Of a stretch of 27,679 nt of DNA, positions 1 to 27,679 are shown in pieces. Numbering within the stretch: the first letter of the stretch is position 1; every line of letters starts with the position of its first letter. Location: the IMG/VR virus record IMGVR_UViG_3300009184_004198, positions 1 to 27,679 of that record. One strand, written 5' to 3'. The position numbers were made by a program, and so were the translations under genes. The DNA comes from a virus. The notes under the pieces were generated by a model. It worked only from the letters and a program-made list of their open reading frames with translations. It had not been told where the DNA came from and made no database searches.

Positions 1-59
1 CACTTGGAGATTCCATTAGAAGTAAGGTTACTTATCCGGTTCGAGTCCGGCCCTGACTA
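1..59 (+). tRNA. tRNA-like element 1, 5' end outside the window
   Basis: The 3' part of a tRNA-like gene. The T arm is CCGG-TTCGAGT-CCGG (positions 36-50; the outermost fifth pair would be T-C), followed by acceptor strand CCTGACT and discriminator A59; no CCA is encoded. This acceptor strand matches the AGTCAGG acceptor of the elements at 307, 661 and 812. Upstream of the T arm, AAGTA-AGGT-TACTT can form a variable-arm hairpin. ATTAGAA, which could be a Leu(UAG) anticodon loop, is present at 14-20 but is not flanked by a good five-pair stem. I cannot assign an isotype. Confidence 0.5.
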
Positions 60-306
60 CTAAAGTACCTACTACGCTACCCATAAGAACAGCGTCCCAG
101 GGTAGGTCTTTTGCGGTGTTGTTTCCTTGAGAAAGGAGGTATTGATAAAAAAGGAAGTTGTTAAAAGTAACAATATGCTTACAACACAGAGGACTTCTCA
201 TCCTCAACTATTAGTGAACTTCGGTACCCATACCGCTGACGATGGGCTAAGTAAGATACAATTCCGTGTTGCGGGGAGTAGAATGCCGAAGAGCTGATAG
301 TAATAT
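60..306 (+). ncRNA. Structured RNA spacer between tRNA-like elements 1 and 2
   Basis: No plausible coding sequence, but many compact helices: a possible H-type pseudoknot at 76-108 (ACGCT with AGCGT, and the loop ACCC with downstream GGGT); GTGTTGT with ACAACAC closing a domain that contains TCCTT-GAGA-AAGGA (GNRA tetraloop) and TTGTTA-AAAG-TAACAA; GAGGA-CTTCTCA-TCCTC, which resembles an anticodon arm (TCT) but has no tRNA around it; and CGGTA-CCCA-TACCG. It ends where the next tRNA-like acceptor starts, so it is probably co-transcribed with the tRNA-like elements. I do not recognise the RNA class. Confidence 0.4.
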
Positions 307-443
307 AGTCAGGTGGCGGAATTGGTTAGACGCTAAGATGTAGTATTAGATAACCCACGGAACGGTTATATCATTGAGGTAAAATCCGATAAGTTATATT
401 CCTCTAAAACTAATACATACAGGTTCAAATCCTGTTCTGACTA
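307..443 (+). tRNA. tRNA-like element 2 with a complex insertion in place of the anticodon arm
   Basis: Acceptor AGTCAGG (307-313) pairs with TCTGACT (436-442), with one terminal G-U; discriminator is A443. The D arm (316-333) is intact and Leu-like, GCGGAATTGGTTAGACGC, and the T arm is ACAGG-TTCAAAT-CCTGT (419-435). Between them, where about 35 nt are expected, lie about 85 nt folding as a three-way junction: GTATTAG (343-349) with CTAATAC (410-416), enclosing ATAACC/GGTTAT and TTGAGG/CCTCTAA. No conventional anticodon loop with a five-pair stem is visible. The insert is too short for a group I or II intron. It may be an unrecognised intron, a degenerate tRNA or a decoy. Confidence 0.55.
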
Positions 444-660
444 CACGTTCTGACTAATCATCAGATAGTATGTCCCATACGATGAGAAATGGTATGATAA
501 CCATAGGGGAGAGTTGAAGGTTTGTATATATATTACCTTCTAGTTGACTACTAAGGTCGGTAAAACCCATCATGAAGGGGAGCAAGACAGTTTATTCCTA
601 ACTCAGCAATGAGGACAGCCATAACACCTGTAAGTTGGATAGATAAGGGTGTTTTAATAT
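444..660 (+). ncRNA. Structured RNA spacer between tRNA-like element 2 and the acceptor-only hairpin
   Basis: Non-coding and dense in helices: GTATG-TCC-CATAC, ATGGT-ATGATA-ACCAT, GAAGGT closing on ACCTTC over an AT-rich loop, CTCA-GCAA-TGAG (GNRA tetraloop), and AACACC with GGTGTT followed by TT just before the next acceptor-like hairpin, which could be a weak terminator. It shares the short string GGAG(C/T)A with the other spacers. The family is not recognised. Confidence 0.4.
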
Positions 661-686
661 AGTCAGGTGGCAATTGGTCCTGACTA
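661..686 (+). tRNA. Acceptor-only tRNA remnant hairpin
   Basis: AGTCAGG (661-667) and CCTGACT (679-685) form a perfect seven-pair acceptor helix with an 11-nt loop that still reads like the start of the Leu D arm (TGGC-AATTGGT), then A686 at the discriminator position. The flanking AATAT before AGTCAGG is the same as at elements 2 and 3. The simplest reading is a tRNA-like copy that lost everything between the D loop and the 3' acceptor strand while the acceptor stayed exact. No T-run follows, so it is not an obvious terminator. Confidence 0.45.
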
Positions 687-701
687 AAAAATTAAATAAG
701 A

Positions 702-806
702 ATGACACAGGAACAAATAAAGAATTGGATAGATAGGTGGTCGAAACTAAAACCATCACCACAAAGAGATATGGTAATTAAGATTTGGTCTAGGTTATTG
801 AAATAA
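702..806 (+). CDS. 34-residue basic, Trp-rich small protein inside the tRNA-like array
   Basis: An ATG-initiated frame of 34 codons ending in TAA, in the only spacer of this block that is not strongly structured. The product, MTQEQIKNWIDRWSKLK followed by PSPQRDMVIKIWSRLLK, is basic and could form two amphipathic helices around a PSP turn, with three Trp residues. There is an A-rich stretch before the start but no clear promoter. Composition and AT-ending codons fit the neighbouring genes. Function unknown; it may be a real micro-protein or a chance frame. Confidence 0.4.
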   Translation: MTQEQIKNWIDRWSKLKPSPQRDMVIKIWSRLLK

Positions 807-811
807 AATAT

Positions 812-985
812 AGTCAGGTGGCGGAATGTTAACAACCCCGTTCTAGAGGTAAAAACAATGTGGTTAGAATCCACTACGGGGTCAATGTTAACTTGGTAGA
901 CGCACATTAGAAAGTTCCTACAAAGCAATGGTTAATATCGTGGAGCTTTGGTATTAACTTACAGGTTCAAGTCCTGTTCTGACTA
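812..985 (+). tRNA. tRNA-like element 3 with a second acceptor/T-arm minihelix inserted in its D loop
   Basis: Acceptor AGTCAGG (812-818) with TCTGACT (978-984), discriminator A985, T arm ACAGG-TTCAAGT-CCTGT. The D arm GCGGAA...TTGGTAGACGC is split by about 59 nt bounded by direct repeats AATGTTAAC (825-833 and 884-892). The insert holds a miniature tRNA half: acceptor-like ACCCCGT (835-841) with ACGGGGT (876-882), stacked directly on a T-arm-like GTGG-TTAGAAT-CCAC (860-874). The anticodon region (904-960) is also enlarged: ATTAGAA (906-912) is present without a proper stem, and CAAAGC/GCTTTG and GTTAATA/TATTAAC are alternative helices. Isotype undetermined. Confidence 0.55.
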
Positions 986-1201
986 CAATGAGTAAGAGAT
1001 ACTCAACAGTCTTTGGTCCAAGACTCATTTAACAATGGACTCGGTATAGACTGGGAAATGCCGATAGTACCCAGCCGTGGAGTAACGGTCCTGACACACC
1101 GCCACGTAGTCTGACTTTTTTTAACGGGGATGCCCAGCAGGTTTTTACAAATAGGAAAAAACCGATATGACTACTCACCATAATCTCAGGGTGGGGAACT
1201 T
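986..1201 (+). ncRNA. Structured RNA spacer before tRNA-Leu(UAG)
   Basis: Contains tandem hairpins TGAGTA-AGAGA-TACTCA and AGTCTT-TGGTCC-AAGACT, then a compact domain at about 1036-1094: GGAC/GTCC closing CTGGG/CCCAG and CCGT-GGAGTA-ACGG, with the CCGA in the CTGGG hairpin loop able to pair with upstream TCGG as a pseudoknot. A T-run at about 1115-1121 follows a weak stem. A 14-codon frame from 988 overlaps the first hairpins and is probably chance. RNA class unknown. Confidence 0.4.
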
Positions 1202-1279
1202 GCCCCCTTGGCGGAATTGGCAGACGCACATCGCTTAGAACGATGTCTTAGGGTGAGAGTTCGAGTCTCTCAGGGGGTA
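1202..1279 (+). tRNA. tRNA-Leu(UAG)
   Basis: A complete class II tRNA: acceptor GCCCCCT/AGGGGGT, D arm GCGGAATTGGCAGACGC, anticodon arm CATCG-CTTAGAA-CGATG with anticodon TAG, a long variable arm, T arm GAGAG-TTCGAGT-CTCTC and discriminator A. CCA is not encoded. The first acceptor pair is G1-U72. It is the only fully canonical tRNA of the 1-1280 block and shares its D arm with the abnormal tRNA-like elements, which could be derived from a Leu tRNA. Confidence 0.93.
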
Positions 1280-1310
1280 CAACTATTATAATCTTATTTG
1301 TATCTATATT

Positions 1311-1320
1311 GATATTTATC
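1311..1320 (+). promoter_or_regulatory. Candidate phage late promoter, ATATTTAT motif
   Basis: GATATTTATC ends 3 nt before the chosen ATG at 1324. The same core occurs in the same orientation before many genes of the window on both strands. This is a recurrent-motif inference; the recognising factor is unknown. Confidence 0.5.
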
Positions 1321-1323
1321 GGC

Positions 1324-2901
1324 ATGAGAACAATCCTATTTTTCCTATTATTAATACCCAATATTGTCCTTTCACAATGTGTTGGGGTCCAATCTTTTAC
1401 ATTAACTCCATCACCTACTAATGGTACTTACGAACCTGGAACTGTTGTAACTATGTGTTACACGATGAACGGTTGGAACGGAACTAACTTTGGTTCCAAT
1501 TGGATTGAGGGGTTTGGATTAACTTTGGGACCGGGATGGGTATCACATAGTCCTATTTCAGGCCCTGATGATTGTGGTGGGGCAGTTCCACCTCAACAAT
1601 GGTTATGGTCTGAAAGTGTAACAAATAATACGGGAACATTAACTGTTGGACCGGGTTATTTCTATGAGGGACCTCAAGGAACTATTGATGGAAACCCTGG
1701 TAATGATTGGGGGGACTTTGGTATTGATTGTTTATGGTCTTTTTGTGTTCAATTACAAGTTACCGATGAGTGTGACCCTTTATCTTTATTGATAGAAGTC
1801 ACACCATATGCTGACGGAACTATGGGTAGTTGGGGAACTGAATCTTGTTTTGACGCTCCGTTTCAGGTTTTCAATGGAACTGTTCTTGGGGGAGATGTGG
1901 TGACTTCACCCATTGATGTCCCAATGGATACGGTATGTGTTGGACTTACTGATACATACTCTGTTGTAAACACTGTTGGTTCAACATATGATTGGACTAT
2001 TTCTGGTGGAGGTACTATGACTGAAAACGGAACAAATACTATTGATGTTGAATGGGGTGGGGTACCGGGTAATTATGTTATATCGGTACAAGAAACAACT
2101 GTTGACGGATGTATTGGTAACATTATTGATACAACGATAACTGTTGTAGATACTTTGATTACTTTTGGACAAGACAATATTGGTATTTGTTTGGAAGAAA
2201 CCGTTCAACTATCTGCAAGTCCTTCAGGTGGATTTTGGAATGGGGAAAACTTGGTTGGTAATGTTTTCACTGGATTTAATTCAGGAACATACCACCCATT
2301 ATATTTTGTTAACATATATGGATGTCCTGTTGTTGATTCCGTTGAGATTTATGTGAGACCAAAGTTTGAAGCCCCTGAAATATTTGCTCAATCAAACTTT
2401 ATTGATTTTTGTATTGACCCTTATAATCATACTTATTTGGCTCCTGATAGTGTTGGTATAGAATATACTTGGCACGTTGATGGTGTTTTACAACCTGATA
2501 CTGACTTTGAATTAAATGTTCTTTGGCCTGACACGACTATGGACCATACCATTACTATATATGGAACTGACACTTTGGGTTGTGAGAGTGAGTTAAATGC
2601 GATTACCATTAGAACAAACACTTGTTATAGGTTATATGTTCCCAATTCGTTCACACCAAATAATGATGGGTTTAACGATGTGTTTAAGATTGCGGGTATG
2701 TCAGTTTATGAACCTAATATGAAAATTTTTAATAGAGATGGTATGATGGTTTATAATATTAAATCATTAAGTCAAACTTGGAATGGCGATGATGGTAGTG
2801 GATACTATTGTCAGACAGGTGTTTATAATTGGATAATGACATACAGAGACGATAGAAATATTGGACACGTAGAAAAAGGTCAAGTTATTTTGATTCGTTA
2901 A
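1324..2901 (+). CDS. Secreted protein with a T9SS type B C-terminal sorting domain
   Basis: About 525 residues. The N-terminus MRTILFFLLLIPNIVLSQ is a signal peptide with a Bacteroidetes-style cleavage before Gln; the upstream in-frame TTG at 1309 is rejected because ATG 1324 gives a clean signal peptide. The middle has Ig/PKD-like beta modules rich in Gly, Thr and Asn, with VCVGLTDTYSV and TYDWTISGGG typical of gliding-motility-associated repeats. The last 85 or so residues (YVPNSFTPNNDGFNDVF, then KIFNRDG and W-N-G-D, ending in GQVILIR) fit the CHU_C/gliding-motility-associated C-terminal domain that directs export by the host type IX system. A cell-surface or released role during infection is inferred; adhesin or exclusion protein are options. 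Preceded by the ATATTTAT motif. Confidence 0.85.
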   Translation: MRTILFFLLLIPNIVLSQCVGVQSFTLTPSPTNGTYEPGTVVTMCYTMNGWNGTNFGSNWIEGFGLTLGPGWVSHSPISGPDDCGGAVPPQQWLWSESVTNNTGTLTVGPGYFYEGPQGTIDGNPGNDWGDFGIDCLWSFCVQLQVTDECDPLSLLIEVTPYADGTMGSWGTESCFDAPFQVFNGTVLGGDVVTSPIDVPMDTVCVGLTDTYSVVNTVGSTYDWTISGGGTMTENGTNTIDVEWGGVPGNYVISVQETTVDGCIGNIIDTTITVVDTLITFGQDNIGICLEETVQLSASPSGGFWNGENLVGNVFTGFNSGTYHPLYFVNIYGCPVVDSVEIYVRPKFEAPEIFAQSNFIDFCIDPYNHTYLAPDSVGIEYTWHVDGVLQPDTDFELNVLWPDTTMDHTITIYGTDTLGCESELNAITIRTNTCYRLYVPNSFTPNNDGFNDVFKIAGMSVYEPNMKIFNRDGMMVYNIKSLSQTWNGDDGSGYYCQTGVYNWIMTYRDDRNIGHVEKGQVILIR

Positions 2902-2920
2902 GATTTTTGACTTATATTTG
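2890..2920 (+). promoter_or_regulatory. Bacteroidetes-type promoter for tRNA-Cys and lipoprotein
   Basis: TTG at 2890-2892, a 20-nt spacer and TATATTTG at 2913-2920 match the primary-sigma consensus of Bacteroidetes (TTG, 19-21 nt, TAnnTTTG). Transcription would begin a few nucleotides before tRNA-Cys at 2933. It overlaps the end of the preceding CDS. Confidence 0.6.
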
Positions 2921-2932
2921 TATTCATAACAA

Positions 2933-3004
2933 GGTCGGATGTCCGAGTGGCTCAGGAGGTGGTCTGCAAAACCATAAACGTTGGTTCGAATCCAACTCCG
3001 ACCT
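2933..3004 (+). tRNA. tRNA-Cys(GCA)
   Basis: Acceptor GGTCGGA/TCCGACC, D arm TCC...GGA, anticodon arm GTGGT-CTGCAAA-ACCAT with anticodon GCA, T arm GTTGG-TTCGAAT-CCAAC, and discriminator T3004, the usual U73 identity element of tRNA-Cys. CCA is not encoded. It lies directly upstream of, and probably co-transcribed with, a small lipoprotein gene. Confidence 0.93.
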
Positions 3005-3027
3005 CAAACTTAATAAATCCAAATACG

Positions 3028-3363
3028 ATGAAAAACTTACTTTTATTCTTAACAGTTTTATTGTTAACCTCATGTGCGGTAACCAAGGACCCAATTAGTA
3101 ATGATTCAAAAGTTATTAATGAAGTTTCAATTCCGGCATCAGATACCGACAGTACTAATCTATTTAATGACGTTAACGTTAACGTAACATTAAACATTGT
3201 TAAAAGTTTACCAATCGATACCGTTAAAAGAAATATTTTTCTTGTTCGTGACTTGAATTTAAATTTGGAATATCAACAATGTTTACCTGTGGGTTCAGAC
3301 TTTTGGATGTATCACAAAAAAGGTACAGTCGAGATAGTGGATACTTTGGAGTTTTATAAATAA
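3028..3363 (+). CDS. Small lipoprotein
   Basis: 111 residues from the ATG at 3028; the longer frame from 2947 runs through tRNA-Cys and is rejected. MKNLLLFLTVLLLTSC is a lipoprotein signal with lipobox LTSC, so the mature protein should begin at Cys16 and be lipid-anchored in the host envelope. The rest is a polar, beta-rich domain without recognised motifs. It follows tRNA-Cys by 23 nt and probably shares its host-type promoter, suggesting expression by host RNA polymerase. A surface or superinfection-exclusion role is possible but unsupported. Confidence 0.75.
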   Translation: MKNLLLFLTVLLLTSCAVTKDPISNDSKVINEVSIPASDTDSTNLFNDVNVNVTLNIVKSLPIDTVKRNIFLVRDLNLNLEYQQCLPVGSDFWMYHKKGTVEIVDTLEFYK

Positions 3364-3374
3364 CCCCAAAGTTT

Positions 3375-5114
3375 TTATGTTATATCTGAATTAACATTTT
3401 TACTAATATTATAAATAGTATTTTGATTTATGTTGTTAATCAAAAACTCACCTGTATTACCTAATCGATAGAACGTATTAAAGTACTTGTAGAAAGTATC
3501 CATTCTATTTTTTAAATCTCCACCCATATCTGATTTAATAAGACTTCTTGGATATGAATCAGCGTCTGTAGGGTCTTTTCTAAGAAGTTCTTCATATCCT
3601 TCAGACTTCATAGTTATTTTGAAAAATTGAGTGAGTTCTGATTCAAGGTATGTTTTAAATGATTTTTTTAGGTTATTTTTTTCATTGTCGTATTTAGAAG
3701 CGGTCATTTTAGTATAATATTCATTAAATTTTGTTGCAATATCTTTAATTTTATTAAGTAGTGTTCTAGTCCTCTCAAGTGATAATCCTTTAGTATCTAA
3801 AGTAGATGTATCCCCACTTAAACCTAAATTAGACATTAAACCTTCTTTGTATGTAATTAATTCACCTCTTGCCTGTCTGATATTACCACCTGAAGGACCA
3901 ATTCTATCGTTAATTGTTTTTATTTTTTTACCACACTTATCTAAAGTACATAATAATCCTTGACTACCTTTAGGACTAAATGGTGCAACTATTACATTAT
4001 TATTACCATCATATACTGTTATTTTTACAATATCATCATGAGCGTCAGATGTTACACATTCAAACCAAATATTAATAAATGGTAATGTAGGTGATACTTC
4101 TAATGATTGAGATAATATTTTTTCTTTATCAGATGATGGTATTTCAAAATCATCCCATCTTGCCGCATCTTTAAACCCACTAATTAACTCGTCTTTAGTT
4201 TTTCCCTTTACATTAACTCCATATTTTTGTGTTAAAATACCATAACCTGGGTTTAATAACTGTGGTGGGAAAACAGGGTTACTACTAACATTAGGTATTC
4301 CTCGACTACTTGTTCCGGTATTTAAATTAGCGGTCATACCTCCTTCCATATTATTTAATCTTGTATCATTTGCAAATACAAAAAATTCAGCATTTTGACA
4401 ATTATGTTTTTTAATTTCAAATCTAACTCTTATTGTACTGGCACATTCTTCAAGTTTTATTGTAGGTGTCTGTGTTGTAACAGGAACTGATGGTGTTGGT
4501 GTTTCTGTTGGTAGTTCAGTTATAGTAATTGACATATCCAAATACTGTTCTTGTTGATAAGCGTTAAAGTAATCTTTATAAGTAGTTTCTTTACCGGCTT
4601 TATATCTATCCTTACAAGCACCTCTTTGTTGAGCATCTGTTGAACCGGCAGGACAGAACGGAGTCCCAACCCAAGCGGTATCACCAATTTTTGGGTCAGC
4701 AATTGTGTATTTAGGTAAACTTGGTAAAACACCTGATTCAACTAATCCACCTAATTTTTCATTTAAGTAATCAGTTATTGTTACTCCTCTTTGTATTGCC
4801 AATTGTTTTGGAGCTAACGCAGTTCCTGCTTTACCTGTTATAACTCCTTCATTATCAGTATTAGGTATTTGACTCTCACCCGAACTTATTGCGACATTAA
4901 CTACAAATCTTTCACCAGGTCTGTCCAATAGGTATTTTTTTATGTTTTCAATTATTGGGTCTAAAAAAGGTGCAGCATAAGTTCTACCATAGTAACCTGG
5001 ATTGAAAGTGACTCTTTGAGATTGTGTGTAAGGTTCAACTGCCTCAGTTATCAAACCATATAACTTTCTAATATGTGTTTTCTCTCCTTCTGAAATTAAA
5101 AATTTTTGGCCCAT
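3375..5114 (-). CDS. Large protein with N-terminal LISE tag and partial OmpA-like region
   Basis: 579 residues. It begins MGQKFLISEGEKTHIRKLYG, closely resembling the start of the minus-strand protein at 10533-11795 and, more loosely, two small proteins. Residues about 66-123 (RFVVNVAISSGES, then LAIQRGVTITDYLNEKLG) look like the middle of an OmpA/MotB-type peptidoglycan-binding fold. A Thr/Pro-rich linker follows (about 195-220, ELPTETPTPSVPV), then a domain with scattered Cys residues and a Lys/Glu-rich, probably helical C-terminus. The gene runs against its neighbours, with the ATATTTAT motif at 5121-5128 just before its start. A virion or wall-contacting role is inferred; the C-terminal half is unrecognised. 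Confidence 0.7.
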   Translation of the reverse strand: MGQKFLISEGEKTHIRKLYGLITEAVEPYTQSQRVTFNPGYYGRTYAAPFLDPIIENIKKYLLDRPGERFVVNVAISSGESQIPNTDNEGVITGKAGTALAPKQLAIQRGVTITDYLNEKLGGLVESGVLPSLPKYTIADPKIGDTAWVGTPFCPAGSTDAQQRGACKDRYKAGKETTYKDYFNAYQQEQYLDMSITITELPTETPTPSVPVTTQTPTIKLEECASTIRVRFEIKKHNCQNAEFFVFANDTRLNNMEGGMTANLNTGTSSRGIPNVSSNPVFPPQLLNPGYGILTQKYGVNVKGKTKDELISGFKDAARWDDFEIPSSDKEKILSQSLEVSPTLPFINIWFECVTSDAHDDIVKITVYDGNNNVIVAPFSPKGSQGLLCTLDKCGKKIKTINDRIGPSGGNIRQARGELITYKEGLMSNLGLSGDTSTLDTKGLSLERTRTLLNKIKDIATKFNEYYTKMTASKYDNEKNNLKKSFKTYLESELTQFFKITMKSEGYEELLRKDPTDADSYPRSLIKSDMGGDLKNRMDTFYKYFNTFYRLGNTGEFLINNINQNTIYNISKNVNSDIT

Positions 5115-5116
5115 AT

Positions 5117-5147
5117 TTGTATAAATATATATTTTTAATTAAATTTG
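5117..5147 (+). promoter_or_regulatory. Divergent promoter pair: host-type (+) with embedded late motif (-)
   Basis: For the plus strand, TTG (5117-5119), a 20-nt spacer and TAAATTTG (5140-5147), followed by 4 nt and the ATG at 5152, predicting a leaderless mRNA. Within that spacer, ATAAATAT at 5121-5128 reads ATATTTAT on the minus strand, 6 nt before the minus-strand start at 5114. The two promoters therefore overlap and could exclude each other. Confidence 0.55.
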
Positions 5148-5151
5148 TAAA

Positions 5152-5664
5152 ATGAATATCTTTTTTTTGGATTTGGACATTGAAAAATGCGCAAAGTATC
5201 ATTGTGACAAGCATGTTGTTAAGATGATATTGGAAACTGCTCAGTTATTATGTGGAGCACATCACATGACCCACCAAGTACCGACCAAGTACCCACCAAG
5301 TACCGACCAAGTACCGTACAAGTTATCACATAAGAATCATCCTTGTGCAATATGGACACGTGAGTCACTGTCTAACTATTTGTATCTATGTGAACTTGGA
5401 TTGGAGTTATGTAAAGAATATACTTACAGATATGGAAAACGTCATAAGTCTCAGGATGTTATTGAATGGTGTGTCACAAATAAGTTAAACATTTGTGACA
5501 AAGGTTTTACTGAACCACCCAAGGCAATGCCTGACGAGTATAAAGTAAATGACGTTGTTGAATCATACAGAAATTATTATCGTGGAGCCAAGTCAGGTTT
5601 TGCGGTATGGAAAAATAGAGAAACACCAAGTTGGTATAAAACAGAAAAATATGTCGTGTTGTAA
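5152..5664 (+). CDS. Conserved phage protein of the MN-FFLD...DKHVVKMI family
   Basis: 170 residues. The N-terminus MNIFFLDLDIEKCAKYHCDK, followed by HVVKMILETAQLL, and the later HPCAIW, YLCELGLELCKEYT, PPKAMPDEY and a C-terminal RNYYRGAK...W motif match a protein family common in large and marine phages that I know only as uncharacterised. Conserved Asp, His, Cys and Trp residues suggest an enzyme, perhaps metal dependent, but I cannot name an activity. A run of 11-bp repeats adds a Pro/Thr/Tyr-rich stretch at about residues 42-55. The gene has a host-type promoter 4 nt before the ATG and overlaps the following gene by 14 nt. Confidence 0.75.
   Translation: MNIFFLDLDIEKCAKYHCDKHVVKMILETAQLLCGAHHMTHQVPTKYPPSTDQVPYKLSHKNHPCAIWTRESLSNYLYLCELGLELCKEYTYRYGKRHKSQDVIEWCVTNKLNICDKGFTEPPKAMPDEYKVNDVVESYRNYYRGAKSGFAVWKNRETPSWYKTEKYVVL
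5274..5317 (+). repeat. Four tandem copies of an 11-bp repeat inside a gene
   Basis: The unit CCAAGTACCGA occurs four times in succession, with one changed base in copy 2 and one in copy 4. Three extra units add 33 bp, which keeps the reading frame, although each unit is read in a different frame. The encoded stretch is HQVPTKYPPSTDQVPYK. This looks like a recent slippage expansion. Confidence 0.85.
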
Positions 5665-5812
5665 AGAATGTCCGTATAAGGTTGATAACAACCACAATAG
5701 AAAGTTAAGAGAATTTACTGAAAGAACAGGAAGGAAACATACTTGTCATATGGTTAATCCAAAACTATGGGATACAAGTAATGAAAAAGAAATGTGTAAA
5801 AATTTTGACTAA
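5651..5812 (+). CDS. Small Cys-rich, probable zinc-binding phage protein
   Basis: 53 residues starting MSCCKECPYKV, with later THRK-type basic residues, CHMVNPKLWD and MCKNFD. The CC-x2-C and downstream C-H and C spacing suggests one zinc site. Similar short proteins starting with CKECPW/Y and continuing NKHN...F...HNCHM are frequent in phages; function unknown. The ATG at 5651 overlaps the preceding gene by 14 nt, so translation is probably coupled. A longer frame from 5549 would overlap the preceding gene heavily and is rejected. Confidence 0.72.
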   Translation: MSCCKECPYKVDNNHNRKLREFTERTGRKHTCHMVNPKLWDTSNEKEMCKNFD

Positions 5813-5835
5813 TCAGTATTTATTTTGTATCTTTG
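5805..5835 (+). promoter_or_regulatory. Bacteroidetes-type promoter for the second RNA block
   Basis: TTG (5805-5807), exactly 20 nt, then TATCTTTG (5828-5835). Transcription would start about 10 nt before the tRNA-like element at 5853. It overlaps the stop region of the preceding gene. Confidence 0.65.
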
Positions 5836-5852
5836 TAAAAGAATCGAGGATT

Positions 5853-5957
5853 ACTCAGGTGGCGGAAGTGATACTAATGCATTAGTTCGATGGAAAGACG
5901 CTAGGGTAACCTACCCGAGTCAGAAATGACATGAAGGTTCAAGTCCTTCTCTGAGTA
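5853..5957 (+). tRNA. tRNA-like element 4 with palindromic D-loop insertion and abnormal anticodon arm
   Basis: Acceptor ACTCAGG/TCTGAGT with discriminator A5957 and T arm GAAGG-TTCAAGT-CCTTC. The D arm GCGGAA...GACGC is enlarged by about 20 nt containing the perfect palindrome ACTAATGCATTAGT. The anticodon region can fold as GGG-TAACCTA-CCC with an A at the position of the invariant U33, or as TAGG-GTAA-CCTA closed by a GNRA tetraloop; neither is a normal decoding arm. The variable arm is GTCA-GAAA-TGAC, another GNRA hairpin. It has its own host-type promoter and is close in sequence to elements 2 and 3. Isotype undetermined; Leu-derived by its D arm. Confidence 0.55.
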
Positions 5958-6051
5958 CTAACCGTTACTGAATAAGTAACAACCCAACCAAGGGCAATAC
6001 GGGCTCATACCTGTGGAGCAAGGTGACGGTCAGGAAAGACTGACAATATAT
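5958..6051 (+). ncRNA. Structured spacer between tRNA-like element 4 and tRNA-Met
   Basis: ACCGT near 5961 and ACGGT near 6027 can close a domain with GTTAC-TGAATAA-GTAAC, CCC-AACCAA-GGG and ACCT...AGGT around the string GTGGAGCA; a separate hairpin GTCAG-GAAAGA-CTGAC follows. It resembles the spacers of the first RNA block in having GGAGCA in a hairpin loop. Function unknown. Confidence 0.35.
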
Positions 6052-6126
6052 TGTGGGATGGAGAAGATGGTCAATCTCGTGACTCTCATAAGGTCAAGGT
6101 CGCAGGTTCGAATCCTGCTCCCGCAA
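6052..6126 (+). tRNA. tRNA with CAU anticodon (Met or Ile2)
   Basis: Acceptor TGTGGGA/TCCCGCA, D arm GAGA...TCTC, anticodon arm TGACT-CTCATAA-GGTCA with anticodon CAT, T arm GCAGG-TTCGAAT-CCTGC, discriminator A. The 1-72 pair is T-A, so it lacks the unpaired 1-72 of initiator tRNA. Elongator Met or lysidine-modified Ile cannot be told apart here. Confidence 0.9.
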
Positions 6127-6128
6127 CT

Positions 6129-6242
6129 AAAAGATAGAAGTAAGTTTCACCTGTTGCAGGCGACATAAAGTAAGATTCACAACTTGACTGGTCGTTACTT
6201 CTTATAGTGGAAAATGTGGACACTATAAGCTATCTTTTTTTA
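6129..6242 (+). ncRNA. Compact structured ncRNA ending in a T-run
   Basis: About 110 nt between tRNA-Met and tRNA-Glu. An outer helix AAAGATAG (6130-6137) with CTATCTTT (6230-6237) encloses two arms: AGAAGTAA (6136-6143) with TTACTTCT (6195-6202), and TATAGTG/CACTATA (6203-6227). The first arm contains CCTG-TTG-CAGG, CGAC/GTCG and AAGT/ACTT helices. Two near-repeats, GTAAG-TTTCAC and GTAAG-ATTCAC, lie inside. A run of T follows the outer helix, so the element could also end transcription, but tRNAs continue 4 nt later. No known RNA family is recognised. Confidence 0.5.
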
Positions 6243-6245
6243 TTT

Positions 6246-6320
6246 GTCGCGTTAGATTAGCTGGTTTAAATCGTCGCCCTTTCACGGCGAAGACCATCGG
6301 TTCGAATCCGATACGCGATA
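6246..6320 (+). tRNA. tRNA-Glu(UUC)
   Basis: Acceptor GTCGCGT/ACGCGAT (first pair G-U), D arm GATT...AATC, anticodon arm TCGCC-CTTTCAC-GGCGA with anticodon TTC, T arm ATCGG-TTCGAAT-CCGAT, discriminator A. CCA is not encoded. Confidence 0.92.
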
Positions 6321-6326
6321 CTACAT

Positions 6327-6408
6327 TGTGGTGTTGAGCAATTGGTTGGCTCGCCTGTCTGTAAAACAGGTTCCTATGGACTTGGCGGTTCGAGTCCGTC
6401 CACCACAA
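6327..6408 (+). tRNA. tRNA-Tyr(GUA)
   Basis: Acceptor TGTGGTG/CACCACA, D arm GAGC...GCTC, anticodon arm CCTGT-CTGTAAA-ACAGG with anticodon GTA, a 13-nt variable arm as usual for bacterial tRNA-Tyr, T arm GGCGG-TTCGAGT-CCGTC, discriminator A. Confidence 0.92.
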
Positions 6409-6670
6409 CAAACAAACCTTACAGAAGACGGATTAGCACCGTTGAAAGAAACCTTGGCTTCACCGTGGAGTAGCTACCACAACCGAAGTTTAAATGCCCC
6501 AAGGTAAGCTGTGATGGACCCTGCTCTGTGTGGCCACACAACAGGTGAACAGTAAATTATGTTCAGTCAAATCTACAACTACGGTGAACGTAGATGGTTT
6601 GTTAAAATTAAATAACCAACTTTAAAAAGGGCCCTTCCTGAAATATTGGCTCGCTGAGCCCGAGTTTGTT
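6409..6670 (+). ncRNA. Long structured RNA between tRNA-Tyr and a strong terminator
   Basis: About 260 nt without a credible CDS. Helices include GTGG-AGTAGCTA-CCAC, the palindrome TGTGTGGCCACACA (which can close as TGTGT-GGCC-ACACA), TGAACA-GTAAATTA-TGTTCA, ATCTAC...GTAGAT and GGCTC-GCT-GAGCC. It is immediately followed by an intrinsic terminator, consistent with a defined 3' end processed from the tRNA transcript. It does not show the conserved regions of RNase P RNA or tmRNA that I would expect. Confidence 0.45.
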
Positions 6671-6704
6671 AAACCCCATTCCAAAAGAGTGGGGTTTTTT
6701 ATTT
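6671..6704 (+). terminator. Intrinsic terminator of the second RNA block
   Basis: AACCCCA (6672-6678) pairs with TGGGGTT (6690-6696) over an 11-nt loop, followed by a run of T. Confidence 0.85.
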
Positions 6705-6710
6705 ATAATT

Positions 6711-6720
6711 GTATTTATTA
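6711..6720 (+). promoter_or_regulatory. Candidate late promoter, TATTTATT variant
   Basis: GTATTTATTA ends 4 nt before the ATG at 6725; same orientation and distance as the other motif copies. Confidence 0.45.
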
Positions 6721-6724
6721 TAGA

Positions 6725-7042
6725 ATGAGATATCTAATCACAGAATCACAAATAGAAAAGATAGTGTTTAAGTATCTTGACAATCAGGATTTTATTAATA
6801 TGGAATATGGGACATATGAATATTTTCTTAATTCAAAAGATGATAATTATGCTCAAATTAAATTTAATACAAGCAGCCGTTGGTGTACAATTGAAAGAAA
6901 ATTAATGTTTGAAATTGCTTCTTTCTTTTCTTTAGAATACCATGATGCGATGTCACTCATTGCTAGATGGGTTGAGAGAAAAATCGGATTAGAATTTAAT
7001 ACCATTGAGACCCAATCGGATATAATTGTGTATTATTTTTAA
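6725..7042 (+). CDS. 105-residue protein with N-terminal LITE tag
   Basis: The ATG at 6725 is chosen because it gives MRYLITESQIEKIVFKYL, matching the N-terminal tag of the proteins at 3375-5114 and 10533-11795, and because it follows the late-type motif by 4 nt; the start at 6689 lies in the terminator. The remainder is mixed alpha/beta with TSSRWCTIERKLMFEIASFF and RWVERKIGLEF; no family is recognised. The tag and promoter suggest a late, perhaps virion-packaged protein (inference). Confidence 0.65.
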   Translation: MRYLITESQIEKIVFKYLDNQDFINMEYGTYEYFLNSKDDNYAQIKFNTSSRWCTIERKLMFEIASFFSLEYHDAMSLIARWVERKIGLEFNTIETQSDIIVYYF

Positions 7043-7064
7043 ATAATATTCACAACAAAACAAA

Positions 7065-7183
7065 TTACCTTATAGTTATTAATGAAACCTTGTTGCTGAG
7101 GTCCACCTGTTCTTTGAGACAGTTGAGTTGGAGAAATACCAACGAAGTGGGGTTCAATAAACATAAACAATAAAATAAGGTAA
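7065..7183 (+). promoter_or_regulatory. Structured 5' leader of the gene at 7188
   Basis: TTACCTTAT (7065-7073) pairs perfectly with ATAAGGTAA (7175-7183), which ends 4 nt before the ATG. Inside, TTATT/AATAA and ACC/GGT extend the closing helix, CCAC/GTGG closes a junction, and CTGT...ACAG and GTTGG-AGAAATA-CCAAC form two arms. This architecture would hide the ribosome entry region and looks like a regulatory leader. Part of it (7079-7094) is also exactly complementary to the 3' UTR. Confidence 0.5.
7079..7094 (+). repeat. 16-bp inverted repeat, left copy (leader)
   Basis: TTAATGAAACCTTGTT is the exact reverse complement of 8036-8051. The pair flanks the gene at 7188-8027 and both arms lie in its transcript. 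Confidence 0.85.
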
Positions 7184-7187
7184 AAAA

Positions 7188-8027
7188 ATGTATTACACAG
7201 AACTCAAGAAGTTTCCGTCGGCTCATATTACGACAGGGAAACAAAGATTAAAACAAAACGGCTCAAACGTTTATCTTAAAGATGGGGAAGAATTTGAAGT
7301 AGAAATCTTCAACCCAAAATCAAATTCAGTTTTAGCGAAAATAAAAATCAATGGAAATTACCTATCAGGTGGTGGAATTATTATCCGACCTGGTCAAAGG
7401 GTATTCTTGGAAAGATATTTGAACGAAGCAAGGAAGTTCAAATTTGAGGTGTATGAGGTTAACTCATCATCAAAGGAAGTCCAAGAAGCAATCAAAAACA
7501 ATGGTGAGGTTATCGTTGAATTTTATGATGAGAATGTTTATTTCAATAACCCAACTATAACGTTGGCAGGTACTAATAGTACTTGGACTGGTAGTATGAC
7601 CACTACAACCACAGGTAAGTATAGTATAACTTTGGGAGAGAATACTAAGTATTATAACACAAACGTTAATTTAACATCTAACAGTAATACCTTCGCAGGT
7701 GATTCAAATGCTTTTTATACAAACTATTCCGTACCTATCAATAGTGTTGATTATAACACATCACAAAACCTAAAAAAGTCTTTACAAACTGACAGGTTCA
7801 AAGAGACAGGTCGTGTTGAGAAGGGTGGTGACTCAAAACAGGAGTTCACATCTGTTAATATGGATTTCAATTCTTATCCATCATCATATTCAACTTGGAG
7901 ATTAATGCCAATGTCAGAGAAACCTGTTGAGGTGAAAGAGGTGAATGTTCTTTATTGTTCCAATTGTGGAAGTAAAAGAAAGAAAGACAAACATAAATTC
8001 TGTCCACACTGCGGAACAAAATTCTAA
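7188..8027 (+). CDS. Probable virion-surface protein with C-terminal zinc ribbon
   Basis: 279 residues. Residues about 30-90 (DGEEFEVEIFNPKSNSVLAK, then GGGIIIRPGQRVFLERYL) belong to a conserved beta-rich module that I recall from phages and giant viruses, of unknown exact function. A low-complexity Asn/Thr/Ser-rich region follows (about 125-225). The C-terminus is a zinc ribbon, C-x2-C-x13-C-x2-C (YCSNCGSK, FCPHCGTKF). Probably a structural or decoration protein. It is preceded by a structured leader, flanked by the 16-bp inverted repeat, and followed by a strong terminator. No late motif lies directly upstream, so it may be transcribed with the gene at 6725. Confidence 0.65.
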   Translation: MYYTELKKFPSAHITTGKQRLKQNGSNVYLKDGEEFEVEIFNPKSNSVLAKIKINGNYLSGGGIIIRPGQRVFLERYLNEARKFKFEVYEVNSSSKEVQEAIKNNGEVIVEFYDENVYFNNPTITLAGTNSTWTGSMTTTTTGKYSITLGENTKYYNTNVNLTSNSNTFAGDSNAFYTNYSVPINSVDYNTSQNLKKSLQTDRFKETGRVEKGGDSKQEFTSVNMDFNSYPSSYSTWRLMPMSEKPVEVKEVNVLYCSNCGSKRKKDKHKFCPHCGTKF

Positions 8028-8035
8028 AAATAAAT

Positions 8036-8051
8036 AACAAGGTTTCATTAA
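8036..8051 (+). repeat. 16-bp inverted repeat, right copy (3' UTR)
   Basis: AACAAGGTTTCATTAA lies 8 nt after the stop codon and directly abuts the terminator; exact reverse complement of 7079-7094. Confidence 0.85.
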
Positions 8052-8078
8052 GCCCCATCAATTGATGGGGTTTTTCTA
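8052..8078 (+). terminator. Intrinsic terminator
   Basis: CCCCATCA pairs with TGATGGGG, followed by TTTTT. Confidence 0.85.
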
Positions 8079-8085
8079 TTTGAAT

Positions 8086-8095
8086 GATATTTATA
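8086..8095 (+). promoter_or_regulatory. Candidate late promoter, ATATTTAT motif
   Basis: GATATTTATA, 14 nt before the ATG at 8110 and just after the preceding terminator, consistent with a new transcription unit for the two wall-active genes. Confidence 0.5.
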
Positions 8096-8109
8096 CATAA
8101 ACTAAAATT

Positions 8110-8706
8110 ATGTCATACACAAGAGAACAAGTGGAAACTGCTGTAAAATCAAAGGGATACGTTTGGTTTGAAGACACGGCTAACAAAGGTTACGATGTTA
8201 ACATCATTGGAATTAGAAACAGTGCAACTGGTCAAAAGGTTACAAATGCTTTTGATGATTATTTAACCATCTCTTACAAAGAGAATGGACAATGGAAGTT
8301 TCACATTTGGCCGGCAACCACTGACCCGGGTAAGAAGGGTGTGATGGAATACCACAACAAAGATGGTGTTGCTCGATTGGTTGAGGGACAATATCGTGGT
8401 TCACACATTATCAGATTACATCAGGGTAAATATGAAGCGTTAGGTCAGGATAAACCCGTTAAAGTTTATCGTGATGCCAACAAGGATATGACTTATGATG
8501 AGAACAAAATCACTGAAGGTGTTTATGGTATTAACATTCACAAGGCAGGTGCTGATTCAACGTATGTTGAGAATTGGTCTGAAGGATGTCAGGTATTCAA
8601 GAAGTCTGCGGACTTTGAAGAGTTTATGAAGATTTGTCGTAAATCAAAAGATATTCATGGGAATAGATTTACATATACATTAATTGAAACAAAAGATATA
8701 GTATGA
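8110..8706 (+). CDS. Probable YkuD/L,D-transpeptidase-like cell-wall enzyme
   Basis: 198 residues, no signal peptide. The C-terminal part contains GVYGINIHKAG, about ten residues, then NWSEGCQVF; the His and the S-x-G-C spacing match the H...S-x-G-C catalytic motif of YkuD-fold enzymes, in which the Cys is the nucleophile. The earlier part (KFHIWPATTDPG, ARLVEGQYRG) is compatible with the sheet of this fold. Such proteins in phages act on host peptidoglycan, as hydrolase or transpeptidase. It overlaps the next gene by 4 nt (ATGA), and that gene encodes a papain-like protein, so the two may work together on the wall. Confidence 0.6.
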   Translation: MSYTREQVETAVKSKGYVWFEDTANKGYDVNIIGIRNSATGQKVTNAFDDYLTISYKENGQWKFHIWPATTDPGKKGVMEYHNKDGVARLVEGQYRGSHIIRLHQGKYEALGQDKPVKVYRDANKDMTYDENKITEGVYGINIHKAGADSTYVENWSEGCQVFKKSADFEEFMKICRKSKDIHGNRFTYTLIETKDIV

Positions 8707-9218
8707 TAGATTTAAGTCAGTTTAAAACAGGTGACGTTCTACATTGTCGTGGACGTAAGTTAATTAGTAAATTAATTCGTTGGGCCACCAAATCTCAAAT
8801 TAACCACACCGCATTATTCATTTGGATATGGGATGAACTTTATGTTATTGACGCTCAAGATAATGGTGTTAATGTTAAACCGTTTGATGCATGGGTTAAC
8901 GAATATCATTATGATTTTATTGTAATGAGAAGACCTAGAGTAATTGCTGAAAAGAAAATAGCAACAAAGGCTATGAGTAAAGTTGGATTAACTGCCTATG
9001 ACTTTGAGGGATTGTTAATTAAACAACCTATTGAATTACTAACTGGTAAGTGGAACAAGAAAAAAGAAAAACACGAAGAAGACAAAATGTATTGTTCTGA
9101 ATTTGTATCTTGGGTGTATGGTTTAGACGATTCTTATAGAATGTCACCAAAAGATTTCTTGGACTATTGTTTGGAAAATAGTTGGGATGAGATTTACAAT
9201 ACTGGGATTAAAATATGA
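8703..9218 (+). CDS. Permuted papain-like (YiiX/NlpC-P60-type) hydrolase
   Basis: 171 residues. TGDVLHCRGRKLISKLIRWA followed by NHTALFIW supplies the conserved GD and the His of the circularly permuted NlpC/P60 superfamily, and MYCSEFVSWVYG supplies the Cys. Lipid- or peptidoglycan-directed amidase or peptidase activity is the family expectation. The start codon overlaps the stop of the preceding gene. The 3' end overlaps the convergent gene by 11 nt. Confidence 0.7.
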   Translation: MIDLSQFKTGDVLHCRGRKLISKLIRWATKSQINHTALFIWIWDELYVIDAQDNGVNVKPFDAWVNEYHYDFIVMRRPRVIAEKKIATKAMSKVGLTAYDFEGLLIKQPIELLTGKWNKKKEKHEEDKMYCSEFVSWVYGLDDSYRMSPKDFLDYCLENSWDEIYNTGIKI

Positions 9219-9879
9219 ATTTGTGATTAAAGACTACATAAACATCTGAATCGTAGTCTATTAAACGGGAACGACTGTGAAAAAAGGATATAACTTCCTC
9301 AAACTCAAGACCATCCCTGAAAGAGTCATATAACTCATCTTCATTTTCGTATAATTTAAAAAAATCATTTTTTATATCAGATGACTCAAATCCATCTACA
9401 CTTAAAAAAGTAATTTTAACTATATCATTTACTATTATTTCAGTTTCATAATTTGAAACACCAGTAAACTTTGCTGAATAATTAATATCAATTATTTCAT
9501 CATTAAATGTTCTAAATTTTATACTACTTTCTTTATTATTTTCATATATATCTAAAACTATTTTAGTATCCTCATTGTTTAAATAAACTTCATTTTTATC
9601 TAAATCAGTATAAAAATTAATATGAGACATTAATATTTTAAATGTTTCATAATTGACACTAGAATTTACAAATTTAGAAAAGTTATAAACAAGTTCTTCT
9701 ATTGAGCCAATTTGATTTATCCTAGTTGTACTAACATCAGCAATATTATCGGTATATATATTAAGTTTTTCAAAATTGTTATAAGGTTCTACCATATACT
9801 TGATACCATCTATTACTATAGAACCTTTTGGGAAGTTAGATTTATAAAACAGACTTAACAATTTTTTATTTAGAGACAT
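9208..9879 (-). CDS. Unknown protein, 223 residues
   Basis: Starts MSLNKKLLSLFYKSNFPKG and is acidic, Asn- and Asp-rich and predicted alpha/beta, with no motif I recognise. It has a minus-strand late-type motif (9885-9892) 5 nt before the ATG. It converges on the wall-enzyme pair, overlapping by 11 nt. Like the other minus-strand genes here it may be a late virion-associated gene; the tag of the other minus-strand genes is absent. Confidence 0.6.
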   Translation of the reverse strand: MSLNKKLLSLFYKSNFPKGSIVIDGIKYMVEPYNNFEKLNIYTDNIADVSTTRINQIGSIEELVYNFSKFVNSSVNYETFKILMSHINFYTDLDKNEVYLNNEDTKIVLDIYENNKESSIKFRTFNDEIIDINYSAKFTGVSNYETEIIVNDIVKITFLSVDGFESSDIKNDFFKLYENEDELYDSFRDGLEFEEVISFFHSRSRLIDYDSDVYVVFNHKFIF

Positions 9880-9884
9880 ATTAG

Positions 9885-9892
9885 ATAAATAT
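9885..9892 (-). promoter_or_regulatory. Candidate late promoter, ATATTTAT motif (minus strand)
   Basis: ATAAATAT on the plus strand, reading ATATTTAT towards the start at 9879. Confidence 0.5.
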
Positions 9893-9940
9893 ACTTAAAA
9901 AAAAATTAGTATAATGGGATGGGAATATTAATATATTCAC

Positions 9941-9948
9941 TATATTTG
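9941..9948 (+). promoter_or_regulatory. Bacteroidetes -7 element, leaderless start
   Basis: TATATTTG, then 4 nt and the ATG at 9953. No TTG lies at the expected position upstream, so only the -7 element is supported. Confidence 0.45.
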
Positions 9949-9952
9949 TACT

Positions 9953-10531
9953 ATGAAAAGAATACTATCGACAATAATCGTCCTAATCGTAACAATCCAA
10001 TTTTATGGACAGACGATTGATGTCAATAATTTTGATGAGAAATTATTTGAGAAAATACTTTTCCATGAAATGATTGAGTTCCGTAAATCTATCGGTAAAG
10101 ATTCGTTGGTATGGTCAGATGTTTTGTATTCTAATATTTCAAAATCAAATACCCAAAAAATGATTGATGAGAATAAATTATTTCATCCTGACCAATCAGA
10201 TATTTGGACAATTGATTTAAAAAACAAATTGGGTGATGAACTTGTAGATAAACAAAAAGTTAAAATTTTTAAATCACAATTCAGTGGACCAATGTTTTCA
10301 ACATCAGAAATCGCTGCTAAAATACCTGTTAGTTTTGTAACTACGTATGAAGAATTGGCTGTCCGAGTTATTAAAGGTTGGGATGGTTCAGAATATCACA
10401 GTGAGATTCAACGAATGAAGATGACTAATGACGGAGGGCTTGCTATGGCAAGTTGTTCTGTAAAACTATCAAAAGATAAGAAAAATTTCTTTATCGAATT
10501 TGATTTTTCAATACCGTATTGTATTGAATAA
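9953..10531 (+). CDS. Secreted CAP (SCP/PR1)-like protein
   Basis: 192 residues with signal peptide MKRILSTIIVLIVTIQFYGQ, cleaved near Gly-Gln in Bacteroidetes style. The mature part has the layout of a CAP domain: EMIEFRKSIGKDSLVW near the start, a His in KLFHPDQ, TTYEELAVRVIKGWDGSEYH (the W...S.YH block), GGLAMASCSV and a final FFIEFDFS strand. It lacks a lipobox, so it should be periplasmic or secreted. CAP proteins have varied or unknown biochemical roles. The promoter predicts a leaderless, host-transcribed mRNA. The convergent OmpA-like gene starts at its 3' end with a 1-nt gap. Confidence 0.65.
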   Translation: MKRILSTIIVLIVTIQFYGQTIDVNNFDEKLFEKILFHEMIEFRKSIGKDSLVWSDVLYSNISKSNTQKMIDENKLFHPDQSDIWTIDLKNKLGDELVDKQKVKIFKSQFSGPMFSTSEIAAKIPVSFVTTYEELAVRVIKGWDGSEYHSEIQRMKMTNDGGLAMASCSVKLSKDKKNFFIEFDFSIPYCIE

Positions 10532-10532
10532 C

Positions 10533-11795
10533 TTACTTTGTTTTATAGGTTTTACTAAATGTAGGTAAAACTACTGTATATCTACGGTTTGGTAATGTTT
10601 CGTCTTTAGTTGCATTTGGCCACTTCTTACCCATTGCAAATTCTTCAGTTTCACCAACACCAACTGGTTTAAATGTTATCCCTGAATTTACACTAAAAAA
10701 GTCAGGTAACAATTTTTTAAGTTCATTAACTACATTCTGAGCTCTTGCCTGTGATAGACACTGATTGTATGCCTTTCTTGTTTGATTTGGCTTATTACAT
10801 GCGGTATATCCACCTGTCATGATTGCGTCAGATTTCTCATCAATAGATGCGTAAGCATTAACAGTAATCGTTTGACCTTTTAAACTATTTAAATAGTCTT
10901 GATATAGTTTAGGTGAACTTGTTTTTTTATCTGTAAATTGTTTTGCGAAGTTGTTTAACAATTTAATACCCTCACCTGATAAATCTGCACTATCATAAGC
11001 GAATGGGTCACTTATAGCATCCCCAATTTGTAATGGTACAAACTCTTCTGTTTCATTAGTTGTTGGTATATTTTTCTCTGTTGAGTATGCTGGTCTATAT
11101 GGGTTTCCTGAATTTAAAGTTACCGCATAAGTTTTTTCGAAATCTTTAAATTCAATATTTTTATTAATCAAATCAACAAACCATTTTATTTCATTAAATT
11201 GTTTTTTATTTGAAACTACGTACATATCCTTGAACCCAATTTCAGGTATTGTAACTATGGTTTTAGGACTTTTACCTTGAATTACCTGTCCTTCTGTCTG
11301 TTTGGACATTCCAGGATATATTCCTATAAACTCTGGAGTTTTATTAACACTAATTCCTACTGCAAATGCAATTGCTCTAGTTTCGTTAGGTTTTATCTCT
11401 GATTGGTCGGCTCTTACATAGGTAAGTATTGACTTTAAAAGTTTTTCTTTAGTTGGTATTTCTCCTTCAGCAATTTTCCCATCCGCATCATAAATCAAGT
11501 CTTTACCTAAAACTAACATGTCATCATTCAAGAATACCCCTTTCGTTACATCAAATTTTAAATTAGATAAATCACCATTGTAAGAAACGATAGGATTATA
11601 ATCTCTATCTATAAATATAATGTTTTGTCCCTGAACAACTACACTCCAACCTGCAAATCTATAATTTTCATATGGTTCTTGAGAAGTATTGGTTGATGTG
11701 GTGGTAGTTAAATCTTGTTCAATCATTAAACCTTTTTTTGAGTATAAATCCAATATTTGTTTTTTCTCTTCTTCGGTAATTAAAAATCTTTTCAT
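10533..11795 (-). CDS. OmpA-like protein with N-terminal LITE tag
   Basis: 420 residues starting MKRFLITEEEKKQILDLYSK, the clearest form of the tag shared with 3375-5114. The C-terminal 160 or so residues form an OmpA/MotB-type domain: SADLSGEGIKLLNNFAKQF, ITVNAYASIDEKSDA, CLSQARAQNVVNELKKLLPD and TLPNRRYTVVLP. Such domains bind the diaminopimelate stem of peptidoglycan. No signal peptide is present, which argues for a virion or intracellular protein rather than an outer-membrane protein; a tail or injected protein that touches peptidoglycan is inferred. The late-type motif is 11 nt upstream. Confidence 0.7.
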   Translation of the reverse strand: MKRFLITEEEKKQILDLYSKKGLMIEQDLTTTTSTNTSQEPYENYRFAGWSVVVQGQNIIFIDRDYNPIVSYNGDLSNLKFDVTKGVFLNDDMLVLGKDLIYDADGKIAEGEIPTKEKLLKSILTYVRADQSEIKPNETRAIAFAVGISVNKTPEFIGIYPGMSKQTEGQVIQGKSPKTIVTIPEIGFKDMYVVSNKKQFNEIKWFVDLINKNIEFKDFEKTYAVTLNSGNPYRPAYSTEKNIPTTNETEEFVPLQIGDAISDPFAYDSADLSGEGIKLLNNFAKQFTDKKTSSPKLYQDYLNSLKGQTITVNAYASIDEKSDAIMTGGYTACNKPNQTRKAYNQCLSQARAQNVVNELKKLLPDFFSVNSGITFKPVGVGETEEFAMGKKWPNATKDETLPNRRYTVVLPTFSKTYKTK

Positions 11796-11805
11796 AATTT
11801 TTTAT

Positions 11806-11815
11806 ATATAAATAC
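11806..11815 (-). promoter_or_regulatory. Candidate late promoter, TATTTATAT variant (minus strand)
   Basis: The minus strand reads GTATTTATAT before the start at 11795. Confidence 0.45.
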
Positions 11816-11871
11816 TTTTAAAGTATAATTATTTTCTTTACAAAATAAATTTAAAAACTTATAATTTGAAC

Positions 11872-12225
11872 ATGAAAAAATATCTTACACTTAAAAACTT
11901 AGGTTGGTTGTTAACGGCAATTGTAACCTTTATGCTCGGTATGGGCGGATTATCAAAGATTACGGGAAGCGAAGCGATGACCGAAAACTTCACCGCAATG
12001 AACATGTTACCTTACATGGCTCTTGTTGGGGTTATGGAAGTCGCAGGAGTTATTGCTCTTTGTATTCCAAGAACATCTGTTTATGGAGCTTTAACATTAT
12101 CTTCTGTTATGTCAGGAGCGGTTGCAGTTCACATTGCAATGTTTGGAGGAGCGGGAATATTGGTACCAATTTTCTTAGGAGTAGCTGCTTGGTCAGGACA
12201 TTGTTTGAGAACTTACACCAAATAA
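11872..12225 (+). CDS. DoxX-like integral membrane protein
   Basis: 117 residues from the ATG at 11872; an in-frame TTG at 11866 adds only two residues. Four hydrophobic segments are visible: GWLLTAIVTFMLGMGGLSK, MALVGVMEVAGVIAL, ALTLSSVMSGAVAVHIAMF and ILVPIFLGVAAW. The first helix followed by G-G-x-x-K and the second helix with G-V-M-E fit the DoxX/DoxD-like family. Base composition is richer in GC than the neighbouring unknown genes, suggesting a host origin. Its role in infection is unknown; membrane redox or quinone-related functions are known for the family. A terminator follows. Confidence 0.7.
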   Translation: MKKYLTLKNLGWLLTAIVTFMLGMGGLSKITGSEAMTENFTAMNMLPYMALVGVMEVAGVIALCIPRTSVYGALTLSSVMSGAVAVHIAMFGGAGILVPIFLGVAAWSGHCLRTYTK

Positions 12226-12245
12226 AACATAATGACACCAAAACT

Positions 12246-12270
12246 AACCCCTCCATGTTGAGGGGTTTTA
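12246..12270 (+). terminator. Intrinsic terminator
   Basis: ACCCCTC-CATGTT-GAGGGGT followed by TTT after the DoxX-like gene. Confidence 0.85.
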
Positions 12271-12280
12271 ATTATTATTA

Positions 12281-12290
12281 ATATTTATTA
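12281..12290 (+). promoter_or_regulatory. Candidate late promoter, ATATTTAT motif
   Basis: ATATTTATTA, 9 nt before the ATG at 12300 and just after a terminator. Confidence 0.5.
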
Positions 12291-12299
12291 AATAAAAAA

Positions 12300-13142
12300 A
12301 TGGAAGATAGAGAATTGGCCAAAGAAATGAATTTATTGAGATTCCCAATAACTGATGATAAAGGGGAGAAATTATTTAGAATTTTAGGGAACGTTGAAAT
12401 ATCAATTAGTGTTGTCATGTACAATGATTTTGCGGTAGTAGAACCAGCGGATAACAAGACACCAATAAAACGACCAATAATTAACTACAAAGAAATGTTA
12501 AATTCTGGTGTACTCCTATCTCAAAAATTTGAGTCCGATGAAAATGGGGAAGTGGTGATTAATTTGACAAACATGTTATCCACTAAAAATTTCTTAAAGT
12601 TAATAAACACATATCAAAATAAATATTCATTCGTTCTTAGGGTTAAATTTAGTATTTTTAAAACTGATAAATTTTATCCTTATGATGAAATAATCACTAG
12701 CCCATTTGAATATAATACTGATGAAAATAGTGATATAACATTTAATGAAATATTATTTGACAGTATAACTTTAGAAAGTTTGGACGTTAAATATTCACTA
12801 TCAGAACTTAAAAGTGAATTAAGAAACATTGAAGATTTATATACAATAACTAAAAGTAATATAGAACAAAAAATTAGTTTATCGGATAAAGAAATTGAGA
12901 TAGTTACTGAAGATTATGAACCAGTAAATTTCAATTATGTTGTAACAAGATTATTGGAATTCAAAGAAGGTACATTAAACCCAGGTTTAATTTTTTGTGA
13001 ACAGTTTGGTTTAAAAAAAGAATTAGACATTTTGAAAACATTTGATAGATGTATATTAAGAATGACACAACTTTATCCAAACGTAACAATAGATGATGGT
13101 GAGGGTATTCCGTATTCAGGACCAACTAGAGCGGAATTTTAA
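12300..13142 (+). CDS. Unknown protein, 280 residues
   Basis: Starts MEDRELAKEMNLLRFPITDD. Acidic, rich in Asn, Asp and Ile, predicted beta-rich in the first half and helical after about residue 165 (LSELKSELRNIEDLYTITKS). No known motif is recognised and there is no signal peptide or membrane segment. It follows a terminator and a late-type motif, and is followed by a lipoprotein gene and then another unknown gene with a late-type motif. A virion protein is possible from context only. Confidence 0.65.
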   Translation: MEDRELAKEMNLLRFPITDDKGEKLFRILGNVEISISVVMYNDFAVVEPADNKTPIKRPIINYKEMLNSGVLLSQKFESDENGEVVINLTNMLSTKNFLKLINTYQNKYSFVLRVKFSIFKTDKFYPYDEIITSPFEYNTDENSDITFNEILFDSITLESLDVKYSLSELKSELRNIEDLYTITKSNIEQKISLSDKEIEIVTEDYEPVNFNYVVTRLLEFKEGTLNPGLIFCEQFGLKKELDILKTFDRCILRMTQLYPNVTIDDGEGIPYSGPTRAEF

Positions 13143-13185
13143 TCCCTCCAAGTTATGGGTTTGTTTTTTAATTATATTTACAGAT

Positions 13186-13563
13186 ATGAAAAAGATATTT
13201 TTATTTATAACTATTTTATTTACTTCTTGTGCTAGTTTTGAGAATCTAACTGATGATAGACATAGACCTGAAGACGATGAATGTTATTGGATTCCTGGTG
13301 AGGAATTCTATATAACAAAAAGACCTGAGTCGTCAGAAGAATATGGTAATCGTAATGTAGTTATACCTCCATCTCTTAGTCGAGACTTCTCACCAACTTA
13401 TTATCGTCCGTATTACAGTAACTATCCTGTGTATCATAATACACCACAACCAATATATAATCCTCCAAGACCTCAGACCCAACAACAAGGACCTGTGAAC
13501 AAACCCACAAATAACAGAAGTGGTGGGACAACTCCAAAAGTGACTCATATTAAAAGACCCTAA
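13186..13563 (+). CDS. Proline-rich small lipoprotein
   Basis: 125 residues from the ATG at 13186; the longer frame from 13093 overlaps the preceding gene and is rejected because the 13186 start yields the lipoprotein signal MKKIFLFITILFTSC with lipobox FTSC. The mature protein has an acidic segment (DDRHRPEDDECYWIPGEEF), then a Tyr/Pro/Gln/Asn-rich tail (YYRPYYSNYPVYHN, PPRPQTQQQGP) ending in basic residues. It would be anchored in the envelope with a flexible tail. TATATTTA lies 11 nt upstream and is close to the host -7 consensus. Function unknown. Confidence 0.72.
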   Translation: MKKIFLFITILFTSCASFENLTDDRHRPEDDECYWIPGEEFYITKRPESSEEYGNRNVVIPPSLSRDFSPTYYRPYYSNYPVYHNTPQPIYNPPRPQTQQQGPVNKPTNNRSGGTTPKVTHIKRP

Positions 13564-13565
13564 GG

Positions 13566-13575
13566 AATATTTATA
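13566..13575 (+). promoter_or_regulatory. Candidate late promoter, ATATTTAT motif
   Basis: AATATTTATA, 6 nt before the ATG at 13582 and directly after the preceding stop. Confidence 0.5.
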
Positions 13576-13581
13576 TTACAT

Positions 13582-14148
13582 ATGAAACCTGTTGATAAAT
13601 TTGTCATTGAATATTTAAGACGTGAATATAACATACCACACGATGTGGTTATTGACATTAAAAGTGACCCATCCTCTTCTGTTAAAACTATGAACTTTAA
13701 ATTTGATTTAACTAAAGTCGATGTGAATAGCGGGGAATCTGAAAATTGGTATAGAGATTTTTTTTTACAACCCAAAAATCTGAAAGGTATGGGTGCCTTT
13801 TTATATAATTGGGGAAAAAGAATTGAAGGTAAAATTCAAGATTTGTTTAAAATTACCAAAATAAAACCTGAATACTATAGAGTAATCAACGAACCTGTTA
13901 ATTATGGATTTTTGGAAAAAGTTGGTAATAAAATTGAGGAAGCAATTAAAAAAACCGAGTTCCCGAATTTAACCATTGAGTTTTCAAAAGATAGTGAACC
14001 TGATATTAAATTATTATTTAGGGGTTTTACAACAGAACAATTTGAAGATAAAGATGCATTTAAAGAATTTACAAGACAATTGAAAGACGTTCTTGGTAGT
14101 GAACTTGATTTATCACCTTACCAACTCGCATACACAAGAGGAAGATAA
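13582..14148 (+). CDS. Unknown protein, 188 residues
   Basis: Starts MKPVDKFVIEYLRREYNIPH. Mixed alpha/beta with many Lys, Glu and Phe; no signal peptide, membrane segment or recognised motif. A late-type motif precedes it. A host-type promoter for the next gene begins directly after its stop. Confidence 0.62.
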   Translation: MKPVDKFVIEYLRREYNIPHDVVIDIKSDPSSSVKTMNFKFDLTKVDVNSGESENWYRDFFLQPKNLKGMGAFLYNWGKRIEGKIQDLFKITKIKPEYYRVINEPVNYGFLEKVGNKIEEAIKKTEFPNLTIEFSKDSEPDIKLLFRGFTTEQFEDKDAFKEFTRQLKDVLGSELDLSPYQLAYTRGR

Positions 14149-14151
14149 TTC

Positions 14152-14182
14152 TTGATTTATCCATTTTTATTTATTATCTTTG
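14152..14182 (+). promoter_or_regulatory. Bacteroidetes-type promoter
   Basis: TTG (14152-14154), 20 nt, TATCTTTG (14175-14182), then 10 nt to the ATG at 14193. It probably also drives tRNA-Met and tRNA-Leu(UAA). Confidence 0.65.
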
Positions 14183-14192
14183 TAAAAGAAAT

Positions 14193-14531
14193 ATGAAACT
14201 ACTATTAGGAATGTTAGTCGGGTCACTCGCTCAAGTACTGACTTTCTTACAACTACAGGGAAGATGGAAGTTTGAGTGGATGAGAAATAACCAGTGGTTG
14301 GTTGTGTTGATGGGTATTCCGATATCAATTTTGTTTATGACATCAGTTAGTTTGATGGTCCAACACTTCGACGGACAGTTGTGGCCATCAAGATTGATAG
14401 GGTTTGTTATTGGTACAATAATGTTTACAATTTTGTCAGTTACATTATTTGGTGAACCAATAACAATTAAAACTGGTGTATGTTTAATATTGAGCTTGAT
14501 GATATTGATGGTACAATTGTTTTGGAAGTAG
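14193..14531 (+). CDS. Four-helix small membrane protein
   Basis: 112 residues with hydrophobic segments at about 3-20 (LLLGMLVGSLAQVLTFLQ), 34-54 (NQWLVVLMGIPISILFMTSV), 69-88 and 93-111. The motif GQLWPSR-FIGF-like (here GQLWPSRLIGFVIG) and the final FGEPITIK before the last helix resemble small-transporter-like proteins that I recall from large phages; I cannot name a substrate. The gene has its own host-type promoter and lies 4 nt upstream of a tRNA gene, so mRNA and tRNAs may be processed from one transcript. Confidence 0.68.
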   Translation: MKLLLGMLVGSLAQVLTFLQLQGRWKFEWMRNNQWLVVLMGIPISILFMTSVSLMVQHFDGQLWPSRLIGFVIGTIMFTILSVTLFGEPITIKTGVCLILSLMILMVQLFWK

Positions 14532-14535
14532 TGAA

Positions 14536-14609
14536 GCGCCCTTAGCTCATTAGGTTAGAGCAACTGACTCATAATCAGTGGGTGACAGGTTCGATTCCTG
14601 TAGGGCGCA
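14536..14609 (+). tRNA. tRNA with CAU anticodon (Met or Ile2)
   Basis: Acceptor GCGCCCT/AGGGCGC, D arm GCTC...GAGC, anticodon arm ACTGA-CTCATAA-TCAGT with anticodon CAT, T arm ACAGG-TTCGATT-CCTGT, discriminator A. It differs strongly from the CAU tRNA at 6052, so the two probably serve different codons or roles. Confidence 0.92.
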
Positions 14610-14686
14610 CAAAACGTTCTTTTTTTAATGGCTGAGTGATGAAATAGGTATACATGCGAGACTTTGAGATATATTCTAGTTTATTA

Positions 14687-14696
14687 GATATTTATA
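14687..14696 (+). promoter_or_regulatory. Candidate late promoter inside the intron
   Basis: GATATTTATA, 3 nt before the HNH start at 14700. The HNH gene could therefore be transcribed late and independently of the pre-tRNA, as T4 I-TevI is from a late promoter within the td intron. Confidence 0.5.
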
Positions 14697-14699
14697 AGT

Positions 14700-15191
14700 A
14701 TGAATATAAAATATACAAAAGAATTATTAGAAGAGGTAGTTAAAAAATGTGGTTCTTTTAGACAAGTATTATTTCAATTAGGGTTGAAAGAAGCGGGTGG
14801 AAATTATAAAAACATCCAAACGAGAATAAAACAATTTGAAATTGATACATCACATTTTCACGGACAAATATGGGGTAAAGGTAAAACTTGGAGTAAGATA
14901 AAAGATTTATCTGAAATATTAGTTGAAAACTCTACATACACCAGTGGACTTCCAAGGAGTACATATAGTTTAAAGAATAGATTATTTAAACTAAACTATA
15001 AGGAAAAGGTTTGTGAAATATGTAATAATACAGAATGGATGGGTAAACCAATCCCATTAGAGTTACACCACATCAACGGTAATAAGTTTGACAACAGGAT
15101 TGAAAATTTACAAATTTTGTGTCCAAACTGTCATTCATTTACCGACAACTACCGAGCTAAAAATATGAGTGCTAAAGAGGAAACTCTTTAA
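14700..15191 (+). CDS. Intron-encoded HNH homing endonuclease
   Basis: 163 residues. The N-terminal region (YTKELLEEVVKKCGSFRQVL, GGNYKNIQTRIKQFEIDTSH) is the helix-turn-helix-like part common in phage HNH enzymes. The C-terminal HNH has CEICNNTEW, PLELHHINGNKFDNRIENL and LCPNCHSFTDN: two Cys pairs for the structural zinc and HH...N...H for catalysis. It is expected to cut intronless tRNA-Leu(UAA) alleles and promote intron homing. It ends 164 nt before the 3' splice site, leaving the ribozyme core intact. Confidence 0.9.
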   Translation: MNIKYTKELLEEVVKKCGSFRQVLFQLGLKEAGGNYKNIQTRIKQFEIDTSHFHGQIWGKGKTWSKIKDLSEILVENSTYTSGLPRSTYSLKNRLFKLNYKEKVCEICNNTEWMGKPIPLELHHINGNKFDNRIENLQILCPNCHSFTDNYRAKNMSAKEETL

Positions 15192-15410
15192 GTAGAACTC
15201 CGTAAATTCGGTGAACCCTGTAAAATGGGAATACCGAGCCAAGCCCGAAAGGGAAGGTGTAGAGACTAGACACGGAGAACCTAAATCAGAAATGATATGG
15301 TTAAGGTATAGTCCAGACTACAAACCGAAAGGGTAGTGAAAACTATAGTAGTAAGAAAATCTCGTGGACATAGCGTCCGTGCGGGTTCGACCCCCGCCTC
15401 AGCTACAACT

Positions 15411-15435
15411 AAACCCCCTTACGAGGGGGTTTTTA
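15411..15435 (+). terminator. Intrinsic terminator after tRNA-Leu(UAA)
   Basis: AAACCCCCT-TACG-AGGGGGTTT followed by more T. Confidence 0.85.
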
Positions 15436-15442
15436 ATTTTAA

Positions 15443-15452
15443 AGTATTTATA
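15443..15452 (+). promoter_or_regulatory. Candidate late promoter, TATTTATA variant
   Basis: AGTATTTATA after the terminator, 27 nt before the ATG at 15480; the longest spacing among the copies. Confidence 0.4.
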
Positions 15453-15479
15453 GTTATAAAACCGAATGATGTTGGGGTT

Positions 15480-15884
15480 ATGAAATTTAACATTAAAAAT
15501 TCAAGAGAGGCTAGAGCCTTTAATATAATCTATGACTATATAGATGATTTAATAGGTGGTGAGCATAGGGTTGAATATAGTGACCCTGATGAAGACGGTG
15601 ACTTATATCATGGAGATAGGAGAAGTAGAAATACTACGACGATAAGTGTCTATCAAAATGATGGTGAATATAATTTAATTTTTAGAATTTATTTACCCAA
15701 TTATTGGAATAAAGGTGTTGATTTGATTGAACAATCACCAATTATTTCTTTTTATAAACCATACGTTAAAGAATTGAATAGAATGTTTGTTTCACTTTGG
15801 CATGACCCGTTTAGAATATGGTTTAAACACAATTTCCCTGAATTATCTGACATTCATATAAAAACTTTCGATAAACATTTCTAA
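15480..15884 (+). CDS. Unknown protein, 134 residues
   Basis: The ATG at 15480 (MKFNIKNSREARAFNIIYDY) is chosen because the longer frame from 15336 passes through the tRNA-Leu exon and a terminator. The protein has an acidic loop (SDPDEDGDLYHGD), a central strand pair (TTISVYQNDGEYNLIFRIYL) and a C-terminal KHNFPELSDIHIKTF. No family recognised. A perfect 10-bp stem terminator begins directly after the stop. Confidence 0.65.
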   Translation: MKFNIKNSREARAFNIIYDYIDDLIGGEHRVEYSDPDEDGDLYHGDRRSRNTTTISVYQNDGEYNLIFRIYLPNYWNKGVDLIEQSPIISFYKPYVKELNRMFVSLWHDPFRIWFKHNFPELSDIHIKTFDKHF

Positions 15885-15912
15885 TAAACTGACATTCTGT
15901 CAGTTTATTTAT
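15885..15912 (+). terminator. Intrinsic terminator
   Basis: TAAACTGACA-TTC-TGTCAGTTTA, a 10-bp stem beginning directly after the stop codon, followed by TTTATTTT. Confidence 0.75.
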
Positions 15913-15935
15913 TTTGGCACATTGTTTAATAATTG

Positions 15936-15953
15936 GGAGTCGGAGTTGACTCC
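15936..15953 (+). promoter_or_regulatory. Hairpin upstream of dnaK
   Basis: GGAGTC-GGAGTT-GACTCC, 41 nt before the dnaK ATG. It is not followed by T, so a terminator is unlikely. A TTATTTATATAA element (15962-15973) lies between it and the gene and may be a divergent copy of the late motif. It could be an operator or a leader hairpin; it does not match CIRCE. Confidence 0.35.
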
Positions 15954-15994
15954 ATAAAAAATTATTTATATAATTAAACAAATTAAATTAAACT

Positions 15995-17854
15995 ATGGGA
16001 AAAATTATAGGAATTGACTTAGGTACAACAAATTCGTGTGTTGCGGTCATGGAAGGCTCGGAGCCTGTTGTAATTACAAACAGTGAAGGAAAAAGAACCA
16101 CCCCTTCAATTGTGGCATTTGCAAATGGTGGTGAAAGAAAGATTGGTGACCCCGCTAAAAGACAGGCAGTAACTAATCCTGAGAAAACAATATCATCTAT
16201 TAAGCGTTTTATGGGAACTGGCTTTGATGAAAGTAAAAGTGAAGTTAATCGTGTTCCTTACAAAGTGGTAAATAGTAAAGGTACACCACGTGTTAAGATT
16301 GATGATAAAGAGTACTCACCACAAGAATTATCTGCGATGGTTCTTCAGAAGATGAAACAAACTGCTGAAGATTACTTGGGTAGTGAAGTGACTGAGGCAG
16401 TTATCACCGTACCTGCATACTTCAATGACGCTCAACGTCAAGCGACAAAGGAAGCTGGCGAGATTGCGGGATTAACAGTTAAACGTATTATTAATGAACC
16501 AACCGCTGCGGCACTTGCTTACGGATTGGACAAACAATCTAAAGATATGAAGATTGTTGTGTTTGACTGTGGTGGAGGGACTCACGACGTATCAGTGTTG
16601 GAACTTGGTGATGGAGTATTCGAAGTATTATCAACTGATGGTGACACTCACCTTGGTGGTGATGACTTTGACCAAGCGATTGTTGATTGGTTGGTGAAAG
16701 AATTCCAAGATGAGAATGGATTGGACTTGACTAAGGACCCAATGGCTCTTCAACGTTTACGTGAAGGAGCTGAGAAGGCTAAGATTGAATTGTCATCTTC
16801 ACCATCTACGGAAATTAACTTACCATATATTATGCCTGTTGACGGTGTCCCAAAACACTTGGTTCGTACTTTATCAAAATCAAAGTTTGAACAACTTGTT
16901 GACACTTTGGTTCAAAGAACAATTGAACCTTGTAAAAAGGCAATGACTAACGCAAATCTTACTGTTGGTGATATTGATGAAATCATTTTGGTTGGAGGTT
17001 CAACACGTATTCCGGCAATTCAGGAAGCGGTTAAGAAGTTCTTTGGTAAGGACCCATCAAAAGGTGTTAACCCTGATGAAGTTGTTGCGTTAGGAGCGGC
17101 AATTCAAGGTGGGGTACTGGCAGGTGATGTTAAGGATGTATTGTTGTTAGACGTTACACCACTATCACTTGGTATTGAAACAATGGGTGGAGTGTTCACA
17201 AAGTTGATTGATGCTAACACAACCATCCCAACCAAAAAGTCACAGGTATTCTCAACGGCAGTTGATAACCAACCATCTGTAGAGATTCACGTATTACAAG
17301 GTGAGAGAGCGATGGCGAAAGACAACAGAACCATTGGTCGTTTCCATTTGGATGGTCTTCCACCAGCAATGAGAGGTATTCCACAGATTGAGGTTACATT
17401 TGATATTGACGCTAATGGTATCATTAATGTATCGGCTCTTGACAAGGGAACCAACAAACAACAAAACATTCGTATTGAGGCGTCATCAGGACTTTCGAAA
17501 GAAGAAATTGAAAAGATGAAACAAGAAGCTGAGATGAATGCTGACGAGGATAAAAAAATGAAAGAGGAAGTTGAGACAATCAACACTGCTGACAATACAA
17601 TCTTCCAAGTTGAAAAGGCTTACAAAGACATTGAAGATAAATTAACTGAAGAGCAAAAGAACGATATTGATTCATCGTTGAATGATTTAAAAAATGCAAA
17701 ATCAGAAAGAAACATCGATTTGATTAAAGAGTCAATGGAAAAAGTTAATACAACTTTCCAAAAGATTTCTGAGGTCCTATACTCGAATTCTGGTCAGGAT
17801 AACCCTGATGTTGAAGTTTCTGATGTTGATTTTGAAGAAGTGAAATCAAACTAA
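15995..17854 (+). CDS. dnaK: Hsp70 chaperone DnaK
   Basis: 619 residues, close to full length. The ATPase domain has [70 protein letters not shown] and [13 protein letters not shown]; the substrate-binding domain has [17 protein letters not shown], the linker, and a helical lid; the C-terminus ends in an acidic tail ([14 protein letters not shown]) rather than the EEVD-like or Gly-rich tail of many homologues. The GGGTHD form and [10 protein letters not shown] are typical of flavobacterial DnaK as I recall, pointing to acquisition from a host. No DnaJ or GrpE gene is in the window, so host co-chaperones would be needed. It may assist virion assembly or replication under stress. Confidence 0.97.
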
Positions 17855-17878
17855 TTAATTTAAACTTCAAATTTACAA

Positions 17879-17908
17879 CCCTCATCTTTACAGATGAGGG
17901 TTTTTATT
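17879..17908 (+). terminator. Intrinsic terminator of dnaK
   Basis: CCCTCATCT-TTAC-AGATGAGGG followed by TTTTT. Confidence 0.9.
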
Positions 17909-17919
17909 TAGATTTAGAC

Positions 17920-18099
17920 ATGAATTTTATTTTAACATGTTTGTTTGTTACTTTTTTTAGTAGATTATTAAATTATTTGAGAAAGAAAATTGTTTTCGTT
18001 GACTATAAAACTGAAATGTTTGAATTATATACTGAGTTTATAGTATTTTTTATATTAATTCCTTTATTTAGTATGATTTTAGAATTAATTTTTAATTAA
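17920..18099 (+). CDS. Small membrane protein, 59 residues
   Basis: ATG-initiated frame after the dnaK terminator. The product has an N-terminal hydrophobic segment (MNFILTCLFVTFFSRLLNYL), a short charged middle (RKKIVFVDYKTEMFEL) and a second hydrophobic segment (FIVFFILIPLFSMILELIF). Two membrane helices with a short loop are predicted. AT-rich codon use is like the small genes further down. No promoter is obvious. Function unknown. Confidence 0.5.
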   Translation: MNFILTCLFVTFFSRLLNYLRKKIVFVDYKTEMFELYTEFIVFFILIPLFSMILELIFN

Positions 18100-18155
18100 T
18101 TAAAATTAAATTTATCAAAAGTTATAAAAGTCAAAAAAAAATAAATTAAAAAACT

Positions 18156-18542
18156 ATGGAAACAACTTATTTTGTTTTAGGTATGCTCTCGGTTGTTGCT
18201 CTAATTTTTATTGGGGTAATTGCTTGGGGTATGTTTAAGATTAATAAACAACAAACAGAAATTGGGAATCTGAAAGAAGATATCCAACAATTAATGAGAA
18301 CAATTTCACAAGAAATAGAATATACGACTCGTCGTATTGATAGTGAAAGACAATACATTCAATCTGAGGTTAGAGAAAATAACGACAGATTGGAAAGACA
18401 AATTACAGATATTTGGAGAGGCACGGATACCAAAATTACAGATTGTATTTCTGAATCCAACTCATATACTGACAAACGAATTGATAAATTAATTGACACC
18501 TACTTTGATGTCAAAAAAAATAAAGACCTTTTAAAAGGATAA
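18156..18542 (+). CDS. Membrane-anchored coiled-coil protein
   Basis: 128 residues. The N-terminal helix (YFVLGMLSVVALIFIGVIAW) is followed by a long heptad-like, charged region (IGNLKEDIQQLMRTISQEIE, then RRIDSERQYIQSEVRENNDR). There is no cleavage site, so it should be a single-pass inner-membrane protein with a cytoplasmic or periplasmic rod. It has no enzyme motif. Its place near the lysis region makes a spanin-like or partitioning role conceivable, but the orientation is unknown. Confidence 0.65.
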   Translation: METTYFVLGMLSVVALIFIGVIAWGMFKINKQQTEIGNLKEDIQQLMRTISQEIEYTTRRIDSERQYIQSEVRENNDRLERQITDIWRGTDTKITDCISESNSYTDKRIDKLIDTYFDVKKNKDLLKG

Positions 18543-18626
18543 AAAAAGACTTTTATAACTTTTCTTAATATTTAACTAAAAAGTATGATAAATAAATTAC
18601 GAAACACATATAATTTAGTAAGAAAG

Positions 18627-18652
18627 TCCTGACAATTGTCAGGATTTTTTTT
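18627..18652 (+). terminator. Intrinsic terminator
   Basis: Perfect palindrome TCCTGACAATTGTCAGGA followed by eight T. Confidence 0.88.
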
Positions 18653-18694
18653 GCCCATACGTTAACAATAAATAAAAAATAAAAATAAAAAAAA

Positions 18695-19522
18695 ATGAAA
18701 GACACAAAAACTTACAATGAATTAGTCCAAAAAATGAGGACATTTTTCCAATCAAAAGGATTTAAAGAAGTTCCAACACAATCGAGATTATCAATCTTAG
18801 CCGCATGTGAAAATCCACACTCAATAACAACATTCAATTATCAGGGAGAGGTTTGGCCATTACCACAAACAGGACAAATGTGGTTAGAATACGAACTCCT
18901 TAAAAATCCTGAATGGAATGGTGTTTACTGTATATCAACATCCTACAGACAAGAAAAAGACCCAATCCCTGGCAGACATGAATTAATTTTCCCAATGTTT
19001 GAATTTGAATCAAAAGGTGGAATGAAAGAAATGATAAAACTTGAATCAGAACTTTTAGACTATTTAGGTTTTGATAAACCTATTGAGGTTAACTACGACG
19101 ATGTTTGTGAAGAATATGGTGGAGTTCCAATTTTAGAAAATGAACATGAGACAAGAATGTGGGAAGAAAAAGGGTCAGTAGTCTCTCTTCAAAATTTCCC
19201 TTATAGAACAAATCCATTTTGGAATATGAGAGAGAGTGAAAATAGAATATTCAATAAGGTTGACGTAATTCTTTACGGTCAAGAAACAATTGGTTCGGCA
19301 GAAAGAAGTTCTAATGTGGAAGAAATGAGAAATAACTTTTACACAATTGAGAATGGTGGATATTCTGCTAAGTTGTTTGAACTATTCGGAAAAGAAAGAG
19401 TTGAAAAAGAATTGGAAGAATTCTTATCACATGACTTCTTCCCACGTTTTGGTGGTGGAATCGGAATGACAAGACTTGCCAGAGCTTATCAGTTAATGAT
19501 GGAAGAAGTTGAGGCTTTTTAA
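18695..19522 (+). CDS. Stand-alone class II aminoacyl-tRNA-synthetase-like enzyme (Asp/Asn/Lys group)
   Basis: 275 residues comprising only a catalytic core. Motif 2 is ISTSYRQEKDPIPGRHELIF with FPMFEFE following (the Arg...H-E-x-x-x-F-E pattern), and motif 3 is GGGIGMTRLARAYQLM with the Arg that binds ATP. LPQTGQMWLEYELLKN matches the substrate-site block. There is no OB-fold anticodon-binding domain. Related stand-alone cores include AsnRS paralogues that act as asparagine synthetases and EpmA-type ligases that modify proteins, so amino-acid activation is probable but the acceptor is not known. It lies after a terminator, 38 nt upstream of the endolysin gene. Confidence 0.8.
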   Translation: MKDTKTYNELVQKMRTFFQSKGFKEVPTQSRLSILAACENPHSITTFNYQGEVWPLPQTGQMWLEYELLKNPEWNGVYCISTSYRQEKDPIPGRHELIFPMFEFESKGGMKEMIKLESELLDYLGFDKPIEVNYDDVCEEYGGVPILENEHETRMWEEKGSVVSLQNFPYRTNPFWNMRESENRIFNKVDVILYGQETIGSAERSSNVEEMRNNFYTIENGGYSAKLFELFGKERVEKELEEFLSHDFFPRFGGGIGMTRLARAYQLMMEEVEAF

Positions 19523-19535
19523 AAATGAAATAATA

Positions 19536-19545
19536 AATATTTATA
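19536..19545 (+). promoter_or_regulatory. Candidate late promoter of the lysis cassette
   Basis: AATATTTATA, 15 nt before the endolysin ATG at 19561. Late timing fits a lysis operon and is the best functional support for the motif. Confidence 0.55.
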
Positions 19546-19560
19546 GTAAAATTAAAGATT

Positions 19561-20397
19561 ATGTTACTAAAAGTTGGGTCTCAAGGAGAAGACGTTAAAA
19601 AACTCCAAGCAAAATTAGGGTTAACTGCCGATGGTATTTTCGGTAATGGAACTGCTACCAAAGTAAAAGAATGGCAAGCGTCTAACGGATTAACCGCTGA
19701 CGGTATCGTTGGTGAAGGAACTTGGTCTAAAATGTTCGGAGAAACAACTCAACCAGCACAAGTGGTTAAGGAAGATGTTGTTATCCCATCAAGTTCTGAA
19801 TTCAAATTACAAAATCTAAAAGGACATGTTCCTGATGCAGTAATTGCTCAAATTCCTGATACTGCTAAGAAGTTCAACATTACTAACCCATTAAGATTGG
19901 CACATTTCTTGGCTCAATGTGGTCACGAATCAGGTGGATTTAAAGCGGTTCAAGAAAATTTAAACTATTCTGCGGATGGTCTTAAAAAAATCTTCGGTAA
20001 GTATTTTCCTGGTAATTTAAATGAATCATATGCAAGGCAACCTGAAAAGATTGCTTCTCGTGTTTACGGTGGAAGAATGGGTAATGGGGATGAGTCAACA
20101 GGTGAAGGATTCAAATTCCGCGGCAGAGGTTACATCCAATTAACTGGAAAACAAAATTATACAAACTTTGCAAAATTCATCGGTGAAGACACAGTTGCAA
20201 ATCCTGATTTAGTTGCAACAAAGTATCCATTGGCATCTGCAGCTTTTTTCTTTGATTCAAATAAACTTTGGTCTATTTGTGATAAAGGTGCTGATGAGGC
20301 AACTGTAACTGCGGTAACAAAACGAGTTAATGGCGGAATTTTGGGGCTTAATGACAGAATTAAACATTTCAAAGAATATTATAACTTATTAAAATAA
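19561..20397 (+). CDS. GH19-type endolysin with N-terminal peptidoglycan-binding domain
   Basis: 278 residues. Residues 1-60 are a PG_binding_1 repeat pair (GSQGEDVKKLQAKLGLTADG, then VKEWQASNGLTADGIVG). After a short linker, the GH19 chitinase/lysozyme domain has RLAHFLAQCGHESGGF with the catalytic Glu, QENLNYSADGLKKIFGKYFP with the second Glu, and FRGRGYIQLTGKQNYTNFA. No signal peptide, so release needs the holin-like protein downstream. It is the first gene of the apparent lysis operon. Confidence 0.93.
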   Translation: MLLKVGSQGEDVKKLQAKLGLTADGIFGNGTATKVKEWQASNGLTADGIVGEGTWSKMFGETTQPAQVVKEDVVIPSSSEFKLQNLKGHVPDAVIAQIPDTAKKFNITNPLRLAHFLAQCGHESGGFKAVQENLNYSADGLKKIFGKYFPGNLNESYARQPEKIASRVYGGRMGNGDESTGEGFKFRGRGYIQLTGKQNYTNFAKFIGEDTVANPDLVATKYPLASAAFFFDSNKLWSICDKGADEATVTAVTKRVNGGILGLNDRIKHFKEYYNLLK

Positions 20398-20405
20398 TTT
20401 AAACT

Positions 20406-20717
20406 ATGAAAAAATTTATCCAAAAACAAATTGCCGATATCAAAAAGTTTTCATTTGCTGAGATGACATCAAATTCAAATGGTAAAACTTCAGGTAGTGG
20501 TACTATGGGAATATATATCGTCATAATTGGAGGTATATGTTTCCTTATGGGAAGTATTGATAAAATGTTTTTAAGTAAAGATATTGATGTCATTACTCAA
20601 TCAATCATTTATACAGGTATAGGGGCAACATTGTTGGGTTATAGAAAATCAAAAGATAACAGCGAGGTAATCGTTGATGAAACAAAAGAAGAGAATAATG
20701 ATGAAGTTTCTAACTAA
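20406..20717 (+). CDS. Holin-like two-helix membrane protein
   Basis: 103 residues. A polar N-terminal part (IQKQIADIKKFSFAEMTSN) precedes two hydrophobic helices, GIYIVIIGGICFLMGSI and ITQSIIYTGIGATLLGY, then a highly charged tail (DETKEENNDEVSN). Size, two helices, charged tail and position directly after the endolysin, 8 nt away, support a holin or antiholin. Sequence alone does not prove it. The following gene overlaps its 3' end by about 20 nt. Confidence 0.65.
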   Translation: MKKFIQKQIADIKKFSFAEMTSNSNGKTSGSGTMGIYIVIIGGICFLMGSIDKMFLSKDIDVITQSIIYTGIGATLLGYRKSKDNSEVIVDETKEENNDEVSN

Positions 20718-21024
20718 ATATTGGAAAGAAGTGACGATTGGATTAGTCTTCATTTCTATGTTAATTGCAATTATCGTATTGTTTAATAAACCACAAGTAA
20801 CTGTAACGATTGAAGATACAAAAAAAATTGAAGCTTTAAGAGACTCTGTTAATGTGTTGAACAAACAAATGAGTGATTTAAGAATTGCATATGACAATAA
20901 ACAAGGTGAGGTAATCACCAAAATCAAATACATCAAGGAAGAAAATGCTAAAGAAATTGGTAATCTTGGTAAGCTTAATCTTGTTCAGCGTGACAGCGTT
21001 TGGTCAAGTTTTGAAGCCCCATAG
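20698..21024 (+). CDS. Inner-membrane spanin-like protein
   Basis: 108 residues from ATG 20698 (a second ATG follows at 20701; the frame could also start at 20674 inside the holin gene). MMKFLTKYWKEVTIGLVFIS and ISMLIAIIVLFNK form a signal anchor, followed by a periplasmic helical region (DTKKIEALRDSVNVLNKQMS). This is the architecture of an i-spanin (Rz-like). It overlaps the holin-like gene upstream and the secreted coiled-coil gene downstream. Confidence 0.65.
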   Translation: MMKFLTKYWKEVTIGLVFISMLIAIIVLFNKPQVTVTIEDTKKIEALRDSVNVLNKQMSDLRIAYDNKQGEVITKIKYIKEENAKEIGNLGKLNLVQRDSVWSSFEAP

Positions 21025-21385
21025 AATTGTATATGAAGGTGACACAGGAGTGTTCTTCAATAAAACACAAGAGTTATTGTTATTGACAATTATTAAAACT
21101 GAAAAGGCTCAGAAGAAAGAGATTGAACAGTTATATATCTATAAAGATAATTGTGATAATCAGTTGAAGGATGAACAAAAACACTCTGAAGATTTGAACC
21201 GAGCGTTTACAAGTATGGAGACTGAGGCTAAATCTCAAAGAGATAAGTACCAAGAAGAAGTTGTTAAACATACTGAAACTAAATTAAAACTTGATAAACA
21301 AAAAGGTAAATCAAAAACTTTTAGAAATATTGCAATTGGTGAAGGTATTGGTTTAATTGGACTACTTTTTTTACTTTTACATTGA
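20945..21385 (+). CDS. Secreted coiled-coil protein overlapping the i-spanin, o-spanin candidate
   Basis: 146 residues, beginning inside the preceding gene in another frame, with an 80-nt overlap. MLKKLVILVSLILFSVTAFG is a signal peptide cleaved near FGQ; there is no lipobox Cys. A coiled coil follows (QKKEIEQLYIYKDNCDNQLK, and later QRDKYQEEVVKHTETKLKLD), and the C-terminus is hydrophobic (IAIGEGIGLIGLLFLLLH). The overlap resembles Rz/Rz1, but an Rz1 protein would be a lipoprotein; here outer-membrane anchoring could be by the C-terminal segment. Role in outer-membrane disruption is inferred from position. Confidence 0.6.
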   Translation: MLKKLVILVSLILFSVTAFGQVLKPHRIVYEGDTGVFFNKTQELLLLTIIKTEKAQKKEIEQLYIYKDNCDNQLKDEQKHSEDLNRAFTSMETEAKSQRDKYQEEVVKHTETKLKLDKQKGKSKTFRNIAIGEGIGLIGLLFLLLH

Positions 21386-21416
21386 TTATTAAATTAATTA
21401 TTCATATTAATTTGAT

Positions 21417-22379
21417 ATGAAAATATTAATTACAGGTGGACTCGGGTTTATCGGGTCCAATTTTTATAACTATATTAGTGAAAAATACCCTAATTATGAG
21501 TTAGTTATTTTGGATTGCGAGACATACGCGGCGAATCCTAAGAATATTGATGATATTAGGAATGCCAGAGTAATCAAATTTGACATTTTAGATAGAGATA
21601 GGGTATTCAAATTATTTGGGACTTATGGGTTTGATACTGTTATCCATTTTGCTGCTGAGTCACACGTAGATAATTCAATTTTAAATCCATTTAAGTTTGT
21701 TCAAACAAACATCATTGGTACCCTAAATCTATTAGACGCTTCGGTTAAGTACGGTATAAATCTATTTTACCATATATCTACTGATGAGGTATTTGGACAT
21801 TTAGGACCAACAGGTTCATTTGACGAGAGTACTCCCTATGACCCAAGAAGTCCTTATTCTGCTTCCAAAGCATCTTCTGACCATTTTGTCAGAGCTTACC
21901 ATTACACATTTGGATTACCAGTTATTATCTCAAATTGTTCAAATAATTTTGGACCAAATCAACACGAGGAGAAATTAATTCCAACCATTATTAAAAATAT
22001 CATTAACGGTTTACCAATACCTGTATATGGTAATGGTACGAATGTGAGAGATTGGTTATTTGTTATGGACCACGTGGATGCTATTGATACTATTCTACAC
22101 AAGGGTAGAGTTGGTGAGACGTATTGTATTGGTGGTGGTAATGAGATGAATAATTTGAGATTAGTTAAAATGATTTGTGATAGGATTGACTACATCAAGG
22201 AATGGGAACAGAACTCACAAGAGTTGATTACCTTTGTTGAAGACAGAAAAGGGCACGACTTTAGATATTCAATCAACTACGATAAGATTAAAACTACGTT
22301 AGGGTGGGAACCTAAAACAAATTTTAACGAGGCTCTTGATAAAACAATAGATTATTATTTAAAAAAATTTGGAAATTGA
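21417..22379 (+). CDS. rmlB: dTDP-glucose 4,6-dehydratase (RmlB-like)
   Basis: 320 residues of the extended SDR family. ITGGLGFIGSNFYNYIS is the NAD-binding site; DTVIHFAAESHVDNSI, STDEVFGHLG (with the Thr-Asp-Glu dehydratase triad) and YSASKASSDHFVRAYHYTFG (Tyr-x3-Lys) are the active-site blocks; NCSNNFGPNQHEEKLIPTII, RDWLFVMDHVDAID and KGHDFRYSINYDKI are further RmlB signatures. It converts dTDP-glucose to the 4-keto-6-deoxy sugar, precursor of rhamnose and other deoxysugars. No RmlA, C or D is in the window, so it would tap host precursors, for example to alter surface glycans. A closely related UDP/dTDP-sugar dehydratase cannot be excluded. Confidence 0.9.
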   Translation: MKILITGGLGFIGSNFYNYISEKYPNYELVILDCETYAANPKNIDDIRNARVIKFDILDRDRVFKLFGTYGFDTVIHFAAESHVDNSILNPFKFVQTNIIGTLNLLDASVKYGINLFYHISTDEVFGHLGPTGSFDESTPYDPRSPYSASKASSDHFVRAYHYTFGLPVIISNCSNNFGPNQHEEKLIPTIIKNIINGLPIPVYGNGTNVRDWLFVMDHVDAIDTILHKGRVGETYCIGGGNEMNNLRLVKMICDRIDYIKEWEQNSQELITFVEDRKGHDFRYSINYDKIKTTLGWEPKTNFNEALDKTIDYYLKKFGN

Positions 22380-22399
22380 ATAATTATTTCTTAGTTTTG
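22369..22399 (+). promoter_or_regulatory. Bacteroidetes-type promoter, leaderless start
   Basis: TTG (22369-22371), 20 nt, TAGTTTTG (22392-22399), 4 nt, ATG 22404. It overlaps the end of the sugar-dehydratase gene. Confidence 0.65.
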
Positions 22400-22403
22400 T
22401 CCT

Positions 22404-22655
22404 ATGAATAACAGAACAGTAACAATCACTCATAAAGACTTCGGTCAAATACTATCACAAACATTCACTGACGCAACTCAATTGAAAATGTTTTTGAATA
22501 TGATTCATGTATCATTAGTTAACAAGGAAGAATTCTCAATATTCAATGGAGTGAATGAACTTACTCACATTCCATATGAAATTCTTAAAACTTGTTTAAT
22601 TTTTACAAAAGAGAATCAAATTTCATTTACTGAAATAGTAAAAAGTAAAATTTAA
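22404..22655 (+). CDS. Unknown protein, 83 residues
   Basis: Starts MNNRTVTITHKDFGQILSQT. Compact alpha/beta composition, no Cys pairs except one Cys, no membrane segment. It has its own leaderless host-type promoter and is followed by a hairpin-rich terminator. No family recognised. Confidence 0.62.
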   Translation: MNNRTVTITHKDFGQILSQTFTDATQLKMFLNMIHVSLVNKEEFSIFNGVNELTHIPYEILKTCLIFTKENQISFTEIVKSKI

Positions 22656-22702
22656 AAATCTTTGTAACAACAAAGTGGTGGACGACCAATGGTCGGGTTC
22701 TT

Positions 22703-22730
22703 AAAAAGGTGGGTGACCACCTTTTTTATT
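22703..22730 (+). terminator. Intrinsic terminator with an upstream competing hairpin
   Basis: AAGGTGG-GTGA-CCACCTT followed by T. Just upstream, CGACC-AAT-GGTCG forms a hairpin, and another GTGGTGG (about 22674-22680) could pair with the terminator's CCACC, which would allow an attenuator-like switch. Confidence 0.7.
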
Positions 22731-22736
22731 TAACAA

Positions 22737-22747
22737 CATATTTATTA
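22737..22747 (+). promoter_or_regulatory. Candidate late promoter, ATATTTAT motif
   Basis: CATATTTATTA, 2 nt before the ATG at 22750 and after a terminator. Confidence 0.5.
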
Positions 22748-22749
22748 GT

Positions 22750-23037
22750 ATGAAAAAAATTATAATAAAAGAATCACAACTTGAAGTAATTAAAAAATCT
22801 CTTAATGAGGGTAAGGATAATGATTTGGTAAAAGAACAACTTTTTATAATTTCCACATTAAGTAATGAAATATTAGAATCATTGGATAATGGGGATGTCT
22901 TAGACGACTGGATGAAAAGTAAAATTGCTCAGTGTGAAGAGAATATAAGAAATATCGTCAAATCATTTTATTATAAGGAAACTCAGGGTAAACCTGATTT
23001 GGAAGAGAAGTTAAAAGATTTAGTAATCGGTAAGTAA
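22750..23037 (+). CDS. Small helical protein with N-terminal IIKE tag
   Basis: 95 residues starting MKKIIIKESQLEVIKKSLNE, a variant of the LITE-type N-terminus. The rest is acidic and helical (EQLFIISTLSNEILESLDNG, EENIRNIVKSFYYKET). Late-type motif upstream. Could be a packaged small protein; otherwise unknown. Confidence 0.62.
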   Translation: MKKIIIKESQLEVIKKSLNEGKDNDLVKEQLFIISTLSNEILESLDNGDVLDDWMKSKIAQCEENIRNIVKSFYYKETQGKPDLEEKLKDLVIGK

Positions 23038-23057
23038 TTTGACAATTACTTATTTTT
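23032..23057 (+). terminator. Intrinsic terminator overlapping a stop codon
   Basis: AAGTAATT-TGAC-AATTACTT followed by ATTTTT; the stop codon of the preceding gene lies inside the stem. Confidence 0.75.
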
Positions 23058-23075
23058 CAATTAAGTTTGTTTATT

Positions 23076-23294
23076 ATGAGTTATTTAAAAACATCTTTAA
23101 ACATTCTTTTATTGATTTTCTTACCATATTATTTGGAAATCTATTATCCATGGTTTGATAATTTCACACCCGATTCTGTTTTTTATAAATGGATGTTTGG
23201 GTTTGTCAGACTTGAACTATTAGTGTTCATTGTTGTTTTCATATATAACGTTATCAAAGTTTTAAGTGAACAAAATATTGAAAATGAACAATAA
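23076..23294 (+). CDS. Small membrane protein, 72 residues
   Basis: Start at ATG 23076 is preferred over the TTG at 23067. Two hydrophobic segments, LNILLLIFLPYYLEIYYPWF and LELLVFIVVFIYNVIKVL, with a short loop and a charged end. It overlaps the methylglyoxal synthase gene by 11 nt, so the two are probably translationally coupled. Function unknown. Confidence 0.6.
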   Translation: MSYLKTSLNILLLIFLPYYLEIYYPWFDNFTPDSVFYKWMFGFVRLELLVFIVVFIYNVIKVLSEQNIENEQ

Positions 23295-23670
23295 ATTTAA
23301 TATTGCGGTAATCGCCCATGACAATAAGAAAGCAGACATGGTTGCTTTCATTATGAAGAGGTTAGACTTCTTCAAACGTAGGGCTAACATCTACGCGACA
23401 GGAACAACAGGTAAACACATTGAGTTTGCCGGTGTTAAAGTTAATAGGTTACAATCAGGACCTATGGGTGGTGACGCTCAGATTGCCGCCAAGATTGTTG
23501 ATAAAGATATTGATTATGTAATCTTCTTTATTGACCCATTATCATCACATCCCCACGAGGTGGATGTTCAAATGGTGTTAAGAATATGTAATGTGACTGA
23601 CACACCAATTGCCACAAATTACTCAATGGCAAGTATGATGATTAATTATTTGGAAAGTGAGGAAGTTTAA
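23284..23670 (+). CDS. mgsA: Methylglyoxal synthase
   Basis: 128 residues from ATG 23284; an in-frame GTG at 23266 is less likely. FNIAVIAHDNKKADMV, YATGTTGKHIEFAGV, RLQSGPMGGDAQIAA, IFFIDPLSSHPHEVDVQMVL and TPIATNYSMASMMI align with the whole MgsA fold, including the His-Asp pair, the Asp of GPMGGD and the D-P-L...PH..DV block. It converts dihydroxyacetone phosphate to methylglyoxal, bypassing lower glycolysis and releasing phosphate. It is slightly shorter than the E. coli enzyme at the C-terminus. A metabolic gene of this kind is unusual in phages. Confidence 0.92.
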   Translation: MNNKFNIAVIAHDNKKADMVAFIMKRLDFFKRRANIYATGTTGKHIEFAGVKVNRLQSGPMGGDAQIAAKIVDKDIDYVIFFIDPLSSHPHEVDVQMVLRICNVTDTPIATNYSMASMMINYLESEEV

Positions 23671-23680
23671 TGTATCTTTG
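23650..23680 (+). promoter_or_regulatory. Bacteroidetes-type promoter
   Basis: TTG (23650-23652), 20 nt, TATCTTTG (23673-23680), ATG 16 nt later at 23697. It overlaps the end of mgsA. Confidence 0.65.
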
Positions 23681-23696
23681 TAAAAAAATATAATAT

Positions 23697-23912
23697 ATGA
23701 AGAAATTTTTTAATTGGTTTTGGTTGGTATTTTACTGTTTGTTACCAATCTATTTTATTGTAATTTTATTGGTATCGGCGTTTGGAGGATATCAAATAAG
23801 TGAAATGATTGATTACAATTGGTGGTTATTCTTTTTCGCATTTGAGATTTGGTTTACTTCTGTTGGTTCAAAAAGAATTGAAGATGGTTGGGAAAAAATA
23901 AAAGGGGAATAA
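23697..23912 (+). CDS. Small membrane protein, 71 residues
   Basis: MKKFFNWFWLVFYCLLPIYF begins a long hydrophobic segment, then a loop (GGYQISEMIDYN) and a second, Trp- and Phe-rich helix (WWLFFFAFEIWFTSV), ending in a charged tail. Two membrane helices. It precedes the truncated start of the cREC-like gene by one nucleotide. Function unknown. Confidence 0.6.
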   Translation: MKKFFNWFWLVFYCLLPIYFIVILLVSAFGGYQISEMIDYNWWLFFFAFEIWFTSVGSKRIEDGWEKIKGE

Positions 23913-23913
23913 A

Positions 23914-23943
23914 ATGAAGATTTATTTGGACGATGTTGTTTAA
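23914..23943 (+). pseudogene. Stranded 5' end of the cREC-like gene, cut off by the GIY-YIG insertion
   Basis: ATG followed by codons for MKIYLDDVV and a stop. The first eight residues match residues 3-10 of the intact gene downstream (RIYLDDVR), but with different synonymous codons (TTG GAC against CTA GAT). It is best read as the ancestral start of that gene, now separated by the 780-bp homing endonuclease gene. Confidence 0.65.
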
Positions 23944-23958
23944 TTTTTAATATTTTGG

Positions 23959-23969
23959 CATATTTATTA
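23959..23969 (+). promoter_or_regulatory. Candidate late promoter of the GIY-YIG gene
   Basis: CATATTTATTA, 4 nt before the ATG at 23974, identical to the copy before 22750. Confidence 0.5.
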
Positions 23970-23973
23970 TTAA

Positions 23974-24756
23974 ATGATGAATATTAAAAAAAAATCCGGA
24001 ATATATAAAATAACAAATATCGTAAATGATAAGGTTTATGTTGGAAGCGCTGTAAATATTGATTATAGATTTAAGACACATAAAAGATTATTAAAGGGTA
24101 ATAAACATTTTAATAATCATCTACAATCGTCTTATAATAAAAATGGTAAAGATAATTTTAGATTTGAAATTGTTGAGTTAGTTAATGAAGATACTTTATT
24201 GGAAAGAGAAACCTTTTGGATATCTTATCTGATGGCTAATAATCCTGATTATGGTTATAATAAGAGACTTATAGTTAATAGTAATTTGGGTATTAAGTTA
24301 TCTGATGTGACTAGAAAAAAATTGAGTGAAAGTCATTTAGGTCATAAAAGGACAGATGAAGCCAACAAAAAAATAATTGAATCTCAGTATAAAATAATTT
24401 GTCAATTTGATACGCAAGGAAAATATATTAGGAGTTTTAGTAGTCTACAAGAGGCGGCTTGTTTTTTAAATGTTAAATATACGACATCTATAACTGCATG
24501 TCTTAAAAAAAGATTACCATCGGCTCTTGGATATGCTTGGTGTTATGAAGATGAGAAAGAAACTTTCAAACCTGAACCATTAAAACGTACAACTACTAAA
24601 AAAATAAAAATAAAAGTAACTTGTATTTTAACTGAAAAAATTACTATATTTGAATCAATAAATGACGCTTCAAAAAATTTAAAAATTTCGTGGAATATGA
24701 TTAACAAAGCTTTTGAAAAAAAACAATATAAAAATTTAATATGGGAAAAGATTTAA
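23974..24756 (+). CDS. GIY-YIG homing endonuclease
   Basis: 260 residues (ATG 23974 or 23977). The catalytic domain has SGIYKITNIVNDKVYVGSA (GIY...YVG), a following Arg/His block (YRFKTHKRLL) and the Glu in LERETFWISYL. NUMOD3-type repeats follow (GIKLSDVTRKKLSESHLGHK), then NUMOD1-type DNA-binding segments (ICQFDTQGKYIRSFSSLQEA, and a second near the end). Lower GC and different codon use from its neighbours support recent entry. It sits between the stranded start and the intact copy of the cREC-like gene; its stop overlaps that gene's ATG (TAATG). Confidence 0.92.
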   Translation: MMNIKKKSGIYKITNIVNDKVYVGSAVNIDYRFKTHKRLLKGNKHFNNHLQSSYNKNGKDNFRFEIVELVNEDTLLERETFWISYLMANNPDYGYNKRLIVNSNLGIKLSDVTRKKLSESHLGHKRTDEANKKIIESQYKIICQFDTQGKYIRSFSSLQEAACFLNVKYTTSITACLKKRLPSALGYAWCYEDEKETFKPEPLKRTTTKKIKIKVTCILTEKITIFESINDASKNLKISWNMINKAFEKKQYKNLIWEKI

Positions 24757-25211
24757 TGGGGACACGAATTTATCTAGATGATGTTCGCACACCGAAGGAC
24801 AAGGACTGGATGGTTGTAAGAAACTACCACGAGTTTGTGAATTTGGTACAGAAAATTGGGATTAAGAATATCTCAACCATTTCATTGGACCACGACTTGG
24901 GTGATAGTGCTATGATTGAGTACCATACCAATGTGTCACCTAACTTCAAATTGGATTATGCGAACATCAATGAAAAGACTGGTTACGACGCATCTAAGTT
25001 CTTGGTTGATGAGTTCTATTCTCAATATCCTGAAAGATTGGAGATGAATCATTTTGACAAGAAGAAGGAACCAATAATGTTTCCAATTGTTTTGGTTCAT
25101 TCAGCTAACCCTATTGGGTCAGCAAATATGATGGGGTACATCAACAACTTTTTGATGAACGAATCGAAACCACAAACCTGTGTTAGACACACAATACCTC
25201 ACACCGTATGA
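24756..25211 (+). CDS. cREC-like (cyclic-phosphate-processing receiver domain) protein
   Basis: 151 residues from the ATG at 24756, which overlaps the GIY-YIG stop. RIYLDDVRTPKDKDWMVVRN and ISTISLDHDLGDSAM give the receiver-like fold with acidic residues LDD and LDHD, as I recall from cREC proteins, which have been predicted to act in RNA repair on cyclic-phosphate ends; a catalytic role is not established. The middle insert (YHTNVSPNFKLDYANINEKT) is longer than in minimal domains; MFPIVLVHSANPIGSANMMG forms the last strand and helix. It overlaps the next gene by 4 nt. Confidence 0.7.
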   Translation: MGTRIYLDDVRTPKDKDWMVVRNYHEFVNLVQKIGIKNISTISLDHDLGDSAMIEYHTNVSPNFKLDYANINEKTGYDASKFLVDEFYSQYPERLEMNHFDKKKEPIMFPIVLVHSANPIGSANMMGYINNFLMNESKPQTCVRHTIPHTV

Positions 25212-25420
25212 TTAGTAGAATATCAATTGACGTTGAATTAACTTTAGACCAACGTATTGAGATTATTGAAAAGATTGACCAACATTTTGATATTCTTGAT
25301 TTTGGAATCAATAGTAATTTCAATAGAGATACTGAAGACAAGGATTTACATTCACAAATTGATAATATGTATCCTGGTGTTCCAAGAAAGGTAACTGCTT
25401 ATTATATAATTAATAATTAA
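25208..25420 (+). CDS. Unknown protein, 70 residues
   Basis: Starts MISRISIDVELTLDQRIEII, overlapping the stop of the cREC-like gene (ATGA). Acidic, soluble, likely beta-alpha-beta. Tight coupling suggests work with the cREC-like protein, but no motif supports a function. Confidence 0.62.
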   Translation: MISRISIDVELTLDQRIEIIEKIDQHFDILDFGINSNFNRDTEDKDLHSQIDNMYPGVPRKVTAYYIINN

Positions 25421-25425
25421 AAAAT

Positions 25426-25596
25426 ATGTTTTACTTTATTAAAGCTTTCTTTTTTATCTGTTTCTTGGTTGTAATATTCTGTATTGGAATAATAATTCTT
25501 GGAGAATATTTTGTTGGTAAGTTTAAAAGTAGTAAATTTGCTGAGTGGTGGAAAAAACATATCATCACTCAAATACCTGAAGATTATGAAGATTAA
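25426..25596 (+). CDS. Single-pass membrane micro-protein, 56 residues
   Basis: ATG 25426 begins MFYFIKAFFFICFLVVIFCI and continues with GIIILGEYFVG; a polar tail with KFAEWWKKHIITQIPEDYED follows. One N-terminal membrane helix with a cytoplasmic-like basic and Trp-rich tail. It starts 5 nt after the previous stop and overlaps the metallophosphoesterase gene by 11 nt, strong signs that it is a true gene. Confidence 0.65.
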   Translation: MFYFIKAFFFICFLVVIFCIGIIILGEYFVGKFKSSKFAEWWKKHIITQIPEDYED

Positions 25597-26269
25597 AGTA
25601 ACATTATTATCAGATACCCACACAAAGGAAAGAAACGTCCTTGTAAGTGGTGGTGACTTGATTTTACATAGCGGTGATGTTATGAACTCTGGTTATGAGT
25701 GGGAAGATTTGTATGACTTCTTAACTTGGTTCAGTGAGTTACCATACAAGATGAAGGTATTTGTTCCTGGTAATCACGACAGATACATTGAGGACAAACC
25801 ATTTGATGCTTGGAAGATGATTCGTGAGTTTAACGACAAAGGTGTTATTTGTTTGATTGATGACTTCGTTGAGTTTGAGGGATTGAAAATCTATGGAAGT
25901 CCTTGGCAACCTGAGTTCTACAATTGGGCATTCAACTTACCACGTAATGGATGGGAGATTGAACAAAAGTGGAAAGATATTCCTGATGACACGGATATCT
26001 TATTGACACACGGACCGGCTTGGGGTATCCTGGATACAGTTGTAAATCGTCGTGATTTTAATCTTGGATGTGAGATGCTTACAAAACGATTGGAAACATT
26101 ACATCCATTAATTCACAACTGTGGACATATCCATTCAGGTTATGGTTATGTTGAGAAGAACGGAACACACTTCTTCAACTCGTCTGTGTTGGATGAGCGT
26201 TATTCTCACAACCAAAAACCTTTTGACATTACAATTAATTTAGAAAATAAACAAATAGATATAATATGA
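25586..26269 (+). CDS. Calcineurin-like metallophosphoesterase
   Basis: 227 residues from ATG 25586. The metal-binding motifs are complete: SDTH (D-x-H), LILHSGDVMNSG (GD), VFVPGNHDRY (GNHD), LLTHGPAWG and NCGHIHSGYG (GH-x-H). The layout resembles the MPPED/class III phosphodiesterase group, which act on cyclic nucleotides or phosphodiesters. With a cREC-like gene just upstream, RNA-end or cyclic-nucleotide processing is a plausible shared theme; counteracting nucleotide second messengers of host defence is another. The substrate cannot be decided here. Confidence 0.85.
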   Translation: MKIKVTLLSDTHTKERNVLVSGGDLILHSGDVMNSGYEWEDLYDFLTWFSELPYKMKVFVPGNHDRYIEDKPFDAWKMIREFNDKGVICLIDDFVEFEGLKIYGSPWQPEFYNWAFNLPRNGWEIEQKWKDIPDDTDILLTHGPAWGILDTVVNRRDFNLGCEMLTKRLETLHPLIHNCGHIHSGYGYVEKNGTHFFNSSVLDERYSHNQKPFDITINLENKQIDII

Positions 26270-26535
26270 GAAAATCAAATTTTTATGTGGTGATGTTATT
26301 CACATTACTAACAATTATGGCGACAATGGTATCTTGTACCGACGCGACAATGAGTAAGATGGGTGGATATGGAGATACCTTTACGATTAAAGTTCTTGGA
26401 CCTGACACTATGATTACCTATCACTCAACAGGAAAGGTTATTAGTGAGAAAGAAAGTGACGGATATTACTTTACAAATCGTGAAAATGGTAAACTGGTTG
26501 AAGTGAGTGGAAACATTATAATTGAACAAGAATAA
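26266..26535 (+). CDS. Small lipoprotein, 89 residues
   Basis: Overlaps the preceding stop by 4 nt (ATGA). MRKSNFYVVMLFTLLTIMAT followed by MVSC is a lipoprotein signal with Cys24. The mature part has TFTIKVLGPDTMITYHSTGK and YYFTNRENGKLVEVSG, a small beta domain that I believe recurs in phage lipoproteins. Envelope-located; a superinfection-related role is only a guess. Its stop overlaps the next start (TAATG). Confidence 0.72.
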   Translation: MRKSNFYVVMLFTLLTIMATMVSCTDATMSKMGGYGDTFTIKVLGPDTMITYHSTGKVISEKESDGYYFTNRENGKLVEVSGNIIIEQE

Positions 26536-26627
26536 TGTTAGCACTTGGATGTTTACTGATAGGGATATGGACAGGGATGTTCATATCCTTTCTTGTGACT
26601 AAACCTTTTTATAATAAAGAAAAATGA
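26535..26627 (+). CDS. 30-residue membrane micro-protein
   Basis: ATG 26535 overlaps the lipoprotein stop (TAATG) and its own stop overlaps the next ATG (ATGA at 26624). The product, MLALGCLLIGIWTGMFISFL then VTKPFYNKEK, is a single membrane helix with a basic tail. Overlaps on both sides make chance unlikely. Confidence 0.6.
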   Translation: MLALGCLLIGIWTGMFISFLVTKPFYNKEK

Positions 26628-26809
26628 GTGGACATAGTATGAAAATGTTAGAGGATTACCTCTACGAAAAGAAAAAACAAGCTGAAAGATTGAAAGATAA
26701 TACATCTCAAAAAGATTACTTCAAAGGACAAGTTGAAATAATCGACGAAATTTTATCAGACATGAAAAAAAAACCCATACCTTTTAATCCTTGGTTGATG
26801 CCGTTTTAA
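26624..26809 (+). CDS. Helical small protein, 61 residues
   Basis: Overlaps the preceding stop by 4 nt. MSGHSMKMLEDYLYEKKKQA and YFKGQVEIIDEILSDMKKK form two charged helices, then a Pro-rich end (PIPFNPWLMPF). No known motif. Confidence 0.6.
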   Translation: MSGHSMKMLEDYLYEKKKQAERLKDNTSQKDYFKGQVEIIDEILSDMKKKPIPFNPWLMPF

Positions 26810-26827
26810 AATTTTTTCTTATCTTTG
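26795..26827 (+). promoter_or_regulatory. Bacteroidetes-type promoter, leaderless start
   Basis: TTG (26795-26797), 22 nt, TATCTTTG (26820-26827), 4 nt, ATG 26832. Confidence 0.55.
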
Positions 26828-26831
26828 TGGT

Positions 26832-27314
26832 ATGAATAACGAACTAAAATACATACCAACAAAGGAGGCGATTATTGGATACGGTGATTCTATAATTGCT
26901 AAGGGGGAAAGTAATGATTGTGTAGTTAGAGCTATCTCATCAGCATTTAAGATGCATTATGATAGAGCTCACGAATTTGTTAGAGTTAAGTTTCGTCGTG
27001 AAAACCGTAAAGGTACAAAATTCTTTGTTGGAGGGATGAGACGTATGGAAAATGATGGACAAGACATTAATTTAAAGTCATTTGAAAGCATGGGTGACCA
27101 ATACGGACATATGGCTTATAACGTTAAAGTAAAAGGTGAGGTAGTTAAAAGAAAAATGACAACTGGAACCTTCATCAAGAAATATCCTGTTGGTAGATAT
27201 CTTGTGGTTGTTAATGGGCACGCCTTTTCAATCATCAATGGAGAAGTTGTTGGGAATGAAGAAGACGCTAAAATGAAAAAAAGAGTTATTAAACACGCAT
27301 TTAAAGTTTTGTAA
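26832..27314 (+). CDS. Papain-fold-like cysteine protein
   Basis: 160 residues. GESNDCVVRAISSAFKMHYD carries a Cys at the N-terminus of a helix, and GRYLVVVNGHAFSIINGEVV carries a His on a following strand, the arrangement of C39/papain-like peptidases; similar proteins are widespread in phages. A third catalytic residue cannot be assigned with confidence. It has a leaderless host-type promoter, so early expression is likely. Protease activity is inferred only. Confidence 0.6.
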   Translation: MNNELKYIPTKEAIIGYGDSIIAKGESNDCVVRAISSAFKMHYDRAHEFVRVKFRRENRKGTKFFVGGMRRMENDGQDINLKSFESMGDQYGHMAYNVKVKGEVVKRKMTTGTFIKKYPVGRYLVVVNGHAFSIINGEVVGNEEDAKMKKRVIKHAFKVL

Positions 27315-27315
27315 A

Positions 27316-27679
27316 ATGATTGATAATATTGAATTGATAAAACCATTATTAAACTTTGAAAACGAGGGAGACTTTTATATGCTCTACGTGTTCAAACGAA
27401 AGAAGGACCAACCTGAAGGTGAGAGAGACAATCACCAATCTGTTCGGACTGTTAAAACTTATTGTGTTGAAAGTATTGAATACTTGGAAAAACGATACGA
27501 TGAGATTAAACAACTTTGTGAGATGTTTAAAGCTCGGGCATATATCCACGTTCAAAAACAAAACCATAAGGATGTGTCTTTGGAAATGATGATTGGACTG
27601 GCTGAAAAGATTAAGAACGGACAACATAACCAAAAACATTTGTTTGACTCAGTTGTCGGACAGATTAAAACTCATGAGA
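27316..27679 (+). CDS. Conserved phage protein of unknown function, 3' end outside the window
   Basis: ATG at 27316, one nt after the preceding stop, open to the end (121 codons). MIDNIELIKPLLNFENEGDF, then YMLYVFKRKKDQPEG and YCVESIEYLEKRYDEIKQLC and FKARAYIHV, match a family that I recall as frequent in large phages but uncharacterised. No signal peptide. Probably co-transcribed with the papain-like gene. Confidence 0.7.
   Translation, partial: MIDNIELIKPLLNFENEGDFYMLYVFKRKKDQPEGERDNHQSVRTVKTYCVESIEYLEKRYDEIKQLCEMFKARAYIHVQKQNHKDVSLEMMIGLAEKIKNGQHNQKHLFDSVVGQIKTHE

Follow-up and report, generated by a model that had tools for sequence, protein, structure and literature searches.

A phage gene with a type B type IX secretion sorting domain represents the one-piece version of a conserved three-gene cassette bearing a C-terminal tag

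We analysed a stretch of 27,679 nucleotides (hereafter the window, a 27.7 kb IMG/VR record), in which an open reading frame at positions 1324-2901 of the forward strand runs as a single open frame from an ATG at 1324 to a stop codon at 2899-2901 and encodes a protein of 525 aa (Table 1). The gene is flanked by tRNA-Leu and tRNA-Cys, and sits within a tRNA cluster. A first-pass annotation had judged the surroundings to be viral, and this was borne out by the presence of endolysin-like genes and other phage families on the record. The window has no structural genes, neither a terminase nor a tail sheath being matched, and may be a small fragment; the contig of a relative of 59% identity (L007) encodes both, with scores of 153 bits for the terminase and 107 bits for the tail sheath.

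Table 1. Positions of the parts of the gene and of its neighbouring tRNA genes in the window
Feature	Position	Strand	Basis
tRNA-Leu(tag), just upstream of the gene	1202..1280	+	ARAGORN and Rfam
Predicted Sec signal peptide, aa 1-17 (MRTILFFLLLIPNIVLS, followed by Q)	1324..1374	+	Sequence reading; same shape across all relatives
N-terminal beta-sandwich domain, aa 18-185; corresponds to the separate gene 1 in split cassettes	1375..1878	+	Alignment; viral relatives
Ig/PKD-like domain 2 (PF19408 at aa 203-257); equivalent to first half of ORF2	1888..2154	+	Pfam; structural alignment
Junction TSPID, aa 194-198; equivalent to the ..SPIxHN tag ending split gene 1	1903..1917	+	Comparison with split forms
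Ig-like domain 3; equivalent to second half of ORF2	2149..2364	+	AlphaFold2 model; structural alignment
Ig-like domain 4; equivalent to N-terminal half of ORF3	2362..2622	+	Structural alignment
Second junction APEIF, aa 350-354; equivalent to tag ..SPIQHN ending ORF2	2371..2385	+	Comparison with split forms
Type B T9SS sorting domain (TIGR04131/CHU_C), aa 439-523; equivalent to C-terminal half of ORF3	2638..2892	+	Profile scores
tRNA-Cys(gca), just downstream of the gene; also downstream in the relatives L005 and L006	2933..3005	+	ARAGORN

The same annotation had proposed a signal peptide and a C-terminal type B sorting domain of the type IX secretion system (T9SS); the latter was recovered by profile search, and the former is predicted. 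The N-terminus (MRTILFFLLLIPNIVLS followed by QC) is predicted to be a signal peptide from its shape, as judged by eye and by its conservation in relatives. At the extreme C-terminus, residues 439-523 of 525 match TIGR04131, the profile suggested for checking the assignment, at 41.2 bits (E 1.3e-10), above the curated cut-off of 35, and residues 439-512 match PF13585 (CHU_C) at 61.2 bits, against a cut-off of 27. The TIGR04131 scores of the relatives fall between 40 and 42 bits. Only the type B domain was matched in the window protein, with no match to the type A profiles TIGR04183 and PF18962. The signal-peptide shape and the sorting domain are both retained in relatives of 97, 72 and 59% identity, and dN/dS is 0.051 against L005, the relative of 97% identity, and 0.207 against L006, with the lowest values in the N-terminal domain. 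As both ends are conserved in relatives and dN/dS is low, the observation in the window is not due to chance, and the gene is a real, conserved phage gene under purifying selection. The sorting-domain scores, the viral contigs of the relatives and the purifying selection agree with the original reading of a probable phage gene for a T9SS cargo. That reading also placed the protein on or outside the infected cell, with possible effects on adhesion or receptor access, which is here an inference.

Between the signal peptide and the type B domain, the protein consists of four Ig-like or beta-sandwich domains. The first has an adhesin/pilin-like fold in structure searches, with Z-scores of 8-9 that are middling and were left out as evidence of function. 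The PF19408 match in the second reaches 21.3 bits, below the cut-off of 25, and no Pfam match to a fimbrillin family domain was found in the window protein or in the cassette proteins scanned. An AlphaFold2 model of the fused protein forms a chain of beta domains (pLDDT 87, pTM 0.46), for which the best PDB matches are fragments of Aureispira GhpA (Z about 11).

Comparison with viral relatives identified the window gene as the one-piece, fused form of a conserved phage three-gene cassette. We confirmed 100 viral relatives of the N-terminal domain, and among the best 80 of these 100, which were kept, 18 loci encode a fused protein like that of the window and 62 a stand-alone gene 1. About 60 of the 80 loci encode three consecutive secreted proteins, namely a passenger, a two-domain linker and a carrier with the T9SS signal. 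Each begins with a predicted signal peptide, which is followed by the N-terminal domain in gene 1 (about 197 aa), by a PKD_6 and an Ig-like domain in ORF2, the linker (about 187 aa), and by an Ig-like domain and CHU_C in ORF3, the carrier (about 188 aa). The order gene 1-ORF2-ORF3 is found in nearly all loci with sufficient sequence, and the fused proteins of the window clade keep it within one chain; in a second fused group, GCTDPxACNYN-type repeats follow the N-terminal domain. One 322 kb phage carries both forms, fused and split.

The cassette is broadly distributed among uncultured viruses. A scan with ORF2 returned 125 relatives, 80 of which were kept, on contigs of up to 436 kb, and 25 of the contigs were new relative to the first locus set. 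Searching 395 Bacteroidota genomes, we found no linker at E 1e-25, against values of E 1e-69 to 1e-82 for the same alignment in cassette-bearing phages. No tagged cassette was present among isolated phages in a collection of 50,697 records. The sorting domain also had a match in MT839536, a 'Bacteriophage sp.' record of 4.2 kb, which was excluded as its other ORFs look bacterial (one UvrA-like, one transglycosylase-like). On whether homologues lie beside phage structural genes, a question raised by the first-pass annotation, we found 18 loci in which the cassette lies in a tail module, by tail tube and/or baseplate hub genes; at 17 of these, sheath and tail tube genes lie upstream, and a baseplate-hub-like gene follows where the contig extends far enough. 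At most other loci, including the window with its copy in the tRNA cluster, the cassette lies outside tail modules.

Gene 1 and ORF2 lack a sorting domain, and instead end in a tag of nine residues, P-x-L-[GS]-P-I-x-H-[N/D], immediately before the stop codon. Across 134 distinct tagged C-termini, the histidine is invariant (134/134) and is followed by asparagine in 127 and by aspartate in seven. Tags of gene 1 and other passengers favour G-P-I-[S/N], and those of linkers S-P-I-Q. HN endings occur in 119 of the 1336 ORFs of at least 100 aa in the first locus set, every one of them a gene 1 or ORF2 member; in the second locus set, a further HN ending, presumably a chance one, belongs to an antisense ORF of 97 aa. 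Six large contigs contain exactly two matches each to the tag pattern, contigs with fused forms only contain none, and the single match in W01 is not at a gene end. Nearly all tagged ORFs pass a test for a hydrophobic N-terminus (255/257, the other two being at the threshold), compared to 418 of 1772 other ORFs.

All four pairs of His and Asn codons are used in the HN-ending ORFs, indicating that the constraint acts on the peptide. We considered whether HN might be a by-product of overlapping start and stop signals, and rejected this, since every one of the four codon pairs is used and HN persists where 95-213 nt separate the stop codon from the next gene. No support was found for HN as an intein remnant. 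The stop codon itself is TAA in 118 of 120 tagged ORFs versus 80% of others, an excess that may merely reflect the relatedness of the sequences.

In the fused protein of the window, the positions equivalent to the two tags carry the junctions listed in Table 1, and the first, TSPID, is accompanied by neither a stop codon nor a new signal peptide; the related fused protein L025 has TSPISHV at this point. Single-domain structural alignments run over model residues 172-260 (domain 2), 259-330 (domain 3) and 330-416 (domain 4), so the tag-equivalent residues begin the next Ig domain, and at the second junction model residues of about 330-337 align as the beginning of an Ig domain. DSSP assigns only single-residue bridges, and no full strands, at both junctions of the fused model, and stand-alone gene 1, modelled separately, has an unstructured tail. 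The unstructured tail and the position of the junctions at the starts of Ig domains are compatible with, and no proof of, the hypothesis of donor-strand joining.

We additionally identified several contigs in which an unrelated secreted protein takes the place of gene 1 and keeps the same kind of tag. These exchanged passengers include ALK/LTK Gly-rich proteins (L198, L199 and L204), SprB-repeat proteins (L200-L203 and L223) and PKD or other proteins (L252, L254 and L260).

Other secreted genes were found in the vicinity of the cassettes and in the largest phages. Type A cargo genes (Por_Secre_tail) lie in or beside three split cassettes (L051, 8550-9758; L064, 2063-3307; L215, 2-3160), which suggests that these phages contain secretome islands. 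Two phage records of 635-642 kb encode four and three CHU_C proteins. Among the proteins of the 642 and 635 kb phages are two of 116 aa (L014, 1438-1788, reverse strand) and 126 aa (L015, 1363-1743), respectively, that comprise a signal peptide, a type B domain and hardly more; the gene in L015 adjoins rhomboid-like and phosphatase-like genes.

Bacteroidota also have the N-terminal domain, at most 48% identical, within long type B-like proteins. In a tree of N-terminal domains, made by a quick method and containing long branches, the viral sequences form one clade (SH-aLRT 99) apart from the Bacteroidota homologues, the nearest sequences to this clade being L101, from a Bacteroidia MAG, and L106.

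Considering these data together, we favour, with moderate confidence, the view that the window gene encodes a type B cargo in the fused form of the split cassette, that the split subunits are joined by donor strands, and that the signal of the carrier exports the chain. Donor-strand joining is likely because the residues equivalent to the tag open the next Ig domain of the fused chain. The signal peptide of the window protein would lead it to the periplasm, with predicted cleavage, and the C-terminal domain would then carry it through the SprA translocon of the host, with a host PorP/SprF-type shuttle as the candidate partner, for probable display on the surface of an infected Bacteroidota host. 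The surface chain would come from the phage; Sec, the T9SS translocon and the PorP/SprF-type shuttle would be host components. In the split form, the tag may act as a donor strand, joining the passenger to the linker and the linker to the carrier, after which one type B signal on the carrier would export the whole chain. The purpose would most likely be to remodel the host surface, either excluding superinfecting phages or changing adhesion. In flavobacteria, T9SS and gliding mutants are often resistant to phages. More tentatively, the sequence may constitute a modular export tag of large Bacteroidota phages, through which exchangeable passengers and the linker would each dock in turn onto the subunit that follows, allowing one carrier with a type B signal to export a chain assembled in trans via the host T9SS; the window gene would then be the one-piece variant.

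PorP/SprF-type shuttle genes commonly lie near genes for type B cargo and are not required there, and the type B signals of Flavobacterium johnsoniae require a matching shuttle. We found no match to the shuttle profile PF11751 in the window or in any phage searched; as a positive control, the profile gave 8-17 matches per genome in three Bacteroidota genomes, and a phage-encoded SprF partner was thus rejected. Orphan type B substrates are known that use a shuttle encoded elsewhere (PMC12618676).

Three other explanations may be weighed against export of a joined chain. The split proteins might remain unjoined, with gene 1 and ORF2 staying in the periplasm and ORF3 competing for the T9SS of the host or for its shuttle, which would jam the export of SprB and other host type B adhesins, blocking gliding and superinfection. 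ORF3 barely exceeds a type B signal, with about 170 aa in its mature form and no passenger; a minimal type B signal is reported to measure up to 235 aa (PMC12618676), and the 116 and 126 aa proteins of the 642 and 635 kb phages are smaller again. However, in the window clade the three parts are fused in 1-2-3 order and two of the three partners have the tag in common, both of which argue for a physical complex, and jamming has no need of exchangeable passengers; we consider this explanation unlikely.

Less probable still, the proteins might be tail or fibre components of the virion, with their signal-like ends reused for assembly or for binding to host surface proteins. Ig-like domains are common on virions, and the position of the cassette in the tail modules of 18 loci would fit a virion component as well as a surface chain. 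Against this, every part has a predicted signal peptide, which would remove it from the cytoplasm, the site of virion assembly; the window and most other loci are not in tail modules; and the sorting domain scores above curated cut-offs. Finally, recent capture of a host surface-protein gene with no role in the phage, for which the shared N-terminal domain of long Bacteroidota type B proteins might speak, is very improbable given the single old clade of viral copies, the dN/dS of 0.05, the split architecture and tag, which were seen only on viral contigs, and the presence of the gene family in more than 100 of these.

T9SS cargo in phages is as such already known, from the three type A cargo genes of Cryophage, for which hijacking of host secretion and superinfection exclusion were proposed (PMC7468147). 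Cryophage resembles the present phages in combining T9SS sorting domains with variable passengers, but has type A domains on single enzyme-like proteins, whereas we find type B domains on Ig-like chains, in fused and three-gene forms and with a tag. Some crAss-like phages, likewise of presumed Bacteroidetes hosts, have ORFs with T9SS sorting domains near head genes; these contain BACON repeats, and the available part of that report describes neither a three-part set nor a tag (PMC6949934). In structure searches, we recovered two proteins of uncultured Caudovirales phages (BFVD A0A6J5L8Z9 and A0A6J5NJX2) named 'Gliding motility-associated, C-terminal domain', which at 199 and 187 aa are about the size of ORF3; these names are automatic annotations, and describe neither the cassette nor the tag.

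Bacterial counterparts share individual features. SprB and orphan substrates of F. johnsoniae combine a signal peptide with a type B C-terminal domain, and the orphans, as here, have no adjacent shuttle gene; however, these are host genes, SprB is far longer, and signal and passenger lie on the same polypeptide (PMC9143113, PMC12618676). The grappling hook protein GhpA of Aureispira, the top structural match, is also a Bacteroidota protein of many Ig-like domains, although it is bacterial and thousands of residues long. Its alignments to the fused model (Z 10-11, rmsd 9-10, about 300 residues, 15-17% identity) are typical of multi-domain Ig chains, and the similarity, put at 15-18% identity, is probably one of common Ig-like folds. 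Donor-strand joining has been proposed for the Mfa1 and FimA fimbriae of Porphyromonas gingivalis, whose secreted subunits are thought to join by strand complementation (PMC4789730). Here, by contrast, no fimbrillin family was matched, a conserved C-terminal tag is the candidate donor, and the T9SS signal of one partner would provide for export.

We found no earlier description of the tag, and no paper on phage type B cargo or the split cassette, in the literature searched, a search with preprints and many subscription journals outside its scope; T9SS goes unmentioned in papers on jumbo phages and on Bacteroidetes bS21 phages. From the two published mentions of T9SS sorting domains in phages that we found, the record now extends to a widespread, conserved module on more than 100 uncultured viral contigs of up to 436 kb. 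Should the tag work as proposed, T9SS cargo can be divided among separate polypeptides, a split-cargo form of type IX secretion so far undescribed, and the tag would offer a short means of attaching proteins to a T9SS carrier and a direct test of the effects of large phages on the surface of gliding Bacteroidota. A signal peptide together with IxH[N/D] before the stop codon provides a signature for finding further passengers.

We noted several further features in the window and its relatives. Reading of the sequence identified a full-length DnaK-like gene (15995-17854) and, by appearance, a class II aminoacyl-tRNA-synthetase-like gene (18695-19522), both with PHROG matches of no assigned function. 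An N-terminal leader, KRFLITEEEKxxIxxLY, is common to several otherwise unlike proteins, encoded in the window at 3375-5114 and 10533-11795 (both reverse strand), 6689-7042 and 22750-23037, and in L038 at 13300-14178; by analogy, this might be a targeting leader, comparable for example to the capsid-targeting sequences of T4-like phages. Positions 1-1200 of the window contain pieces resembling tRNA halves, with 5' halves (GTCAGGTGGCGGAAT) at 302, 656 and 807, 3' halves (GGTTCAAATCCTGTTCTGACTAC) at about 31, 415 and 957, and long inserts between the halves, none of which were called by ARAGORN or Rfam. Many more such copies occur in L006 (about 5400-9700 and 15800-18000), and these pieces are possibly interrupted or decaying tRNA genes.

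Follow-up and report, generated by a model that had tools for sequence, protein, structure and literature searches.

The window, by which we mean the whole 27,679-nt stretch of viral DNA analyzed here (a 27.7-kb virus record), encodes six tRNA genes and a protein with a CHU_C type IX secretion domain, which together point to a Bacteroidota host. Within it, a gene for a 279-aa protein is laid out with, in order, a promoter, a 5' arm, a three-way junction, an A-rich stretch, a Shine-Dalgarno-like AATAAGG, the ATG, the stop codon, a 3' arm and a terminator (Table 1). The full arms, TTAATGAAACCTTGTT at 7079-7094 and AACAAGGTTTCATTAA at 8036-8051, are 100% complementary, lie 941 nt apart and flank the open reading frame, confirming the exact 16-nt complement that the first-pass annotation had reported in the two UTRs, together with its remark that the right arm touches the terminator (the 3' arm reaches the terminator-like hairpin). 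That annotation also considered such a match unlikely by chance. Markov resampling of both UTRs upholds this, the longest complement in 20,000 trials being 15 nt (16 nt in 0/20,000), whereas length alone does not, since 16-nt perfect inverted repeats occur seven times across the AT-rich window against 1.4 expected in resampled sequence. The significance of the arms therefore rests on their placement and conservation and not on length alone. The conserved core is 11 nt (GAAACCTTGTT with AACAAGGTTTC), and the outer TTAAT/ATTAA of the arms is not conserved among relatives.

Table 1. Coordinates of the two end-paired genes and their associated features in the window.
Feature	Position	Strand	Remarks
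Promoter	7049..7079	+	-35/-33-like TTCACA at 7049-7054; -10-like TATAGTTAT at 7071-7079; consensus scan
5' arm core GAAACCTTGTT	7084..7094	+	Conserved, or changes jointly with 3' arm; bases just upstream vary
Three-way-junction leader RNA	7097..7156	+	P1 7097-7106/7147-7156; P2 7107-7111/7118-7122; P3 7127-7131/7139-7143
Shine-Dalgarno-like AATAAGG	7174..7180	+	Complementary to 5' arm: 7 pairs including one G-U
Gene, 279 aa	7188..8027	+	ATG at 7188
3' arm core AACAAGGTTTC	8036..8046	+	Reverse complement of 5' arm; 8 nt past stop codon
Intrinsic-terminator-like hairpin	8050..8073	+	Followed by TTTTT; directly 3' of 3' arm
Second gene, 5' arm AAAAGTTATAAAAGTC	18117..18132	+	
Second end-paired gene, 128 aa	18156..18542	+	Membrane-anchor plus coiled-coil-like protein
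Second gene, 3' arm GACTTTTATAACTTTT	18548..18563	+	16-bp perfect complement to 18117-18132

A TATAnTTAT element a few bases 5' of the 5' arm recurs in relatives carrying the arm family here called A, whose 5' arm GAAACCUUGUU sits just downstream of a -10-like box, and similar TATA boxes occur in the other families. Because the bases between the -10 box and G7084 vary while the block that follows is either kept or changed jointly with the 3' arm, the 5' arm is probably the first transcribed sequence, and the promoter places the mRNA 5' end probably at or near G7084. A short upstream reading frame, ATGAAACCTTGTTGCTGA (M K P C C), was rejected because its AUG would fall at this putative start site or ahead of it and because the sequence preceding G7084 is variable. 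The first-pass annotation had further proposed that the leader folds on itself, pairing TTACCTTAT at 7065-7073 with ATAAGGTAA at 7175-7183 just before the ATG. This repeat exists, but its left half overlaps the -10-like TATAGTTAT and is missing in many relatives (L151, L178, L202, L204, L210, L277 and L281); it is most likely untranscribed promoter DNA, and the nested fold is not supported. At the other end of the gene, the terminator sequence differs among relatives while the 3' arm stays. Elsewhere in the window, right after tRNA-Tyr, the stretch 6410-6700 is conserved and probably structured, though not a tRNA, and carries hairpins and its own terminator; it is partly common to L003/L005/L006/L095 and others at 82-93% identity and includes AAAGAAACCTTG, close to the 5' arm of the 279-aa gene.

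The encoded protein has a predicted beta-sandwich N-terminal domain, a low-complexity middle and a C-terminal zinc ribbon; in the AlphaFold model, the N-terminal domain is rich in beta structure (pLDDT about 80) and the middle is disordered. One homologue (L223) carries a SHOCT domain in place of the zinc ribbon. A Foldseek search against the PDB returned no significant match and a search of GTDB genomes no homologue. In BFVD, the fold matched a SHOCT-domain protein of a marine phage (9e-18) and several uncharacterized proteins of giant and other large eukaryotic DNA viruses (1e-8 to 1e-4), among them proteins of Yasminevirus, Marseillevirus LCMAC101 and Pithovirus and ISKNV ORF098 (E 1e-8 to 3e-6). 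These predicted-fold matches suggest a protein family common to huge phages and large eukaryotic viruses.

Arms and leader in relatives

In pattern searches with pieces of the leader, all hits lay upstream of members of this gene family, and AACAAGGTTTC or a variant of it followed the stop codon at every complete locus whose downstream sequence was long enough. Because such searches keep the 5' arm constant, relatives were also sampled without bias, through alignment of the protein. Homologues of the gene occupy at least 577 viral contig loci and also occur in Lak and other huge phages. In the unbiased sample, family A carries its 3' arm 8-13 nt past the stop codon and ahead of the terminator, and its arms vary as pairs: GAAACCUUGUU/AACAAGGUUUC, GACCUUGUGG/UCACAAGGUC, AAACCUUGUGA/UCACAAGGUUU and UAACCUUGUGA/UCAUAAGGUUA. 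Across 28 distinct family-A arm pairs, 95.5% of cells are paired compared to 86.9% after shuffling, and the covariation score is 0.267 versus 0.122 for shuffled pairs (0/500); shifting one arm along the other brings it to 0.045 or less.

Beyond family A, the arms are unrelated in sequence yet complementary: UAGCUGUUCG/CGAACAGCUA in family B, GGGUGCCUUU/AAAGGCACCC in family C, AAAGCCUCGUGUGGC/GCCACACGAGGCUUU in family D, UUACGUUAACUC/GAGUUAACGUAA in family E, AUAGAGCCCUUCUA/UAGAAGGGCUCUAU in family G and UCUCACUUUGUU/AACAAAGUGAGA in L217. Eight unrelated arm families, hand-chosen for the duplex-energy and spacing comparisons, each form a duplex of 8-18 bp, with a mean of -17.6 kcal/mol for a family's own arms versus -6.2 kcal/mol with the 3' UTRs of other families (0/601 permutations as good). 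In a test that was not hand-chosen, covering 111 distinct homologue loci with 26 distinct arm segments from the unbiased sample, 5'/3' complementarity reached p<=0.05 at 88 loci (5.6 expected) and p<=0.01 at 41 (1.1 expected); of the other 23, several do show arms, but short ones or ones placed beyond the stretch that was scanned. No clear arms were seen in the Lak phages (L219-L222) or in L218, L235, L241, L243, L254 and L258. The first-pass annotation's proposal that 7079-7094 pairs with 8036-8051 as RNA across the whole gene is thus supported by compensatory changes and by wholesale arm replacement through which complementarity is kept, and comparison of relatives, where that annotation had expected the claim to fail if the arms were not conserved as a pair, found them changing together.

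In all eight families, the 5' arm lies a few bases past a TATA-type -10 box and 87-104 nt ahead of the ATG, and the 3' arm starts 6-22 nt past the stop codon in nearly all cases; in L255 it lies 35 nt past the stop, inside the terminator loop. Families D and G and some members of C have no classical terminator after the 3' arm. Counts of G-U versus A-C mismatches, meant to separate constraint on RNA from constraint on DNA, were 7 versus 5. The RNA reading relies not on these counts but on where the arms lie (the 5' arm past the -10 box, the 3' arm between stop codon and terminator), on their constant distance from the ATG at the 5' side and on the covarying leader that they enclose. Predicted folding of 11 complete mRNAs gave an arm-arm pairing probability of about 1.0, and the gene shares with 5'/3'-UTR paired mRNAs of the icaR and hbs kind a conserved complementarity between the UTRs of one message. 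Some relatives (L297, L300, L303, L304, L305 and L255) are without end arms before the terminator; these have a possible loop-loop complement between leader and terminator hairpin (e.g. GGUUUCU/AGAAAUC and UUCACGG/CCGUGAG).

The leader between the 5' arm and the ribosome-binding site (RBS) is itself conserved as a structure. Among 44 distinct leaders, 98.4% of cells are paired, both-side changes occur at 10/19 pairs and covariation is 0.454 versus 0.171 shuffled, with UUGAG and (C)GAA conserved as junction elements. Independent alignments of families B and C recover the same three-way architecture. A covariance model of the leader gave one match per contig in 11/11 family-A contigs searched, and weak matches in the contig of L293, in L217 and in a 735-kb phage record. 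In Rfam, the leader had no match even at E 5, the 3' UTR had none at gathering score and the window matches were tRNAs only, on which ground a riboswitch or other known RNA was rejected. GIY-YIG-like homing endonuclease reading frames lie upstream of the homologue in L232 and L244; the one in L232 sits directly between an intact three-way-junction leader and the coding sequence.

A second gene with paired ends

Scanning all open reading frames for end pairs revealed a second gene in the window with the same arrangement (Table 1). Its homologues carry other arm sequences, nearly all of which are complementary over 11-20 positions. A scan, likewise not hand-chosen, of five phage contigs and the window genes (292 clusters) left only these two genes standing out (P 6e-7 and 1e-6), the next cluster being at 9e-4, about chance for 292 tests. 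With only 2/292 clusters, end pairing is not a general property of these phages. In some contigs, such as L323, the 5' arm of the second gene (ACAAGGGTTC) resembles the 3' arm of the first (ACAAGGTTTC), so that cross-pairing between the two mRNAs is conceivable from the sequences there; it was not seen in the window itself.

Probable closure of the mRNA ends and alternative explanations

The co-variation of the arms, the unrelated yet complementary pairs, the leader and the two-gene scan together indicate that the mRNA most likely closes its 5' end to its 3' UTR, and on comparative sequence grounds we consider this RNA pairing between the two arms very probable. Transcription from G7084 or close to it would yield an mRNA of this gene alone, and the 5' end of this message would pair with its own 3' UTR arm beside the terminator hairpin, closing it into a loop. 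A 5' end so hidden and stacked on the terminator may slow end-dependent decay and produce a long-lived mRNA; in the window and in family C, end pairing may also pull the 5' arm off the RBS so that the complete mRNA is translated best. As a full account, a single-gene mRNA looped by its paired ends and thereby protected from decay is the explanation we lean toward. Locking the ends for stability appears the likeliest general role because paired 5' ends resist RNase E and RppH and because pairing in hbs protects that mRNA: RNase E acts poorly on circular RNAs and on RNAs with a base-paired 5' end, Bacillus subtilis RppH requires unpaired 5' nucleotides (PMC3997798), and the B. subtilis hbs mRNA is described as protected from an RNase by 14 nt of pairing between its 5' and 3' UTRs (Braun 2017, as cited in PMC7821165). 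By analogy with these systems, stabilization may be the main role of end-locking, although we regard that question as evenly balanced.

The most substantial alternative is that the arms act on translation, the 5' arm masking the start on nascent or truncated mRNA until the 3' arm, a better copy of the RBS, removes it, so that only finished messages would be translated. In the window, the 5' arm can mask the RBS (ACCUUGUU with AAUAAGGU), and in families A and C the RBS equals the 3' arm with C -> U, leaving G-U in place of G-C. When the leader is folded on its own, the arm pairs with the RBS (maximum 0.92 in the window, 0.97 in L253), and the 3' arm raises the predicted unpaired fraction of the RBS from 0.52-0.58 to 0.80 in the window and, in a second case, from 0.57-0.58 to 0.83; family C behaves as the window does. 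Of the two states that the first-pass annotation expected to expose or hide the start, this much survives as a prediction in the window, though not by way of the nested fold it had named. A possible UUCUUU/AAAGGA hairpin overlapping the 5' arm can also be read by eye in several leaders of the second gene. Duplexes of the 5' arm with its own RBS average -5.4 kcal/mol versus -3.0 kcal/mol across families (2/601 permutations as good), a signal inflated because Shine-Dalgarno-like purine runs pair with any CCUU. However, arm-RBS pairing is weak or absent in families B, E and G and in the second gene of the window, and for most of the other mRNAs tested, predicted RBS openness is almost the same with and without the 3' arm. 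RBS masking is thus not supported as a universal function, and release of the RBS is either something added locally or just one part of what the arms do. On these folding predictions, release by end pairing in the window itself is possible but somewhat doubtful, and a switch that restricts translation to finished messages is, as a general explanation, unlikely. We are similarly hesitant about a broader proposal that would combine both roles, in which a small dedicated set of self-closing huge-phage mRNAs carries a 5' anti-RBS clamp lifted only by the new 3' end, providing a check of completeness before translation and then a lock on both ends, and is kept through repeated arm replacement.

Autoregulation in trans, in which the 3' UTR (arm plus terminator) would be freed as a small RNA (sRNA) and bind the 5' ends of further mRNA copies in the manner of OppZ and CarZ (PMC7821165), is quite improbable: an arm followed by a terminator does resemble the seed and terminator of an sRNA, and sequence covariation does not distinguish cis from trans, but the 3' arm nearly always begins only 6-22 nt past the stop codon (L255, with 35 nt, departs from this), it targets the extreme 5' end and not the RBS, and predicted cis pairing probability is near 1. 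We give still less weight to the duplex as a signal for processing or termination, either as an RNase III substrate or as a long-range hairpin aiding polymerase release where there is no local terminator. The 5'/3' pairing of icaR is cut by RNase III (PMC3868564), and in families D and G a long duplex is succeeded by U-rich sequence, with no clear hairpin nearby; in families A and B, however, a complete local terminator follows right after the arm and would make such a signal redundant. Scarcely credible is the suggestion, also made in the first-pass annotation, that the arms are the terminal inverted repeats of a small mobile unit. They are inverted repeats around one gene, and the module does occur in different neighborhoods in different phages, but homology does not end at the repeats: blocks shared with relatives start at about 7041-7047 and so take in the promoter, end at about 8075-8080 where the terminator is kept (e.g. 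L096/L146), and have the arms in their interior; in L092/L097/L003, homology stops within the 3' part of the gene, at an extended C-terminus. Neither a transposase nor a precise empty site was found among the relatives compared, the distances of the arms to the -10 box, ATG and stop codon stay fixed while the arm sequences change, and a second, unrelated gene has different arms of its own.

Comparison with known systems

Closure of the mRNA by its own ends, the reading we prefer, has counterparts in bacteria, and a literature search with partial coverage returned nothing on phage mRNAs closed by 5'/3' end pairing. In S. aureus icaR, the 5' and 3' UTRs of one mRNA likewise pair next to a terminator, but there an anti-Shine-Dalgarno sequence in the 3' UTR blocks the Shine-Dalgarno (PMC3868564), whereas in the phage gene AACAAGG of the 3' arm is similar to the RBS AATAAGG, and its partner is the 5' end. 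The hok and aapA mRNAs share end-to-end pairing of a single-gene message and weaker alternative structures around the RBS as long as the 3' end is not yet synthesized, yet their end pairing holds translation off until the 3' end is trimmed (PMC6733600), while the phage pairing is predicted to leave the RBS open: predicted openness is higher in the window and family C and little changed in most others. Nor is the product a small hydrophobic toxin, being a 279-aa zinc-ribbon protein in the window and 250-350 aa across the family. OppZ and CarZ of V. cholerae resemble the phage arms in that 3' UTR sequence is complementary to its own transcript, but these 3'-UTR-derived sRNAs act in trans after release by RNase E and inhibit initiation (PMC7821165), whereas the phage arms require no release.

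In hbs, too, the 5' and 3' UTRs of one mRNA pair, although in the account given in PMC7821165 this is a host gene of one lineage whose 3' UTR is reported not to be conserved among relatives; according to the same review, conservation of functional 3' UTRs is often lacking among close relatives. In the phage gene, by contrast, the pairing is kept across huge phages while its arms have been replaced many times, and the arm lies at the probable extreme 5' end, on a three-way-junction leader that is itself a new conserved leader RNA. The bacterial 5'/3'-UTR pairings known from the cited literature are few and single cases; here, one huge-phage gene keeps the complementarity of its ends across many lineages in at least eight unrelated arm families, and a second gene does likewise. 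These arm families constitute a natural mutational series on whether closing the ends stabilizes or licenses bacterial-type mRNAs.

Follow-up and report, generated by a model that had tools for sequence, protein, structure and literature searches.

Does a group I intron that occupies the tRNA-Leu(UAA) position in a virus genome descend from the intron of cyanobacteria and plastids, or does it belong to elements that reach this position by their own mobility? Among group I introns, that of tRNA-Leu(UAA) is the usual example of great age and immobility, and its position is common to cyanobacteria and plastids (PMC4033280, PMC5733544). At the same position, the DNA analysed here (an IMG/VR virus record of 27,679 nucleotides, referred to in its entirety as the window) carries an intron with a homing endonuclease gene that appears to be under selection, and closely related phages have alleles with and without the intron; kindred elements occur in Bacteroidales chromosomes and, lacking an open reading frame (ORF), in conjugative plasmids. 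These features of a mobile intron at the tRNA-Leu(UAA) site therefore make the choice between 'old and vertical' and 'repeatedly mobile' a testable one. There is good support for classing the intron of the window as a mobile group I intron, known in kind but new in its setting, and introns inserted here are able to pass from one genome to another. Our preferred reading, to which we assign a probability of about 0.85, is that of a homing endonuclease-driven, mobile, IC3-like group I intron of the anticodon loop that circulates among Bacteroidota phages and their hosts.

The split tRNA gene

With introns allowed (option -i), ARAGORN identified a tRNA-Leu(UAA) gene at position 14630 with a 691-nt intron after gene nucleotide 35 (U34), and it made no tRNA-Leu(UAA) call in the window when introns were disallowed. 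Once joined, the exons were cleanly recognized as tRNA-Leu(taa), whereas 500 shuffled controls gave not a single intron-containing tRNA call. The 5′ exon, from the acceptor stem to U34, spans 14630–14664 and the 3′ exon, from A35 to the discriminator base, spans 15356–15405 (like all of the features of this locus described below, on the plus strand), while the group I intron between them (14665–15355, 691 nt, with G as its last base) was delimited by a match to RF00028, by comparison with empty sites and by covariation. The interval 14630–15405, presented as the intron in a preceding sequence-only reading of the window, corresponds to the whole split tRNA gene and not to the intron itself; the proposal at the heart of that reading, a tRNA-Leu(UAA) gene split by an intron with an HNH gene, is confirmed by ARAGORN, RF00028, Pfam HNH_3 and phrog_10822.

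The tRNA-Leu exons of L039 (L numbers denote loci compared with the window), which contains a 198-nt intron, and of the intronless L346 and L384 are identical, reading ...CAAGACTT before and AAAATCTTG... after the junction, and shifting the junction in either direction breaks this identity; the junction after U34 is therefore unambiguous, and it is the same in the window. The tRNA-Leu(UAA) gene is split between U34 and A35, a site that had been suggested from the letters of the window and is now borne out both by ARAGORN and by intronless alleles with identical exons. A junction one base later, after the third T, would have the loop read a UUA anticodon and is excluded by the intronless allele.

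The split gene belongs to a tRNA cluster in which tRNA-Met(CAU) lies directly 5′ of it (14536–14610; called by ARAGORN and scoring 70 bits in Rfam). Directly 3′ of it stands a hairpin resembling an intrinsic terminator (15411–15432), from a search that returned four terminator-like sites against 0.8 expected from the shuffled control. The phage probably infects Bacteroidota, because one of its proteins (1309–2901) has a CHU_C type IX secretion domain (Pfam, E = 1.1e-16), which lends support to the previous attribution to a probable Bacteroidetes phage. The window also encodes a full-length DnaK (Hsp70, E = 1.5e-255; 15995–17854), together with a protein of 275 amino acids that resembles class II (D/K/N) tRNA synthetases (18695–19522).

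Structure of the intron

When a short stretch was searched with Rfam, RF00028 was matched at 15149–15337 with 53.8 bits (gathering threshold 50, E = 1.2e-12); the same match was lost in a scan of the whole window with default filters. The structure was evaluated in an alignment of 36 introns from phages, Bacteroidales, Alphaproteobacteria and Acidobacteria, in which P2, P3, P4, P5, P6, P6a, P7, P8, P9 and the P9 branches were considered. Over 52 pairs in 12 helices, 96.9% of the cells are paired and 36 of the 52 pairs change on both sides, giving a covariation score of 0.57, compared with 0.19 for shuffles and no more than 0.13 when the structure was slid along the alignment. Covariation supports the core that defines a group I intron, namely P3–P8 with the P3/P7 pseudoknot, P4–P6 and P9.

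P2 (15173–15179 with 15184–15190) is a hairpin with a GAAA tetraloop in which all seven pairs change on both sides (93% paired), and P3 (15198–15203 with 15272–15277), which encloses P4–P6, varies in the same manner at each of its six pairs (100% paired). The guanosine-binding helix P7 (15264–15268 with 15309–15313; 99% paired) is pseudoknotted with P3 and encloses P8 (15278–15302), and the P9 domain (15317–15352) combines the ACTAC/GTAGT stem with an inner GAAA-capped hairpin, with both P9 and P9b covarying.

P1 is formed by the internal guide sequence GAGU (15167–15170), the GAG of which is invariant in the 36 introns, paired with A31, C32, U33 and U34 of the exon. U34 is thereby placed opposite G15167 and the intron terminates in AGTAAG, in agreement with the rules for the 5′ splice site and the last G of group I introns. 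As P1 is short (four pairs) and invariant, covariation is uninformative for this helix. A different partner for P1 near 14678 (CTAGTTTA) was discarded: it would place U34 opposite a U, and the guide sequence of relatives is the GAG just before P2.

GAAA loops cap P2 and P9b, and P5 is small, a combination that we take to fit subgroup IC3; by architecture alone, the intron may be classed as IC3-like. In the cyanobacterial and plastid tRNA-Leu(UAA) intron, which is small and IC3-like, P2 and P9 end in GNRA loops. The predicted structure suggests that the intron of the window is self-splicing.

The HNH gene in the P1 loop

Alignment with the ORF-less introns of L198, L028 and L039 reveals an insertion of about 500 nt in the loop of P1 (14665–15166), where ORF-less relatives mostly have some 8–30 nt. 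The inserted DNA carries an ORF of 163 amino acids resembling HNH homing endonucleases (14700–15191), the 3′ end of which overlaps the guide sequence (codons ATG AGT GCT) and P2, so that the end of the protein and the ribozyme share DNA. The protein combines an N-terminal helical, DNA-binding-like part with a C-terminal CxxC..HH..N..CPNCH arrangement, and matches Pfam HNH_3 (E = 7e-6) and, almost from end to end, phrog_10822 (E = 3.5e-49), a family of HNH endonucleases whose function, like the target of this member, is only putative. The CxxC, HH, N and CPNCH motifs are invariant in six homologues, one of them from a Bacteroidales chromosome, and a dN/dS of 0.078 between the window and L002, a single pair, indicates that the gene is under purifying selection. 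In an AlphaFold model of moderate confidence (pLDDT 69), the N-terminal part is helical and the C-terminal part resembles an HNH domain; a structure search of the PDB returned no confident fold match for the model, and no sequence match for the protein was found in the same database. The intact motif and the two family matches support the claim that the intron carries a homing endonuclease gene, and the protein presumably cleaves DNA.

Introns at the same tRNA-Leu(UAA) site in L050, L075, L052, L059, L036 and L051 contain other types of ORF, some of which are unlike the HNH protein of the window, and endonuclease genes appear to have been swapped among introns at this site. In Sphingobium cupriresistens (L317), a tRNA-Leu(UAA) intron of about 1636 nt has a 400-residue integrase-like ORF instead of the HNH gene; this insert could be an integrated element.

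Presence and absence in related phages

Among phages collinear with the window, the tRNA-Leu(UAA) gene is intronless in L342, L355, L359, L391 and L346, contains an ORF-less intron in L198, L028 and L039, and shares the HNH-bearing intron of the window in L002. Upstream of the intron, L002 and L342 show 87% similarity across 1.86 kb, and downstream of it 86% across 1.83 kb; their collinearity is interrupted only by the intron and the tRNA exons. As expected for homing, the HNH ORF lies within an intron that is absent from close relatives (L342, L355 and L346). The identical exons of L039 and L346, one with and one without the intron, imply that an intron has been gained or lost.

The 5′ exon of L002 differs from that of the intronless L342 at eight of 35 positions and from that of the ORF-less L198 at two of 35 (counted by eye), and the tRNA exons of the HNH-bearing alleles match those of L198 and not those of the nearest intronless phage. 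Co-conversion, in which exon DNA travels with the intron, would explain why the exons of L002 are closer to L198 than to L342; replacement of the whole tRNA gene or cluster is a possible alternative.

In the mechanism that we propose for this homing intron, P1 would hold the 5′ exon and P7 would bind an external guanosine, as the structure suggests, and the intron would excise itself between U34 and A35, restoring the tRNA. The HNH protein encoded in the P1 loop would cut or nick tRNA-Leu(UAA) genes that lack the intron, whether in the host or in a co-infecting phage, and repair of the break would copy the intron and, at times, flanking tRNA exon DNA as well. The near-invariant anticodon loop of tRNA-Leu(UAA) would offer a single intron target across very diverse genomes, in which the element would pass through HNH-bearing, decayed, ORF-less and absent states; the direction of transfer is one that we infer.

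Distribution among viruses, bacteria and plasmids

In pattern scans, tRNA-Leu(UAA) proved to be interrupted by an intron after U34 at about 118 virus loci, 111 of which represent 79 distinct introns; the loci include the 735-kb megaphage LR756501. Around half of the introns at virus loci are ORF-less and measure 190–270 nt, and most of the others measure 600–970 nt. Introns at the same site are also present in Alphaproteobacteria, where they are many, in other Pseudomonadota, in Acidobacteriota, in Bacteroidota and in a few more groups. In a Bacteroidales chromosome (L262), a 725-nt intron encodes an HNH protein 50% identical to that of the window; at the same chromosomal locus in L296 the intron is decayed, with only the tail of the ORF left, and the intron of another Bacteroidales locus (L255) is ORF-less. 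These chromosomal introns adjoin mreC/mreD/rodA-like genes.

ORF-less introns at the same site occur on conjugative plasmids of Enterobacteria. In the Escherichia coli plasmid NZ_CP023816.1 (L453, 685–982), a tRNA-Leu(UAA) gene that is missing from the annotation is interrupted by a group I intron of about 220 nt with no ORF, and pCTX-M3 (NC_004464.2; L458) carries the same module of tRNA and intron, which on resistance plasmids lies next to aac(3)-IId and a gene for an AAA ATPase. Nearly unchanged, the module is found in 1280 plasmid records and in 635 of 5426 complete E. coli genomes. Its nearest relatives among the sequences compared are chromosomal copies from Alphaproteobacteria (83%), which may hint at an alphaproteobacterial source.

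Relation to the cyanobacterial and plastid intron

A tree was calculated from 146 intron cores over about 200 columns. Its backbone is weakly supported; the Bacteroidales introns group with HNH-bearing phage introns (support 100/93 and 100/96) and those of Phaeodactylibacter with Alphaproteobacteria (97/92). A phylogeny of the core, which the sequence-only reading had named as a check on the cyanobacterial connection, gives no support to a special tie: a single clade of all tRNA-Leu(UAA) introns, as opposed to those at other sites, is rejected (AU p = 1.9e-78), and the tree requires no fewer than 18 changes of site label. Because introns of tRNA-Met, tRNA-Lys, tRNA-Arg, tRNA-Thr and capsid genes interleave with those of tRNA-Leu(UAA) and the single clade is rejected, the tRNA-intron family must be regarded as one that changes sites. 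These results, together with the close cores in the phage tRNA and capsid genes just named, would fit a history in which members of one family reached the same anticodon-loop site repeatedly and independently, through homing or reverse splicing between tRNA genes, with the cyanobacterial match as one such arrival and not a special one. We give this explanation not quite an even chance: the cores are short and inner support is uneven, and the placement of the Bacteroidota introns on two branches is not significant. Two arrivals within Bacteroidota were accordingly not retained as a finding, as a single Bacteroidota tRNA-Leu clade is not rejected in a quick tree (AU p = 0.7) and in a careful tree (AU p = 0.25).

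The site that the phage intron was said to share with the cyanobacterial and plastid intron is indeed the same, in the same gene and at the same junction after U34. It does not support a special tie to cyanobacteria, the family using this site in several bacterial phyla and many phages. The signature strings that had been cited for such a tie fare no better, since GAGCCAAGCC and GAAGGTGYAGAGACT are also found in introns of tRNA-Arg, tRNA-Met, tRNA-Thr, tRNA-Lys, tRNA-Asn and capsid genes; they do not single out cyanobacteria because they are common to the whole tRNA-intron family. Descent of the phage intron from the ancient cyanobacterial and plastid lineage, mobilized by the gain of an HNH gene, is in our judgement unlikely. 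The identical insertion site and the shared tRNA-intron core are in its favour, as is an Anabaena intron, taken as a provisional reference, that aligns with up to 66% identity over 192 columns; however, the core strings extend to introns at other sites, and this reference is no closer to phage tRNA-Leu introns (mean identity 0.449) than to phage introns of other genes (0.452) and is unplaced in the tree, on a branch 1.28 long. In addition, two motifs regarded as canonical for cyanobacteria had no match in 2.9 million viral contigs, and searches of plasmids and phages with the provisional Anabaena sequence yielded no usable match. The likeness to the Anabaena type lies in the gene and the junction, whereas the phage copy differs in its HNH gene in the P1 loop, its phage setting and its presence/absence alleles, and the kinship is apparent at the level of the family.

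A reversed view, in which introns in the anticodon loop of tRNA-Leu(UAA) are carried chiefly by phages and plasmids and the cyanobacterial and plastid intron is a captured, HNH-less descendant and no proof of vertical descent from before plastids, seems to us a long shot. Finally, the idea that the intron is immobile and passed on vertically while its passenger ORF decays, as the ORF remnant of L296 and the ORF-less relatives might suggest, is scarcely credible in view of the intact HNH motif and low dN/dS, of the syntenic presence and absence between closely related phages, which contradicts it, and of a sporadic spread in which the family model, for any tRNA, finds matches in 27 genomes out of 296 from Bacteroidota and, within the order of L262, in three out of 295.

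Comparison with known introns

The tRNA-Arg, tRNA-Ile and tRNA-Leu introns of Alphaproteobacteria, Betaproteobacteria, Beggiatoa and Thiomargarita, the last two of which have been reported to contain tRNA-Leu-TAA introns (PMC4853749), belong to the same small anticodon-loop group I family; the bacterial tRNA introns found here are mostly ORF-less and chromosomal, unlike that of the window. Phage introns of the SPO1, Bastille and Twort type, mostly of subgroup IA, likewise combine a ribozyme with an HNH gene in a peripheral loop, and endonuclease and ribozyme are exchangeable (PMC11878797); these introns, however, lie in protein genes, whereas that of the window lies in a tRNA gene.

According to a review, the phage introns then known were all in protein-coding genes, despite the many tRNA genes of phages (Hausner et al., 2014; PMC3984707). 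Introns in the tRNAs of Lak megaphages, which infect Prevotella and thus resemble the present case as Bacteroidota phages with introns in tRNA genes, were later presented as the first in phage tRNAs (Devoto et al., 2019; PMC6784885); they lie in tRNA-Tyr and tRNA-Thr, among others, and are called enigmatic, and the main text of that paper contains no description of HNH-bearing group I introns in tRNA-Leu(UAA). Introns go unmentioned in the main text of the paper on huge phages (PMC7162821), and a search of the open-access literature turned up no account of phage tRNA-Leu(UAA) introns that bear an HNH gene.

The gap noted in 2014 is now filled, in that phage tRNA genes often seem to contain group I introns; these also look under-annotated, being missed because default tRNA and Rfam scans fail. 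In the cultured jumbo phage Atu_ph07 of Agrobacterium (L454, 1189–1550), the host of which is the laboratory strain C58, tRNA-Leu(UAA) is interrupted at the same site by a 278-nt intron that is absent from the annotation; Rfam missed this intron, which scores 170 bits with the model built here. Gordonia phage Daredevil (L457, 1089–1400) has an unannotated 238-nt group I intron in tRNA-Lys(UUU). Anticodon-loop introns of the same family are present in phage tRNA-Met, tRNA-Arg, tRNA-Thr, tRNA-Lys and other tRNA genes (L209, L149, L157, L136 and L156, with further loci including L163, L130, L214 and L135). Closely related cores lie within capsid genes of Pelagibacter-type phages (L010, L013 and L141), and a more distantly related one lies in the ribonucleotide reductase gene of Rhizobium phage RHph_N3_13 (L012). 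Two contigs named Pacearchaeota (L226 and L232), possibly binning errors, contain tRNA-Asn introns of the same family.

Follow-up and report, generated by a model that had tools for sequence, protein, structure and literature searches.

A probable GIY-YIG homing element that interrupts phage cREC genes in their first codons and very probably brings a replacement start

Introduction

Introns and inteins are regarded as the main vehicles by which homing genes enter conserved genes without harm. The locus described here lies in a viral contig of 27,679 nt (IMG/VR record IMGVR_UViG_3300009184_004198; hereafter the window, meaning this whole stretch) and raises the question of how a gene can accommodate an endonuclease within its first codons where neither an intron nor an intein is apparent. 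Our data suggest that the invaded gene gets a new beginning: the insert is very probably a GIY-YIG homing element, free-standing and specialised for cREC genes of phages at their 5' ends, that brings a replacement start with it.

Anatomy of the interrupted gene

All features of the locus are on the plus strand. The native upstream neighbour, a gene for a 71-aa small membrane-like protein (23697..23912) that is also the neighbour in empty relatives, is followed by a stranded original cREC start (23914..23943; ATG AAG ATT TAT TTG GAC GAT GTT GTT TAA, MKIYLDDVV*), which comprises MKIYLDDV, one element-derived codon (GTT) and the TAA stop, and which aligns with the intact starts of the uninterrupted loci L003-L015. 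The element thus sits after codon 8 of the cREC_REC gene. Its left end and leader (GTTTAATTTTTAATATTTTGGCATATTTATTATTAA; 23938..23973), of which the GTTT is common to every left end in the window's clade, lead into a 260-aa GIY-YIG homing endonuclease (23974..24756). The last codons of the endonuclease (W-E-K-I-stop; 24741..24756) are dual-coded, and in the other frame they form the beginning of a replacement N-terminus (ATGGGAAAAGATTTA, MGKDL). A second possible start is the ATG (24756..24758) of a TAATG overlap, which is found only in the window, L016 and L019 (as ATGA). After the TAATG (24754-24758) the sequence reads GGG ACA CGA ATT TAT CTA GAT GAT GTT CGC ACA CCG, in which CGA to GTT (24765..24785) are the replacement RIYLDDV codons carried on the element. 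The initial annotation had described both the stranded MKIYLDDV with its stop beside a GIY-YIG gene and a downstream stretch coding the same residues with silent changes (TTG GAC to CTA GAT); both stand as described, and the empty loci L003-L015 agree with the former.

The target (24741..25211) encodes a cREC_REC (cyclic-phosphate processing receiver) protein of 156 aa from ATG 24741, with a PF20274 domain (1.3e-19) that contains the LDD acidic motif; the protein is MGKDLMGTRIYLDDVRTP if read from ATG 24741 and MGTRIYLDDVRTP if read from ATG 24756. The predicted role of such domains is the processing of cyclic phosphates, of RNA or of ADP-ribose, during conflict between phage and host (PMC7824862). 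Because a second contig (L002) repeats the identical arrangement at 99.9% identity, an assembly error is unlikely. Two related cREC copies are present in L067, and a distant second copy lies ~2 kb upstream in L058.

The endonuclease has a GIY-YIG catalytic domain (23995..24225; Pfam PF01541 above cut-off, 7e-11) in which the catalytic residues are kept, and two NUMOD1 stretches, the better of which (24394..24504; PF07453, 3e-13) marks a DNA-binding module. Its catalytic part matches the I-TevI structures 1mk0/1ln0 (E 3e-13), and residues Y11, Y22, R32, E79 and N96, invariant in four relatives, are the counterparts of the five catalytic residues of I-TevI. A second, different GIY-YIG gene is found in L019 (2104-2784), ~1.4 kb upstream of the element.

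Empty alleles and recurrence at cREC genes

With the cREC protein as query, IMG/VR yielded 80 loci. In the closest uninterrupted ones (L003-L015) the same upstream gene runs directly into a cREC start that reads ATG AAR ATW TAT TTR GAY GAT GTN, then CGC or AGA, then ACA CC, with a slightly different first codon in L007. The single start of empty relatives equals the stranded one, and since L003-L015 match the stranded start of the window, the latter is the original start with the element placed after its eighth codon. BLAST of filled loci against insert-free relatives gave two blocks that overlap by ~17-18 bp within the duplicated stretch, as for an insertion at a fixed site in otherwise uninterrupted alleles. 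For L002 vs L010 identity is 86% as far as 3026 and 88% from 3857 onward, and for L019 vs L034 it is 93.5% as far as 4165 and 86% from 5004 onward.

Filled alleles were found in 14 distinct lineages in IMG/VR, and the endonuclease always lies between LDDx and R of a cREC gene. Related endonucleases occupy this place in L016 (93% aa), L019/L020/L022 (80% aa) and L058 (68% aa), where the upstream genes are partly different, and searches with an endonuclease alignment and a stranded-start DNA pattern added L085, L086, L087-L089, L090 (with L385/L386/L412), L091, L186/L196, L191, L207, L221 and L235. In all filled lineages [Y/F/W]LDDx precedes the element and a second [Y/F/W/C]LDDxR start follows it; in L091 the stranded motif now reads LFLVNI through decay. 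Because the window's clade has shared descent, the 14 lineages do not represent as many fully independent origins. LDD corresponds to the acidic motif that is conserved in receiver folds, presumably a typical kind of conserved site for a homing enzyme to target; the endonuclease would cut the empty allele at the conserved YLDDxRTP-coding stretch and home into it. A pattern scan of genome contigs gave no new filled locus, plasmids gave no match, and no cultured phage among the matches listed had the window's element at its cREC gene. The nearest cREC gene among those matches belongs to Flavobacterium phage immuto (52% aa); another CDS immediately precedes it, and the annotation shows no endonuclease at that place.

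Movement between lineages and co-transfer of the start

When 73 distinct cREC genes are placed on a tree, filled and empty ones are interspersed (the window with L003; L019 with L018/L021/L028/L034; L058 with L051), and the endonucleases group separately. The clearest pair is L058 and L221, which share 95% of endonuclease DNA, 97% of the left leader and 96% of the replacement start, whereas their cREC DNA past the junction is only 48-65% identical, showing that the element has passed between phage lineages that are well separated. Among L058, L085, L086 and L221 the replacement RIYLDDV stretch is 92-100% identical, and at residues invariant in these four loci codon identity is 0.93 for the replacement start compared with 0.56 for the remainder of the gene (P=0.00035), which argues that the replacement start travels with the element. 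Co-transfer is not always complete, since the replacement starts of L186 and L191 differ although their endonucleases show no protein difference across the aligned domain (the L191-L186 row of the pairwise comparison, all zeros, was an artefact of an incomplete fragment and was left out). At the level of sequence, comparison thus establishes the anatomy, the empty and filled alleles, the recurrence at one site, the transfer across targets and the co-transfer of the start, together with the relics described below.

An embedded start codon and relic elements

Every filled locus of the window's clade has an ATG within the last codons of the endonuclease, where an Ile or Leu codon, with AT-A or T-A at its end, runs into TGG (ATA TGG, CTA TGG, TTA TGG), and this ATG is kept even though the endonuclease residue varies. 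In the distant loci L235, L087-L089 and L091 the target start also lies inside the endonuclease frame. What remains of the endonuclease in three relic lineages, L017, L249 (with L268 and L311) and L253, is its last 20-55 nt, in which an ATG is in frame with cREC and the similarity to the endonuclease tail reaches E values down to 2e-18; a 30-nt match to the middle of the endonuclease upstream in L249 was treated as chance. The cREC N-termini of the relics come from the tail of the lost endonuclease (MGENL in L017, MGENLKGY in L249, MGKNLISY in L253). The initial annotation had placed the new start at an ATG overlapping the endonuclease stop, and the TAATG at 24754-24758 is indeed present, but conservation favours ATG 24741: the relics keep it, L058 has no ATG other than the embedded one, and the TAATG occurs in only part of the clade. 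On these comparisons ATG 24741 is a better candidate than ATG 24756 for the start that would be used.

Origin of the silent differences and alternative explanations

The initial annotation took the new 5' end to be probably resistant to cleavage by the element itself. On such a reading selection would have recoded the replacement start to keep the endonuclease from cutting the right junction, with protection as the main role of that start; this reading is compatible with a homing element that brings a start and would add to it, and we regard it as possible but somewhat short of probable. Silent changes do exist between stranded and replacement copies, an unrecoded right junction would recreate the target site, and the GIY-YIG enzyme I-BmoI is reported to be capable of discriminating alleles by one base pair (in a reference cited in PMC3943268). 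In the window's clade the Arg codon is CGN in 10/10 replacement starts vs 4/49 empty genes and the Leu codon CTN in 9/10 vs 15/47, and these first-base switches were retained while third positions drifted. However, over the five codons (15 nt) of YLDDx the stranded and new copies differ by a mean of 3.5 nt, no more than mismatched loci (3.85; permutation P=0.93) or random pairs of unrelated intact genes (3.99), so that no excess of synonymous recoding within loci was found, and in L058 the two copies differ by 1 nt of 15. The silent differences therefore need no special explanation beyond foreign origin. The downstream copy, called a recoded duplicate in the initial annotation, did not arise in place but is a foreign 5' end carried along by the element. 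An unchanged right junction would restore the cut site, which makes selection against cleavage there plausible, but shared descent of the elements accounts equally well for the common Arg and Leu codons.

A further proposal could be a self-splicing insert, such as a group I intron, that contains the endonuclease, in which splicing joins MKIYLDDV to RTP, as the frame across the insert would allow, and the second RIYLDDV is accidental. This is highly improbable, and is excluded as far as sequence allows: the Rfam search of the region matched neither group I nor group II introns (for group I introns, at E values up to 5), the endonuclease ORF takes up 783 of ~848 nt and leaves little room for a ribozyme core, the second start is kept in every filled locus, and relics that have no 5' exon still keep it. 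RNA structure was looked for at both junctions and not supported at either (z -0.78 and 0.14). Free-standing phage homing genes often adjoin genes, so the endonuclease might merely have landed beside a gene with a native alternative start arisen by chance, the gene start degrading and nothing being carried, but there is very little to recommend this, since empty relatives have the single start equal to the stranded one and replacement starts are more alike among elements than are the genes that they serve.

Proposed mechanism

We return to the homing element that brings a replacement start. The endonuclease would cut an empty allele at the stretch coding YLDDxRTP, and repair off a filled genome would place ~850 bp between LDDx and R, with the right end of the element bearing its own version of the first codons of the target. 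The endonuclease would then be expressed behind the original start region and presumably the original promoter, and the target would be read from an ATG in the last codons of the endonuclease to give a full protein with a slightly altered N-terminus, while the original start would persist as a stranded ORF of a few codons. Since the element brings a substitute beginning for the invaded gene, that gene probably survives; the claim that a replacement 5' end is supplied, already made in the initial annotation, is borne out by the comparison of empty and filled alleles, by the co-transfer of the start and by the relics. As the target would now depend on the 3' tail of the element, any later deletion that spares the target must retain that tail, and the relics fit this expectation. 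A TAnnTTTG motif lies 27-30 nt 5' of the stranded YLDD codons in L058 and L086 only, and 14/53 empty relatives have it no more than 100 nt from the gene, which is no more than suggestive of a captured promoter.

Candidate elements of this kind at other genes

Carrying a replacement end for the target is likely a general property of a class of phage GIY-YIG elements that has so far gone unrecognised, judging from a scan of 103 GIY-YIG loci for a protein segment common to both flanks and a second scan of 79 more loci, in which mismatched-locus controls scored up to 37. Candidates scoring 47-115, with the start of the next gene stranded upstream of the GIY-YIG gene and a second start downstream, are helicases in L115 (4001-4747), L589 and L119 (4004-4777), a RuvC-like gene in L107 (3998-4657) and a gene of unknown function in L109 (1267-1830). 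L638 also scored in this range. A 5'-3' exonuclease locus (L113, 2855-3667) has a weaker score of 39, and a ribosome-binding stretch is also shared there. Candidate 3' versions in the same score range, in which the upstream gene would have a new C-terminus and the native one would be stranded past the endonuclease, are an exonuclease in L112 (4001-4648) and an SbcC-like ATPase in L143/L144; the stranded native C-terminus of L143 is frameshifted. In several candidate loci the replacement start overlaps the endonuclease stop.

Relation to known systems

The nearest known counterparts are the mobile ORFs of fungal mitochondria (Allomyces atp6; Glomus atp6, atp9, cox2 and nad3), endonuclease elements with a foreign, mostly synonymous copy of the severed end, which carry foreign C-terminal ends and leave the native ones stranded (PMC3630166). 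The foreign copy and the stranded native end are found here too. The fungal elements, however, are mitochondrial, mostly encode LAGLIDADG enzymes and mostly act at the 3' end with the new C-terminus before the endonuclease, whereas the element described here is at the 5' end of a phage gene and has the start codon of its target inside the last codons of the endonuclease. One survey notes the duplication of a free GIY gene together with the atp9 N-terminus (PMC7487136), without the anatomy of the phage element. The Seg proteins of T4-like phages belong to the same nuclease superfamily and, as here, are intronless and lie beside phage genes, but a term search of a T4 review (PMC2988022) found no description of carried replacement gene ends. 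The same kind of search in a phage nuclease survey (PMC10448857) showed no phage case of a replacement end, nor did the open-access literature searched; an earlier description elsewhere is possible. I-TevI has a similar catalytic domain but is intron-encoded, and no intron was found here.

Engineered home-and-rescue drives, such as that of PMC7968924, likewise restore the target with the homing element's own version, but they are synthetic, CRISPR-based and used in animals, so that the analogy is one of logic only. The phage element may be a natural counterpart of such gene drives, and resistance of a rescue copy to cutting could therefore be tested on natural allele sets. The target gene would not easily shed the tail of the element, and gene starts, and with them N-termini, would be swappable between phages, leaving relic footprints that annotation misses.

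Other genes of the window

The viral contig also carries a full-length Hsp70 (DnaK-like) gene (15995-17854), a gene for a short class II aminoacyl-tRNA synthetase-like protein (18695-19522) and six tRNA genes (from 1202 to 14610). A protein with a CHU_C type IX secretion domain (1309-2901) points to a Bacteroidota host.
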